The position numbers were made by a program, and so were the translations under genes. A DNA stretch of 64,000 nt from Tricholomella constricta. Its lineage: Eukaryota > Basidiomycota > Agaricomycetes > Agaricales > Lyophyllaceae. Position 1 is the first letter of the stretch. Each line of letters opens with the position of its first letter. Positions 1-64,000 of the stretch are shown piece by piece. The stretch lies in the NCBI GenBank assembly GCA_013368375.1, contig JAACJP010000009.1:310001-374000 (forward strand), written 5' to 3'. Under the pieces are notes generated by a model, which was not told where the DNA came from, did not search any database, and was given only the letters and a program-made list of their open reading frames with translations.

Positions 1-123
1 GGGCTTCATCTAAATATATCCCATAACCAATCGGAAACACTATACCCCTCGAATCCTTCTCCGATCGACATCTCAATATCGCTAGAAGAATTCGACAACC
101 TTTTCAGGAGAAATTCAAGTGCA

Positions 124-1316
124 ATGTCGATGAATCCCAATATATCCTCCGACGAAGATTACTTTCAAGGCACTGATAGCGAATTATATTCATCTCAGTT
201 TCAAGAAGCTAGCTCATCTTTGCCACCTCTTCAAGATGCCTGGTCACTATCCTCCCTTTCCCCCTCTCCCCTCTTCCCGACTCCCTCCTCCCTCAGCTGC
301 GGCACTAGTGCACCTTCGTCTTCTTTACTGTCCCCCACGTCTCTACCAGATGCAAACAGGCAGCGCCGCTACAGTCATTCGGACGTTAATGCTCGCAACG
401 GCCCAGCCAAGTACAGCACATCAATCTGCACATTTCTGTTGTCTCCCAACAGCCAAACAACGGATGGTACGAACAGTCTTTTCGAGCGCCGTCACACACT
501 TTCGAATGGAAATGCTTCCTCTTCTCCTGAGAAGTACGATCCAAGCGCGTCATCGTCAATTTCCCGGTCTTCCGACACTTTCTCAGATGGCAATAACGTT
601 CTACAGCGTCGCCACAGCCATTCTCAGGGTAGTCAACCCAGGCTACTCGCAGACGATACGCAGCCTCCCCGCCGTTGGCGCAGCACCACGGCTGTAAGAT
701 GTCGTAGTCCCTACGCGCGGACCCGAGAATTAACGCCCACGATTAACCATTTGACGCCCGACAGTTCACCTGGCCCAACCAGTCTCATTCCAGTGGAGCG
801 CTGTGAAAGTAACCGAACCCCCGAATCTCCATCTCCTTCATCCTCTCAGGACATCTTTAGGAGTTACGATGGTAGATCGGGGGTTGGATATCCCATGTTA
901 CAAAGGGATACGATCGCCTCCGATGCGGTGCTGGAGGCCGCCGCCAGGCGGCGCAAGAAACCCGCGACATACAAATGTGGCACTTGCAATCAGCTGTTGA
1001 CGAGTAAAGATAACCTCAAGAGTATGTTGCCTCCGTCCCCTTTTGTTCGAGCTCAGAAGACTGACGCTTTGATTCCGCAGACCATCAGGACGCCCACGAC
1101 GGTATCCGACGCCATAAGTGCATGTACTGCCCGGAGCGTTTTAGAACGCGAAGTGTGTTGAAGCGCCATCAGAAGAGCACTAAATGTCCGGCCTCTCGCC
1201 TGCTGGTGAAGAAGCAATCGCAGAATGTATGTTGCCCGTATTTGTGGCCAGAACGTACTGACTCTGCCTCACCGGGTGACCAGAAGACTCCTCCTTCTGA
1301 TCTGTCTCCGCAATGA
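124..1316 (+). CDS. C2H2 zinc-finger protein, two exons
   Basis: Probable nuclear DNA-binding regulator of 377 residues. Exons are 124-1021 and 1081-1316; the 59-nt intron 1022-1080 (GTATGT...CCGCAG) lies inside finger 1, and splicing restores C-x2-C-x12-H-x3-H. Finger 2 is C-x2-C-x12-H-x4-C, a C2HC variant. The first ~280 residues are Ser/Pro-rich and look disordered. They carry three RRxS/T motifs (residues 81-84, 122-125, 162-165), each followed by a short S/N/G stretch. A further in-frame intron at 1227-1283 (57 nt, GTATGT...CCAG) is possible and would only shorten the tail. The start is the first ATG of the open frame. No orthologue is recognised, so the specific target is unknown. Confidence 0.75.
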
Positions 1317-2220
1317 TATCTCTCTGAGTTAATGAAATACCCCAATAGATGCTCACTTACCTCGTCTCAGTCGTTCATCAATCACCTTATACCTATGCTT
1401 GCAACCCGATTCCCTACATCATTCACAAACTCGTTCTGCTCTCTAATGCTATCATTGCTTGTTGTTATCGTCGACATACATTATTACCATATCTTTTCAG
1501 CACCTAGCGCCCGGGATTTACTCAACAGCATCTCGCTCGACTCCGGGATGAATAATTATGACTCGCTTGAATCTCGAATTTCACCATCTTGTGCCTTGTT
1601 CTCGATCTTGTTCCGAGGAGGTAGACGTGAGCAATCTCACCCACAACGCCAAAGTGCCGAGAGCTGGCGGCCCCGCACGTCGGAACTTACGCGAAGGACC
1701 CTCAGTCGACAAGTCATCTCAGCTTGACTCGATGTCTTTCAGATCCCTCTCGGTTTCAATCTGCTGCTGCGCGTAGATCCTGTCTGCAGCCTTTGCAATA
1801 AGGCGTTGCCTGCCCAATGGAACCCAAAGCGCCATGAAAGAGACATACACGGCATCGAGAAATTGCATACAAGGCGAACTTGCACGACGCAGGAATAATT
1901 CAAATGAGAAGAAGCGTTGAAAGTCAGGGAGTGCGTAGAAGATGAAGTAGAAGAACTCCTGAAAAGGAATCACTGTCCTAGGATTTCTGTCATATTCTCT
2001 ACATCCCTTTTGCTTTCGCGAATCTACACTGTTCTGATTCGCTTGTTCAAAATACAGAACTTATAGCTCTCACGCTGTACAATTATGTGTAGCAATATAT
2101 CTTAGTACAGTTCCCACTTTTCATATCGTTGCAGCTTTCGCCAAGTGGCGACGCCTGCAATAAATAAATCTGACCTTACTTTTCTCCACTACAAGAGGGA
2201 AGCTCGAGGTTCCATGACTT
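1317..2220. other. intergenic, nothing convincing
   Basis: Between the zinc-finger gene and the convergent membrane-protein gene. A minus-strand frame of 84 codons (1973-1719), rich in Phe in its first half, is open but has no recognisable domain or splice partners. I do not call it. Confidence 0.4.
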
Positions 2221-3196
2221 CTAGACTTGCGGCAACGCGTTGCCAGTGTAATCAACAGTAAATTGTTGATTATGCATCGCCATCGCCGGGCTCGCCTGTG
2301 TCATCGGACCGCTGCCTGGTGGATACTGCTGCACCGGTGCAGGAACATACACGGCGGGGCTCACGAATATGGGAGCCGCCTGTGGGAAGGCCTGGCTTGG
2401 TGGTGTGAAGAAGGTGGTTTCGGAGACGGCGGACCTCCAGACGTTGTTGCCGCGGGACTGGCTGATGAGAGAGTAGACGAGGAGGGTGAGAGTGTAGAGG
2501 AAGACTGAGGGTGATAACAATGTCCATGTCAGATGGCATGATATCCAGCAGATGACAGGGAGAGGACCCACGGGTTATCCACGCGATAAAGGAAAAGCCT
2601 TCAATGGCGAAGAACTCGCGACACCAGCCCGCACCCCCTGTTGTTAGATTATGAGCAACGTATGGCCCAAGTCAGCTAGCGAGTTGGCTTACGAAGGAGA
2701 TCGCTGCAGCCGAAGGGATAGAAGATGTTACTCCACTGAGCGGTGAGGGCTCCAACAACCAGATAAAGAACCCAAAGGACCGCTAACGCCAGACCGAGAC
2801 GGTAAACAACGGGGGGCAGACATAAACAGATGGCGATCACGTACTCAGAGCCGAAAGCTCAACGACGATCATGGAAGTGAAAGCACCCCTGCGAATCAAC
2901 CCAAGGACGAGCCTAGGCACACACTCAGACGTCGTTCCTCACATCGAAAACAAGGCACTAACATCATAGGCAACACGAGCGCAGTGAACGCCCCCGCTAT
3001 CAACGCAACGATCTCAAAATCATACAGCAGACGCCCAGCGAGAGTCCCTTGAGTCCAGTGGGCGGTCAGGCCGAGGACGACGAGGCCACAGAACAAGGAA
3101 AGACCTGAACACGAACAAACGGTTAGCAACCGCGCCACAACAGATAACGTCAAACTCACTGAGCGCAACGATTCGGAAAACCGATATGAAAGTCAT
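2221..3196 (-). CDS. MARVEL-like four-helix membrane protein
   Basis: Predicted integral membrane protein of about 220 residues, probably at the plasma membrane or in vesicles. The start is ATG at 3196-3194. I read six exons with short introns: 3159-3105, then introns opening GTTAGT, GTACGT, GTAAGC and GTGGGT; all junctions keep one frame to the TAG at 2223-2221. Helix 1 (~residues 10-25) is followed by LTAHWTQG, helix 2 by a VVEL segment, helix 3 by the similar LTAQWSN, then a small Cys-containing loop and helix 4 (LFLYTLTLLVYSLI). A Pro/Gln-rich cytosolic tail of about 80 residues ends the protein. Four helices with paired W-containing loops are typical of fungal MARVEL proteins; the family assignment is by pattern only. 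Confidence 0.65.
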
Positions 3197-3358
3197 TTTT
3201 AAATCGACTGCTGTGTCGCAAAAACCAAATAAATATTAAAAACAAAGAAGGGCGTGCAGTGGGGGGCTGAAAGAGGGAAGAAGGGGAATTGAGACGGGGA
3301 TAAAACGATGGTCGGGAGGGCTATGAGGAAAAGAAGAGGGTAGTCCCGCGAGTGGCGG

Positions 3359-3364
3359 TTTATA
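3359..3364 (-). promoter_or_regulatory. TATA-box candidate for the MARVEL-like gene
   Basis: On the minus strand TATAAA lies about 165 bp upstream of the ATG at 3196, in a pyrimidine-rich leader. Position and sequence suit a fungal core promoter; there is no transcript evidence. Confidence 0.35.
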
Positions 3365-5242
3365 TTGGATGTCTTCCCTCCATGGCATCACAATTAATGT
3401 CTGGGCTGGATCAGCATTTGACAGTGACAGCCTACACGCACCGGCGTCTACCTCGACAGTAGACATCCTCCGCTCCAAATGGGCTGATGCACGGACTAAA
3501 GCCTTAAGCCTCTTTCCGAGGCCATCGCAGGACGTCTGTTATGTGGCGACTCGAGACAGTGTCGCTAGGCTGAACGGAGTTTGTGCGAGCGCGTCTGAAC
3601 CACAACCTAGCGTAACTAACATGCACGCAGTCCCGCTAATTCGCCTCCTAATTTACGACTCTCCTCCCGGCCAAGTTCAATTTTCACGGCCGTCCCAATG
3701 TAATGACGGGATCTTTTCCATCCGAGTCAGGCATCCAGTCCTAGTTCCAGTCTTAGTCCCAAGTCGTGATCATCACTGGCAACTGGCACATATTATCGAC
3801 AAGCCAGATATGCCCCTGAGATATGCCATATATGCCATGCCCTTGCCAGTCAGAATTGACAAGCCAGTGCCGAGCGCCAGGAACGAATAATTATCTCCTC
3901 TCGGCGCGGAGCGCACGGGGCGTTTGTTCGCCCGCGTCCCGTAGTCTCCTTGTTTCAAGCCAAAAAGAACAAGTTCATATCGGGAACGAAGTTGTTCAGA
4001 GATTGGACCGTTCCACAAAAGTAAAAGTAAGAGATACCAGACATTGACCGGTGGTCAAGGCAAGTCGCGGGAGATGGATGATGGTGATCAGGATACTGGA
4101 CAGACAGACTCCTTCAGTCAAGCCAACGCTCGTCGAGTCGTCGCCGATCGACAGGTGAAAGTGATTGATAATCATTCACTGTACAAGGTTTTCCAACGAC
4201 GTTGCATTGGTAAACCCCAAGCAGAGGGTGATAAACGGCAGACTCCAAACATTGAAGACCGGAGGATGCAGTGGCTGTCGACGGACGTCGTTGATGTTTA
4301 AGTTGACGGTTGTGGACACGTATGTACTGAGATGGACGGGGATGGGCCACGCGATGTCTTCAAAGTCCGAGTACGATATCTGCCGCGGGTCCAGGGCTTC
4401 ATTATCACATTATCACAATGAATGCTCCATTGGGTTTCTGGTGCCTCCCGGCTGGTGCTTAACGTCCTCAAACTTCAAAGATCGGAACCGCGAACAAGGC
4501 CCTTGAGCAAGGGAGATAATTTATAGAATGTATATTGTCGAGCTCAAACCATGATGCAGGGGTGAGAGAGAGAGAGAGGAAATGAGCTTCTAAGTATACG
4601 TACACTACCTGATGCCTTGCATGCAAAAGAGCCAAATTCGAAGATACGGAGGAAGTGGTGGTGGTCGTCAGCTGGCAGCACCAACTGGGGATTTGAATTT
4701 GAATTTATACATCAGCATGACTGAGGTGAGGTATAATCAACAATGAGGCAAGAGATGGAGGGGCGGAGAGGGCGGGGGTAGTATCCCGCATCCCGGGGTG
4801 GCGAATATATACAGATCCCAGATGCCTGATAGTCGTTGGTGGCGGCGTGGGGAGTGGGTGTGGGAAAGCCCGGAGTTGAATCGCGTCGGCTTGGTGAGCG
4901 TGAAGGTGACAGAGAACACGAGCAGCAATTGTATGAACGGACGGAAGGTGGGTAGAGCGCAAAAGGAACAGAAGAGGGGAAAGGAAAGCAAGCAATACAT
5001 AGATAACAACACTCGTAAATCACAGCAAAAGATCGGATGAATGGAGCAGGAGTGGAAGGGCCGTCGAAGCGACGAGCAGAAAGACATGGCTAGGAAAGAA
5101 GCAAGGAAGGAAATAAAGTCCCTGTGGTCGTCCAGTACCAAAAATATATACAAATACGAAGATGGCGATGAAGACGGATGCATGGAAAGTCGTAAAAGAA
5201 AAGAAAAAAAAACATAAACGCAAAGAAGAGCAGGACAGCACC
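3365..5242. other. intergenic, nothing convincing
   Basis: No frame here combines length, a plausible start and a recognisable domain. The open frames (for example 3369-3890, +) have no splice partners. A GA-rich tract lies at 4565-4580, and 4700-5200 is purine-rich on the plus strand, which would be the 3' flank of the Crz1-like gene. Confidence 0.4.
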
Positions 5243-7686
5243 TCACAGCGCAACACTCAACCCCACCCCCCATGCATCCGCCTCCATCTTCTGAGCGCTC
5301 AGCTCAAACTGTGCCTGCTGCTGCTGTGCATACCTCTCCACTGTAAGTGTCGACGCTGAACCCTGCGACGTCGCAGACGTCGACACAGATGAAGGCGAGG
5401 ATGTCATTGACGACGACGCAGACGAATTCGACGACGACGAGGCCGTGCTGGGCTGCGACCTGCTCGAGCGCGCCGAGGCCGGCGGGGACGAAGTGCCCGC
5501 CGCCGCCTCTTGCAGCTTCGCGCACTCTGCGCCGCCTTCGGAGCGTACTGTATGGGGGTGAGCATGACAATGAGCACGGTGTATGCGGGTGATACCAAGA
5601 AAAAAGAAAGGCTACATACGATGTCGATTAAGCGCGTCCATGCGCGCAAACTGCTTCCCGCAGCCCTCGCAGCTGAACGGGCGATAATTCGTATGCAACT
5701 GTTCATGGCGCTTACAATCGTGCTGCCTCGCAAAGCCCTTGCCACACCCGGGCCAGTGGCACTGGAACGGCTTCTCCTCGTTGTGCGAGCGTATATGCCC
5801 TGCTCAAAACTGTAAGCCAATTTCCTGTTATTATTAACAGAGAACACACCTTTCAAGTTAAAGCTCCTGGTAAACGTGCTTCCGCAACCAGGCACTGGAC
5901 ACACGAACGTCGCATCCTGCTTTCTCCGCTTGTGACTCGCATTCGCCGTCCGTCCCGTGGTCACATTCGGCTTCGAAACAGTAGCGATGGCTCCTTGGCT
6001 CCCCGCACCACCACCCGCCTGCCCTTGTCCCTCCCCCAGTAAACCCGCCCCAGTCCCAGCATCAAGGCCCAAAAACTCATCCCCAGGCAACCGCTCGAGG
6101 GGGACGTACCTTCCCCCGCGCGGGCTGGCATTCGGGCTAGGGTACGGGCTCGGGCGCGTGCTGCCCGCACTGAGCCCCTCACCGTCGCCCCATGCACCCG
6201 CCGCTGTCCCGCGCTCCGAACGCGAGCCCCACGATCCGCGGCGGTAGTGTCCCCGGGACCCGGCGCCAGCACTGGCGTAGTGCAGATTCTGCGCGGATGA
6301 GAGGGAGTGCGAGTGTGAGTGGGTAGGGTGGGAAGGGAGGGGCATGAGCTCAGGGACGCGCATCGAAGGGGACAGGAATTGCTGCTGCTGCTGCTGTTGT
6401 TGTTGAAGCTGCTGCTGCTGCTGGGCCCGGATCATCTCAACATGTGGAGAGGGCGGGACGAGGTATGTGTTAGGTCCGCCAGGGGCGAGGAACGAGTCGC
6501 CGCCGCCGCCGACGTTACTGGTTGTAGTGCTGAACCGATAATCCTCCGAGCGCGAACCGCGGTGCCGATTTACAGGCCCGCCCCCTGCCTCGGATTTACT
6601 CCTCCGTAATTGTGTCCCACCTCCCCCGCCACCAAGCTGAAATTCGGGGTACTCGGGCGAGAGGTAGCCGTTATTCGCGGAATCGTTGTTATTCTGGGGA
6701 GCAGACGAAGATGACGGCGCGCCGAAGGTAAAGTTGTTGCCGATTGTCGGCGGGTGATTGGTACCGCCTGGGGCTTGGTAGACCTGCTGGGACGGGTGTT
6801 GCTGGGGGAAACCCTCGCCGCCAGTGACGGTATCCCAGTGGGGTGGTTCTAGAGCCGTGTCAGATTTGCTCCGTGAGCGTGTTGCCTGGGGGTAGAGGAA
6901 AGGGGTGTGTTGGGGCTGGGGCGATGCGGATGGCGAGCGTGAGGGGCCAGGGGTGGTTGCCAGGGAGTGTGCAGGTGATGGTGAGCGAGATAACGAGCCA
7001 GAGCGGGATTCTACGACGTCAAGCCAAGGGCTGGACGATGCGACTTGGCTGGAGGCAATGTTGGCAACAGCGCCGCCGCCACTGACGGGGGTTGCAGGGA
7101 CGATGTGAAGGCTGGGGCCGAGATCCGAGTTGGTCTGGTCATCCGGGGCGTTGATGATGACTGAGGGCTGATCAGGCATGAGCAGACGGGGTGGCGAGGG
7201 TGGTTTGTGCTGTGGTGGTAGGGGGTCTGTGTTCCAGTTGGGTGAGTTGAAGGACAGACCCTCGAAAGAGTGCGCCACGGTCATGTTTGGGGAATGGAAG
7301 GTGGTATTGTTGGAAGACGCGGAAGAGGCACGGGAGGGATTATCATCGTTGATGTCGGAACCCGAAGGCGAAGGCGAGCGGTAGTAGTCGAGGTTGTAGT
7401 AGTCGGTGGCGGGGTCGTCAAACATGAGAAGAGGAGCAGTATTGTGGGGGTTGTCGTACTCTGAGGGGTCGTAGGCACCGGCGTTGTCAGCAAATAGAGG
7501 GGCTAGCTGGTCGCTAGTGAAGGAGAGGTCTGAATGGGAGGAGAAGGGGGAGCCTGTGGCGGTGTGGTACTCGTACTCGTAGTCGGGGTAGAGGTCAAGA
7601 GTGGGATCACGAGGTGACGGGGGCTGGAGGTCGATTTCATTTATATAGGGAGAGGCGTCTGAGCCTGTACGCTGAATGTCGTCCAT
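5243..7686 (-). CDS. CRZ1: Crz1-like calcineurin-responsive C2H2 transcription factor
   Basis: Transcription factor of 773 residues. In fungi this family acts in calcium and cell-wall stress: calcineurin dephosphorylates it and it enters the nucleus. Exons are 7686-5850, 5799-5620 and 5547-5243; introns 5849-5800 (50 nt) and 5619-5548 (72 nt) restore the frame. Fingers: 1 at residues 596-618 (C-x4-C-x12-H-x3-H), 2 at 626-648 (same spacing), 3 from 656 (C-x2-C-x12-H) ending in an [13 protein letters not shown] tail. The start is ATG 7686; upstream TTG codons are ignored. The long N-terminus has SP-rich clusters, a glutamine tract (CAG/CAA, ~6370-6424), Gly tracts and a PSVIIN segment (174-179) resembling a calcineurin PxIxIT site. 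Orthology is inferred from finger sequence and order. Confidence 0.8.
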
Positions 7687-10600
7687 CGTCAATTGGTAAA
7701 GAGCAAGCAACCCTTCAGATCAAGCACAAATGCATCGATTGCCCAATTCAAGCTCCGACTCCACCGCTCGTGTTTCAATAACATTCCCACACTGCCCCGT
7801 CCACATCGGCTCCTGTTTCACCAAATGTTCATCTCACCCGCCGGCGCCTGATTTGTCTATTATCTGCCCCGCAGCCCCATCCCGTCACTATTTACTTACC
7901 TTGGACCTTGTCCTTGAACGAGCTTACATTATCATCGATGCCTCTGTTTCTAGTATATATTTGTACATACAACATCACGGGGATCCTAGCAGGTAGTTCG
8001 GACATGTTCTATGTCATGTTCCTGCCTGCCCTGGAACGCGATCATGATCATGATCATGATCTGCCCGACTCTTACATCGTCCGAGCCGCCGCCAAGCGAC
8101 GTGCCGGACTCGACTCGGAGGCATATGCGGATAGATTGCACAGTATGTGGGGAGAAGGAGAACCCATGAGGTCTCTATCGAACCAGTCCGCGGAGGTTGC
8201 AGTTAATGACAGTCGATCGGGTCACGGTCAATGGCAGGAACTTTGGAGAACCCTTCGTTTGCTTTGTATAGTCGAGGCCGTAGTGCATGGGGCGAACCCA
8301 CGACGGCGACAATTAGATATTCTCTCTCATCATCACAAGACCTTTCAAGTTGACAGATTCTGACGGGATAAAATGGAAAAGAACGCGACCGTCAACGTAC
8401 CCACCCGAACGTGATTCCACTGCCACTCCCACACGGCGTCCCCAACCCTCCAAAACTCGAAGAACATTTGCTTTTGTACAAGTAAAGCTCTCTTGCACTG
8501 AGAAAGCATCAGGCAGGATTTTGACGTTGACGGGTCGTGAGTCTCTGACTCAGAGAGCGCTTCATGGATAGTACCCTGACCTTGCGGTGAAAGACTCCCG
8601 ATTTCTTCATCACCGGCACCAGCGTGAGCGGGAGCCTCGATACGGCTCCTTTCAAGCAACATTTGATCGGCAAGCTGAGCTTTCCATACCAAGCACGGGA
8701 CGCGGTGACACCGATTATGGCCGCCCGCTAAAAACAGAGACCGAACGGTGGTGATTCCGGTAGTAAGTCCTTTCCAGATGCTGATAGCCTCGCCGGTCCA
8801 GGTCTCAAGTTATGCTTCCCGGAACAAGGTATCAGATGCGCTGAAAAACTGCTGAGATCTCGGGACGCAGACGAAATCAGGATCAGGATCATTGGTGTGT
8901 GTCCAGCCTGATGAACGTTGAACGTTATGTCCAGTCATGTTCACTACATCATACGAAATGGAATCATCATGACTCGGACCAGGTGGAGATTTGATTTCGT
9001 GAGTCAATTCTACCATCTATCCATTGCCTAGGGGAGCCCAAGATCCGTCAGCAGATCAAAGTCCTCTCGTAGTTGATTCCCAGCGTGCTCAAGACGCCGG
9101 ACGTGGCGTGGCGCACGTGTCGCATTTCTGATTTACATCCATGTCCGCAGGGTACTGACAAGCCGCATCTTGCAGAACCCATGTACTCGTCTCGCATTTC
9201 GAGGAATCCAACATGGATAATTTTTTTTCTGCGTGGGGTACATAATACCGTGAGCCCTCCGTTCCCGAGGGATGCTTGATTAGTCCAGGCTCGTGAATGC
9301 CACCAGGGCCGTGAACGAGGACACAGAGCCATCAAGAATGGAGGGTGCCTGATATTCAACCCTGGATTTGGAGATGACATCCCGCGCTAGTAACCACTAA
9401 CGCCGCGAAAGCGCCACGAATTCAGTTCAGTTTTTTTGGAAAAAGAAAAAAAAGAAAACGGAAACACTACGCGTAACAAAAAGACGAAGACTTATCACCG
9501 TTTAGAAGGAGCAGCGACGGTCAAACGTCGAGATGCGGTGGTGGTGATTGCCATTGACCCGTTTGTAGGCCTCGAGTCCATCAGGGCGCTTCCAATCCAT
9601 ATCGTGCCTTTAGCCCCCTGGGCTTCAGGTGGACGGAACACCGCGATCGAAGATACAGATTCGGGAGACGCGTTGCGTAACCGCGTAACGAGGGGTCTGC
9701 TATCACCGAGCGCCAGATAGAAAGGGCCCATACGATGCCGTACGCTGTTCCAAGAGTACCTAGTGACATGCAGCAGTCGGGGGAAAAGCAGTAGATCGCG
9801 AGATAGTGCCTGCGATATAGCCGCTGTCGTCTCCTTTTGTGACATTGTGTAACGAAGGACGCGCATCGAACGGCGCATGGGGTTTGCTATTTCAGTCTTT
9901 ATGTTCTCATCATGGGGAACATGATTTGGTAGCGTCGCGCGGCAGATGCGTGATATCGGACCTAACGTAGCATCATGTAGACATTAGGATCAAATGGGAA
10001 GACTGGTTGTGTATGAACTAGCAGCGGTTTGCAGTCTATACCACACATGGACCTTGCGTGGCAGACGGGGACGGACATCTGCTTCTTGTTCGAGCTCGAG
10101 ACTTAGCAGCTTCGAGAATCCGAAGACGTCACGTAGTAAACCGATGTTGTGCATGAATAGACGAGGCCTAGATCCCCCTGACCGCCTTGACTGTGTTGTT
10201 TCCGATGGGGACAGAAAGTCTCGATGAGGCCCTGGGCATACATTTATGTCAAAAGTTCTTTCCTACTGCGCGGCACATACAGAAAGAGAACAAACTAACT
10301 AGATGCCACTATAATGAGACACAATTTTTCCTCAAGCTCGAGTTATTCTGGTCTGTTGTTGATCAAAAGATGATTAACAGCTGAGATCCCAAGCGGCGTT
10401 TTCGGTCTTAATTTCGACGATCCGCGGAGAGACTTTGTTGTCGAATGATTGGTCGATGGAGCGACTGCGATTGGTGGGATCAGGTAGAGCAGACCCACGT
10501 ATCGCAGGCATCATTGTGCCACACTGCCTTCTGGGGAATTGAGAAAACTCAACGTGGAATCGTTACTACGTTGCATGTCGTTGACTCCTCAATCGATGAC

Positions 10601-11330
10601 TTGAGTCATATATGTGTATATCCGTACCTGGCGAGCCCAATTTCCATCTGTATCCGATCTTGATATCATCAAGGCTACTTCAATGAAGTAACCGGGGAAA
10701 AGCTTGATAGGACAGATCCCGAAACCGCGATCACATTCGAAGTACAAAGTCCAAAGTACAAAGCACCGATGGAGCCAACAAGAAGAACGGAGAAAAATGC
10801 GACATCACTCTTGATCAAGTTTGGACTGAGGTGATGAAGATGACCCGAGCTCTGGTTTTTTCGTCTCCGGGGCAGAGTCAAAAGGTCTGATGCGACGAAG
10901 GCCGATGCCACAATTGAACGTCGGGTGCGTTGGTATTGTTCCCAGATAGTCCGGATACGAAGATGGTGATGACTGAGACGCCGAGGCACCTCAAGAGCGC
11001 AATGCGGGTAAAAAAGAAAGGTTCGCGCTTGTTGAGGGGCGAGTGTGTCCAAATGGGTGCGAGTGATCACCATAAAGCATGCCGAATAAAGAGTGATCAG
11101 ATTCAGATTAGACCTAAGTCGGCCCAGGTGCGCATTGAGCTCGAAGTCGATCCGCAAACCCGAAAGGCTGTACCGCAAATCGCACGCACGTCTCGCAGCA
11201 CCTAGTATAATTAAAAGCCAAGCTGTGCACATTTGTTCACGCTTGGTTATGTATTCGTGGGACCAAGTTAAACAAATAATATCAGCCCGAAGGCAGTCCC
11301 TGAAGCTCGGAAGGCTCAGGGCTCAGCTAT
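7687..11330. other. long intergenic stretch without a supported gene
   Basis: Open frames on both strands (7908-8363 +, 8692-8345 -, 9878-9495 -, 11,232-10,675 - with 185 codons) show no domain and no coherent exon chain. A GATCAT run (~8040-8062) and an A-rich tract (~9430-9460) are the only local compositional features. The 185-codon frame is the longest and has Leu-rich patches; it could be a fragment of a membrane protein, but I cannot support it. Confidence 0.4.
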
Positions 11331-11339
11331 TGACAGTCC

Positions 11340-11802
11340 TCGTGCCCTAAATACATCATGTCTATAGTGTACAGCCCGTGTAAGTGCATGAGTATAGCCA
11401 CATGAGGCGTACGTAACTCTTCGTTTCCGGCCCACTTCGCGACAGGGTACTGGTCCCCGAAGCTCGCCCAAGGCTCAAGGCTGGGCAGTCAATGGCAGGG
11501 CTCGTGGCCTAGATACATCATATCTATAGTAGACAGCCTGTGTAAGAGCATGACGGAGGTGATATAGCCACATGGGCGTACATACCTAATTTTGTACTGT
11601 TCTCCCTCTCGCTCTTCGTTTCCCGGTCCACTTCGCGACAGGCTACTGGTCCCCGAAGCTCGCCCGAAGGCTCAACAGTGCCAGTGGCCTATGTACATCA
11701 TATCTATAGCGGACAGCCTGTGTAAGAGCATAAGTGAGGTGATATAGCCACATGGGGCGTACGTACCTCTCGCTCTTCGTTTCCTGGTCCACTTCGCGAC
11801 AT
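11340..11802. repeat. three tandem copies of a ~160-180 bp repeat
   Basis: The block TACATCATRTCTATAG starts at about 11,352, 11,514 and 11,694. In each copy it is followed in the same order by GACAGCCTGTGTAAG-like sequence, ATAGCCACATG, CGCTCTTCGTTTC and CACTTCGCGAC. Copies 2 and 3 are closer to each other than to copy 1; the step is 162 bp then 180 bp, the difference being an indel. A partial unit may precede copy 1 at ~11,300. The third copy abuts the 3' end of the decayed F-box gene. Most likely a local minisatellite-like duplication. Confidence 0.8.
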
Positions 11803-12886
11803 TTTACTTACCCTCAAGACTCTACGCCTTGCTATTGCAGCAAAGCTCTCTGTTACCCGGGCTTCCAACCCTATTCCATCGGCATCTGCTAGACTATTTT
11901 TGACGTCGTGAACCGATTTGATGTGAAAATGTAGCCACAAGAGGAGGTCTCCAAGATAACACCAGTCGAGACGTGGCCGAAATATTCTTACAACATCCAA
12001 CTCCTCTGATCCAAGCGCCGAAAGAACTGCAGGAAGACTTGCCGCCGGTGAGCTTAGACGCAACTCCAGCTCCTCAAACCCAAAAGATCGAAAGGTAAGG
12101 AAGACTTGTCAAATCAATACCACGTGCCAAGTCGCGTGTTCTCGTGGATTTGAGTCAAGTCTGGTGCGGCTGTCCTCGCTGTCTCATCCTCCAGAGATGA
12201 AGGAGATAGGACACGTAGAGCGGGGCTGAGGTAACCCATGTCTTTGTCTCTGAGTCCATTCAAAGTGAGGCCGTAAGGCGGGGACATTAATACCAGAATG
12301 CACCACGAGGCGGCTCAGAAATAGGGAGACCTTGTCACCCAGGCATCCAAGGAGGTAGATAGGGGCAGTGCAACACTGCAGCTACAGCTTGGTCCATATA
12401 TTTAGTGAACAGTATAGTTGTCACCATCATGTGCCAGATGGAACGAAAGGTTCCCAGGGGCGGGCCGATGTCTCGCACGTCATAGAACACGAGCGTAATC
12501 ATAGTCGCTTATTCCTGGAAGCTGAAGTTCTGCAGATGGATGGACTCGACGCGGGAGAAGCAAGACTGCTGTGGTAATAGGGGTTTGTAAACTGCTGAAT
12601 ACCTCGTTTCACTGTTCAGTTCCGATAATCTAGAGGAGCCGTTGGTTTCCAGACGAGATGTGTACGTGTAGGTACACAGGCAGGCGAGCAGATGAGGTCG
12701 TTCAAGGGGTGGACACACCATGACTTGAGGTGGGTATGATAAGGGCCGCGGCGCAGTCGTTCCGAACAAAGAACAGACCAGCGAACAGTTGGCAAACGCC
12801 TGCGGATCAGAGCAGAGGTGGTCAATAAGGCCGTCTACAAGTTCTCCTGGTAATTTTGAGGTACGCGTGTGCCGTTGAGGGGCCAT
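11790..12886 (-). pseudogene. F-box-type gene, probably decayed
   Basis: The N-terminus from ATG 12,886 reads KLPGELVDGLIDHLCSDP followed by CSLVC, the pattern of the first half of an F-box (Skp1-binding segment of SCF ubiquitin ligases) as it appears in the expanded Agaricomycete F-box families. The frame then loses family character, and stops occur at ~12,507. A later minus-strand frame (12,063 to ~11,810) contains EELDVVRIF and LDWCYLGDLLLWLHF, which look like the C-terminal repeats of such proteins. I could not build an intron chain linking the two without breaks, so I treat it as degenerate; an intron-rich intact gene is the alternative. Confidence 0.45.
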
Positions 12887-13767
12887 CGGTATGTTGGACA
12901 GTTAACGCTCCTTATGAAAGGGCCTCGCGTATGCCGACACAGTCAAGACACAGTGGAGAGCATCATTTCGCAAGAATTGGAGCTCCCATGGAGCTTAAAC
13001 TTGACATGAGCGATTGGTTCTGACCCTGTGGAGGAATGTCAAGCTTGAAGACGCCTGCTATTAGAGAGTGGCCTATAGCCTATAGGAGTCGAAAATGGAA
13101 ATTTCATGGAGTCGGACGGGCGATAAGCGAGCACCTGACTGGCATCAGTGCTCGATCATGGGATGGCAAGTAAAGTCTTTCATGAACCACCATGAACCTT
13201 GTTGATCTTGGACTTTTTCAATTCATTTCACCCGTTTCGTCAGTCGCACCCTGAGTTGACCGATGACTGATAGAGCTCAGAGCTCAGAGACTCAGAGACT
13301 CGAAGAGTCAGACCTCACAGGAGCGCAATCCAAATGTGTACTTGCTCGTCCATGGGATGCTGGTCTGAAGTGGACCAGAATATCGTTAGTGAGTGCCTTC
13401 TTTCCTTTGCTCTCTGGCAGACTTAGATTGACACGCGGAACAGCAAAGACGGAAGCCAAGCAATTGATCATCAGTCCATTCGGCACTTGGGTGCAAGCTG
13501 CTGGCGTCTCAGAAATCGTGTCGATGTGTGGTCTTTCTCTTCAAGGGCCTTCAGCATCCCGTTCTAGTTCCATTTTACAAGCAATGGGGCTTGAGCGGCT
13601 CGCTATGCCTTCCACGAGCCTCGAATGCCGGGGCTTTCAACAGCTGCTGACGATTCTGGCCTCGGGGCATCCTTTTCGGGTCCGTCAATTAATTTAGTAT
13701 TCTCTAGAAAGCTTCCCCAAAGTGGATCAGAAAGGCTTCTCGCTTCGACAGCCACCAGGTGTCTGAC
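12887..13767. other. intergenic, nothing convincing
   Basis: The frame 13,263-13,697 (+, 144 codons) has no recognisable feature. The region ends with the promoter of the small gene at 13,851. Confidence 0.4.
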
Positions 13768-13775
13768 TATTTATA
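13768..13775 (+). promoter_or_regulatory. TATA-box candidate
   Basis: TATTTATA about 75 bp before the ATG at 13,851, followed by a CT-rich leader, as in many fungal promoters. It supports the small gene downstream as real. Confidence 0.4.
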
Positions 13776-13850
13776 CCCCGTACACTCCTGAGCTCACCTC
13801 GTCCAGTCGCCCGCCCATTCACGACCTCAAGGGTTACTCGTGCTGTCGAC

Positions 13851-14182
13851 ATGTCTCCCATCTCCGCTCGAATCAAAGCCATGTTTGACGGTTTTCCCAA
13901 GCGCAAACAACCCACACCTGTCCTTACTTCTCCTTTGTCTTCGCCCATCGACGAAGCCCCACCCTCCCCAGTCACGAGCACACGCACAAATACCAGCACC
14001 AGCAGCGAGACCATGTATTCTAACGCGTCACCTTGGCGTCGAAGCCACGATCGCGCTACGAACCGCCAGCCGACCATGCCCTCGAGTTTTGTTCTCAAAA
14101 TTCCCATTGCACCAGGAGTATGTTTAATGGTGCCCGGTTCATCCAATGCTTAGCTCATGAATACCTGCAGTATTGCTTCTAG
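13851..14182 (+). CDS. small unknown protein, 90-100 residues
   Basis: The open frame from ATG 13,851 runs to 14,153 (100 residues). If the intron 14,118-14,170 (GTATGT...CTGCAG) is used it ends at 14,182 with 92 residues. The product begins MSPISARIKAMFDGFPKRK and then becomes Ser/Thr/Pro-rich; no signal peptide, membrane segment or known domain is visible. A TATA box at 13,768 and the splice-like signals are the only support. Alternative acceptors would add a short second exon, so the C-terminus is uncertain. Confidence 0.4.
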
Positions 14183-14644
14183 ATGATATGTATATCTCGC
14201 CTCGCCCACTGCATGTTTCCCATCAGTATGCTTCTCCACCTTTCATGAAGTGTTTTCTTGATACGCCAAATTTAGCTAGCCGCATGTTGACTTTCTCGAT
14301 GCCTCTGGCCCTCGCATGAGCCACGCCCCTTGACTCCACGACTTCTTCCCTGCCTGTACATTGACATAACAGATCATCGGTGCCTCAGAGATTCATACAG
14401 CACACCGCGCAAGCCACGTTTCTGGCCTCCCCTTTCCCTTGTATCGTGTAACAAAGCATAGCTGATAACCATCAGATAGATACTGTACTCCGCCGCATTC
14501 GTACCACGCTTCTCGTCTTTGATACTACCAACACACGCCCCTATAGTGTCCCAAGCCACTGCCTGTCGTCGAAATGATAATTCATGATCAAGTCTTTCGG
14601 GATCTAAGAAACAATTCCGTAATACGTATGCGCGAATTTTGGCC

Positions 14645-16020
14645 TCCTCGCTGGCTACACGCCAGCCCCTCAGTTTACTTTCAAAAGCGGATGGCCACCA
14701 TGGATGGAGACCCCAAATTTGCGGATACAATAGCGATATCATTGTCGTTCAATCATCGACCTCGGTTGCGTCACACTGGGTGCCTCGATGCACGAAGTTC
14801 AAAAGCCATCTCCCCAGGAAGGTTACACACCTTGCTCTCAAACAAAACCCCTCCCAACTCCTGCAGTAACATACACATGGCTCGTCACCTCGATGGCCCC
14901 GAACTCCATCCCGGTCACTTTACCGTGTCCGATCTCCAAACGTCGGAGGCGATTTGTACTCATTCTTTCCCTCCCACATCTTCTCTCGTTCTTACCATCA
15001 CCGAGCGCCAAGATCTTACTCACCCCGTGCATCAGCGCGTCGAACATGTACTCATTCCTTGCGAAGGGACACAACAGCGAAGGAAAATGACGCACAGATG
15101 AGGCGGAACCGCATACACCGCGAGACAGGACCTGCCTTATACGCAGTTTTTCGATACGCTCCCCCAGATTGCCCTCCCTAGGCTTCCCCAGCACGCGCTT
15201 CGCTGAAAACTCGCAGATCAACTGTACCTCCGAATACCCATCCCACAGGCCGAGTATATTCTCATGGTTTAGCGCCTGGATCTCATGAAGGGTGCTAGAC
15301 ACTCCTGTGGCGTCAGTCCTGTGTTCTCTACATTCCGCAAATACTACAAGAACCACCGCAACACTGAGCTCCAGGAGCGCCCGAACATGCGTGCACATTG
15401 AATGGGGATGAACCCGGCAGAGTCAATCTTAGGGATGGCTGCCGTCGTCTGCACTGAAATCGAAACTCTCGACTGCTCTGCGGTGTCAGCGGCGATGGGA
15501 CGCGCGCGGGATGGGGTCGTGAAGAAGAGAAGGTCGCGTGCTTGCATCTTATACCGGGTGTGACATGTCCATGCGCTTCTCTTATTGCGTTTGGATTAGA
15601 AGGGCGCGACGTCAGCTGCACGAGGTCCAGAACAAGTTCATGTCCTGCCAAATCAGGAGTTCTGGGCGCAGCAAAAGGTTGATCCCGTGGAATGATAATA
15701 ATATTAAATTCAGCCGACGCAGCTCAGGTATGGATGGATGGGCAGCTGGGGTATCAGTATACCTGGCCACGATGATCAATTTGATTGGTATCGCGAATGA
15801 AATGGTAAAACCAAGTTTGCAAAATCACTCCTATCCGTTGAGCGAATTCAAATACTTGAAACCATGGCATGAACCACAATCATCATCTATCATCTATCTA
15901 TCACAGGTTACAGAACGGAAGAACGACTGACAGTGTTTACCATCCATCAGACGACTCCAGTTACGCTGTGGTTTCCACTAATTCCACTGTAAGAGGCAGC
16001 TGTGGCTGCCGAGACGAGCC
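14645..16020. repeat. segmental duplication, copy 1 (uninterrupted)
   Basis: This stretch is matched piece by piece and in the same order at 20,931-21,250, 26,080-26,925 and 51,375-51,880. Shared landmarks include GGATGGCCACCATG (14,690), GGCGATTTGTACTCATTCTT (14,950) and GTGTGACATGTCCATGCG (15,559). Its right end runs through the last exon of the P450 gene. Minus-strand frames (15,651-14,838) are coding-like and partly conserved between copies (GLWD, AKRVLGK), but both copies are broken and I do not recognise the family. At ~15,552 this copy has a single TA where copy 2 holds a 24-kb transposon. Confidence 0.75.
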
Positions 16021-18511
16021 CTTCAGTGTCGGTGTCACGATGCCAGTCATCTCCCACACGATTTCTTTGTTGGAAGGCGAAAGCCGGAATTGCGAAACGA
16101 GAACCGACAAAACCACCTCTAGCATGCAAAAGGTCAAAAAAGAAGCATGGAGGTAGAGGGGTATAAAACCACATCACATACTCATTTCTAGCTGGGAGAA
16201 TTTGAATCCAATGCAGGCTCGTCCACCACCTATGAAGGTCATACTGTGGATATGTGATTAGCCCAACATTCATATAACCCGGATTGAGTGTACGGACAGG
16301 TGAGAGTAGACTCCTGGTATGCGGGCGTCATGCAAAGCCTTGGGAAGCGGCGAAAGCCAACGCTCAGGTTTCCACTCTGACGCGTCTGGGCCCCACAGAG
16401 TAGGATCCCGGTTCACGTTCAAGATGGAAATTAAGACCTGGGTGTTCTTCGGCACCATAATGGAGTGCATCTCACGCCCATCGCGACCTTTGATGGGGAC
16501 AGATAGAGGCAGAACAGCATCTTGCCGAGCTCTGAATGTGACATGCTAGGTTGAAAGTCGTTGGGATTATGGGGATAGCCACTTACTCTCGCACCGCCGT
16601 GTGGACGGGGGGATATCTGTAGGAGTTAAGTAGAGAGGGGGAAGATGGACACGAGAAAGACTTACAGGCGCAGTGTCTCTCGGCATACTGCATCCATGAA
16701 AGGAAGCGAGACCAACTCGTCGTAGGTAAGTTCTCCGTGACCCTTATGAGCTTCTGTGATCTCATCGCGGAGCCTATCTTGTACGTCAGGATAAATTGAT
16801 AGAAGATGCAGAATGCGCGAAAGAGCATTGGAGGTCGTGTCGGTACCGGCGAAGGCGAAAGTCCTGCGTGGTTATTCATATGATAAAAGCTACGTTAGAC
16901 CTGTGACATAACTTACGACATCTAGAACCATTGTCATTTTAGGACGATGTCAGATGAAGCGTGTAGCATACATACCTGTCCTAAAACCTCTTCGTCAGGT
17001 AACCGGTCATCTTCTGCGGCCGCCATGTTGGCCTTCACTGGCGAAAAGGTCATTTTAACATATCTGAAAAACACACCGACCCTTACTGAGGATGCTCATG
17101 ATATCATTCGCTTGGCCAATTTGTTTCTTCAGTGCCTCATCGCCTTCTGCCAAAGCCCTTTTCTTTTCCTCGAAAATGTGGGTCACGGTTTGGTCCATGT
17201 GATTGATAATTTCTCGCAGTCGCCGATAATCCTTCCAAGCCATCATGTCCACGACGAACCTCTGAAACCGCGGTGAACCAATCTTGATGAGTATGGGCAA
17301 CAGGTACTCGCGCTCGAATGTCATGGGGTACGTGACGGGTCTGCGGAAAGAGGTGTAAGTTAGTATCCGTGTCACAAAGAAATAATCCATTGATAGTGAC
17401 ACAAATTCTCGGATCGATTTGCTATACGGGTGCTGCTCTGCACCTTCCACTAATGGGTCGAAGGAGTAGCCGAGGCCGCTCTGGCCAATCATCTCCAGAG
17501 CGGCTCGGCTCATCCAATGCAACATATCAATCTGTTGAGCGATCAGGACCAGTGCTCAGAGGCGTTTCAAGACTTACTTCGCGAGCGCCACTAGCTACCT
17601 TGAGCTTGATTACTTGCACAAGCTAATGAATGACCCGGTAAACATCGGTATATTCAAGTGACCAAACAAGACGAACCTTTTGTGCCACGTCGTTGAACAT
17701 GGGCACTTCAGAATCAAAGAATAAGTTTGACACATGGATAAGAACAAGAGCTGCTTACACATGTGCCGCATGTGAGCATTCGAAAAAACAGGATTCATCA
17801 TTTTCCGTTGTTTACGATGGCGTTCACCTTTGTTCAAGTAAGATGAGGCGAAAATGTAGCTGCTTGTTACGGACCATGTGTGGCAAAGAGACCATCTCCA
17901 AAAGCAAGCTTGTTTGACCTAGGTGTTGGGTGAGTCACGCATGAACATCCGGCAGGAGATCTCGCGTACGCAAAAAAACTTTCCGTCTCTTCGAAAATGT
18001 GCTGGTCCTGGAATACACATATAAGTAATAGTCTGCCTTCAAGATATAGTAATGCCCCAACCTTTACAATAATATGGTGAATTGCCTTGGGATCGAATAT
18101 GTACAGCTGCTGCGACTGTGGTCCACATTAGCGACGTGTATCCGATTACATGCCAGGGGTGCCAGCGAGCCTCACTTCGAAAAGCCCAAAGATTCGGACA
18201 ACTTTCCCAACTATCGAACACTGGTGTTAATGATGTCGCGAGATCGAATCAAATTCCATACATTGTGTAGCAAGGTGGTCATGGAAGTCCCATCCGTTAA
18301 TGTCAAACAATTGTCCCAGGTTTCCTATATATCATAAAGCAGTCAGCGTGCTCGTGGCTTGAAAATGCTATTGCGTACCCTTGATGAACGAGGTGGATTT
18401 GGGACCAGGGACATTATTCACGTCGGTTTTGCTGCGTAAACATCGCAAAGATCGCCACAACAGCCAAGAGACGACATAGAGAAGCACGCCTTGCGCGACG
18501 AGGGACAACAT
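15961..18511 (-). CDS. cytochrome P450 monooxygenase, ~18 exons
   Basis: ER-anchored heme monooxygenase; substrate unknown. The N-terminus from ATG 18,511 has a membrane anchor (LLYVVSWLLWRSL) and a Pro-containing hinge (VPGPKSTSF). Motifs in order: C-helix region (ERHRKQRK), I-helix FAFAGTDTTS (~16,835-16,866), ExxR as ETLR (16,668-16,679), PERW (~16,350) and heme loop FIGGGRACIG (16,204-16,236) with the Cys ligand. The stop is at 15,963-15,961. I traced 17 introns of 50-75 nt; 16 junctions are in phase, including a five-base exon at 16,917-16,921. The junction of exons 2 and 3 (~18,200-18,245) is one base out of phase as I read it. That means a frameshift, a non-canonical splice site or my error. 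Otherwise the gene looks full length (~530 residues). Confidence 0.85.
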
Positions 18512-20040
18512 TATAGAAACACTGATTCAATTCGTCTGCTGTCCGAGGTCTTATAGTCTGGCATGAGCGGCTGGTAATCTTCCCGAAGCAGTGCACACAA
18601 GCCAAATGCGCTCCTGGTACTATCGCACCGGGGCGATGACAAACACTTCTGTACGTTAGAACCAGCCTACATGTTCTTCTCGACCATTAAGTCCACTCCA
18701 AATCCTCAACATTAGCTTTGTCGAGTCATCGGTACAGGCCCGGGGTTCATCGTTTTGACAAAAGGGAGGTCATCGGCCCCGATGTTTCGAGATGGGACTC
18801 CCAGTAGGATGTTCATCTTCCGCTTTAGTGATGGGCATTGTGGAATGCTGTATGAAACGAAGCGTAGAATGACTCCAATGACGCCGGAAGTTTATTTATA
18901 TTACACGACGCGGCGTCTCGGGCGGAGTGAGCTTGGACTTGACACAATCTGCATTCTGTAACACAGAAAAAAAAGAATGGTAAAGTCAGTAGTATGCCCT
19001 GGACGCGCATCGAATGAGTCCGAGTCCTCCCCATTCAGCAAATCTATTGGTTTGCTCCCAAATTGCAACAGCCTGGACTTAGGCTCCGCGGTCAGAACGG
19101 TAAGCTGGATGGATGGATGACACGCAGCGGTCCCGGAAAAATAAAGCGGCCTTCGCTGCAGTCATGAACTTGAGCGTACAACACCAAATGATCATGATGA
19201 TCCTACAAATCCCTGGACAAATTCCACTCATTCCTCCTTCGGCTACATCATCTAAACTGGATTGCACTATACATCGCGAGAATCGAACCGAGGAGGAACA
19301 CAATACGACGATGGATTACTGAAGTCTGTGTAGGAGGCTGCGATACGCCGGAGGCGCAGTTTCGTTGTGGTTATTGCATCGGATGGCAATGATTCATGCA
19401 TGGATTACCATTTGATACTGCACACAGTCCCTCGGGAACCCTCCCCTGCTCTCACACCAGCTTGCTGGTAGTGACTAGCCGGGAGCTCTTACCGCAGGCA
19501 GTGCTACCTGACCAGAACATCATATGATCCACCCGCCGCCGAGCATTTACTATAACCAACCTCCCAACCCCACAGGCCCTGCGTAGCGAACCAGTTCCAT
19601 ACTCAATTGACCGAGGGACCCGCACGCGCCCTTGACCCCCGACCAACGATGTGAAGCGTCCCTGTCGGACTGGGACCGTAAAGCACACACTGACACACTA
19701 TCGCGCTACGAGATGAACATTGAGCAATAAACCATTTTTCTTTGCAAAACTGAGCTTGCTGTATGACCATTTAGTGTCCCCTGCCCCCGCTTGGCCCCCG
19801 CCATACTGCCCCCTCCCCCTGGGAAAACTGTCACCTTTGACAGGGCCGTCAGCCACCCGCATTCTCGGCAGCTTGACAACTATACAGTTGCTTGTGCCCC
19901 TTTACACGGAAACTGGAGTAATGCCCATACGCCCCAGACGGCTCCTACTCGCACTGCGCTTCCTGAGGTATCTCGTCAGCCTTCACGCCGATAGGTACAC
20001 CCACATTGCATTGCGCTGGAATTAGCGTCTAGGAACAAAA
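18512..20040. other. intergenic, no gene supported
   Basis: Upstream region of the P450 gene and spacer to the LINE remnant. Short frames only (19,688-19,452 -, 19,720-20,025 +), none with recognisable features. A CATGATGATC-like stretch at ~19,190 is unremarkable. Confidence 0.4.
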
Positions 20041-20043
20041 ATC

Positions 20044-20925
20044 ATGGGCGGGCGACCTCAAAAAGGCGTTACTGAAACTGCCGTACTGAACAGATCCCAT
20101 CGAACTTGAAACCGCCACGGTGCTATCCGTCACGGAATACATCGAGAAGGTCAAGAACGAAGTTTCAGTGTGGTTACAGAATGAGATAGACACTTTGAGC
20201 AAGCTCTACCTACCTATTACATGATCGGAAAGAACCACAAAAGGATAAGGCGCCCACCCAAATCACACTTCACCTTCGACACTACCTAATACTGGTGAAA
20301 ACGAGAGCACATCGTGAGGCTATAATCTTGCTATAATCTCAATCATGCTCTCGACTCACATATTAGCCGTGAAGAAGCTCCGTTGGGTGGAACATGGATA
20401 CTCGAGAATAAGTCGAGCAGAGCGACTCTGTAGGTTATGCCACACAGAAGTGGAGACGCCGGAGCATGCACTATTGGACTGTATGGCCAATACGGAATTA
20501 CCCTCCGTCACACCTTCCTTATCAAACTTCTGTCCGACCTGCCGCACCTACAGAATGCTATAGAGCAAATGGGAAGTACAGAACTTCTCAAACGGCTCAT
20601 CGCTCAAAGACCAACAATCTCGCTAGTCGCCAAATTCGCCTATCAGGTCCTCAAACTGTTCTGCAATATCCCGATCTATCGGAAACCGCCAAGCCTGTCT
20701 AGCAGCCGACGGGCCAAATCGTCCGAATCCACATTCTTGTTTCTTTGTATTTTTCTAGGTTCTACCGCAGACAGGGTGACTGGATGTGAGCTCGGCCTAG
20801 GGGATACAAGGAGACCCAGGGACGATGACGTATATAGGCTGCGTACGTCGGGACAATTCCTGGAAACCGGCGTTCCTGAGCGGGACCGTGCCGTGTAGTA
20901 TTACCTTACCTTACCTTACCTCCTT
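20044..20925 (+). mobile_element. truncated non-LTR retrotransposon (LINE) 3' end
   Basis: Coding-like sequence with in-frame stops. Around 20,345-20,563 it reads LRWVEHGYSRISRAERLC, then C-x2-C and EHALLDC, the zinc-binding tail found after the reverse transcriptase in fungal LINEs. This is followed in another frame by ELLKRLIAQRPTISLVAKF and a PIY end typical of the same tail. Upstream, 20,044-20,215 is coding-like around a stop. The unit ends in (TTACC)n at ~20,900-20,920, a simple-repeat tail as LINEs often have. Everything 5' (RT, endonuclease) is missing, so it is a 5'-truncated dead copy lying directly before copy 2 of the segmental duplication. Confidence 0.7.
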
Positions 20926-20930
20926 CCCCG

Positions 20931-21250
20931 CCTTCTCCTGCTGGCTACTGAGCGCCGGCCCCTCAGTCTAGTTTCAAAACGGATGGCCACCATGGGTGGA
21001 GACCCCAAGTATGCCGAGCAGCGTCATGATCAGCGTCAGAGATAGAGCCAGACACCCAACGCGAATCCACCACCTTTTGGTTATTCTTGTGTAAGTGGTA
21101 AATACAATACCGATACTGTTGTCGTCAATCATTGACCTCGGCCGCGTCACACTGGGCGCCTTGATGCACGAATGTCAGAAGCCTCTATGGCCATCTCCCT
21201 AGCAAGGAAAGTACCACACTTTTTTCTTCAGAAAAATCCCTCCGAGGGAT
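20931..21250. repeat. segmental duplication, copy 2, left piece
   Basis: Aligns by eye with 14,645-14,860. Both share CCCCTCAGT, GGATGGCCACCATGG, GACCTCGG.TGCGTCACACTGGG (in part), GATGCACGAA and CCATCTCCC. Copy 2 keeps about 85 bp (21,010-21,095) that copy 1 lacks. Homology stops at ~21,250, where the repeat-rich insertion begins. Confidence 0.7.
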
Positions 21251-21429
21251 TAACGGAAGTGATCCGTAACACACAGCCAAGATCTGGAGCTGTGGTAGAT
21301 GGCCGGCTTGTACGTACCAGTCTGTAGCTTTGGTAGTTGTCTGTAGCTTTCACTAGTGGTATATAAATCTCAGGAGCTCACACCTGCTATATGTATTGCT
21401 CTCAATTGATATGCTCTTCAAACAGATGG

Positions 21430-21712
21430 TACTCAACCATGCCCACAATTCCCGCTACTTTAGTAGTGGGTCTTGGCAAAAAACCCCGCTTTTGCAACGT
21501 TTGCGTTCGCCGTGCAGTTGGTTACATCATATCGTGTTTTTTCGTCATAAATGGCGTCCTCGTGGCGTCATTCGTTCTTTAAATTGCGTCGTCCTGGCGT
21601 CATTCGTTCTTTCAAGTTCTATCTCACTTTTCTTAACTCGGCTCCGCCCGTTTCGTTTTGCTTTTGTGTCTGTCTTTTTCCTGTTCTTTGTTGTTTCTGT
21701 TTGGCATAAACT
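21430..21712. repeat. dispersed repeat, copy 1 (module C)
   Basis: Starts with CCCGCTACTTTAGTAGTGGG, then CTTGGCAAAAAACCCCGC, GTTTGCGTTCGCC and ends in a CTTTTGTGTCTGTCTTTTTC-like tract. The same block recurs at 22,300-22,465 and 23,800-24,015. Translations of it are shadows, not genes. Confidence 0.8.
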
Positions 21713-21823
21713 TTGAGAAGTGAAGTATATTTCCTATCAAATACAATCCCCATTAACAATACTTGCAGGGCTTGTGGTGTTGTTCATATCTACTGGTGAG
21801 GAAAATACGACCGTCATTCTACA

Positions 21824-22015
21824 ATGCAGAGCATGGGTACCCCTACCGCAACAAGGTTCGGCACTTCCGTTCAATTGACTGCCCGCGGAACAGCTGCAGT
21901 AGACTGCTACTGGAGCCGTGGTGCGGATCGTTCGGATGTGACAACTCCCGGAGATCGTTTCAAGGCGGGTATTACAGCCGTAAAGAAAAGGAAGAATGCA
22001 CAGAAAGCAAAATGA
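21824..22015 (+). CDS. 63-codon frame, unknown
   Basis: Starts MQSMGTPTATRFGTSVQLT and is Lys-rich at the C-terminus. It lies between two repeat modules. No homologue or domain is recognised; it may be chance. Confidence 0.2.
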   Translation: MQSMGTPTATRFGTSVQLTARGTAAVDCYWSRGADRSDVTTPGDRFKAGITAVKKRKNAQKAK

Positions 22016-22091
22016 TTTGTATATGACAACCGTGTACTTCTAACAACAATTTTAACATATCTGCGACTGCCATTCACAGCCATCATACTTG

Positions 22092-22465
22092 CAGACACCG
22101 AAAGGTACATCAGAAATCACTCAAGCTCAAGAGCAACATACAGCTTCACGCAGCGGTCGAGGGTGAGAACACGTCGGCATCCGTGCGCGATGAAGACACT
22201 GTTCTAACAACAATTTTTTTTTTGGAGTGTACCCTTATTGCATCGCTTGTCAAAGTAGCGGGCTTTGCGGTTGTCAGAGCGCCCTTCCGGTGTTATGAGT
22301 CTTGGCAAAAAACCCCGCTTTTGCAACGTTTGCGTTCGCCGCGCAGTTCATTACATCATATCGCGTTTTTTCATCATAAATGGCGTCGTCGTGGCGTCAT
22401 TCGTTCTTTCGAGTTCTATCTCACTTTTCTTGTCTTGGCTCTGCCCGTTTCGTTTTGCTTTGGTT
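22092..22465. repeat. dispersed repeat, copy 2 (modules A-B-C)
   Basis: Module A (CAGACACCGAAAGGTACATC..., 22,092-22,205) recurs at 24,330-24,440. Module B (GGAGTGTACCCTTATTGCATC..., 22,205-22,300) recurs at 23,700-23,795 and 24,440-24,540. Module C (22,300-22,465) recurs as above. Here the 20-bp palindromic block before module C is absent. Confidence 0.8.
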
Positions 22466-22485
22466 GAAGTAATGATTGCGCCGAA

Positions 22486-22803
22486 TTGATCCCTTCTCTC
22501 ATTCGTTCGCGGTTTACGATGACACATCATGATGTTTTGAATCCTAATACGTTGACACAGAAATACCTGCAACACTTGTATGATGTACAGCAGGTGCGTT
22601 CTATACAACCGGATTTCCTTCCTCGATTCAATTCAATATTTTTTAGCAACACCGCCTGTAGTTTTCAACACTTTATTTGGATGCTCGATGCCAAGCAGAT
22701 GGAGGTGCCGGTAGATCAAGGGATCAAGAATGACTTTGAACAATTGCGACAAATGACCGCAGTGCCTTCCACCATACCACGAGCGGATGCATTCGAGGCA
22801 TAA
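22486..22803 (+). CDS. 105-codon frame, unknown
   Basis: Follows repeat copy 2. The product contains NPNTLTQKYLQHLYDVQQV and a DFEQLRQM segment, compositionally protein-like (balanced, few low-complexity runs). No start context or splice partner decides it. It could be an exon fragment captured by the insertion. Confidence 0.25.
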   Translation: MIPSLIRSRFTMTHHDVLNPNTLTQKYLQHLYDVQQVRSIQPDFLPRFNSIFFSNTACSFQHFIWMLDAKQMEVPVDQGIKNDFEQLRQMTAVPSTIPRADAFEA

Positions 22804-23382
22804 GGCTAAGGTCACTGAAATTCATACACGCCCGCACGCTCATCGTGTCATATAGTCACAACTTTTTGCACATCAAAATAAACCGTTAACATTTTTCTAG
22901 TAGTCTACCATACATAATCTTATTTCCCTCCCTGTGCAGAGCCTTCCATGTTGGTGAACGGCGCTCGAGCTCCTATACTCTCCGTTGTCATGCTCAGGAC
23001 CGCGAGAACACCTCGACAAAGTAAATGCCACGTATTCGGCAGAAGAACATCTTTCGCGACATAGGAAAAATTTGGTGTACTGAGCATTCAAACAATTGCT
23101 CTGCAGATAGCATGAAGTGTGACGGTACTTGCAGACTGCTGGAGTCTGAACTGGTCTCTGTTTGTGGTCAACATACCGGGCCCTGCAGCGGAGCGCGCTA
23201 ACACTGCGGAGAACAACATCGTCGACCTGACATACAAGCACTACTTCATCAAGAACTTTTGTCGCAAGACAATCATTAAATAGAACTTCATTCCTATCTT
23301 GGGCCCACCAATGTGCCTGCATTGCTCACCCCATGCAATGTCTAGAATGTTGATTTATTTGTCTGGCAACAGACCAATTACA

Positions 23383-23670
23383 ATGCACACATTGTCTGTG
23401 CCTTCATCTGACGATGAAAGTGATGTGGAAGAAGGAGAGATAACAGAGGCAATCAACAACTCAAGCGATACGAAGACTGCAAAGCGTCCTGCAGAGTGCA
23501 TTTCAAAGGTAAGCTGCTTACTCGATAGGAAAAACGGCTACTGTTCTAAATACTATCAGAGCAAGTGTCGCCGTCAACACCGCAAGGATCTTGATGAAAG
23601 CCTTCAAGCAGCTCAAATTGAATGGGAGCAAGAGAAGATTAGATATGCAGAAGATGTATGTTCATCTTAA
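23383..23670 (+). CDS. short acidic/coiled-coil frame with an in-frame intron
   Basis: The frame reads an acidic stretch (SSDDESDVEEGEITE), then a KRPAE segment, then a candidate 51-nt intron (GTAAGC...CTATCAG, ~23,510-23,560), then SKCRRQHRKDLDE and a charged helix (QIEWEQEKIRYAED). Both sides of the intron are in phase. No family is recognised; it looks like a fragment of a larger gene inside the insertion. Confidence 0.3.
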   Translation: MHTLSVPSSDDESDVEEGEITEAINNSSDTKTAKRPAECISKVSCLLDRKNGYCSKYYQSKCRRQHRKDLDESLQAAQIEWEQEKIRYAEDVCSS

Positions 23671-23699
23671 TAAATCTAACAGTTTCAAAAACCCACTGT

Positions 23700-24015
23700 T
23701 TTAACAACAATTTTTTTTTGGAGTATACCCTTATTGCATCACTTGTCAAAGTAGCGGGCTTTGCGGTCGTCAGAGCGCCCTTCCAATGTTATTCCCGCTA
23801 CTTTAGTAGTGGGTCTTGGCAAAAAACCCCGCTTTTGCAACGTTTGCGTTCGCCGTGCAGTTGGTTACATCATATCGCATTTTTTCGTCATAAATTGCGT
23901 CCTCGTGGCGTCATTCGTTCTTTCGAGTTCTATCTCACTTTTCTTGTCTCGGCTCTGCCCGTTTCGTTTTGCTTTTGGGTCTGTCTTTTTCCCGTTCTTT
24001 GTTGTTTCTGACAAC
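23700..24015. repeat. dispersed repeat, copy 3 (modules B-C)
   Basis: Module B 23,700-23,795, then the palindromic block CCCGCTACTTTAGTAGTGGG (23,798-23,817), then module C. Identical in order to copy 2 apart from the palindrome. Confidence 0.8.
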
Positions 24016-24329
24016 CTTCTTTCCGCTATTTTTTGCCAGCATGCTTTCGTGCTTTATACATGCCTTTCTCGTTTTCGGTCGATGGAGTGTCTTTTCCGGC
24101 TTCCTTTGATGACACGCGTATTACCACTATTGTTCCTTTTTTCCCCGCTGTGGATCAACGACTTCCAATTCTTCTGTCGCTCTTACTTCCTTGAGCGGCG
24201 GTGTCAGTTTTACCTGTGTCTTGGCAGTTCAACGTGTGTGCATTGATAGGTTGATCCTTGGCCTTGACTGGAGCCCCACTCGCCTCGTGGTCATACATCT
24301 GATTCACATCTCCTAACATTTGTACTCGC

Positions 24330-24540
24330 AGACACCGAAAGGTACATCAGAAAATCACTCAAGCTCAAGAGCAACATACAGCTTCACGCAGCAGTCGAGG
24401 GTGAGAACGCGTTGGCATCCGTGCGCAATGAAGACACTGTTTCACAACAATTATTTTTTTGGAGTGTACCCTTATTGCATCACTTGTCAAAGTAGCGGGC
24501 TTTGCGGTTGTCAGAGCGCCCTTCCGGGGTTATTGAGCTT
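24330..24540. repeat. dispersed repeat, copy 4 (modules A-B)
   Basis: Modules A and B only. After GCGCCCTTCCGG the sequence diverges into the region that leads to the tRNA-like head on the opposite strand. Confidence 0.75.
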
Positions 24541-24600
24541 GCTGTGTAGTGCGCGCCTCAATTATGTCCGTGCTGGCGAAAATTAATTCAACTGGAAAGA

Positions 24601-24672
24601 ATTGAACCCATGATCTCACATCCTAAAGTCAGTTGGCAGAGGCATGTGTAACAACCGCTGCACCATAAGGTC
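24601..24672 (-). repeat. tRNA-derived SINE head (pol III A and B boxes)
   Basis: Read on the minus strand: TGGTGCAGCGG (A-box-like) near the start, then GACTTTAGGATGTGAGATC, then GGGTTCAATTC (B-box-like), with about 50 bp between the boxes. The layout is that of a tRNA gene, but no acceptor stem pairs, so it is a tRNA-derived SINE or a tRNA relic, not a working tRNA. The adjoining module B/A sequence could be the SINE body. Confidence 0.5.
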
Positions 24673-25216
24673 ATTAATACATCCTCACGTCTGCGCATGT
24701 TCTCACATCCAGCATTGGCCTTTGACGAAAAATGTTTCCCCAAGTGCTTTCAAGCTCCGCCCGACTCCGCATCCACCCGCATCCAGCCCGACGCACCATC
24801 GCATTCTCCCTCCCACTCCCTTTTCCTTTTTCAAGCCTTTTGCTCCTGTCTTCCTGTGGACAGTGGGTGCTCTGTGATCAGTCTATGATGACCATGAATG
24901 TTGGTCCCACCTGTGGCACAAGCACCTTTGTTGAGCTCTTTTTTGTTGCCTCTTTTCAAAATTTCCTTCTCTTTTTTGGTGCATGCACGCGTCTTCGCGT
25001 CTTCGAGTCCCCACTGCCACATGGTGGAACCAGGTGAGTTTCACAAATTATATCTCTTATCTACCAGTCAGCTGAAGTTCTTATGCAGCTGGTTAATATT
25101 GGACAGAGGCCGTGCCGCCGCTTTCAAGGAAGGGAGCAAGTGTCGGGACTGTTGGGTGTCAAATCATGGCCATGGTAAGCCCCGATTTATTCTTCAGGTG
25201 ACTTAAGGCTCTTGAA

Positions 25217-25745
25217 ATGATAGCTTCCTACCTCAAACATCCCTCCCTCTCCACCTCAAACATTCCTCCCTCTCCCTTTCCACTTCAAACATCCCTCCCT
25301 CTCCCTCCACCTTTCACATCCCTCCCTCTCCCTCTCCACCTCCAACATCCCCCCCCCCAAACATCCTCCGCCCCCCCAAACATCGTCCCCCCCCCCAAAC
25401 ACCCCCCCCCCTCCCCCTCTCCACCTCAAACATCCCTCCCTCTCCACCTCAAACATCCCTCCCTCTCCACCTCAAACATCCCTCCCTCTCCCTCTCCACC
25501 CTCAAACATCCCTCCCTCTCCACCTCCAACATCCCTCCCTCTCCCTCTCCACCTCCAACATCCTCCCCCCCCCCAAACACCCCCCCTCCCCCTCTCCACC
25601 TTTCACATCCCTCCCTCTCCCTCTACCTTTCACATCCCTCCCTCTCCCTCTCCACCTCCAACATCCTCCCCCCTCCCAAACACCCCCCCCCCCACATCCT
25701 CCCACCTCAAACACCCCTCCCCCTCCCCCTCTTCACCTTTCACCT
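25217..25745. repeat. pyrimidine-only minisatellite
   Basis: About 500 bp built from variants of CACCTCAAACATCCCTCCCTCTC and shorter CCCCCCAAACA units, almost pure C/T/A on the plus strand with runs of 6-11 C. The opposite strand is G-rich. The open frame through it (178 codons, Pro/Ser/Leu) is a by-product of the repeat. Confidence 0.9.
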
Positions 25746-26079
25746 GTCTTTGACCCACTTGCCCATGCTTATGGGATCATCATTTCACTCTGGTTAGTGC
25801 TGTAGACAGTTGACATATGTCTAGTTAATTATTTTGTGAATACATTTGATTTGATATAAATGCTTTTCTGTGAAATATGAGCACTATATAACTCCTGTAG
25901 CATCTGTAGCTGCACTGTTACAGACAGCTACGGAGTGCTACAGAGTGCTACAGGAATTTGGCTGGTAGTTACGGACAATTACCTAAAGGGGACTTGGGTC
26001 CGCGAAGTTCACGAGTTACCAAAGCTCCGTACCTCTATGGAGACAAGTCAATTTTTCCTGATGAGTCACGACCCTTGCA

Positions 26080-26925
26080 GAAATGGTAAACATACACATG
26101 CCCCGTCACCTCTATGCCCACCACCTTGCCGTGTCTGGTCTCCAGTGTAACCTCGGATCGAGGTCCTCCATCCAATCTAAACTCCAGATCATTATCGCAC
26201 GTCGGAGGCGATTTGTACTCATTCTTCCCCTCCCACATTTTCTCGAGACCATCGTCACCGAGCGCCGATTTTTTACTCACGCCGTGCATCGGCGTGTCCA
26301 GTGTACTCGAACTTTCCTCCCTTGTGAACCAACATAATAGTGAAGGAATCGACACACAGGTGAGGCGAAATCGCATACGCCTTGTGAGCCAAATCCAACA
26401 CATTTCTCGATGTACTCGCCCTGAGATTGTTCAACCCCCTAAGCTTCCCCAGCACGCGCTTCGCCGGGAACCCGCAGATTAACTCCTCTGGATACTCATC
26501 CCACAGGCCGAATTTGTTCTTGAGAGTTTTGCGCCTGGATCTGCTAGATCTGCTAAAGCTTCTGTGGCGTCAGGCCGTCTGTGATCTCTATCCCGCAAAT
26601 ATTTTACTGCAACCCGAGCTCCAGGGGCGCTCGAACAGCATACGCACAACATACACACTGAATGGGGGTGAACCCGGTAGAGTCGACCTTGTGTGTATGG
26701 CTGACGGGTCGGTCGGCTTGAAACATTGACACGCTTTGATCGTGACCGCAACTTCATATCCTTTGTTGTTGATAACGGCGACATGAAGTGGGTATATCTT
26801 CGAATGTTCTTCTCGGGAGAGGCTGTCGTCCGCACTTCGAAGCTCTCAACTACTCTGTGGGGTCAGCGGCGATGGGACTCGTGCGGGATAGAGTCGTGAA
26901 GAAGAGAAGGTCTGCTTGCATTTTA
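26080..26925. repeat. segmental duplication, copy 2, middle piece
   Basis: Aligns with ~14,872-15,550: ACATACACATG, GGCGATTTGTACTCATTCTT, GCCGTGCATC, AGCACGCGCTTCGC, GTGAAGAAGAGAAGGTC. Minus-strand coding-like frames persist (KFGLWDEYPEELICGFPAKR at ~26,500-26,440, then DLAHKAYAISPHLCVDS). They probably belong to an unrecognised gene that is broken in both copies. The piece ends exactly at the TA that precedes the DDE transposon. Confidence 0.75.
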
Positions 26926-26927
26926 TA
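26926..26927. repeat. TA target-site duplication, left
   Basis: TA directly outside the left inverted repeat; it matches the TA at 51,373-51,374. Copy 1 of the duplication has a single TA at the same point (~15,552). Confidence 0.8.
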
Positions 26928-27247
26928 AGGTAGACAACATCCATACTCCACCAACGTCACGTGCCAGTGTGACACTCGCCAGGACCCCGGCTTACTCTAT
27001 ATGAGCTCTCATGACAAAATCCCCGAAAAAGGGCACTTTTTCGACATGATGTACGATGCAAATCCCCGAATTTCGGGGAAATTTTGAAAAACGTCTGATG
27101 CCAGACCGCCCCGAATAGGTCACCCGACTGCCAATGTATGGTACTTTTGGCCCAAAAAGGAAGATAGAGAAATACTGGCTCAACGTGAGAAAGCACGCTC
27201 ATTTATTTGACGCAACGTGGCAGCATTGCTATACACGGCCCTTAGCT

Positions 27248-29090
27248 ATGCCAAAGCACAAAGGATACATCACATCTCGCCTCTCAAGCCTTACAGGAGG
27301 TGCTACACGTGTTGTAAAGGATGTAATTGAGCTCCTGTCACCAAAAAAAAAAGAGAAAAACTCGGAATGAAGAGCAGGATAAAGAGAATGCACCAGTATG
27401 TCTATCTAATTTGGTATGGCAAGCTAATTTACACATTGCTGTGTAGGAAACAGCTCCTAATCCGGATGAAGATGTGTTCCTGGTGCCAACATATGAGGAC
27501 ACACCTTCTTCTGGGCTATTTTCAAAGTTCCGGACCACACCTGCACCTTCTACTTCTGCTGTGGACTCTTCATTCATCCAGTATACTCTCTCCCCTTCCC
27601 CGAGGCCACGAGGATCTGCTTGGGTTGAGGATGCTGGTGACAACATTTCCATTCTCGCATACCAGGGCACTGGCATCAATCACGATGCATTCTCGATCAC
27701 TTCTGATGTGGAAACATACTCAATCTCGACACCTGAGCTCAATCAGGATGCACCAATTAGGGAGGGCAAATTACGCGAGGCTCCCAACATATTTCTTGCT
27801 GTGGCTGCTCTCAAAAACTTGAAAGAGAAGCTTCGAGGTCCCTCAAAGGGAAAAGGTGGCGGCTACAAGGCTCCGGACTTTGACCCATTCACAAGGCTCC
27901 GTCTCACTGGGATGCAATCATTTTTATCATTATACACAAATCCCCAACCTGTGACATATAGCAAATGGGCTGCATCATCATATCAGGCAGCTGTTGGGCT
28001 CGGAAAAGGAAGGTACTGTGCACGCATGTTGCGCCGCCTGTCATGTGCATATATCAGGAACCGAGAAGTCCTCCCGCTCAATTCTTATGGAGATTGGAAC
28101 GAGACAATGTTGGTTGATGAAGATCTCGTCAACGACATCAATCTCTACCTCCAGGAACTGGGAAACTCAATCACCGCACAGAATTTGGTCGAATACCTTG
28201 TACGTCCAGAGGTTAAAGAGAAGCATGGGATCTCCAAGCCAATTACCGAACGGACAGCTCAGCGATATCTGAAACTCCTCGGCTATTGGTTCAGGCCTGC
28301 AAGTAAGGGACAGTTTGCAGATGGTCATGAGCGCGAAGACGTCGTGGCATATCGAGATCACAAATTCTTGCCCCAGCTGGCAGAACTTCAGAAACGCATG
28401 CGGGCCTTCGTTGACAGTTATCCCGAGTATGGACCGATTAATGGACTTCTGGTCATCCTTTGGTTTCATGATGAGAGCATTTTTTATGCTCACGATCGGC
28501 GTCGACGTGCATGGTATCATAAGGACGCAACTTCGAGGCCATACAAAAAAGGAGATGGTGCATCATTTATGATCGCCGATTACGTTTCAGCAGATTTCGG
28601 ATGGCTTCGATCGAAAGATGGAAAATGCAGTGCACGCCGTACTATGCGCCCTGGAAAAAACAAAGATGGCTACTTCACAAGTGATGATATTTTGGAGCAG
28701 GCTGACAAGGCAATGAATATACTGGAGGAGGACTATCAGGGCATGGAGCATGTCTTCATCTATGACAATGCACCATCACACCTCAAACGCGCCGAGGGAG
28801 CCCCATCTGCGCGATATATGCCGAAAAATATTCCGCCGGTGAGAAAGAATTGGGAAGTGGAGGTTACTAAGCGCCACCCTGACGGAAAACCGGTCACAGA
28901 TGACACGGGGAAATATGTCAAGATCAAAATTCCCATGCAGGACGCGACCCTACCTTATGGCGAGCTCCAGTCCTTGTACTTTGGTGAAGGGCACCCGCGT
29001 CATGGAACATTCAAAGGGATGGCCGAAATTCTTGTGGAACGTGTATATAATCGGGAGAAAATCTACAAGCTCCGTGCCCAATGTGGAAAG
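27248..29090 (+). pseudogene. DDE transposase, N-terminal part
   Basis: Cut-and-paste transposase of the fungal DDE family. Exon 1 starts at ATG 27,248. A run of ten A (27,343-27,352) throws the frame by one base relative to the conserved continuation. The intron 27,396-27,446 (GTATGT...GTGTAG) leads into the long exon. First catalytic Asp lies in WFHDES (28,470-28,472), second in IYDNAPSHL (28,764-28,766). The frame runs into the copia LTR at 29,091; the remainder with the catalytic Glu is at 50,642-51,128. Downstream residues read into the LTR are artefact. Confidence 0.85.
29086..29090. repeat. copia target-site duplication GAAAG, left
   Basis: GAAAG immediately before the 5' LTR, repeated at 50,642-50,646 after the 3' LTR. 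Five bases is usual for LTR-retrotransposon integrases. Confidence 0.9.
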
Positions 29091-29370
29091 TGTCGCAGGT
29101 GTATATTTTTCTTCCTTACCTATTACTACTTACCGTTTCCTTATCTCTCTTGATCGCTTAACACGTGACACGCATAACGTCCATTATCCGTAGATGTAGA
29201 GTTTCTCCTTAGCTACTCTTTCATCTAACACTGGGCCCCAGGTATGCCATACTCATAATATATCAGCTACTCTTTCATCTAACACTGGACCCCAGTCTTT
29301 TGTGAGCTAGCCGGAAGTTTTCTCTTGGGACTCTTCAGTCTCTGTCATTCCCGTCTACCCTCGTTCAACA
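29091..29370 (+). repeat. copia 5' LTR
   Basis: 280 bp, TGTCGCAGG...TTCAACA. Contains an internal direct repeat, GCTACTCTTTCATCTAACACTGG (in part), at about 29,212 and 29,268. Confidence 0.92.
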
Positions 29371-29382
29371 GGTTATGGGCCC
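29371..29382 (+). promoter_or_regulatory. copia primer-binding site (half-tRNA type)
   Basis: GGTTATGGGCCC follows the 5' LTR directly. It is complementary, with one G:U or mismatch, to the anticodon arm of initiator tRNA-Met (GGGCTCATAACC). Copia-type elements are known to prime from a cleaved half of that tRNA; here this is inferred from sequence. Confidence 0.6.
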
Positions 29383-29536
29383 CGTGCCCCGACTTTGACA
29401 CCGAAGACCCCACAGCCACACTCCGTTACCCAACGTCAACATCGGCTCTGAACTAGCTTTGCTCCAGACACCTGTCGAGCCCTGAAGCTTCTTCGAAGGA
29501 AAACTTCCGTCTCGTTATCTAATCTAATCCATCGCA

Positions 29537-31037
29537 ATGGACGACTCGATATCATCCCGCTCCCCCATTTCCAAACTCGGCACCACCAAGTACATCTACT
29601 GGGAAAAGTCAATGTACGGTCGCCTGATGTACCTAGGTGTCATCCGCATTGTCCTCAGAAAGGAAACCGTGCCGCCGGCCGTATCACCAGGTGCCGATGC
29701 CGCATCCGTCGCCGCTCGCCTCGTCCTCTACAACGCCTACCTCATCCGCAGTGATAAGGCAGCAGGCGAGATCTATCAATGGTTGGACGAAGCCAACAAG
29801 ATCCATGTAGACGCGATCAGGGACGATCCTGCCGCGATGTGGGACAAGCTTCGAGAAGTTCATAGCAAATCTGCTCCAAATTCACGGTTTAACTCCCTCA
29901 GTGACCTTTTCAGCATTCGCAAGACCGACGTCGAGTCGCTTAGTGACCTCACGACGCGCATGGAGGGCGCCATGCTTCGAATCAAGGCGCTCCGTCCTCC
30001 GGACACCATCAACGCGTCGGGCGCCACAGTCAAGGGATATACCCTCGAGAAGCTCGATGAAGAGCTCACTGTCATGGCCATGATTCGCGCTCTACCAGCC
30101 GAATTCAATTCCTTCGTCTCCTCCCTGCTCCTGCTTAGCACGCTCTCCAAGGACGCCATGCTAGAGGCTTTCCGCAACGAAGAGACACAGCGACGCGCTG
30201 CGCTTGAGGACGTCGAATCCGTCGCCATGGCCGCCGCCGCTGCCGCTGCGCGGGTCATCAAGTGTTTCCTCTGCGACGGTGAGCACATCATCGCCGACTG
30301 TCCCTTCTATTCCGATGCACGCAACCTCGCGAAGAAGAAGACCGATAGCAAAGCGTCCAACTCCAAGTCGGACGGCGGCCGTTATCGCGCTAAGAAAGCT
30401 GCTGCCGCTAAAACCGAGGAGGGATGCGATGGCCCTGCAGTCAAGGCCGATGCCGCCGTTTGTCGCTCTTCACAGTCTTCCGAGGATCCTGCCACTGATC
30501 GATGGAACGCAGACACTGGGGCCACTGCGCATATGACCCCACACCGAAAGTGGTTCGGCGATGACCTGAAGCAATGGAGGGTACCTATCCATATTGCCGA
30601 CGGAAAGGTCGTCTATTCTGAGGGAAAGGGATCGGTGCTGTTCAGGCCGGATGGGACGAATTCGAGGGGAGAACCGTTACGCGACATTATCGTCTCGAAT
30701 GTACTTCTTGTCCCCGCCCTCGCAAACAATTTATTGTCCGTCCTCACCCTCACTACACATCATAAGTTCCTTGTCGTCATCCGAACACGAACTGTGTCAT
30801 TCTATCTGGGGAACATGAAAACCTCAGTCCTTACGGCAACTGTCGACGCGTCGACGACTGGATATCTCAATGGCACGACCATAGTCCAGTCCTCCCCCTC
30901 TCCCCGACACAGCGCCTCGCGAGCTGCTGTCGTCGACAAATCCCTCCTCCACCGACGTCTGTGCCACATTGGAACAGATCGCCTCGATCAAATCATCCGG
31001 GAGAACCTCGCTGCCGATCTCAACATCAGCTCGCGCG
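29537..31037 (+). pseudogene. copia gag-protease, 5' half of gag-pol
   Basis: From ATG 29,537: gag with the usual helical copia body, a zinc-knuckle-like CFLCDGEHIIADC (C-x2-C-x3-H-x4-C, one residue shorter than canonical), protease active site WNADTGATAHM, then a pre-integrase zinc segment (LLHRRLCHIGTDRL). The frame ends at the Gypsy-1 LTR at 31,038. The DDE integrase core that should follow is absent from the window. Confidence 0.88.
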
Positions 31038-31541
31038 TGTTAGGGCAACCCTTACAGTGGAGCGCTATCACACTGGCAAGGGGGAATCCGAAGTTATATT
31101 GATGTACAGTAACGAAGGTAAGTAAGGCTTACCTGGCAAGGGGGAATCCGAAGAGAATAGTGTAAAGGATTCCCAAATGCCAGGGGGCCGACTATATACG
31201 AGTGTAGGACGTGAGGGCCGGTCCTCCAGAGTGTACTGTACATGTAATAATAACGAATGGTGTGCGGCGCGTGTATGGACACGTTCCCGACGCTGTCCGA
31301 TCCTCGTGGCCCAGGGTACGGGCACGAGGCGGGGCAGCCGACGTTGGGATGTCGGGCGGTCGGGCTCGGCGTCGGACACGTGCGGGGAGTGAGGGGAAGC
31401 GACAGGAAGTGAGTAAGTATGTACACCGACGCTTGGGTCGGAGCGTCGGGTCGGGATCGCGATCGGTCGGTCGGGGGCGAACACGTGAGTCAGGGAACGA
31501 TCTGTGAGCGTCGGAGAGCGTGAACGAGAGTTCCCCTGACA
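31038..31541 (-). repeat. Gypsy-1 3' LTR
   Basis: 504 bp. On the plus strand it holds two direct copies of CTGGCAAGGGGGAATCCGAAG-like sequence (~31,072 and ~31,132), also duplicated in the other LTR. It is bordered on the internal side by an A4G7-type polypurine tract (minus strand of ~31,542-31,556). Confidence 0.88.
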
Positions 31542-31568
31542 TCACCCCCCCTTTTGAATCGCAACGGC

Positions 31569-34500
31569 TCAGTGCGGGGTGACGGTGGCGAAGACGGCGG
31601 GGGATAGAGTGAAGATGCCACGGATATGGCGCGCAGCATCAGGATTGTCGCGGTGGAACTTGCGAACCAGGTCGGGTGCGGCGACGTTCTCCCGGGGCTC
31701 CCACGAAGCTTCTTCATAGCCGTAGCCTTTCCACAAGATTTTGTACTGAAGTTTCTTGCGGAAGATGCGACTGTCAAGGATTTTGTGGACTTCGTAGTGG
31801 GGTTCGTCATCGATGATGTCTGGCGGCGGCGGAGGGTCGGACTGTCGACCTTCGATCGGGTCAGCGACGGCGGGGACAAGCTTTACGACGTGGAAGACCG
31901 GATGGATGCGCTTCATGGACTGAGGCAACAGAAGGCGATATGCGAGCGGGCCGACTCGCCTTTGCACGACGAAAGGGCCGAGGTAGCGATGCGACAACTT
32001 CTTAGATGGTCGGGTCGTAGAAATGTCGGCCGCGTCCAAGTACACCTTGTCACCCGGCTGGTAGTCAGGCGCTGGGGCGTGTCGCTGGTTGTAATACCGC
32101 TCCATGTCGTCCTTTGCCTTTGCAAGCGCCGCCTTAGCTTCCTCCTGGGCTTCCTTCATGCGCTCCACGAACTCTTCGGCTGACTCGTTCTTGGAAGCGC
32201 CCTGACGCGGCTCAAAGCCCATGCGCGGATGCCGACCAGTGTCGAGCAGGAAGGGGGTCTGTTGCGTCGCCGAGTGTACATGGTTGTTGTAACTGAATTC
32301 GGCGTCGGGCAACAGGTCCTCCCAGTCGTTCTGGTGCTCGTTGCAGAAGACCCGCAGGAATTGTTCCAGCTCCTGGTTGACGCGCTCAGTCTGCCCGTCG
32401 GTCTGCGGGTGGTACGCCGTCGAAGCTGACAGCTTGATACGCAGGAGTCGGTACAGCTCGCGCGTGAACTCGGCTACGAACTGTGGACCTCGATCGGAGA
32501 CGAATGCGTCGGGGAGACCGTGCAGCTTCCAGACGTGACGACGGTAGAGGTTGGCAGCTCCCAAGGCCGAACAGGTCGTGTGCGATGCGATGAAGTGCGC
32601 TCGCTTTCCGACCGAATCCACGACATTCATGATCGCGTCGTGGCCGTTGGACTCAGGGAGCTCAGTGATGAAGTCCACCGATACGACGTTCCAGCGACCT
32701 TCGGGGATTGGGAGCGGCTGCAGCTGTCCGACGGGGAGTTGGCGGCGGGGTTTCGTGCGCAAGCACATGTCGCAGGTGCTGGTGTAGGAACCGACAAAGC
32801 GCGACATCTGAGGCCACCAGTAGTTGCGCGACACCAGCTCTAACGTCTTCCAGTGACCCGGGTGACCGGCGATCTTGGAGTCGTGGTGTTGTTCCACAAT
32901 GCGTCGGCGAAGGTCAGGAACGTTCGGGACATAGATCCGTCCACGGAACGTGAGCAGACCGCCTTCCTCCCCCCACTCGCCGAAGCGTAGGGAGCGACCG
33001 GCAATCTTGGATGCCTTGACCAGTTGCGCTGCTTTCGCGACCGCGTCCTCCTGTGCGCCGTCGCGATTGCCCTTGCGAATCGCCTTCAGCACATCGTCTT
33101 CTTCTCCGACCAGTACCAGACCCTCGGTCGCACGGATCGCGAAGAACTCGGGTTTGAGGAGCACGATGTCGGCATTGTCGCCACTTCCGTCGCCGTGATC
33201 AGCGCGACGCGACAGGGCGTCGGGTTTGCCCATGCTGCGTCCCGGACGGTGGTGGAGGGTGAAGTCGAAGTTGGCGAGGTAGAGCGACCAGCGGGCTTGC
33301 CGCCGATTGAGTTTCTTCGCGGTGAGGAAGTACTCAAGGTTTTTGTGGTCGGTCAAGATCTCTACCTTGTGTTTTGCGCCTTCCACAAAATGTCGCCACT
33401 CCTCCAGAGACCGGATGATCGCCAGCATCTCCTTGTCGTGGATCTCGTAGTTCCGCTCGACTGCGTTCAAGCTCTTCGAGTAGAACGCGACCGGGTGCCA
33501 CTTGCCATCAGATGGCGACTCTTGTGACAGGACCGCGCCCGTCGCGAAGTCGGACGAATCAGCTTCGATGCGGTACGGTCGGTCGTCGTCGGGGAATGCA
33601 AGCACTGGTCGCGACGTGATCGCAGACTTCAGGAGGTCAAAGGCCGACTGTTCCGACGCTTCCCAGCGCCAGGCAACGTCCTTGCCCGTCAGATCGAACA
33701 GGGGTCGGGCGTGGTGCGAGAAGTCCTGGATGAACCGTCGGTAGAAATTGGTGAAGCCCAAGAACGCTTGCACCTCCTTCTTGTTCCTCGGCGCCGGCCA
33801 CTCCGACACTCCAGCGACCTTGACCGGATCCATTTCCGCTTGCCCGTGCGAGATGATCAGCCCAAGATACTCGACCTTGGTCTGTTCGAACTCGCATTTC
33901 TCGGGTTTTAAGAACAACTTATGTTCGCGGAGTCGGTCCAGTATGAGTCGCGCGACCCGACGGTGTTCCTCAAGAGTCTTGGTGTAAATCAAGATATCGT
34001 CGAGGTACACGCAAACAACACCCTCGGCGATCAGATCGCGGAAGATGTCATTCATCATGGTCTGGAATGTGGCGGGGCTGTTCGTGAGGCCGAAGAACAT
34101 GACGAGCGGCTCAAAGAGACCGCGGTTCGTCCGAAACGCTGCCTTCCACTCGTCGCCTTCCTTGATCCGAACGTTGTTGTACCCCCATCGGACGTCCAGC
34201 TTGGTGAAGTACCGCGCGCCGCGGAGGTTGTTCACCAGTTCGCTAATGAGTGGTAGTGGGTACCGGTTCTTCACCGTAAGCGCGTTGAGTGTCCGATAGT
34301 CCTGCACCAGCCGGAGCGCACCATCCTTCTTCTTGATGAAGAACACTGGCGAAGCCATGGGTGACTTCGACGGACGGATCCGACCCGACTCGAGGTTCTC
34401 CTTGAGGAACGCATCGAGCTCGACTTGCTCCGCCGGCGACAGTGGGTAGACTTTGGTGCCGGACGGCGAAGCTCCCGGCTCCAACTCAATCGCGTGATCC

Positions 34501-35581
34501 CACTGTTTGCGATCGGGGAGTTCATCAAACGCGACCTTGGAGAAAACGTCCTCAAAGTCGTGGAGGTGGGTCGGAACGGCGTCCCGGAACGACTTGGGCA
34601 CAGAGTTCGCGGCATGCGCTTCCGCGAGTCGCTGCGATGTCGTTTGACTGGCACGGATGTGCGCCACAGTCGGAGGAGGGTGGATCGCAGTCGCAAAGAT
34701 GCGGTCGCCGTTCAGGAAGGTCTCCGCAAGGAAGTCGTCCGACTCTGGATCGGGTTCCTCCATGACTGGGGTGTAGGGGAGGAATTCATCCGTGTCAGAG
34801 TCGTCCTCGACGTAGGGGCTGGTCGGGGCACGCAGATCCGGCTCTGTGGTCGGAATTCCTTCCGCCCGACAGGCCCGAATGGCAGCTCGCAGTTTGGTGC
34901 GCGAGCGCCGCTCTTCCTTGGCCTCAACCTTGCAGGTGTCGCAACGCGACGGCGCCCGACACATTTTCACCCTCTTCGTCGCCCAATCAATGTCGGGGTT
35001 GTGGTCTCGAAGCCAGGTGAATCCGAGGATGAGATCCTGCTTCCCGATGCCTGCGACTGCGAACAGCACCCGTTCGGAGTGACCATCATAGCGTGGAACC
35101 GCGTCTACAACATATCCGATGGCGCCCGCTTGGTTAGGGGTTCCATCGACGTTATAGGCTAGTGTAGGGCGGTTTAACGGTCGGGTCTTCAGTTTGTGCT
35201 TCTCAACAAAGGCGGTGTTAATGAAGCATCCAGTGGCTCCGCTGTCAACGAGGGCAGAGAGCGAGTGCGTCTCCTGGGTGTCGGTGGTCTCAAGCTCGAC
35301 CTTGAGCGACAGGGATAAGGAGTCGGGGGAGGCGGCGATCACGAAGCGACGGGGTAGTCGTTTTTCCCAGCGTGGTAGTCCGCGACGCGACGGTGCGGTC
35401 GGCTTGGTCGGAGCGACCGACGGAGATGGCGATTGGCCCGGGAAGGATTGTACGTCTTCGTCGATTGGTTCACCCGTAGAAGTAGCAGCAATATTAAGTA
35501 TATTGGGGTACTCTACAGATAGGGGGGCGAACCGATTACGACTAGACAACGGGGGCGTACTTTTCACCCGTTGTGCGACTA
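31569..35581 (-). CDS. Gypsy-1 pol: protease, RT, RNase H, integrase, chromodomain
   Basis: About 1,335 codons, uninterrupted. Order: retropepsin VDSGATGCF; reverse transcriptase with VYLDDILIY (~34,010-33,990); RNase H (IEADSSDFATG); integrase zinc finger (H...H, CDMC) and DDE core (SVDFITELP, SDRGPQF, TDGQTERVNQ); C-terminal chromodomain (YEVHKILDS...LWKGYGYEEASWEP). That order is the Ty3/gypsy chromovirus one. The frame has no ATG near its start (the first in-frame start-like codon is GTG 35,567) and is -1 to gag, so a frameshift is needed. It looks competent. Confidence 0.92.
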
Positions 35582-35590
35582 AAAATCCTC
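35579..35590 (-). promoter_or_regulatory. candidate -1 frameshift site, Gypsy-1 gag/pol
   Basis: Minus strand GA-UUUUU-AG: gag's Phe UUU followed by UAG. The P-site tRNA can slip one base back onto UUU, after which reading continues UUA GUC into the pol frame, which is open on both sides. It is not a textbook X-XXY-YYZ heptamer; function is inferred. Confidence 0.45.
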
Positions 35591-36522
35591 TTCCGTGGCC
35601 AAGGCGGTCGGGTCGGCCGACTCGGGAGTCGGGTCAGCCGGGATCGCATCCTTGCGTGCCAGTAGCTGCATGATCAGCTCATCCAGTTCCTCCGGCATGA
35701 TGTGGCGCACGTCGAAGCGCAATGGACAGTCACGCCAGAAGTGCCCCGGTTGTTTGCACCGACGGCACTTGTCGTCGCGAACAGGGCGACCGGTGAATCG
35801 ATCAATGTCCATAGGGACACCGGGAGAAAGAGCTGGCGCTCGGGGGGCATGCGCGACATGCGTCGGAGCCGACACACGAGCAGGAGCAACTGGTTGCGCA
35901 GAAGGTCGCCAGTGGAGAGCGGGCGCGACTGGGTGCACGGGGACGAGGGCGGTCGGGCGACTAGCCGACGGGATGGTCGGAGGTGTCCGACGGTGGAAGT
36001 CCTCCTCAGTCCTCATGATGAAGTCCTGGGAGCGGGCGATCGCTAGCCAGTCCTCGATCTTGGAGTCGTTGGGCCGACCCGTGGTGATGCTTCCGAGTCG
36101 CTTCGAAAGCTTCGGGTCCATGCCCCGACGGAACTTGAGGACCAGGTGGCGACCATCCGGGTAGTCGGCCTTGACCCACAGGGCCTTGAACGAGTCTATG
36201 TACTCGTCGATGGTGCGCCCGTTCTGGAAATACGCCGTCGACTCGAGGATGAGCGCGGCGTCGGCGACCTCGTCAAACAGGAAGAACTCCTTCTCGAAGT
36301 TCGATACGAAGTCGTCCCAGGTCGGGAATGCGCGCTTCACCGACCCGCACTGAAAGACGCGACCGACGAAGTCAGCAGCGCGACCGTGTTGCATGAACGA
36401 CAACACCCAGCTAATTCGGGCGTGGTCGTCGGTGAACTGCCCGGTGGTCAGCGAGAAGTAGAGCTGACACGCATTCCAGAAGGCACGTCCGCCCGATCGT
36501 GCGCCATCGTAGGTGGGAGGAG
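35579..36522 (-). CDS. Gypsy-1 gag, C-terminal part
   Basis: Retroviral-type Gag body (TFLD-like helices, residues after the Gypsy-2 insertion) and zinc knuckle CRRCKQPGHFWRDC, ending GAT TTT TAG at 35,579. The N-terminal 91 codons are at 47,800-47,532. With Gypsy-2 and one TSD copy removed, the two parts join in frame to about 405 residues. Residues read between 36,565 and 36,528 come from the Gypsy-2 LTR. Confidence 0.85.
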
Positions 36523-36527
36523 GCGAC
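36523..36527. repeat. Gypsy-2 target-site duplication GCGAC, left
   Basis: Matches 47,527-47,531 exactly. Confidence 0.92.
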
Positions 36528-36748
36528 TGTAACGGAGTTACAAGATTGGGGACCTTGCTGTGCACGCTAGACGTAAGCTTGACAAGTCTGTCAATTGCTA
36601 CGTATAGGTGTACAAGGTCTACTATTTAATTATGTAATGTAAAGGATTAAATAGGCAACACCGGAAGGTGTTGCCAAACAATAGCCTAATCGTGTCGATA
36701 AGATACGATTAGATCAGATTAGTCGATAAGATAGTAAGTGTCCTTACA
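36528..36748 (-). repeat. Gypsy-2 3' LTR
   Basis: Plus strand TGTAACGG...CTTACA. Contains a hairpin with 9-bp arms GGCAACACC/GGTGTTGCC and a GGAA loop (36,654-36,675), also present in the other LTR and the solo LTR. Confidence 0.92.
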
Positions 36749-36760
36749 TACCCCCCTTTA
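36749..36760 (-). promoter_or_regulatory. Gypsy-2 polypurine tract
   Basis: Minus strand AAAGGGGGGTA directly before the 3' LTR, the expected primer for plus-strand DNA synthesis. Confidence 0.7.
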
Positions 36761-37106
36761 AGATCGCTAGTAGTGATCTTCACCAGGGAGTAATGCAATA
36801 AGTAATAATAAAATTAAGGCAAGAGGGAGGGTGTAGGTCCCGGCGACCTACACCCAATATCGCCTGCACAGAAATACGTATTACTGGTACGTATTCATGA
36901 CCGAATACATAGTGGAGACAATAGTTCCACTAAACGGCCTCCAAGTGCCGCTCGAGGTGGCCTGGGATTGAGGACATCCGGTGTTGCGTATATTTGAGTA
37001 CGCGACCTGCGGTTTGCTCCTCGGGAGTAAGGTGGTATACACCTTACAATGGCGGTCGTCCTGACGATACCTCCTGCGTGTCGAGGTCGGTTCATTGACG
37101 GGGGGA

Positions 37107-40085
37107 TTAAGTTGTCTCCCCAACCACTGTGTCGGGGTCGGTGGGATTGGATTCCACCGGACCCTGGCTAGTGGTAATCACTGCCAGTGATAGAGGCCCT
37201 GTGAGGGCCGACACGGGGTCCACTTGGGTTTCGGTAGCTCCTATTGGAGCTGCCACGACTGTGGAGGGTGTCGCGGGGGCAGGTGTGAGTGCCGCCGGGT
37301 CCGCCATTTCGACGTTGGTAGACGTCGATCCCGATGGAGCGGGAGTGTGCAGGTCCGGAGGGGGAAACTCCCCTCTCCGAACACGGAGTTCTCGGAAATG
37401 TGGGTCTTCACCCACAAACATCCATTCCACGCTGGATAAACAGTCCAGCCCCTCGTTCTGAAACTCCAAGCACATTAACGTTTGAATGCGCGTGATGTCG
37501 TCGGTGGTGGGATGGTACCACCCGTCCCATTCCGGAATGGCGGGTGGCACGCCCAATTGATCGAGTCGACGAACGCGATCGTCGTCAACATTGTGGAACA
37601 GGTCCTTATGAGGACCTGCAGTAGAGTAGTTATGGTCTAAATAGTGTAGACCATAAGTATAGCTGTGGTTTATCCAACTAATTGGAATACCACAGTTAAT
37701 AAGGTGTTGTAGGACACCTTGTTCCGTCAGCCGCCCTTCGGGAGCGGTAGGTTGGATCCGAGGGATAATAACCTCGGGTCCGGTAATCGGCGTGAACGGC
37801 CGATCAGGGTTGGCCTCGTTATGGGCCGCCACCGCTTCTGCATAGAAGTATGGCCGTGCGGTGATGGTTGCGAAAATTCGCATAAACCATGCCCGCATAC
37901 TATGAGTTACTGGCGACAATACGTTCGCCAGTAAGTAGCCCCAGGTCCCGCGACGATGAACGCGGAACCGGTAGTCCATTACGATACCTCCATATTGGTT
38001 CTTAGAACCAATACGCCCATGGTGAATCATATGTCGACACCAATGTTCGACATCCAATGCATGAGCTGGGCCGGGTTGGGGAAGACCAGCTCCTCGTGTC
38101 GGCTTGTCATGCCGATATTCGAATGCTTTACCCGGCCGTCTAATGACCGGGGCATTCCAGATGGGTGACCGTTCACTGAACGGTCGTGAGATGCTTCGGA
38201 ATTCGTCCATGGCTGCACGAGCCATGGCTCGGTCGCGCAAGTGAGGCGCGACCGATAGGGTGATCCGACGGAATTCTCTGAAGAGCATAAAGGCCTCGGC
38301 CCGCTCTTCATCCCTCACCCCATGGCGTCGGTTATTGATCAGCTCATAGAGCTGATCAACTTCACGGGGGTTCATTGGGAACCCACGTGGTGCGACGGCA
38401 TACAGCCGTCCATCTGAGGGACGGGAGTTTTGTCCCGTCCCTAGCTCGCTCTCTGAGACGCGAGCTGCTGTGCCTAGCGCAAAGGCACGATTCTGGGCGG
38501 ACGACACATATACCGTCCGCGACACCATATCCCAGAAGCGGTTGTCCCGCTCGTGGCGGCCGTTGATAAAGACCACCCCAAGCTCTTCAGGGATCCGTCC
38601 CGGCGCCTCCTTCTCAGCTTTGCGAGCCATATTCTCGCGATGCTGCTTTTGCCCGGCAGCCTTCTTCTTGCTGACGGGTTTCTCGTCGTCGGAGGACTCG
38701 CCGTAGTCCGACTCGTCCATAAATTCGGCGTACGGGTCAGACGCCTTTTGTTTGCCTTTGCCCTTTGGCGGAGGCGATGGGGGCTGCACCATCGTAGTGG
38801 GTGGTGCAGGCGATGGTGCCGGCAAGGTATACTTGCCAACAGGTTCCTTCTTTTGGGAACCTCTCTCCGGGTTCCGTACCCGGCTTTCTCCCGGGGTCGG
38901 TAGTGGGAGTAATGCTCCCGCTATCTGTTGCTGTTGCGGTGCCTGCACCGCGGATGTCGACGCTGTCGACGCCCTTCGCTCGACTTCTCGAGCCGGTAAG
39001 GGACGCACTTCGCGCGTCCCTTGGTCCTCGCGACGCTCCTCTCGTTGAGGACCATAATCAAGTGGGCGCTCATCACGCCACACTTCTTGGTCGGGATGGC
39101 GGTCGAACCGCCGATACTCTTGTTCCGGGCGTCGTTCCTGACGCCTGGGTTCATATAAGGTGCGTTCTTCTCGCCGCACCTCGGTCTGCTGTCTTTTCAT
39201 GGGTCGGGACGATGGTCCCTCCCCGCGATCTGGCGACGCCACTGCCGGTCGCTTTTTTGCCAGGCTGAGTTGCTCAGCCATGGCCGACTCTCTCGCCTTC
39301 ACGCGTCTCAAGTCCGCGCGAACTCCATCGTACGCATCAAGCAGCTGGGTTACAACCAGCTGCGCCATCCCGTCGTCCAAGAAATCACAAAACTCGCGGT
39401 GAATACCCGTGTCTTCCAATCGGTCCAAGATAGACGAAAGGAGACCATCGTCTGCGAATGGTCTCCTCGAACTTGACGCAGACGACGCTGCGCGATCGTC
39501 TGCCGGCCTCCGCGAACTCGACGCAAACGAACCTCTTTGTTCGTCTGCATATGGCGCGACATATTGCCGCGCCGCTTCGCTGCGCGCCACTTGCGCCGGT
39601 GGAGTAGGTGTTTTTTGACGACTTTGGTCGTCCACCTCCATTTTCTCTGACTCGTTGTACCGCGTATTTTGCGGTACGATTGGGGCGGGCATTTGGGGGT
39701 ACCACGTCGGTGGTGGGTACCCCATGAAGCTCTGCATTGATGGCATATGTTGATATGCCATCGACGGTGGGTAGAACCCACCCGTCTGTGGTTGTTGCCC
39801 CTGCTGGGGCGGTTGGCTCATGTGGCCAACCATAGGGTATAGTTGTTGCCCCTGATGGGGCAGTTGCCCCTGGTGGGGCAGTTGGCTCATGTGGCCAACC
39901 GATGGGTATTGAAATGTTTGGGGCTGCACGCCCATATAGGTTGGGGGCGAGGGCGCGCTTTCCGCGCGTCCCTGCACCTCCTCCCCTTTTGGACTCGATC
40001 CCGAGGCCATATTTTGATAGTCGGTGCGGCTGTCGCCGCCCCGAGTCGCGTCGTTGCTTGAATTTGCTCCTGCAGTTGGGTACAT
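37107..40085 (-). CDS. Gypsy-2 third ORF, unknown accessory protein
   Basis: 992 residues from the first ATG (40,085; the open frame reaches back to 40,130), between pol and the 3' LTR on the sense strand. Residues ~1-450 are low complexity: Gln/Pro-rich with a repeated GHMSQ.P.QGQ motif (at least twice), Ser/Arg and Glu/Arg stretches. Residues ~480-520 are basic and Lys-rich. About residues 560-920 look globular (VVFINGRHERDNRFWDMVS, MLFREFRRITLSVAPHLRD, GTWGYLLANVLSPVTHSMRA). The tail is Pro/Thr-rich. No signal peptide or clear membrane helix, so not envelope-like by inspection. I do not recognise the family. Being intact in a young element suggests it is selected. Confidence 0.8.
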   Translation of the reverse strand: MYPTAGANSSNDATRGGDSRTDYQNMASGSSPKGEEVQGRAESAPSPPTYMGVQPQTFQYPSVGHMSQLPHQGQLPHQGQQLYPMVGHMSQPPQQGQQPQTGGFYPPSMAYQHMPSMQSFMGYPPPTWYPQMPAPIVPQNTRYNESEKMEVDDQSRQKTPTPPAQVARSEAARQYVAPYADEQRGSFASSSRRPADDRAASSASSSRRPFADDGLLSSILDRLEDTGIHREFCDFLDDGMAQLVVTQLLDAYDGVRADLRRVKARESAMAEQLSLAKKRPAVASPDRGEGPSSRPMKRQQTEVRREERTLYEPRRQERRPEQEYRRFDRHPDQEVWRDERPLDYGPQREERREDQGTREVRPLPAREVERRASTASTSAVQAPQQQQIAGALLPLPTPGESRVRNPERGSQKKEPVGKYTLPAPSPAPPTTMVQPPSPPPKGKGKQKASDPYAEFMDESDYGESSDDEKPVSKKKAAGQKQHRENMARKAEKEAPGRIPEELGVVFINGRHERDNRFWDMVSRTVYVSSAQNRAFALGTAARVSESELGTGQNSRPSDGRLYAVAPRGFPMNPREVDQLYELINNRRHGVRDEERAEAFMLFREFRRITLSVAPHLRDRAMARAAMDEFRSISRPFSERSPIWNAPVIRRPGKAFEYRHDKPTRGAGLPQPGPAHALDVEHWCRHMIHHGRIGSKNQYGGIVMDYRFRVHRRGTWGYLLANVLSPVTHSMRAWFMRIFATITARPYFYAEAVAAHNEANPDRPFTPITGPEVIIPRIQPTAPEGRLTEQGVLQHLINCGIPISWINHSYTYGLHYLDHNYSTAGPHKDLFHNVDDDRVRRLDQLGVPPAIPEWDGWYHPTTDDITRIQTLMCLEFQNEGLDCLSSVEWMFVGEDPHFRELRVRRGEFPPPDLHTPAPSGSTSTNVEMADPAALTPAPATPSTVVAAPIGATETQVDPVSALTGPLSLAVITTSQGPVESNPTDPDTVVGETT

Positions 40086-40210
40086 GTTGTGGTTGTTGGT
40101 TGAAAATTTGGTTGCGCGTCCTAGCGCCAAAACATATTTAACCTTCTGTCATAACTTTTGATGGTTATGTAATTTTTCTGATCGCCGTGATCACATGACC
40201 GCGCCACATT

Positions 40211-43200
40211 CTAGGTTCGTCGCGGCAACCTCGATGCGCTGCCCACCCCTTGCAATTCCAAGTAGCGGTCCAATGCCGCTAACTTGTTACAATTGTTGTG
40301 CGATTCCCAGGTGGTGTCACCTAGACTCCACCTAACTTGGTATTCCACTTTATTATTTTGGGTCCATCTATGGCCCAAAATCTCTTCGACAAACCATTCG
40401 TGATCGTCCGGCGCCCCAAAATCATAGGGCTCCGGGTGAGTTCTATTAGGGAACATTGCATCGTTTGTTGCGTAGTATGGGCGCAACAGCGATATGTGAA
40501 ATGTTGGATGTATTCGACGCTCCATAAGCGCCGTAGGTAATTCCAGCGTATAGTTCGACGTGTCTGGCATGGCCTTCAATACTTTGTAGGGCCCGACGAA
40601 TTTCGGACATAATTTCCGGGCGCGTCCCTTGGGAAGGTTCAAGTTCTTGGTAGATAAATATACCAAGTCACCCCCCTTTATTTCCGGACCAGTGGATCGA
40701 CGCCTGTTTGCCTCGCGCGTTTGAAATACGCGCGTTTCGATTATAGCGTCATGCGCCTCCGCTATGTTCTGCAATGCGCGTTCAGCGTATTCCCGAATTC
40801 CCTTTGGTATTACGCTGTCTGAGCGTATCTCTTTCAACATGGATGGCATGTATCCACCATTCAACTCAAATGGAGCGAACTTGGTGGTAGCCGATACGCT
40901 CGCATTTATCGCGAACTCGGCCATGGGTATACGATCTACCCAATCCTTTTGGTCATGCCTTACAACGGCACGAAATATCTGGCCAATACTACGATTGGCT
41001 CGTTCCGTCTGTCCATCCGTCTGAGGATGGAAAGATGTCGACATTAGAAGCTTAGCTCCTAATAATTTATGTAGTTCGCGCCACCAGCGCGAGGTAAACT
41101 TAGAGTCTCGGTCGCTTACGATCGAGCTTGGCAGGCCATGTAACCTGACGATTTCCCGTAGGTATACCCATGATAATTGGGCTGCCGTCATCGTCATATG
41201 TATGGGTATCATATGCACCATACTCGTCATACGACAAATTACTACCCATAGGTAGTTATATCCCTTTGATTCTGGAAATGGACCGATAAAGTCCATTCCG
41301 ATAGAATCCCAAGGCTTAGTGGGTACTGGCAGGGAATGTAGTTTCCCTAACGGTTTCTGATTTGACGTCTTGATCTGTTGGCAATACTCGCACGTTTTAC
41401 AAAACGTACGAACAGTCGTGGCTAGTGATGGCCACCAATACCATCGTCGAATATATTCAGTAGTCCGTTCGGCACCGAAATGGCCCATAGTTTTATGGGC
41501 TTGCTCAACAATTGACGTGATGATCTTGGGTTCTCGCGGTATGCATAGAACGCTATCATTTATAGCGTTCGTGGTCCAAATCAGATTGTCTTTCGTAGTG
41601 AACGTACGAAAGTCTGTTGGGTTAGTGAGAATCACTGAAAATAGTTTATCCTTTGGGTATCCCAGGATAACGTCGTTACGGATCTTTTCGTCCGTTTTGT
41701 CTGGGGGAGGGGCAACTGTGTCCCTTCCGAGGACCATATCTCCGACCGTACGTTCCCGTTCGGTTGGCCTCTGGCTTTTTTGAAGGTGTGACGATGGTCC
41801 GGATGCGATACTTGGTGCCGCAGCCTCCATTATCTGGGCTTCTACATCTCGATCCTCCTGGCGTTCTTGAAGACGCTTGCTTCGACGTATTTCTACGTCC
41901 TTCATCGCTCGAATTTCAACTACTTTTTCCACGATTTCATGGTATCGTGGTACTGGTAAATCTTCACCAGTAGGATCGATTCTAGCATCGGCAGCTACGA
42001 AGTCGTGGACGTCGTAACGATCGTGATGGTTATCGCTCTCGAAATATCGCGATAGACAGTCGGCGACTTTATTCAGTTCGCCTTTCACATAGGTAATGTC
42101 GAAGTTAAATCGCGACATGTATTCCATCCATCGACGCTGCCTAGGTGATAAATTCACCTGGGTCTTAAAGAATTCGAGGGCTTTGTGGTCGGTAATGATG
42201 TGGATTTTATAGCCCACAAGTTTATCCTCCCACTTAAGTAATGCTTCGAGGATAGCTAAGGTTTCGAGTTCATGCACGGCGTAATTCTGCTGTGCATTCG
42301 TGAATTTTTTGGACATGAATCCAGCCGGCTGAGCTTGGATCCATGTAGGTCCTTGACCATACATCGCACCGACGCCTGACTTGGAGGCGTCACATATAAT
42401 CCAAATTGGTTCGTCTGTCTTCGGTTGAATAGGCCGAATAATTGGCGTCGTGCAACATATATGCTTTATCATTTCAAAGCATCGTTGATGAATTGGTCTC
42501 CAATAGAATGGCGACCCATTCTCGGTCATCGCCATTAGTGGCCCAGTGTACGCGGATATATCTGGGAGGAATTGACCCAGATAATCAACCAATCCAACGA
42601 ATCGCTGTATATCGTTGTAATTCCGTGGAACCCTCCAATCGCGAATCCGTGCCAATTTATCGGCGTCGGGGTGAATTCCTTGGTTGTCGATTATATGACC
42701 AAGGCAATCGACGCGATCCGAATATAGTTCGCATTTCTTCCACTTCAAATAAAGGGACTGTTCGCATAATCGTTCGAACACTACTCGAAGATGATCTTCA
42801 TGTTCTTCGATGGAGTTCGAAAATATGAATATGTCGTCCAAGTATACATGCATAAACTTCCCAATGACGTCCCAAAAAATTGACGTCATTAATCGTTGAA
42901 ATGTTGCGGGGGCGTTACAGTCCCCGATCTGCATTATGTTGCTAACGTACGTTCCCGCTATCGTTGCAAAGGCGGTCTTGTGTACATCCTTCTCAAGGAT
43001 GCGTACTTGTTCATACGCATCCGTTAAGTCAATCTTTGATCGTATCTTCCCTCTGGCAACATCCTCGCGAATGATTTCTTGGTCTGGCAAGGGCGTAACA
43101 TCCTTGATCGTATTGTCGTTACGCTGCCGTGCGTCCAAGGGTGTTCTCAGGGAGCCGTCTTTTTTCGGGATGCATAGCAGCGGCGCTGCTTGCTTTACCG

Positions 43201-44110
43201 AACGAGGCTCCCACCATTTAGAATCTGTATACCGATTGACCTTCGCGTAGAATTCCTCGCGAAGGGACATTGGGCACCTCGGCGCGTGGTACTGGTACTG
43301 TTTCTCATTGTCGACGAGAGTAATCTCGTGATTGACTTCCCGCCAGGGTGGTAGCTGTTGTTTCGTACCACCCACCATATCTTCGAATTCGTCATGCCAT
43401 TGCTGGCGAAGTCGTGGATAATCTTCCGCGGTAAGGCCTCCATTGGGTGCCTTACCTTTTCCGTTCACCGTTCTTGCAGCGCGAATGTGCGCTGTGTCTT
43501 TATTGCTGGGTTTAACATCAAACCTAGCTCGTAGTTTTACGAGAGCAAAGTCACTCTTATCCTTCACTGGTAACCGATACAACGGCCGTTTAGCCCGTTG
43601 TATATTCACCAGAAAATTCATTTCCATTGGCTCCGATACTTCCTCAGGCCGTGGATTTCGGTACGCTTGTCCTCGCGTGCCTACATTTCTTCCTTCGTGA
43701 GCCCGCATTGACGCTATTACTGCGTTCCATTCTTGCGGCATCCGTGGGTCGAACATCCACTCATATTGTGGATGTGGATTTGGTCTATCCCAAAATGATC
43801 GATTACTCGCATTCGTATACGGCTCTGATTCCGTATCCTTATCGGCCCCGCTCGTCTTACGCGCTTCATTATCGCACTGGCGTTCTTCACATGGCTCGTG
43901 AGTCCGTGCTCGTTCGTTCGAAGGCTCGTTTTGTGCCTTCTGCTGTTGTCGTTGGGGTTTTCTCTTCTTCGGAGGTGGCTTATCCCCCTCCTTAAGAGTT
44001 TCTTGAAACTCTTCATCGGATAATAGAAGTGCTGGGTGATCCTTTGGTAGGCTGTTTATCGGCCTACCCTCGTTATCAGGATCATCATCATCTTCTACTG
44101 TGACTTTTAG
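40211..44110 (-). CDS. Gypsy-2 pol: RT, RNase H, integrase, chromo-like end
   Basis: The frame is continuous with gag after a UGA stop. The first 118 codons, including PPPKKRKPQRQQQ, contain no ATG; the first ATG is 43,756. Then reverse transcriptase (VYLDDIFIFS, ~42,847-42,830), RNase H (IICDASKSGVGA), integrase zinc finger (H...H, CEYC), DDE core (GMDFIGPFPES, SDRDSKF, TDGQTERANR) and a chromodomain-like end (WFVEEILGHRW...WSLGDTTWES). The protease is not here but at the end of gag. About 1,300 codons with no breaks. Confidence 0.92.
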   Translation of the reverse strand, partial: LKVTVEDDDDPDNEGRPINSLPKDHPALLLSDEEFQETLKEGDKPPPKKRKPQRQQQKAQNEPSNERARTHEPCEERQCDNEARKTSGADKDTESEPYTNASNRSFWDRPNPHPQYEWMFDPRMPQEWNAVIASMRAHEGRNVGTRGQAYRNPRPEEVSEPMEMNFLVNIQRAKRPLYRLPVKDKSDFALVKLRARFDVKPSNKDTAHIRAARTVNGKGKAPNGGLTAEDYPRLRQQWHDEFEDMVGGTKQQLPPWREVNHEITLVDNEKQYQYHAPRCPMSLREEFYAKVNRYTDSKWWEPRSVKQAAPLLCIPKKDGSLRTPLDARQRNDNTIKDVTPLPDQEIIREDVARGKIRSKIDLTDAYEQVRILEKDVHKTAFATIAGTYVSNIMQIGDCNAPATFQRLMTSIFWDVIGKFMHVYLDDIFIFSNSIEEHEDHLRVVFERLCEQSLYLKWKKCELYSDRVDCLGHIIDNQGIHPDADKLARIRDWRVPRNYNDIQRFVGLVDYLGQFLPDISAYTGPLMAMTENGSPFYWRPIHQRCFEMIKHICCTTPIIRPIQPKTDEPIWIICDASKSGVGAMYGQGPTWIQAQPAGFMSKKFTNAQQNYAVHELETLAILEALLKWEDKLVGYKIHIITDHKALEFFKTQVNLSPRQRRWMEYMSRFNFDITYVKGELNKVADCLSRYFESDNHHDRYDVHDFVAADARIDPTGEDLPVPRYHEIVEKVVEIRAMKDVEIRRSKRLQERQEDRDVEAQIMEAAAPSIASGPSSHLQKSQRPTERERTVGDMVLGRDTVAPPPDKTDEKIRNDVILGYPKDKLFSVILTNPTDFRTFTTKDNLIWTTNAINDSVLCIPREPKIITSIVEQAHKTMGHFGAERTTEYIRRWYWWPSLATTVRTFCKTCEYCQQIKTSNQKPLGKLHSLPVPTKPWDSIGMDFIGPFPESKGYNYLWVVICRMTSMVHMIPIHMTMTAAQLSWVYLREIVRLHGLPSSIVSDRDSKFTSRWWRELHKLLGAKLLMSTSFHPQTDGQTERANRSIGQIFRAVVRHDQKDWVDRIPMAEFAINASVSATTKFAPFELNGGYMPSMLKEIRSDSVIPKGIREYAERALQNIAEAHDAIIETRVFQTREANRRRSTGPEIKGGDLVYLSTKNLNLPKGRARKLCPKFVGPYKVLKAMPDTSNYTLELPTALMERRIHPTFHISLLRPYYATNDAMFPNRTHPEPYDFGAPDDHEWFVEEILGHRWTQNNKVEYQVRWSLGDTTWESHNNCNKLAALDRYLELQGVGSASRLPRRT

Positions 44111-44113
44111 TCA
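44108..44113 (-). promoter_or_regulatory. leaky stop UGA-CUA between gag and pol
   Basis: Gag ends GAA UGA CUA AAA; the pol frame continues with no other stop. UGA followed by CUA is a well-known readthrough context in viruses and cellular genes. The absence of an ATG for 118 codons argues against reinitiation. Confidence 0.7.
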
Positions 44114-47100
44114 TTCTCTTCGTTTCTCCAATGACCGATGGCGTCTAACTCGGCCATCGGTATCCTCCATTTTTACTTTAGTCGCTGGTGTAGCGACTCC
44201 ATTGACGACAATTTCGTCACGGTTATAGTCCAGCACGACGTTGTTTGCGCGCATAAACGGCGTGCCTATAATCACGTCGTATCGATCAAAGTTAGCAAGG
44301 TCCATGTAAACCTTGCCTTTAAACCCTGGAAGAACGGCTTCCACCGTCGTGCCAAAATTTACTGTGGCCCGACTTCCTTTAGTTCCGAGCTGGAGGATTA
44401 ATGGATCCTCCAACGGAAACACTCGAATATCGGCCACTTGAGCAAATGACGGCGTAAGTCCGGTAGTCGTATTCCCGGAATCCCAGAGGGTCCAAGCCTC
44501 ATGTCCACCTACATTAATGTAGGTGACCAGGCACTCCTTGTCCTTTATCGGGACTACGGGACGAGCAATCTTGTCCCTACCCGTCCGCACTTTCACTTTA
44601 CGACTTGGTGGTTTATCATTGCGTTCTTCTGACGCAATGACTTCTGTCATTGCAAACATATGCTCGGTCTCATCGTCCCGAGCATAATATTCATTTTCGT
44701 AGACCTCCATATCTACGAACTCATCGCCTTCGTCTTCATTGTCCGCCTCGGTCTCAGGGCGTCCCTTGTCTCGTCCGTCCGGGTCCTCGGGAGAAGTATC
44801 TTCGTCGTCCGCCTCACTTGCTGCGTCAGGTGCCGCTGTACGTGCGGCCCGTAGGAACGCTCGCTGTTTCTTGGGCTGTTTGCAATCTTTTGCAAAATGC
44901 CCTAGTTTCCCACAATTAAAGCACACTTCCCCCGGGGGGTGGTTGTGATGATCGTGGTTTTTGGTTTGATCGTAACACGGACGATCTCCCGTCTTCATCG
45001 CTGGTTTCTCGACGTGGAGCTTTTGCTCTCCACGTCCCGGTTGATCCTGATACGCTAGCTTGGCGTATGGTTTTTCATTAAGTGCGCCAAACACACGTCG
45101 AGTCCTGTTGAAATTGTTTTGTGGGGTGTTTACTCGCCCCCCATCTGGTTTCCGCGGTTGACTCGGTTGATTTCGCTGAGCGGTTATGTTCCGCTCAAAG
45201 TAATCAGCCGTCTTCTGGGTGGCTTGGTGTGCTAAGCCCACCGCTAGGAACTCTTGGGCCGTGTTGATTTCGGGTGATAGCCCGTCATCGAATAATGCCT
45301 TCCGCATCTCACGCGGAAGTGTCTTGAGGAATTTCTCCAGGAACGTCCAATCGTCCGTTCTTGCTGCCATATTCATGGTGTGGTCCACAAGGTCATCATA
45401 TAAACCTTGTATTCCTTTGCTCGCCGAGTAAGTAACGGCATTAAAGTCGTTACGAGCATCTTGCATGGTTGAGGGTAGCACGAACCGGTCATACAATCCA
45501 AGTACGACGTCTTCAAACGTCCAGAACTGCTTCTCGCGGTTCACATGTATAACGTGGCGATTGTACCACTTTCGAGCTTCGCCATCGAGAAACTCGGATG
45601 TTATCAGAACGCGCTCTTGGTCGCGTTCTTCTCCTCCAAACTGGCTCACTGCCAGCATCACGACGAGGCTCGACAGCCATTCTTCAAGGTCGCCGAACTT
45701 TGCACTTCCACTATAAGTGCCTACGGACTTTGAGTCCGCACGCCGAGATTTCATCCCGTCCGGAAGCGACAGTCGTACCGACAAACGCTCGTGCATTAAT
45801 TGATGCAATCGCTCATGCATCTTAGTTTTATGCTGCTCTCCGGCAGCATGTATTCCGTCCGCAATTGATTGACTCCGGCGGATCGGAGCAGGCATTGAAT
45901 AGCCTCGAGTCTGAGCTCGAGGCTGCGCATATTCCGCGGGTTCACTTATTCGAACCCGCATGTCTCGACGACCGTTAGCTATCGCCGTCGAATTATTCTT
46001 TTCGACGGCTTCCAATCCAGTTACTAACCCACCATCCAAACCTTGAGTTTGCGAGGCCCATTGCCTCGCCATCTCATCCACAGGCATATGTCCTTCAAAG
46101 ACGACTCCTTGGTCGTCATAATTCGTGAACTTGCTCCGTGATAGATCAGCATTTCTCAGACGCTGGTAAGCGATCCGGTTGTTCCACTCTTTCGCTAATG
46201 GAACACGGCCATCCTTAGCCTCCGGAGGTACTTGAATAGCTGGCACGCTTTCAGTGCCAGCTAGTTGCGAATTCGTGTCCTTACGCTCAGTGGGTGGGTC
46301 TAATGTAGACTCACTAACAGGGGCCCATCGGGAACCTTGTGGTTGTGCAAGGTGCTCTTCGCGAGTCATTCTTTCGCGTTTCGCTGCCGCGGCCCGACGA
46401 CGATAATCGTCGTCAGATTCTCCTAACTGGCGCGCTTGATGCAGCGCAGATACTGCCATAGCAGCCTCATCAAGAGGCTGGTTCGATCCCGAGGCCACTG
46501 CTTGCGGGGTGAAAAGGTCATCCCAACGACCTTTTCCTTTGTTGAGCGGAGCTTTCTTAGGTATAGGAGTCCCAGCGATCGAGCTGACTGCTGAATTCGA
46601 AGTTCCCTTAGGGTACTTCTTCCTGTATTCCGTAACTACTACAGACAGCGCTTCCAAGTATCGGTCGGCATACTCCTGTACGACCATTTCTCCAACGGAC
46701 TGTGCTCCGGTTGATCGTAGATTGAGCCTATCCGCTCGTTCCTCTAGTCGTCTTCGTCGATGTTCGCTAACAACATCGGTGGTGTCCCAGAATTGCTTCA
46801 CTTTTAGCGCCAGCAATTCCCTATCGCTGGCTTCTTCTTCATTGGCCTCGGGGTCGGACAAGTCGTCTTCGTCCGACTCCATCTTGACTATGCTCAGGGT
46901 GGACGCCCCGAACGCTCTACTTGACAGACGGCTGTCTGGCCATCTGCTTCCTGCCGTGGGGCCAGGTCGATATGACCTGGCCAATTCGTCGGCCAAGCTC
47001 CCCGGCACATTGGTGCTTGCTATCGGCCAAGGTTCCTCCGATTCTAATCCTAGTGTATTCTGCGCTGGTGGACTTTGTCCACCAGCGACTGATCCGACTT

Positions 47101-47197
47101 CCACTGGTTGCAGTGGAAGTTGTGATGGAGGATGCGCTGCGAGCGCATCCTCGAAGACCGGAGTTCGGCTCTTTCTGGATGTGGGAGTTGGTGTCAT
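44111..47197 (-). CDS. Gypsy-2 gag with C-terminal protease
   Basis: 1,028 residues from ATG 47,197. A long acidic/Ser-rich N-terminus, a capsid-like segment (EEWLSSLVVMLAVSQ...GEARKWYNRHV), zinc knuckle CFNCGKLGHFAKDC, an acidic linker, then a retropepsin-like domain with active site LWDSGNTTTG and the IIGTPFM flap-side motif. It ends UGA (44,113-44,111) directly followed by CUA, in frame with pol. The large size compared with usual gypsy Gag comes from the N-terminal extension and the fused protease. Confidence 0.9.
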   Translation of the reverse strand: MTPTPTSRKSRTPVFEDALAAHPPSQLPLQPVEVGSVAGGQSPPAQNTLGLESEEPWPIASTNVPGSLADELARSYRPGPTAGSRWPDSRLSSRAFGASTLSIVKMESDEDDLSDPEANEEEASDRELLALKVKQFWDTTDVVSEHRRRRLEERADRLNLRSTGAQSVGEMVVQEYADRYLEALSVVVTEYRKKYPKGTSNSAVSSIAGTPIPKKAPLNKGKGRWDDLFTPQAVASGSNQPLDEAAMAVSALHQARQLGESDDDYRRRAAAAKRERMTREEHLAQPQGSRWAPVSESTLDPPTERKDTNSQLAGTESVPAIQVPPEAKDGRVPLAKEWNNRIAYQRLRNADLSRSKFTNYDDQGVVFEGHMPVDEMARQWASQTQGLDGGLVTGLEAVEKNNSTAIANGRRDMRVRISEPAEYAQPRAQTRGYSMPAPIRRSQSIADGIHAAGEQHKTKMHERLHQLMHERLSVRLSLPDGMKSRRADSKSVGTYSGSAKFGDLEEWLSSLVVMLAVSQFGGEERDQERVLITSEFLDGEARKWYNRHVIHVNREKQFWTFEDVVLGLYDRFVLPSTMQDARNDFNAVTYSASKGIQGLYDDLVDHTMNMAARTDDWTFLEKFLKTLPREMRKALFDDGLSPEINTAQEFLAVGLAHQATQKTADYFERNITAQRNQPSQPRKPDGGRVNTPQNNFNRTRRVFGALNEKPYAKLAYQDQPGRGEQKLHVEKPAMKTGDRPCYDQTKNHDHHNHPPGEVCFNCGKLGHFAKDCKQPKKQRAFLRAARTAAPDAASEADDEDTSPEDPDGRDKGRPETEADNEDEGDEFVDMEVYENEYYARDDETEHMFAMTEVIASEERNDKPPSRKVKVRTGRDKIARPVVPIKDKECLVTYINVGGHEAWTLWDSGNTTTGLTPSFAQVADIRVFPLEDPLILQLGTKGSRATVNFGTTVEAVLPGFKGKVYMDLANFDRYDVIIGTPFMRANNVVLDYNRDEIVVNGVATPATKVKMEDTDGRVRRHRSLEKRRE

Positions 47198-47305
47198 CGG
47201 GTCTGGGTCTCGTGGGTTCTTTTGATGATGGGTGTTCTAAATGGAATGTGGTTCTGCGTAATGTCGTGGGTACGCAGCAATAGAAAGCAAGGTAGCTTAA
47301 AAAAA

Positions 47306-47526
47306 TGTAACGGAGTTACAAGATTGGGGACCTTGCTGTGCACGCTAGACGTAAGCTTGACAAGTCTGTCGATTGCTACGTATAGGTGTACAAGGTCTAC
47401 TATTTAATTATGTAATGTAAAGGATTAAATAGGCAACACCGGAAGGTGTTGCCAAACAATAGCCTAATCGTGTCGATAAGATACGATTAGATCAGATTAG
47501 TCGATAAGATAGTAAGCGCCCTTACA
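47306..47526 (-). repeat. Gypsy-2 5' LTR
   Basis: 221 bp; differs from the 3' LTR at three places by eye (G/A near 47,359 and two C/T near 47,517-47,520). Confidence 0.92.
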
Positions 47527-47531
47527 GCGAC

Positions 47532-47800
47532 GTCCGAATGTGCGATCCTGATCGCGGAGGGGGAGACGTCGGCGAGGGTTGTGCCGGCGTCGCGGGGGTC
47601 GTAGATGCTGCTGGGGAGGCAGCGCAGGGGTTCCCCAAAATGAGGGTATCTAAAAGAGAGGAGATGCGGTCCAGGGTGGCCGAGTTGGAGGTTTGGGTGT
47701 GGGAGAGAGCCGATATCGTGGTTTCGAGGCTCGCCAGTCGCTCTTCTGGCGTAAGCGCAGGGGGAGACGATGGCGTGTCAAAATCACCGAATTCGGACAT
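47532..47800 (-). CDS. Gypsy-1 gag, N-terminal part
   Basis: From ATG 47,800 (MSEFGDFDTPSS) to the Gypsy-2 insertion: an acidic start and a short heptad-like helix (LASLETTISALSHTQTSN). Continues at 36,522. Confidence 0.8.
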
Positions 47801-47928
47801 CTCAAGACGGGGCTGGGGCGATGATCGGAGCGGGCGCGTGTTGGACGGGTTGCGTGTAGCAGACACGTGTTTCGACGCGGAAGCTTGATCGGTTGGCCTC
47901 GCCGGGTCTTAGGTTTAGTCTATTCTGC

Positions 47929-48397
47929 TGTTAGGGCGACCTCACGAGCAGAGCTGAGTCGTACTGGCAGAGGGGAATCCGAAGTTATATTAAGTACAGT
48001 GAGGAATGTAAAGAGGGGCTTACCTGGCAGAGGGGAATCCGAAGAGAATAGACTAAGGATCCCCAATGCCAGTGGGCCGACTATATACGAGTACTGTACA
48101 TAATAATCAAGGAATGGTCTGCGGCGCGTGTATGGACACGTTCCCGACGCTGTCCGATCCTCGTGGCTCAGGGTACGGGCACGAGTTGGGACAGCCGACG
48201 TCGGGATGTCGGGTGGTCGGGATCGGCGTCGGGCGCGCGCAGGGAGAGATGGGAACGACAGGAAGTGTGTAAGTATATACACCGACGCTTGGGTCGGAGC
48301 GTCGGGGGTCGGGATCGCGAACGGTCGGGGGAGCGATCGCATGAGCGGGGGGACGGTCGGTGAGCGTCGGAGGGCGCGAAAGGGGGTTCCCCTAACA
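47929..48397 (-). repeat. Gypsy-1 5' LTR
   Basis: 469 bp, related to 31,038-31,541 but clearly diverged, with several indels. Confidence 0.88.
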
Positions 48398-50336
48398 GCC
48401 GCCACAATGAACTCTTACAGGAAAAGGCACATGCACGCGCTGAGGCACGCGCACTCGTTGACGTCGACGAGCCCCCACAGCCTGAGCAGCTGTGGGATGT
48501 CGATGTCGGCCCTGCTGACCCTGTCGGTGAGCAAGAGGTTGACCTCGTGGTTAATCTCGCCTCTGCTGAGGCATTGGCCGCTGCAGGGCGCGCATACGTC
48601 GAGCACGGCATCAGTCCAGGAGGCTACGGGGTTGCCTTCGCTGCTTTTGCAGATGGCGAGAGCGCGCACAAGGTTGGCGCACACGATTTGAACCCTAAGT
48701 TGTTTCGCGAGGCCATGCAGAGCGACCACGCTGCCCAATGGCATGAGGCGATGTGCAAGGAAATGAACGCCCATGATGCCAATGGCACATGGCGTGTTGT
48801 TTTCTTCCTGCAGGCAAGAAAACCATCGGATCCCGATGGGTTTTCAAGGTCAAACATCTCCCTGACGGGGCGATTGACCGTTTCAAAGCGCGCGTTGTGG
48901 CGCAGGGTTTTAGCCAGTGCCCCGGTGTTGATTTCGACGAGACGTTCGCGCCAACGGCGCGTTGGAATGCTGTCCGAACCATCCTTGCACTTGCTGGATC
49001 CGAGGACTTGCACCTCGAGTCTGTCGATATCACGGCAGCTTTCTTACACAGTGACATTGACTGTAGCGAAATCTACATGCGTTTACCTGACGGTTTCCCT
49101 TTGCAGCCGCCGCCCGGCACTACGCGCGCACTTGGAGAAGGTGTGCCTGTTGGACACATACGTAAGGGCGTGTACGGTCTCAAGCAAGGCACTTTCCTCT
49201 GGCACAAGCTTCTTCACAAGGTGTTCCTGTCGCTCGGGTTCACTCGCATCGTATCTGATCCCTGTGTATATGTCTACCTGCGCGGTGAGGTGCGTATCAT
49301 AATCCCAGTTCATGTCGACGACATGACACTCGCCTCCGCGTCTATGCCCGCCATCTTGCGCACCATCGAACAACTACGCGCACACTTCAAATTGCGCAAT
49401 CTTGGTCCTACTACTGGCCTCCTCGGTGTTCGCATTACTCGTGACCGCGCCAACTGCATGCTTTGCATTGATCAGCGTGCATATGCCATTGAGGTTCTCG
49501 CGCGTTTCACCATGCTCGAGTCGAAGCCTGTCGCTACCCCAATGGAGCCGGGACTACGCCTTTCCAAGGCTCAGTGCCCTAGCTCGTGCGCTGAGGAGGA
49601 TGAGATGCATACTGTCCCTTATATACAGGCGACAGGCGCACTTCTCTATCTTGCCATGTGCACCCGCCCCGATATAGCCTTCGCGGTGGGAGTTTTGTGC
49701 CGTTTTAACACAAACCCGGGGCTCGCGCACTGGAAAGCGGTAAAGCATCTTTTGCGCTATGTTCGAGGCACTCTCAATTACCGTATCAAGTACTCCGCCG
49801 CCGCCGCTGCATTAGCGCCCTCAGGAGCGCTTTTCCAAACGTTCTCTGACGCCGATCACGATGGCAATATCGATACCGGGCGCTCCACTACAGGTACCGT
49901 CCTCATTGTTGCTGGTGGCGCTGTTAGCTGGCGCAGCCATTTACAGAGCATTGTCGCGCTTTCCACCACGGAAGCTGAGTTCGTCGCTGCCAGCGAAACC
50001 GGCCGTGAACTCTGCTGGCTACGCAATTTCCTCGCCGACATCGGTTCTTCACAATCTGGGCCTTCCATCATGAACATCGACAACCAGTCCGCGATCTCTG
50101 TCAGTCGGCACCCCGAGCACATGGGCCGTCTGAAACACCTCGATCGTCACTGGTTCTGGCTCAGGCAAGCCATCGCCGACGGCAAAATCACGCCAATGTT
50201 CATCCCTACCTCCCTCATGACCGCCGACTTTCTTACAAAAGCCCTCTCCCGCGATCTCGTCGACAAGTTCCGGCGACAAATGGGTTTGATTGGTACGTGG
50301 TCTAGGGACCCCGTAGATAAGTCTCCGGTGATGTAG
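48398..50336 (+). pseudogene. copia pol, RT-RNase H half
   Basis: Starts in the linker before the reverse transcriptase. One base is missing near 48,805: the frame of ALVDVDEPP... must shift to reach GKKTIGSRWVFKVK. The RT has the copia VDDM form (IPVHVDDMTLA), and RNase H ends with ALSTTEAEFVAASE, then DRHWFWLRQAI and DFLTKALSRDL before TAG 50,336. A polypurine tract (CAGGTGGGAG, 50,352-50,361) precedes the 3' LTR. With the frameshift and no integrase, the element cannot move by itself. Confidence 0.9.
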
Positions 50337-50361
50337 TCAGAGGCACTTCATCAGGTGGGAG

Positions 50362-50641
50362 TGTCGCAGGTGTATATTTTTCTTCCTTACCTATTACTAC
50401 TTACCGTTTCCTTATCTCTCTTGATCGCTTAACACGTGACACGCATACCATCCATTATCCGTAGATGTAGAGTTTCTCCTTAGCTACTCTTTCATCTAAC
50501 ACTGGACCCCAGGTATGCCATACTCATAATATATCAGCTACTCTTTCATCTAACACTGGACCCCAGTCTTTTGTGAGCTAGCCGGAAGTTTTCTCTTGGG
50601 ACTCTTCGGTCTCTGTCATTCCCGTCTACCCTCGTTCAACA
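50362..50641 (+). repeat. copia 3' LTR
   Basis: 280 bp; four differences to the 5' LTR by eye. Confidence 0.92.
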
Positions 50642-51128
50642 GAAAGAGCTTCAACTTTACCCCTCCTGCTGTTGACTGCTGTTGCTGTTGAATTCTCTTT
50701 AATCAGCCTGACTTTGCTGATATGCCCACTCTCCTCGAAACACATTGTGCTGCTCGTGGATTTAAAGTTATATTCCTTCCCAAATTTCATTGTGAACTTA
50801 ACTTTATTGAACAGTGTTGGGGCTATGCAAAATGTCTGTATAGGCTCTGTCCAGAGTCCTCTCGGGAAGATCAGCTCGAAAAAAATGCCCTCGAATGTTT
50901 GGATGCGGTCCCGCTAGAATCAATGCGCCGGTGAGCATTTTCCCGTGTCATTTTGTCCCTTGATTGATGTATTTGATCAGATTTGCAACGTGCTCGCGTC
51001 GTTTCATGGTCGCATATCAAATGGGACTCAACGGAAGGCAAGTTGCCTGGGCTGCAGGGAAATACAAGGGCCATAGAGTCTTGCCTGAGAGCATTCTGCG
51101 CGAATTGGAGGCTGCCGGGGTGCAGTAG
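50642..51128 (+). pseudogene. DDE transposase, C-terminal part
   Basis: Continues the frame broken at 29,090. Holds LPKFHCELNFIEQCWGYAK with the third catalytic residue, Glu (50,809-50,811). A 50-nt intron (50,931-50,980) precedes the last exon (SRRFMVAYQMGLNG...), which stops at 51,126-51,128. One premature TGA at 50,689-50,691 stands where an Arg codon would be expected. With the A-run shift upstream, this makes the transposase inactive even without the copia. Confidence 0.85.
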
Positions 51129-51336
51129 GCAAGCATCTTACTGATTCTACTAATAATGTTGCAAAAACTTTCTCAATTCTTGTTAGCCTTCTTATTCCTT
51201 GTAGCACACTATTAACGTTACATATAGCTATACTTTGACCGTCTTACATTTGTTTCAATATAGTCCTTTGTCTTGCAGCAACCGAATCTCTTGACTTTCA
51301 CCCAATTTGGAGGCGAGCATCACGGAAAAGTAACAT

Positions 51337-51372
51337 CATGTGATGTTGGTGGAGTATGGATGTCGTCTACCT
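51337..51372. repeat. DDE transposon right inverted repeat
   Basis: Reverse complement of 26,928-26,963 with three mismatches; TA follows at 51,373. Confidence 0.9.
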
Positions 51373-51374
51373 TA

Positions 51375-51880
51375 CCAGGTGTGACATGTCCATGCGCTTC
51401 TCTTACTAATTGTGTTTGAATTCGAGGGGCGCGACGTCCGCTGCACGAGGTCCAGAACAGGTTTTATGTCCCGCCAAATTAGGAGCGTTGGGCGCAGCGA
51501 AATGTTGCGTCCTGTAGAATGATGATGATATCAATCCAGCCAACGCAGCTAATCAAGCATGGATGTGCAGCTGGTGTAGCAGTAAGGTCGGTCATGTCGA
51601 TCAATTTGACTGGTAAGTAAGATGAAATGTAAAACCAAGTTTGCGAAAGGAGTCCTATCCGTTGAACGAATTCATATACTTGAAACTATAACATGAACCA
51701 ACAGCCAAACTTCACAACCTATCACTGTCATTGATAATCTATCGGCCCATCTATCACAGTTTACAGAACGGAAGAATGACTGATGGTGTCTGCCATCAGA
51801 AGACTCAAGTTATGCTGAGGTTTCCACTAGTTCCACTGTAAGAGGCAGCTGTGGGTGTCGCGACGAGCCCTTCAGTGTTC
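51375..51880. repeat. segmental duplication, copy 2, right piece with P450 remnant
   Basis: Aligns with 15,553-16,020 from GTGTGACATGTCCATGCGC onward. At 51,877-51,810 (minus) it keeps the last 22 codons of the P450 gene with an intact stop (LPLTVELVETSA). Homology ends abruptly at 51,878, so the rest of that P450 copy is gone. Confidence 0.75.
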
Positions 51881-52325
51881 ATCAGCAAAAAACCCGCCGT
51901 AAGTAATCCATTTTGAGCAATTGTGATGGTCACGATATTTCTAGAAATGGTAATCGGCTTGTGTTGGTACTTTAATCACTTGCAGAAATTGCAGTGTGAT
52001 TGCAATCTCTGCAACAGATTGTGGTGATTGTGACCGGGTTGTATTTCAATTGTGAATTGACTATACAACAGCATTTCTAGATTCATCTTAGAAGGTCTTC
52101 AAACCCTATTCAAACCCCCGGTGACAAAAAAGTGAGCCAGGGAAACCAATGCATTCATAGGAACACATCGGAATCTGACTGACTAGAATTGCAGAGCAAA
52201 GTTGTTTCAAGCTCCGCTTTAATTTTATCACCATTGCCACGTCACAAATTTGCGAGCACTTCGACTTCCCCCCCAAGCTCGGTGCGACAGTCTTTGTGGA
52301 GAATGTTCTCCTCGGTTATGCCTGT
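51881..52325. other. unassigned spacer, possibly broken host exon
   Basis: AT-rich sequence. A frame at ~52,210-52,325 (ATSQICEHFDFPPKLGATVF) is compositionally protein-like and would continue past Gypsy-3 at 63,860, but it meets a stop there at once. No family is recognised. Confidence 0.3.
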
Positions 52326-52330
52326 GGTAT
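52326..52330. repeat. Gypsy-3 target-site duplication GGTAT, left
   Basis: Matches 63,855-63,859. Confidence 0.9.
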
Positions 52331-52688
52331 TGTCACGACCGCCCCTAACAACCACCCCTAAAATCACATCCCACTACGCTTTCCCACGCACATCCACTGT
52401 ATATAATATGACACCACTTCTTTCCAGACTCTTTACCTCGATATTACCTATTGTTAAGACTAGTTCTCGTTCTCGTTCTCGTTTCTCTCTCTCTCTCTCA
52501 ATCTATTCGGCTTCACACTCATATCACTTGAGCTCGTTCGTTCGAATCAGCCCCGGTGAACACCTTCGTCAATGCTCACGACCTCCGAACACTCCTTCAT
52601 AGGCCGTCTTCCTTGACAAACGTCAGGCCTGTCCGCTTCGGTGGTTCCAGAATAACTCTGTAACCGGCATGCTACACAGGTCCTAACA
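52331..52688 (+). repeat. Gypsy-3 5' LTR
   Basis: TGTCACGACC...CCTAACA. Contains TATATAA at ~52,400 and a (TCTCGT)/(CT)n tract at 52,465-52,500. Confidence 0.9.
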
Positions 52689-52806
52689 TAATATCGAGGT
52701 CTCCCCACCCACCGGACATGTCCTCGAAGATAGTGGAGCCCCCTCTTTCACACAAAGAAGACCTTCACCACCACCTTTCGAAACCTCCCCTGCCTCAACA
52801 GGGCAC

Positions 52807-55800
52807 ATGATGCAAGGGACCTTCGGAATCAACAGGTCCAGGCTGGAACACAACGTTTTCCAACCAGGCCAACATGAGGGGGACTTTTCCTCAGCCAGTC
52901 AGGACCCTCGACGACCCTTACCCTGGACCCCCTCGAACATATTCAACCCGTCCTACCAACTCGCCACCCCCAACTATCCCCCCTTACCACCATCCGCAAC
53001 GACCTCCGGACCTCTGCCTTCAAGTAACCAGACTCCCAGGTCGTACTACGAAAGGTTGAGGCATCCGGAGATGTTCCAGAGGAGGGATAGGGCTCGAGAA
53101 GAGGGACAGGGACAGTTCGCTCGTCAACAAAACCCCTTTCTACACGGTTCAGACCACGAAAGGATACTGTAAGGGGACGTCCGGATGGGCAGAGGCGAGC
53201 AAAGAGCGCAAGCTGCCGCGAGCCTAGATAGTCCTAAATACGATCAAGTCAGCGATAAGAGCGTGAAGCGTGATGAGGGCGACGAGAGAGTAAGCCTGAG
53301 AGTCGATCAATGTGTAAACCCGAAGATACTGTTATTGTTCAGGTTGGAGATATCCTATCTCCAACCCTAGGCTTATATACTACATCGCCGAGCCAGTGAC
53401 TAAGGCAGTATGTAAGAGCGCTGACGATGAGTAAACAACTGTCCAGCTGACTGATAGGGATCTAAGTAGTGGTGTCGGTGTGGGATAATAACTACGAAAG
53501 GGGCGTAAGAACAGTGGAGCGGTCAGCAAGCATGTCTAAGACGGGGGCCATGGGGGCCGATGACAGGAAGCAAGAGACTAAGCAACAGATAGGAGTGGGC
53601 GCACGGTGCATCCCCTTACAGATACTCTACGAGCTCCGCATGATGCAAGAAGAGTTTTCACGTCAAGCGCACGAACTCCTAGTCAAAACCATGGGGATGG
53701 ATCATCAACCTAGAACACCGGAACAATGGGCCAACCTCGTGCTGTCAACCATACAACTACACGAAACCCATCGACTACCCCCACAACTGATGGTGTTGTT
53801 GCAAATGGGGGGAAACGAAAGACGATTACGCGCCCTGGCTGGAGAAATCCAGACGTCCAACGAAGGAAGAAGATTCTCCGACCCCCAAAGCGCGGGACGA
53901 TCCTTCCACATGCCAATACAGGAGCCCGTTCCCTCCAGAATCGAAACTAGATTCGAAGAGCCTCCACGAGCAACAAGCACTGTCAATACGCAGACAGCTT
54001 CAGCTCTACTCAGGAGAATGAACCAAGGGAACGCACCCCCCAGCCAAGAAGGGTTCAAACCCATCATCACGCTAGAAACAGACGCTCGAAAAGCTCCGAC
54101 ATTCGGGTTCTGGGGAACCCACAACTTACAAGGAATCCCCGAAGAGAACCCCTCTTTCGAAGGACCGTTTTCCAGGCCAAATTCGGGCTTTCAGGGCCCA
54201 CAGAGGACCTTGGCAAATCAAGAAAGAGTACCTCCGAGGGAACCCGAGAACATTCCCCTACCTCCGTCGGAACACGGAACCCCAACACCGCTATCGTACG
54301 CTCACAGCTACGAAGTACGCGAAGAAAACCGGGAAGGAGGGGAGGGAACACCCCCTAGAACATGAGAAGACTGGCGCCAAACACCACCTCACCTGGCGAA
54401 TCAGAACAGGAGGTCACCGCAAGGCCCACACCCAATCTCCCCAAGAGAACGACGTGGTATCGGAGTGGACCCCGGCCCCGGTCAAAACGTAAACATCCTT
54501 GACGGAAGGCAAGGGACCCAACAACAATTCCCCCAGTTCGAACAATACAGAACTGGCTACAACCCCGGACCAGCCCCACCCATACCCGGCGGACGACCGA
54601 ACCCCCAGTACAACGGACCACCTCCACAGCCCCGACCACCTCCGGGATCTTCGGGACCATCTACCCCGAGAGGAAATCAATGGGGAAACGGCCCCGGGGG
54701 ACCAGGAGGGGGAGGAGGAGGTTATGGAGGAGGAGGGGGAGGTCCCGGTGGAGGCGGAGGAGGTCCCAGATGGGGAGGAGGAGGTCACGGAGGAGGAGGG
54801 GGAGGCCCACCCGGAAATCCGGGAGGAGGCCAATTCGCAAACCCTCAACGACCTCCACCTCTACCGCAACAACTCTTAGGCCCAAACCAAAACCTGACCC
54901 CGGAACAGTACCGACACCTCCTAAACCTGGAATCAAAAATCGACATCAGAAAACCGGACCCTTTCACCAGAAAGGAACCGAGGAGATGAAAAACCTTTGT
55001 CACGGAATGCCTGGTAATGTTTCAAGCCAAGGCGATTACCTACGAACAGGACCACCTGAAAGTATCATTCACGAGCTCCTACTTAAAGGATGGAGCCATG
55101 GACTACTTCCGCCTGCAACTCACGTACAACCCGCAACACCCAATGTTCACGAACTGGGAAGGGTTTGTACACAAATTGGGATCACGCTTCGGCATACCGA
55201 ACTCCAGGGTGGAAGCCGAGAATAACATCTCGCGACTGAAAATGAAGGAATGGGAGAAATTCACAGCCTTCATCATCAAATTCGAACAAGAAGCATACGA
55301 AACAGGCTGGAACTGGGTAGCGCTACAGTTCACGCTCCGAAAAGCACTTCCCCTGCAAATCCTCAACGTCCTGGCCATCGCACCAAGTCCCGAAACCTAC
55401 GAAGGTTACAGAGATCTGGTCACTCAAATCGACTGGAGGTACTGGGAACATCGCGTAGAAAATCCAGAGTCATACAAACCTCTCTGGGCGAATAACGCAA
55501 ACACCTCCAACACCTCCGCACGACCTCCGATCGGACCTTCGGCGGGACCCGCACACCGCACGACAACGGAAACGACTCAAGGAAACAGGAATGCACACTT
55601 GAACGCCGAAAGTCATGACCAGGACCCGGACACAGGTAAGGAAGGTAAGGCGCAGGATCAAGAAATCGCATGGGACGACGAAGAAGCCCTACAAGCCAAC
55701 AATTTCGGTTTCAAGAAGTCAACACGCCCCTGGGTGAAGATCGACGAAGACGTAAAGCAACAACAGATTCGGGACAAGGCTTGCATCCTGTGCGGTAACC

Positions 55801-55940
55801 TGGAACACTGGATGCGCGACTGCCTGACAGTAAACGCCATGGGCAGAGCGACCTACCTCATCGGCGACGACATCTTCGAATTTCATCACAAGGCAGAAGA
55901 GGGAAACGTGGAGGCGATTCAGGACTTACCCGGGCTCTGA
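52807..55940 (+). pseudogene. Gypsy-3 gag, with two stops and a solo LTR
   Basis: ATG 52,807; the frame meets the solo LTR (53,168-53,620), whose removal with one TSD copy rejoins it exactly (ERI/LYELRMMQEEF). Then TGA at 54,363-54,365 and 54,987-54,989, both where CGA would give the expected Arg. A Pro-rich then Gly-rich middle (GGGGGGY repeats, 54,700-54,820), a Gag capsid region from ~55,017 (KAITYEQDHLKVSFTSSYL) and zinc knuckle CILCGNLEHWMRDC (~55,790). About 890 codons in all. Confidence 0.85.
53163..53625 (+). mobile_element. solo LTR with TSD GATAC, inside Gypsy-3 gag
   Basis: 53,168-53,620 begins TGTAAGGGGA and ends TCCCCTTACA, perfect 10-bp inverted ends, with GATAC on both sides. 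It holds an 11-bp-arm hairpin (GGTTGGAGATA with a TCC loop, 53,342-53,366) followed by TTATATAC, a TATA-like box. No homologue elsewhere in the window. Confidence 0.88.
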
Positions 55941-55999
55941 ATTGCGACGATCTAAAACTGGACTTTAACTCGACACTACGCGCAACGGCATTATCGACA

Positions 56000-58304
56000 A
56001 TGGACACCCGCACTGTAACACTCTCCTCCCACTCGTCCCTGGCATTCTTAATACACCTCACGCCAAACGGAGGAGGAGAAGAACCCGAAAATACGCTTAT
56101 CGACAGCAGAGCTACCGACAACTTCATGGACTCCGACATGGCGACATCACGCGGGCTCCACCTTGAGGAGCTCAAACCCCCAATAAACCTTTGCCTATTT
56201 GACGGAGAACTCTCCGCATCGGGCAAAATCACACACTATACCACCAACAACGTCAAATTCAGTGACGGCACCACGCAGAGGATAAGATTCCTCCTTACAA
56301 AACTCCACGAGACAGCTGCGATAGTGCTGGGACTATCATGGTTGAAGGAGGTCAACCCCAGAATAAACTGGAAAGACCTCTGCATCACGCTACGAAGGGG
56401 GTCAAACGGCAAAATCGAAGGATCACTACCGGACCTCCGAAGGAAAAAGGAAGTTGCCCCAACGACAACAGGCACAGGAGCCCAACGCCTACCCTTGCGA
56501 TCAGCTCGCTCCTTCATGATCGAAGTACAGTTGGAAGGATCCTCAACGCGACCACGGGCACTTATTGATAGTGGGGCGGCAGGCAACTTCATAACACAAT
56601 CCTCGTGTACAAAGCCAGAACCTCTCGCCAACCCCATGACCCTACAACTGTTCGACGAAAACCCCAGCGGAGGTGGAGCCATTTCACACCATAGTCCCGA
56701 AACAATCAAACTCGAGAACGGACTAGAGTATAAGGTCGACCTCCTCATAACACAGTTGCACCCGGCCACGCCACTAGTGCTCGGACTACCTTGGTTACGG
56801 GAAGCAAATCCGGACATCGACTGGCGAGAAATGTCCATGACCATGAAACAAGGAGCAGGACTAGCCGCGATATCGCTTTCCCAGAAGACACAATGGGGAA
56901 CCGTGACCCTTGAGGAGGAGGAAGACGTCGAAGCTCCGAAACCAGCCAACCCCCTTTCAGAAAAACAACCCCTCCTCAGGGACCTCCGGGACAACGACAA
57001 CAATCAGAACGACACCTCCAACGACATCAGGAAGGAGGAAGACAACCGTCCAAACACCAACAAACCCCAAGAGGAAGTACCAACACCGACAACCCAGTCG
57101 CAAGAGGAGGTAACAGGATGGAAACACACCCAAAAACCACCTCCACCGAACTACTTTCCTCCAAACGTTCTGAGGTCAAAATTCAAACCCCACCCCAAAC
57201 GGAAATCTGCAACGTCCCCAACGACAGAAACACAGGAAGAAGAGGAAACCAACCCAGAAACGGAGGTCGAAGACGAAACCGGAGAGGGAGAAGGGGATGT
57301 CGAAACACAAAACATCCGCCTGATCGGAGCGGCGCCATTCGCGAAACTCATCAGAGACGGAGCTACAGCGTTCCAACTACACATCTCCCCCGCTGAACAG
57401 GAAGAACACCTCCATGCCAATAACACCTCCGACGACGAACCCAAGCAACCAAAGACAGAAAAGGAAATCTTTGAGGAAGTCGTACCTCCGGAGTACAGGG
57501 ACTTCGAAGACGTATTCTCAGCAGGCGAAGTGAAAACCATCCCCCCACATAAACCTTACGATCACACAGTGGAACTCGATGAAAACACCACCCCTCCCTT
57601 CGGAAAGATATACAACATGTCCGAACTGGAGTTGAAAGCCTTGAAGGACTATATTGACGAGATGCTCGGCAAAGGGTTCATCCGACCTTCGAGCTCATCA
57701 GCGGGAGCTCCGGTACTGTTCGCAAAGAAGAAGGACGGATCACTCCGGTTATGCGTGGACTATAGAGGATTAAATCAGATCACCAAGAAGAACTGTTACC
57801 CCTTACCTCTAATCGGAGATCTCATAGACCGACTTCAAAAAGCGAAAGTATACTCGAAGATCGACCTCCGAGTGGGCTACAACAACGTACGCATAGCTCT
57901 GGGACATGAATGGAAGACAGCTTTCCGCACTCGCTATGGACTTTTCGAATACCTGGTAATGCCCTTTGGCATGACAAACTCACCTGCGACATTCCAACAT
58001 TTCATGAATGATATCTTCCACGACATGAACGACGTGTTCATAGTGATCTACCTCGATGACATTCTGGTTTTCTCGGAGACCATAGAGGAACACCACGGAC
58101 ATGTTCGGAAGGTCCTCGAAAGGCTCCGGAAACACAACCTTCATGCGAAACCCGAGAAATGCACGTTTCACACTACGGAGAGTGAATACCTAGGCGTCAT
58201 CGTATCCCCTGGCGGAGTAAAGATGGATCCAGGAAAAGTCGACGCGATCCGGAAGTGGCCTAGACCGACGAAGGTCAAGGAACTCCAATCTTTCCTAGGC
58301 TTTC
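56000..58304 (+). pseudogene. Gypsy-3 pol, protease x2 and reverse transcriptase
   Basis: The frame is -1 to gag and open from about 55,922; first ATG 56,000. Two retropepsin-like domains follow one another. Domain 1 has LIDSRATDNF, with Arg replacing the catalytic Gly, and LGLSWLKEVNP. Domain 2 has LIDSGAAGNF and LGLPWLREANP. An acidic/Pro linker leads to the reverse transcriptase (PLPLIGDLIDRLQKA, VIYLDDILVFS at ~58,045-58,070). The sense frame breaks at the sequence for KELQSFLGF (58,302), where the strand switches. Confidence 0.88.
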
Positions 58305-59104
58305 GGATAGGGAGAACGCGGAGGTCTTTTCTCCGGGTGTGGGTGCGTGCCTTTCGAAGAACTCGTCTCGGGGTGCGTTCCGGACGTTGTTTAGTAGGAG
58401 CTCCTCGTTCAGTATTAGGGCCGCGTTCAATCGTTCGGGGGGTCTGATGATGCGGTTGTTGAAGGAGTTGTGATCCTGTTCGAAACCCTTCTTTGGATAC
58501 ACGTCCGCTCTTCGCGTAAGGGCGTCTGGCTTCGCTCCCAGTCTTCCGGGTCGATAGTTTATGTGGAAGTCGAAGTTCGCCAGGCATTCAGACCATTGTG
58601 CTTGTCTGCGACTAAGTTGTTTGGTCGTGGAGAAGTACTGTAGATTGTTGTGGTCGGAGTACACTTGAATGCGGTGGGGGGATCCCTCCAAGTACGCCCT
58701 CCATTGCTTGAATGCTTCCACGATTGCGAGGAGTTCCTTATCATAGATGTCATAGTTGAGCTCCGCGTCTATCATGGTTCTCGCGTAGAAGGCGACAGGA
58801 CGTAAGTCTTGCAATGTTTCGTCGAATTGGGAGATGATCCCTGCTATGGCGAAGTCGGAAGCATCGCACTCTAGTATCACCGGTAGTTGTGGATCGAAGT
58901 GTCATAGAATGGGTGCGGAGGAGAATGCTTTCTTTAATAGTTCGAAGACTCCTTCACATTCGGAATCCCATTTCCAGATTGTGTCCTTTTGCGTGAGTTT
59001 GTTTAGCCTCTTCGTTATGCCCGAGTAATTGTCGATAAACCGTCGGTAGAAATTTGCAAAGCCTAGGAATGATTGGAGTTCCTTGACCTTCGTCGGTCTA
59101 GGCC
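58303..59104 (-). pseudogene. inverted block: RT end and RNase H of Gypsy-3
   Basis: On the minus strand it reads [20 protein letters not shown] (from 59,104), then, after a TGA at ~58,900, RNase H ([29 protein letters not shown]) and the connection domain ([18 protein letters not shown]), ending at ~58,303. The ends are bounded by a ~48-bp inverted repeat: the WPRPTK...LGF sequence occurs at 58,256-58,303 (+) and 59,104-59,057 (-). Confidence 0.88.
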
Positions 59105-59835
59105 AGACCACACAACTCATCATGAGGACTTATTTCTGGCCCGGACTACGGAAGGAGGTCACTCGATACGTCCGAAGCTGTCATACCTGTAAAAGAGCGA
59201 AGGTCCCATGCCATAGCCCATACGGATTGTTGAAACCACTCCAGATTGGGCGAAGGCCGTGGGCCTCCATATCCATGGACCACATGGTAGAATTACCGGA
59301 ATCGGATGGGTACGACACAGCAAAGGAACTTACTCAGCTATTCTTGGAACATGTCTTCTCCAAGCACGGACTGCCCGACGACATCATATCAGACAGAGGC
59401 ACCCTCTTCGTCTCCCGTTTCTGGAGCTCGCTATGTAAAGCCCTGGACATCAAATCGAACCTTTCGACCGCGTATCACCCGGAGACCGACGGCCAGACGG
59501 AACGAGTAAATCAGACACTGGAACAGTACCTCTGGATGTACGTGAACTATCTCCAGACCAACTGGCAAACTCAACTCCCTCTGGTGGAATTCACGTATAA
59601 CAATACGACCCATTTGACCACGGGAGTTTCCCCTTTCTTCGCGAACAAGGGTTATCACCCCCGCTTGACAATCTCTATAAAAGATATACCAGCGAAAGAA
59701 GCCCAGGAGGTAGCCGTAGACCTCCGGACCCTCCAGGACTACCTCCGCAAAGAAATAGAGATCGCAAACAAAGCCTACAAACGATTCGCGGACAAGAAGC
59801 GGGACCCTACACCAGACTGGGCTGTAGGAACGGAG
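59105..59835 (+). pseudogene. Gypsy-3 integrase, internally deleted
   Basis: Continues on the plus strand with TTQLIMRTYFWPGLRKEV and CHTC of the zinc finger; its two His are lost. The DDE core has MDHMVELPESDGYD, then a gap of roughly 25-30 residues compared with the other integrases here, then KHGLPDDIISDRGTLF and TDGQTERVNQTLEQ. It is split by a solo LTR after GTEV. Confidence 0.85.
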
Positions 59836-60365
59836 GTATGTGTGACGACGGGTATGACGATTGAACGCGCGCGAGCCCGGTTCGGACTTATTGGTAACCG
59901 GACCTGTACAATAATATCTTACATAACCCAGTATTTGTATAAATGCCACGCGCGTCCCTTATGGACGCGCATATCATATATTATCATCTTTTTCTTGCCT
60001 CGCTCGCTGGCTCGACAATAAGTCTGCTTCGCGATCTAGGCGCTGCCTACTCCTAGGCCTAGGACCCGGAGCCGGGACACAGCTCACCTTACTCAGGTTT
60101 ACAGAGTCCCTGGGCGGGTCAAGACCCCCCTTCGCTGAGGGTCACACAGCGTGGGAAGAATCGGGTAACGCCTCACAAGTAGGCTGTGACCCGATTCCTC
60201 CCTTCTTCTTCTCAACCATCTGCACGATCAGATAACGCCTCCCAGGAGAGCTGTGGTCCGATCGTGCCTCCCGCCCATGGATAACGCCTCCTCTTGAGCG
60301 CTGTGGTCCATGGGCCCGCAGGACTTCTCCTCTCGAGAAGTTATCCAGAACGGCATCACAGTATG
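59836..60365. mobile_element. solo LTR with TSD GTATG and three hairpins
   Basis: 59,841-60,360 (520 bp), TGTGACG...ATCACA, flanked by GTATG. Removing it with one TSD copy restores pol ([14 protein letters not shown]) in frame. Inside are a GCGCGTCC/GGACGCGC hairpin (~59,950), the palindrome TCCTAGGCCTAGGA (~60,052) and three related hairpins at 60,158-60,315. Confidence 0.9.
60158..60315. repeat. three hairpins sharing a conserved loop
   Basis: Hairpins at 60,158-60,197 (arm GAATCGGGT), 60,222-60,267 (arm GCACGATC plus GA after one mismatch) and 60,273-60,315 (arm GCCCATGGA). All arms pair fully apart from the one mismatch. Each loop has AACGCCTC on the 5' side and GCTGTG on the 3' side with 6-9 variable bases between. 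Arms are unrelated to each other. Confidence 0.9.
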
Positions 60366-60945
60366 GCTTGACTGCCAGAAAATCAAAACGAAACGCCCCT
60401 CCAAAAAGCTGGACCACCGGAGACTGGGCCCCTTCAAAATCCTGCAGAAGATCTCCAGCCATGCATATTGACTGGAACTACCTCCGACACTGAAAGGGAT
60501 TCACAACGTCTTCCACGTCAAGTTACTCGAGAAGCACAAACACGAGAATTTCCCCGGACGATCAAAACCACCTCCGCAGACGATCAAAGTCGAGGGCGAA
60601 GAACACTACGAAGTGGGACAAATCCTAGATTCCCGAACACAAGGAAAACACGTCCTCTACTTGGTACGATGGGAAGGGTACAGCCCCGAAGACGATACCT
60701 GGGAACCAGCGGAGAATATAGAGGGAGCAAAGAACATGGCCCTTGAATTCCACCGATTATTCCCCAGAAAGCCACGGGACCACATGATTTGGAAGAAGGA
60801 CTCGAACGAACATTCACGCACATCACGACAATCATGCAAATTCTTCCAAGACAACGGACTCTGTTATATATACCCCGACCCCCAGAACAACAACATTACA
60901 AAAGAAAAACGATATCAAGAAAAAATAAACAAACTTCAAGTGTAA
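60366..60945 (+). pseudogene. Gypsy-3 pol C-terminus with chromodomain
   Basis: Reads [18 protein letters not shown], a TGA (~60,469-60,471) where an Arg codon is expected, then FHVKLLEKH and a chromodomain (HYEVGQILDSRTQGK...LVRWEGYSPEDDTWEP). A C3H-like C-x5-C-x5-C stretch without known role lies near the end; stop at 60,943-60,945. Confidence 0.85.
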
Positions 60946-61002
60946 ATATTTAGCAAAGGAAACGAAGAAAGTCCAAAAAAAAAACACCGCTGAAGGAACC
61001 GA

Positions 61003-63274
61003 CTACTCAACACGACGATGCTTGGAGGGACCCGCACTGGCAGAGGAAGTGTCCTCGCGCCCAACTCCCACCTTCCCAACCAACCCTGCCTCCAGAGGAC
61101 ACATCGACGCGATGTCCTGCTCGTCGTCAGCAATCAGCTGGGACCGGGATACGAACTCAGCAAGGGCATCTTCACGAGTGAGTGAGGTGCGATGAAGGGC
61201 AAGGAAGTGCTCAAACGCGGGTGTAAGGGCGCCCACTATCTTATCTAATATTGGTTATCTAATCGTATCTTATCGAGACGATTACGCTATTGTTTGGCAA
61301 CACCTTCTGGTGTTGCCTATTTAATTCATTACATTAAATAAGTATAGACAACCTTGTACACCTATACGTAGCAATCAACAGACTTGTCAAGCTTACGTCT
61401 AGTGTGAACACCAAGGTCCCCAACATCTGTAACTCCGTTACAGCGGGGAAGGGAACCTCGGGGTCGACAGGGGGAGGGAAAAGCTCGAGAAGCAAGTGCC
61501 GCTCAAGGACCTGATGAGCGCCATGGATGATATTTCGGACAGGCGACGCCTCCAAATTGACGAGGGCACGACGCAGAGCACCATCTGCGATGTACATGTC
61601 GGAAGCGAAGGCGGTGCGCGTGAGGTCGAGGGCTACAACAAGTTTCAGGAAAAGGAAGAAAAAAGGAAAGGGAGTGAAAGGAATGGAAGGAAACTCACCA
61701 TCAACACGAAGGCGAAGGTCCAAGGCATGACCACGCCAATGGTCCCGGACCTCCTGAAGATGGACGACGTGCCCCTGAAGACCCGCAACCTCATCCTCAA
61801 GACCCGCAACCTGCATCCGCAGATCCTCGACCTCCGCGTCACGGTCGACGTCGGCGACCTCCACGGCACTCGATGTCTGCGCCTGCAGATGAAGAAAACG
61901 TTCACGCTCGTCGGCGAGTTCGGATAGGACTCCCCGAAAACGACCTTTGTTGCGTTCGCCCTCGGCCTGGAGACGCTTGACCTGGGCCGAAAGGGCCTGA
62001 GCCCGCACGACTTCCTGATCGTAAAGGCATCGGAGACGAAGATGCGCCTCAGGCGAAGGGACAGGGAGGGCAGGGGCAGCGGGGGGGGGACAATAACAAC
62101 ATGGCAGGCGGAGAAGACTGCAGGACGGGCATTGGAGAATTCGAAATAGACGAGCCCTTTAAAAAGAGAGGCTCAACAGGGGGAGTATCGGGGGACACCG
62201 CGCGCGTAGCGCCCGACAAAGGAGGGACCAAAAGAGGAGAAGTCGGCGCCATGGGAGAAAGGGAGGGGGAACGAGGCACGAACGAAGGACGCCTCCCCAG
62301 CCCCTGCAGACCAGATCGCCCACCCCCACGACTAACAGACGCTAATTTTCGACCCTTGCCCTCGGGTACCACAAAAAATAGCACACGGAGGCGAAGCACG
62401 GCTAACGCTGACGGCGGCCTCATCACCAGAAGACGAAGTAAGGGAAGTGACCTCCGCAGAGGGCACGGAGACAAGGGAGGGTCGAAAGGAAGGCGGCGCC
62501 ACACGCAAGACGCGATGGATAGCGACGAAGGACATCGCGACGCCGGTGCAGGAAAAATGAAAACCCTCAGTACGGGACCGCAGCCATGCCAAGGGGATCG
62601 ACAACTCCCTGGACGCCACCTCAAGACCATGATCAAGCGAGAGCAAACACAGGGCGTGCTTAGCGCGGCAATCGACACAGGGAAGGGTCCCGCGTAGACG
62701 AACCTCCTGAAAATGGCAAGGCTGCCGACGTGCCTGACACCGATTGCACTAACGAAGGGCCAGAACAAGTAATCAGATGAAACATCCAGCCTGATCACAA
62801 ACGAAATACGACACTTACCGGGCCATGCGCCTCACCCCAAGCCAAGGAGGGAGGAACTCGCACGGCGGTACGCATCACCTCCGCCAGAAGTGCGTCTGTC
62901 AAAAGTGGCCCCCATGACAACAAGGTCGCTGCAGGACGCGACACGGGATCACTGGATAACTCGAAAAGGGCCTCCGGAGTGGTTGAACGGGGGCGACGGA
63001 TTTGCGGAGCCCGAGCCGGAAGACGAACGACCAGTCGAGGGAGAGAGGGTGTAGAGGGATCAAGGGAAGACCTGGGGATGACTTCGACACCTTCGACACC
63101 CCCATCTCGAAGTGTGGTGATTCCGGGAAGAGAAGGCGCTGGGGAAACAGATGGGGGCACGCCCAGAAACGCCACACGCGCCCGATCTTCGACGGATAAT
63201 TGCGCCAACTCTTGATCGCGCAAAACCTGAGCAGCGGAGGCGGAGGATGCAGAATTTTGTTTGAAGGATGACAT
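61003..63274 (-). pseudogene. antisense Cys6-cluster/coiled-coil gene carried by Gypsy-3
   Basis: Start ATG 63,274 (MSSFKQNSASSASAAQ). Exon 1 ends at 62,819. The intron 62,818-62,749 (GTAAGT...TTAG) leads in phase into C-x2-C-x6-C-x12-C-x2-C-x6-C (62,748-62,647), the spacing of a fungal Zn2Cys6 cluster. A Ser/Pro-rich middle needs two homopolymer corrections (a T6 run near 62,372 and a C9 run near 62,082). A coiled coil follows (LSAQVKRLQAEGERN...VEDLRMQVAGLEDEVAGLQ). A second clean intron (61,698-61,633) precedes the last exon, which is split by the solo LTR 61,222-61,442. It ends GPSKHRRVE at 61,003. Function unknown; regulator or structural protein of the element are both possible. Confidence 0.6.
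61217..61447 (+). mobile_element. Gypsy-2-family solo LTR with TSD GCGGG
   Basis: 61,222-61,442 (221 bp) is the reverse complement match of the Gypsy-2 LTRs as written on the plus strand, with more differences. GCGGG lies on both sides. Excision rejoins VPFPA/FEHFLALHR of the antisense gene. Confidence 0.92.
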
Positions 63275-63497
63275 GAAGAAGACAAAAAAGAAATGGAAAA
63301 GGAAAGACAGCCAGAATTTTCCTCTTTTTTCGATCTCCGAGATCCTCCAAATCACCCACACGGACCCACAATTCATCTAGGCCCACATGTGCCCCTCACG
63401 TGACCGCGCGCGACCCAGAAAAGAAAACAACTGCCACACTCCCCGTATTCGAACCTTTTTCCGCGTCTCAGTGGCTTGACGCTTGAGGAGGGGGTAA

Positions 63498-63854
63498 TGT
63501 CACGACCGCCCCTAACAACCACCCCTAAAATCACATCCCACTACGCTTTCCCATGCACATCCACGTATATAATATGACACCACTTCTTTCCAGACTCTTT
63601 ACCTCGATATTACCTATTGTTAAGACTAGTTCTCGTTCTTGTTCTCGTTTCTCTCTCTCTCTCTCAATCTATTCGGCTTCACACTCGTATCACTTGAGCT
63701 CGTTCGTTCGAATCAGCCCTGGTGAACACCTTCATCAACGCTCACGACCTCCGAACACTCCTTCGTAGGCCGTCTTCCTTGACGAACGTCAGGCCTGTCC
63801 GCTTCAGTGGTTCCAGAATAACTCTGTAACTGGCATGCTACACAGGTCCTAACA
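63498..63854 (+). repeat. Gypsy-3 3' LTR
   Basis: 357 bp; TSD GGTAT follows at 63,855-63,859. Confidence 0.9.
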
Positions 63855-63859
63855 GGTAT

Positions 63860-64000
63860 CTGTACCACTGCCTAGTCTGTGGGCACCCTATGTTGGGCAC
63901 AGGCACCTCTTTTGTCATCTCTTACCCATCTATCCCCTTCCTCCTGTATGCTATCCTCATTATTCATTGACAGGTTTCCTCTTTGTCTAGGTCTTCGGCT
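63860..64000. other. flank of Gypsy-3, nothing supported
   Basis: 141 bp of pyrimidine-rich sequence with no frame or repeat that I recognise. Confidence 0.4.

Follow-up and report, generated by a model that had tools for sequence, protein, structure and literature searches.

Ty3 of yeast (Ty3/Gypsy, Metaviridae) is a retrotransposon whose RNA has dispersed structured regions, and the portion of PMC11381356 available to us describes the Ty3 and Ty1 RNAs as mosaics in which stable regions make up as much as 30% of the RNA. Whole-genome encoded structure is already known from RNA viruses, and genome-scale ordered structure, running across coding sequence beyond the level of shuffled controls, is the subject of PMC3950689 (excerpted text). 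The leviviruses MS2 and Qbeta likewise have coding RNA genomes with a surplus of local stems. In addition, template-switch mutations create and maintain hairpins, and according to the accessible part of PMC8794818 these have perfect stems and an asymmetry between arms that places G-C over C-G and U-A over A-U. Here we describe a fungal retrotransposon, Gypsy-2, that is saturated with roughly 100 perfect stem-loops, which are short and vary in sequence. The available text of PMC11381356 does not describe perfect short hairpins running end to end in Ty3 RNA; compared with the ordered structure considered in PMC3950689 (again as excerpted), the stems of Gypsy-2 are short, mostly all-Watson-Crick, near-constant in span and equal on the two strands.

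Gypsy-2 (36528-47526, minus strand) lies in a window of 64,000 nucleotides of Tricholomella constricta, contig JAACJP010000009.1, and is a Ty3/Gypsy LTR retrotransposon, recent and high in copy number. It has two 221-nt LTRs that are 99% identical (5′ LTR, 47306..47526; 3′ LTR, 36528..36748; both minus) and a short flanking target-site duplication, GCGAC (36523..36527 on the left, 47527..47531 on the right). In the gag-like ORF1 (44111..47197, minus) a zinc knuckle passes the Pfam cut-off, and matches to gag and to the retroviral protease fall below it. The pol ORF (40211..43756, minus) encodes reverse transcriptase, RNase H and integrase in that order, all with Pfam matches above cut-off, and ends after the integrase in a chromodomain-like match below cut-off (19.6 bits; cut-off 25.1). 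A putative polypurine tract, AAAGGGGGG (36751..36759, minus), is assigned by its position adjoining the 3′ LTR. The LTRs, the zinc-knuckle gag-like ORF and the order of the pol domains are as in Ty3; unlike Ty3, Gypsy-2 has a third ORF downstream of pol (ORF3, 37107..40130, minus, 1007 codons). ORF3 has no Pfam match, its AlphaFold model is of low confidence (mean pLDDT 37.2), and its relatives, three among 7990 candidates scored, are all named Lyophyllum (family Lyophyllaceae); one of them (P0122) sits in a record named tannase/feruloyl esterase. The low-complexity start of ORF3 holds a 54-nt direct repeat, 85% identical (39787-39909). Two scans of IMG/VR returned no relatives, and a phage search with the first 252 residues of pol gave no match, as expected.

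Two further observations concern the ends of the element. The LTR end AGCAAGGT (47330-47337) is complementary to ACCTTGCT (47286-47293), which lies directly past the LTR at the expected primer site, and the two may form a self-priming pair. In addition, the gag-side ORF of the neighbouring Gypsy-1 (35579-36565) extends into the Gypsy-2 LTR (36528-36565); Gypsy-2 therefore seems to be nested inside Gypsy-1, and the other half of Gypsy-1 would be expected to the right of 47531.

In the whole of Gypsy-2 there are 99 non-overlapping perfect hairpins with arms of at least 7 bp. A sequence-only reading of the window had named 17 hairpins, and all 17 proved to be exact inverted repeats at the positions given, two of them 1 bp longer than reported. 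They comprise hairpins with arms of 11 bp (36829..36855, loop 5 nt; 38335..38359, loop 3; 47063..47087, loop 3; 47128..47152, loop 3), of 10 bp (37993..38013, loop 1; 38417..38442, loop 6; 39439..39467, loop 9; 39739..39762, loop 4; 47097..47120, loop 4), of 9 bp (38998..39022, loop 7; 41548..41570, loop 5; 42863..42890, loop 10; 45901..45924, loop 6; 46396..46414, loop 1) and of 8 bp (36873..36895, loop 7; 37027..37047, loop 5; 43430..43456, loop 11). The same reading had the hairpins filling the element from end to end, inside coding sequence and outside it, and this holds: there are 31 in ORF1, 26 in pol, 30 in ORF3, two in each 221-nt LTR and one in the 108-nt leader. Its view that they are not one DNA repeat is also upheld, as the single direct-repeat family besides the LTRs (minimum length 30) consists of two copies of 54 nt. 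Its description of the form needs adjusting. Arms of 7-11 bp agree with our counts, but the loops, most of them 3-12 nt, range between 0 and about 20 nt rather than 1 and 14; and the mean start-to-start distance of 110 bp fits the proposed one hairpin per 100-150 bp, but the spacing is random. With gaps of mean 87 and sd 85, a regular, beaded arrangement is rejected. No motif common to the hairpins, such as a coat or nucleocapsid protein might read in dispersed packaging signals, was visible by eye among the 99 loops listed, and Rfam gave no match at gathering score.

This load is far above that of shuffled controls of both kinds. Between the LTRs (36749-47305) we counted 95 perfect inverted repeats (arm at least 7, loop 1-15) against 6.5 ± 2.0 in 20 dinucleotide shuffles, and 30 against 0.5 when arms were at least 9. 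In 100 synonymous-codon shuffles, which preserve the proteins and codon usage, the means were 3.2 for ORF1 (maximum 7), 3.4 for pol (maximum 9) and 3.4 for ORF3 (maximum 8). For loops of 3-15 the excess sets in at 1.4-fold with 5-bp arms, is 4.2-fold with 6-bp arms and climbs to 57-fold with 9-bp arms. Stems of eight pairs tell the same story: 102 are all Watson-Crick, compared with 1.9 in shuffles. Both shuffle types and the stem counts thus reject chance or base composition as the cause of the hairpins.

Arms of at least 7 give 9.0 hairpins per kb between the LTRs, similar to the density in the LTRs themselves, and other sections of the window have 0.4-1.5 per kb. Seven other ORFs (two from Gypsy-1, two from Gypsy-3, two copia pieces and one candidate host gene) contain 0-2 hairpins each, against shuffle means of 0.4-4.0. 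The claim that Gypsy-1, the copia element and host genes lack the pattern is thus largely right, except for a small copia surplus: the copia piece at 48789 has two hairpins with arms of at least 8 where 0.39 are expected, and section 47306-53000 has six where 1.0 is expected, two of these being in the Gypsy-2 LTR. The copia stretch to the right of Gypsy-2 (48001-50000) holds four such hairpins in 2 kb. Gypsy-1 pol (31569-35567, minus) has one hairpin against 4.0 in synonymous shuffles, possibly a mild avoidance. Elsewhere in the same genome, 30 loci surrounding other RVT_1 matches contain no hairpin with an arm of at least 8, and arms of at least 7 occur there at 0-0.57 per kb; these loci appear to represent a small number of families, 20 of them sharing a score of 143.4 bits.

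The hairpins have a characteristic size. Mean spans are 25.4 nt for arms of 8, 26.1 for 9, 25.3 for 10 and 25.5 for 11, so that longer arms go with shorter loops (rho -0.45, p 0.0002; 62 hairpins with arms of at least 8 and loops up to 20). The correlation is weak once arms of 7 are included (-0.11) and nil once arms of 6 are. The standard deviation of the span is 3.8, against 4.6 with loops permuted (p 0.0002), and the hairpin excess dwindles past spans of about 35 nt. The trend recurs in a second subfamily of the element (33 hairpins, rho -0.37, p 0.035), which has many hairpins in common with the first. The 5′ arms favour G over C (0.324 vs 0.235) and T over A (0.236 vs 0.206). Features such as these are what one would look for if the reverse transcriptase snapped back on the nascent strand and copied one arm from the other, making and keeping hairpins with no benefit to the element. 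The outer span stays near 25.5 nt while the loop varies, as it would if each copying event covered a single-stranded stretch of set length; the stems are mainly Watson-Crick, without a preference for G-U; the arm bias is the asymmetry that PMC8794818, in its available part, ascribes to template switching; and none of the other elements and genes that we tested showed a comparable load. Such an origin makes predictions about how arms change, and these can be compared with the changes seen among copies of the element.

Copies are plentiful. The 44.1-Mb genome (118 contigs) contains no fewer than 39 full-length pol copies, some of them interrupted by stops, whose protein identity is 96-100%; a search with the integrase part, in which 150 of 692 candidates were scored, gave roughly 80 copies or fragments with identities of 79% or higher, followed by families near 54% and 40%. 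We read 30 copies and compared the 27 with equal pol length, leaving out three whose pol is 3 nt shorter; 17 lie within 2% of the window copy and 10 at 4.5-6.5%, and each of the 27 has 23-31 hairpins in pol. Along the alignment, one pol copy from the group of 10 (L030) is near one Gypsy-2 subfamily, then the other, then the first again, and looks like a recombinant between them.

One hairpin, at 42997..43022 (arm 9, loop 8), was followed across families; it overlies the DAYEQVR peptide of the reverse transcriptase. The search pattern displays 15 of the 18 arm positions of this hairpin, and at these 36 of the 37 Gypsy-2 copies with letters listed are perfectly paired; letters were available for 61 of 134 pattern matches, and the pattern fixes the peptide and so misses copies with other residues. 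These 36 include one copy of an 85% subfamily, and their first loop base is T or C. By place or sequence, 16 copies were assigned to the 54% family, and these lack the hairpin; in eight assigned to the 40% family it is imperfect, three of the eight being off by a single T-G pair.

Between subfamilies, paired positions are conserved, the arms having changed two to three times less than the sequence around them. Copies L001 and L026 diverge in pol by 0.030 in arms and 0.071 outside, a difference that shifted masks reach in 0.2% of cases, and at third positions by 0.080 and 0.161 (2% of shifts). In the ORF3 part the values are 0.065 and 0.175 (0% of shifts), with codon positions 1, 2 and 3 at 0.056, 0.042 and 0.097 in arms against 0.125, 0.132 and 0.265 outside. 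Core pairs change at 0.019-0.028, and the innermost pairs, at 0.080-0.098, come close to the background rate (about 0.083). Loops in ORF3 diverge by 0.153, close to the outside rate; in pol they are also low, at 0.042, between arms and outside, and something other than pairing may account for part of the signal there. By comparison, private variants of resident copies land freely on paired positions: in the 20-copy subfamily arms and outside are alike (36 of 706 vs 208 of 4637 columns), and in the 9-copy subfamily the counts, which are small, are 4 of 833 arm columns and 34 of 4498 outside. We infer that private variants are mostly post-insertion mutations; as these are unconstrained, the constraint on arms seems to act during replication of the element.

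These divergences bear directly on arm copying. Without correction or selection, template switching should not let arms diverge more slowly than their flanks, yet they do. Moreover, about half of arm-copy restorations would carry the mutation across, and unbiased copying therefore predicts about 11 Watson-Crick double changes between subfamilies; only one was found (P 0.0002, from a simulation using pairs with acceptance rates assumed from codon-position divergence). Changes of several bases within one arm are also few: of 12 distinct hairpins that carry more than one change, 10 have changes in both arms and two in one arm only. Multi-base one-arm changes and paired double changes, which would be expected of template-switch hairpins like those of PMC8794818, are thus nearly absent here. 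A correction biased to reversion would evade the double-change test. On balance we think it unlikely, though worth serious attention, that snap-back copying with no benefit to the element accounts for the hairpins. The sequence-only reading had offered template switching that keeps perfecting quasi-palindromes; as the maintaining force this is disfavoured, but its role in origin may hold, and template switching may have made some of the hairpins originally. The scarcity of double changes also cuts the other way: the comparison of copies bears out constraint on the arms, but with a single Watson-Crick double change the classical covariation support is thin.

Whether the constraint is on ordinary RNA structure can be judged from the type of pair that is tolerated. 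Selection for stability of the sense RNA alone, genome-wide as in some plus-strand RNA viruses, would agree with local folds far more stable than those of shuffles (mean z -2.84 over 73 windows along Gypsy-2, against -0.66 for Gypsy-1, -0.43 for Gypsy-3 and +0.10 for a host stretch), with loops that are A-rich in the sense strand (0.358 vs 0.284), and with arms conserved and loops less so. However, the antisense strand folds as well as the sense (-2.78), and G-U pairs are no better tolerated than A-C, which counts against such selection. Single mismatches between subfamilies number 14 G-U, 16 A-C and 14 other (split by direction, 8 and 6 for G-U, 4 and 12 for A-C), in a comparison that dropped 10 of 54 and 8 of 59 hairpins for gaps or over 35% mismatch. 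Within Gypsy-2, eight-pair stems with one G-U number 39 against 6.4 in shuffles (6.1 times) and those with one A-C number 48 against 8.8 (5.5 times).

MS2 has 5 eight-pair stems that are all Watson-Crick, 15 with one G-U and 11 with one A-C, and Qbeta has 10, 16 and 9, so stems with one G-U outnumber all-Watson-Crick stems in both, in contrast to 39 and 102 in Gypsy-2. Enrichment over shuffles for G-U and A-C is 10.2 and 4.0 in MS2 and 5.2 and 3.6 in Qbeta; this contrast with Gypsy-2 is suggestive, the phage controls displaying it solely for 8-bp stems and hardly at all at 6-7 pairs. Perfect hairpins are also two to four times fewer per kb in the phages (2.2 in MS2, 4.3 in Qbeta). The signature of sense-RNA selection, in which G-U is tolerated and the sense strand folds better, is thus not seen in Gypsy-2, with the proviso that the G-U control is weak under 8 bp, and we consider sense-RNA stability alone an improbable explanation. 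The earlier suggestion of selection for a beaded RNA structure fares unevenly: constraint between replicating lineages supports it, but the spacing is random and a tolerance of G-U over A-C is absent.

Pairing might also protect rather than be selected: if it guarded arms from damage or copy error while single-stranded, hairpins of other origin would last longer. Arms that change less between replicating lineages and not among private variants, and G-U and A-C changes that are about equally frequent, are in keeping with this. Such shielding nevertheless leaves the origin of the hairpin excess unexplained. In addition, few hairpins are in the phase that sets third codon positions opposite each other (20 of 87, p 0.024), as expected if hairpins were mostly built from synonymous changes, and this points to selection within codon freedom. 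We regard shielding as very improbable. Placement of hairpins at conserved protein sites is rejected for pol, in which arm codons are no more conserved as protein than the rest (0.622 vs 0.632 mean identity to 19 homologues).

The explanation we favour, and hold to be probable without being secure, is selection in the RNA or cDNA phase for many small, perfect stem-loops whose sequence is indifferent. Under such selection point substitutions would gain and lose hairpins, breaking them would lower replication, and copies with broken local self-complementarity would be removed in the RNA/cDNA phase. The hairpins might keep the genomic RNA and cDNA locally folded, and such folding could perhaps pack the nucleic acid more tightly into the particle and keep segments as long as a small RNA out of reach of host silencing. 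Candidate benefits are compaction on a local scale and protection from small RNAs or nucleases of the host. A narrower form of this idea is that the hairpins camouflage the element against the small RNAs of its host: if each stretch of about 25 nt were self-complementary, both the target RNA and a guide from either strand would fold on themselves and could not pair. A span near the presumed length of small RNAs would suit camouflage, and so would stems that are mostly Watson-Crick, strands that fold alike, a lack of dependence on sequence, codon or ORF, and arms constrained between replicating lineages only; as a specific proposal we nonetheless rate camouflage as a long shot.

Full-text searches of open-licence PubMed Central papers turned up no report of an element like Gypsy-2. 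Gypsy-2 is a retrotransposon with two to four times the hairpin density of MS2 and Qbeta, and the form of its hairpins, with no G-U preference, a near-constant span and strands alike, is not predicted by normal RNA-folding selection. Because at least 39 full-length pol copies reside in one genome, changes in resident copies can be separated from those in replicating lineages, and structure selection can thus be tested directly against template-switch mutagenesis. Something in the life cycle of Gypsy-2 seems to need these hairpins.
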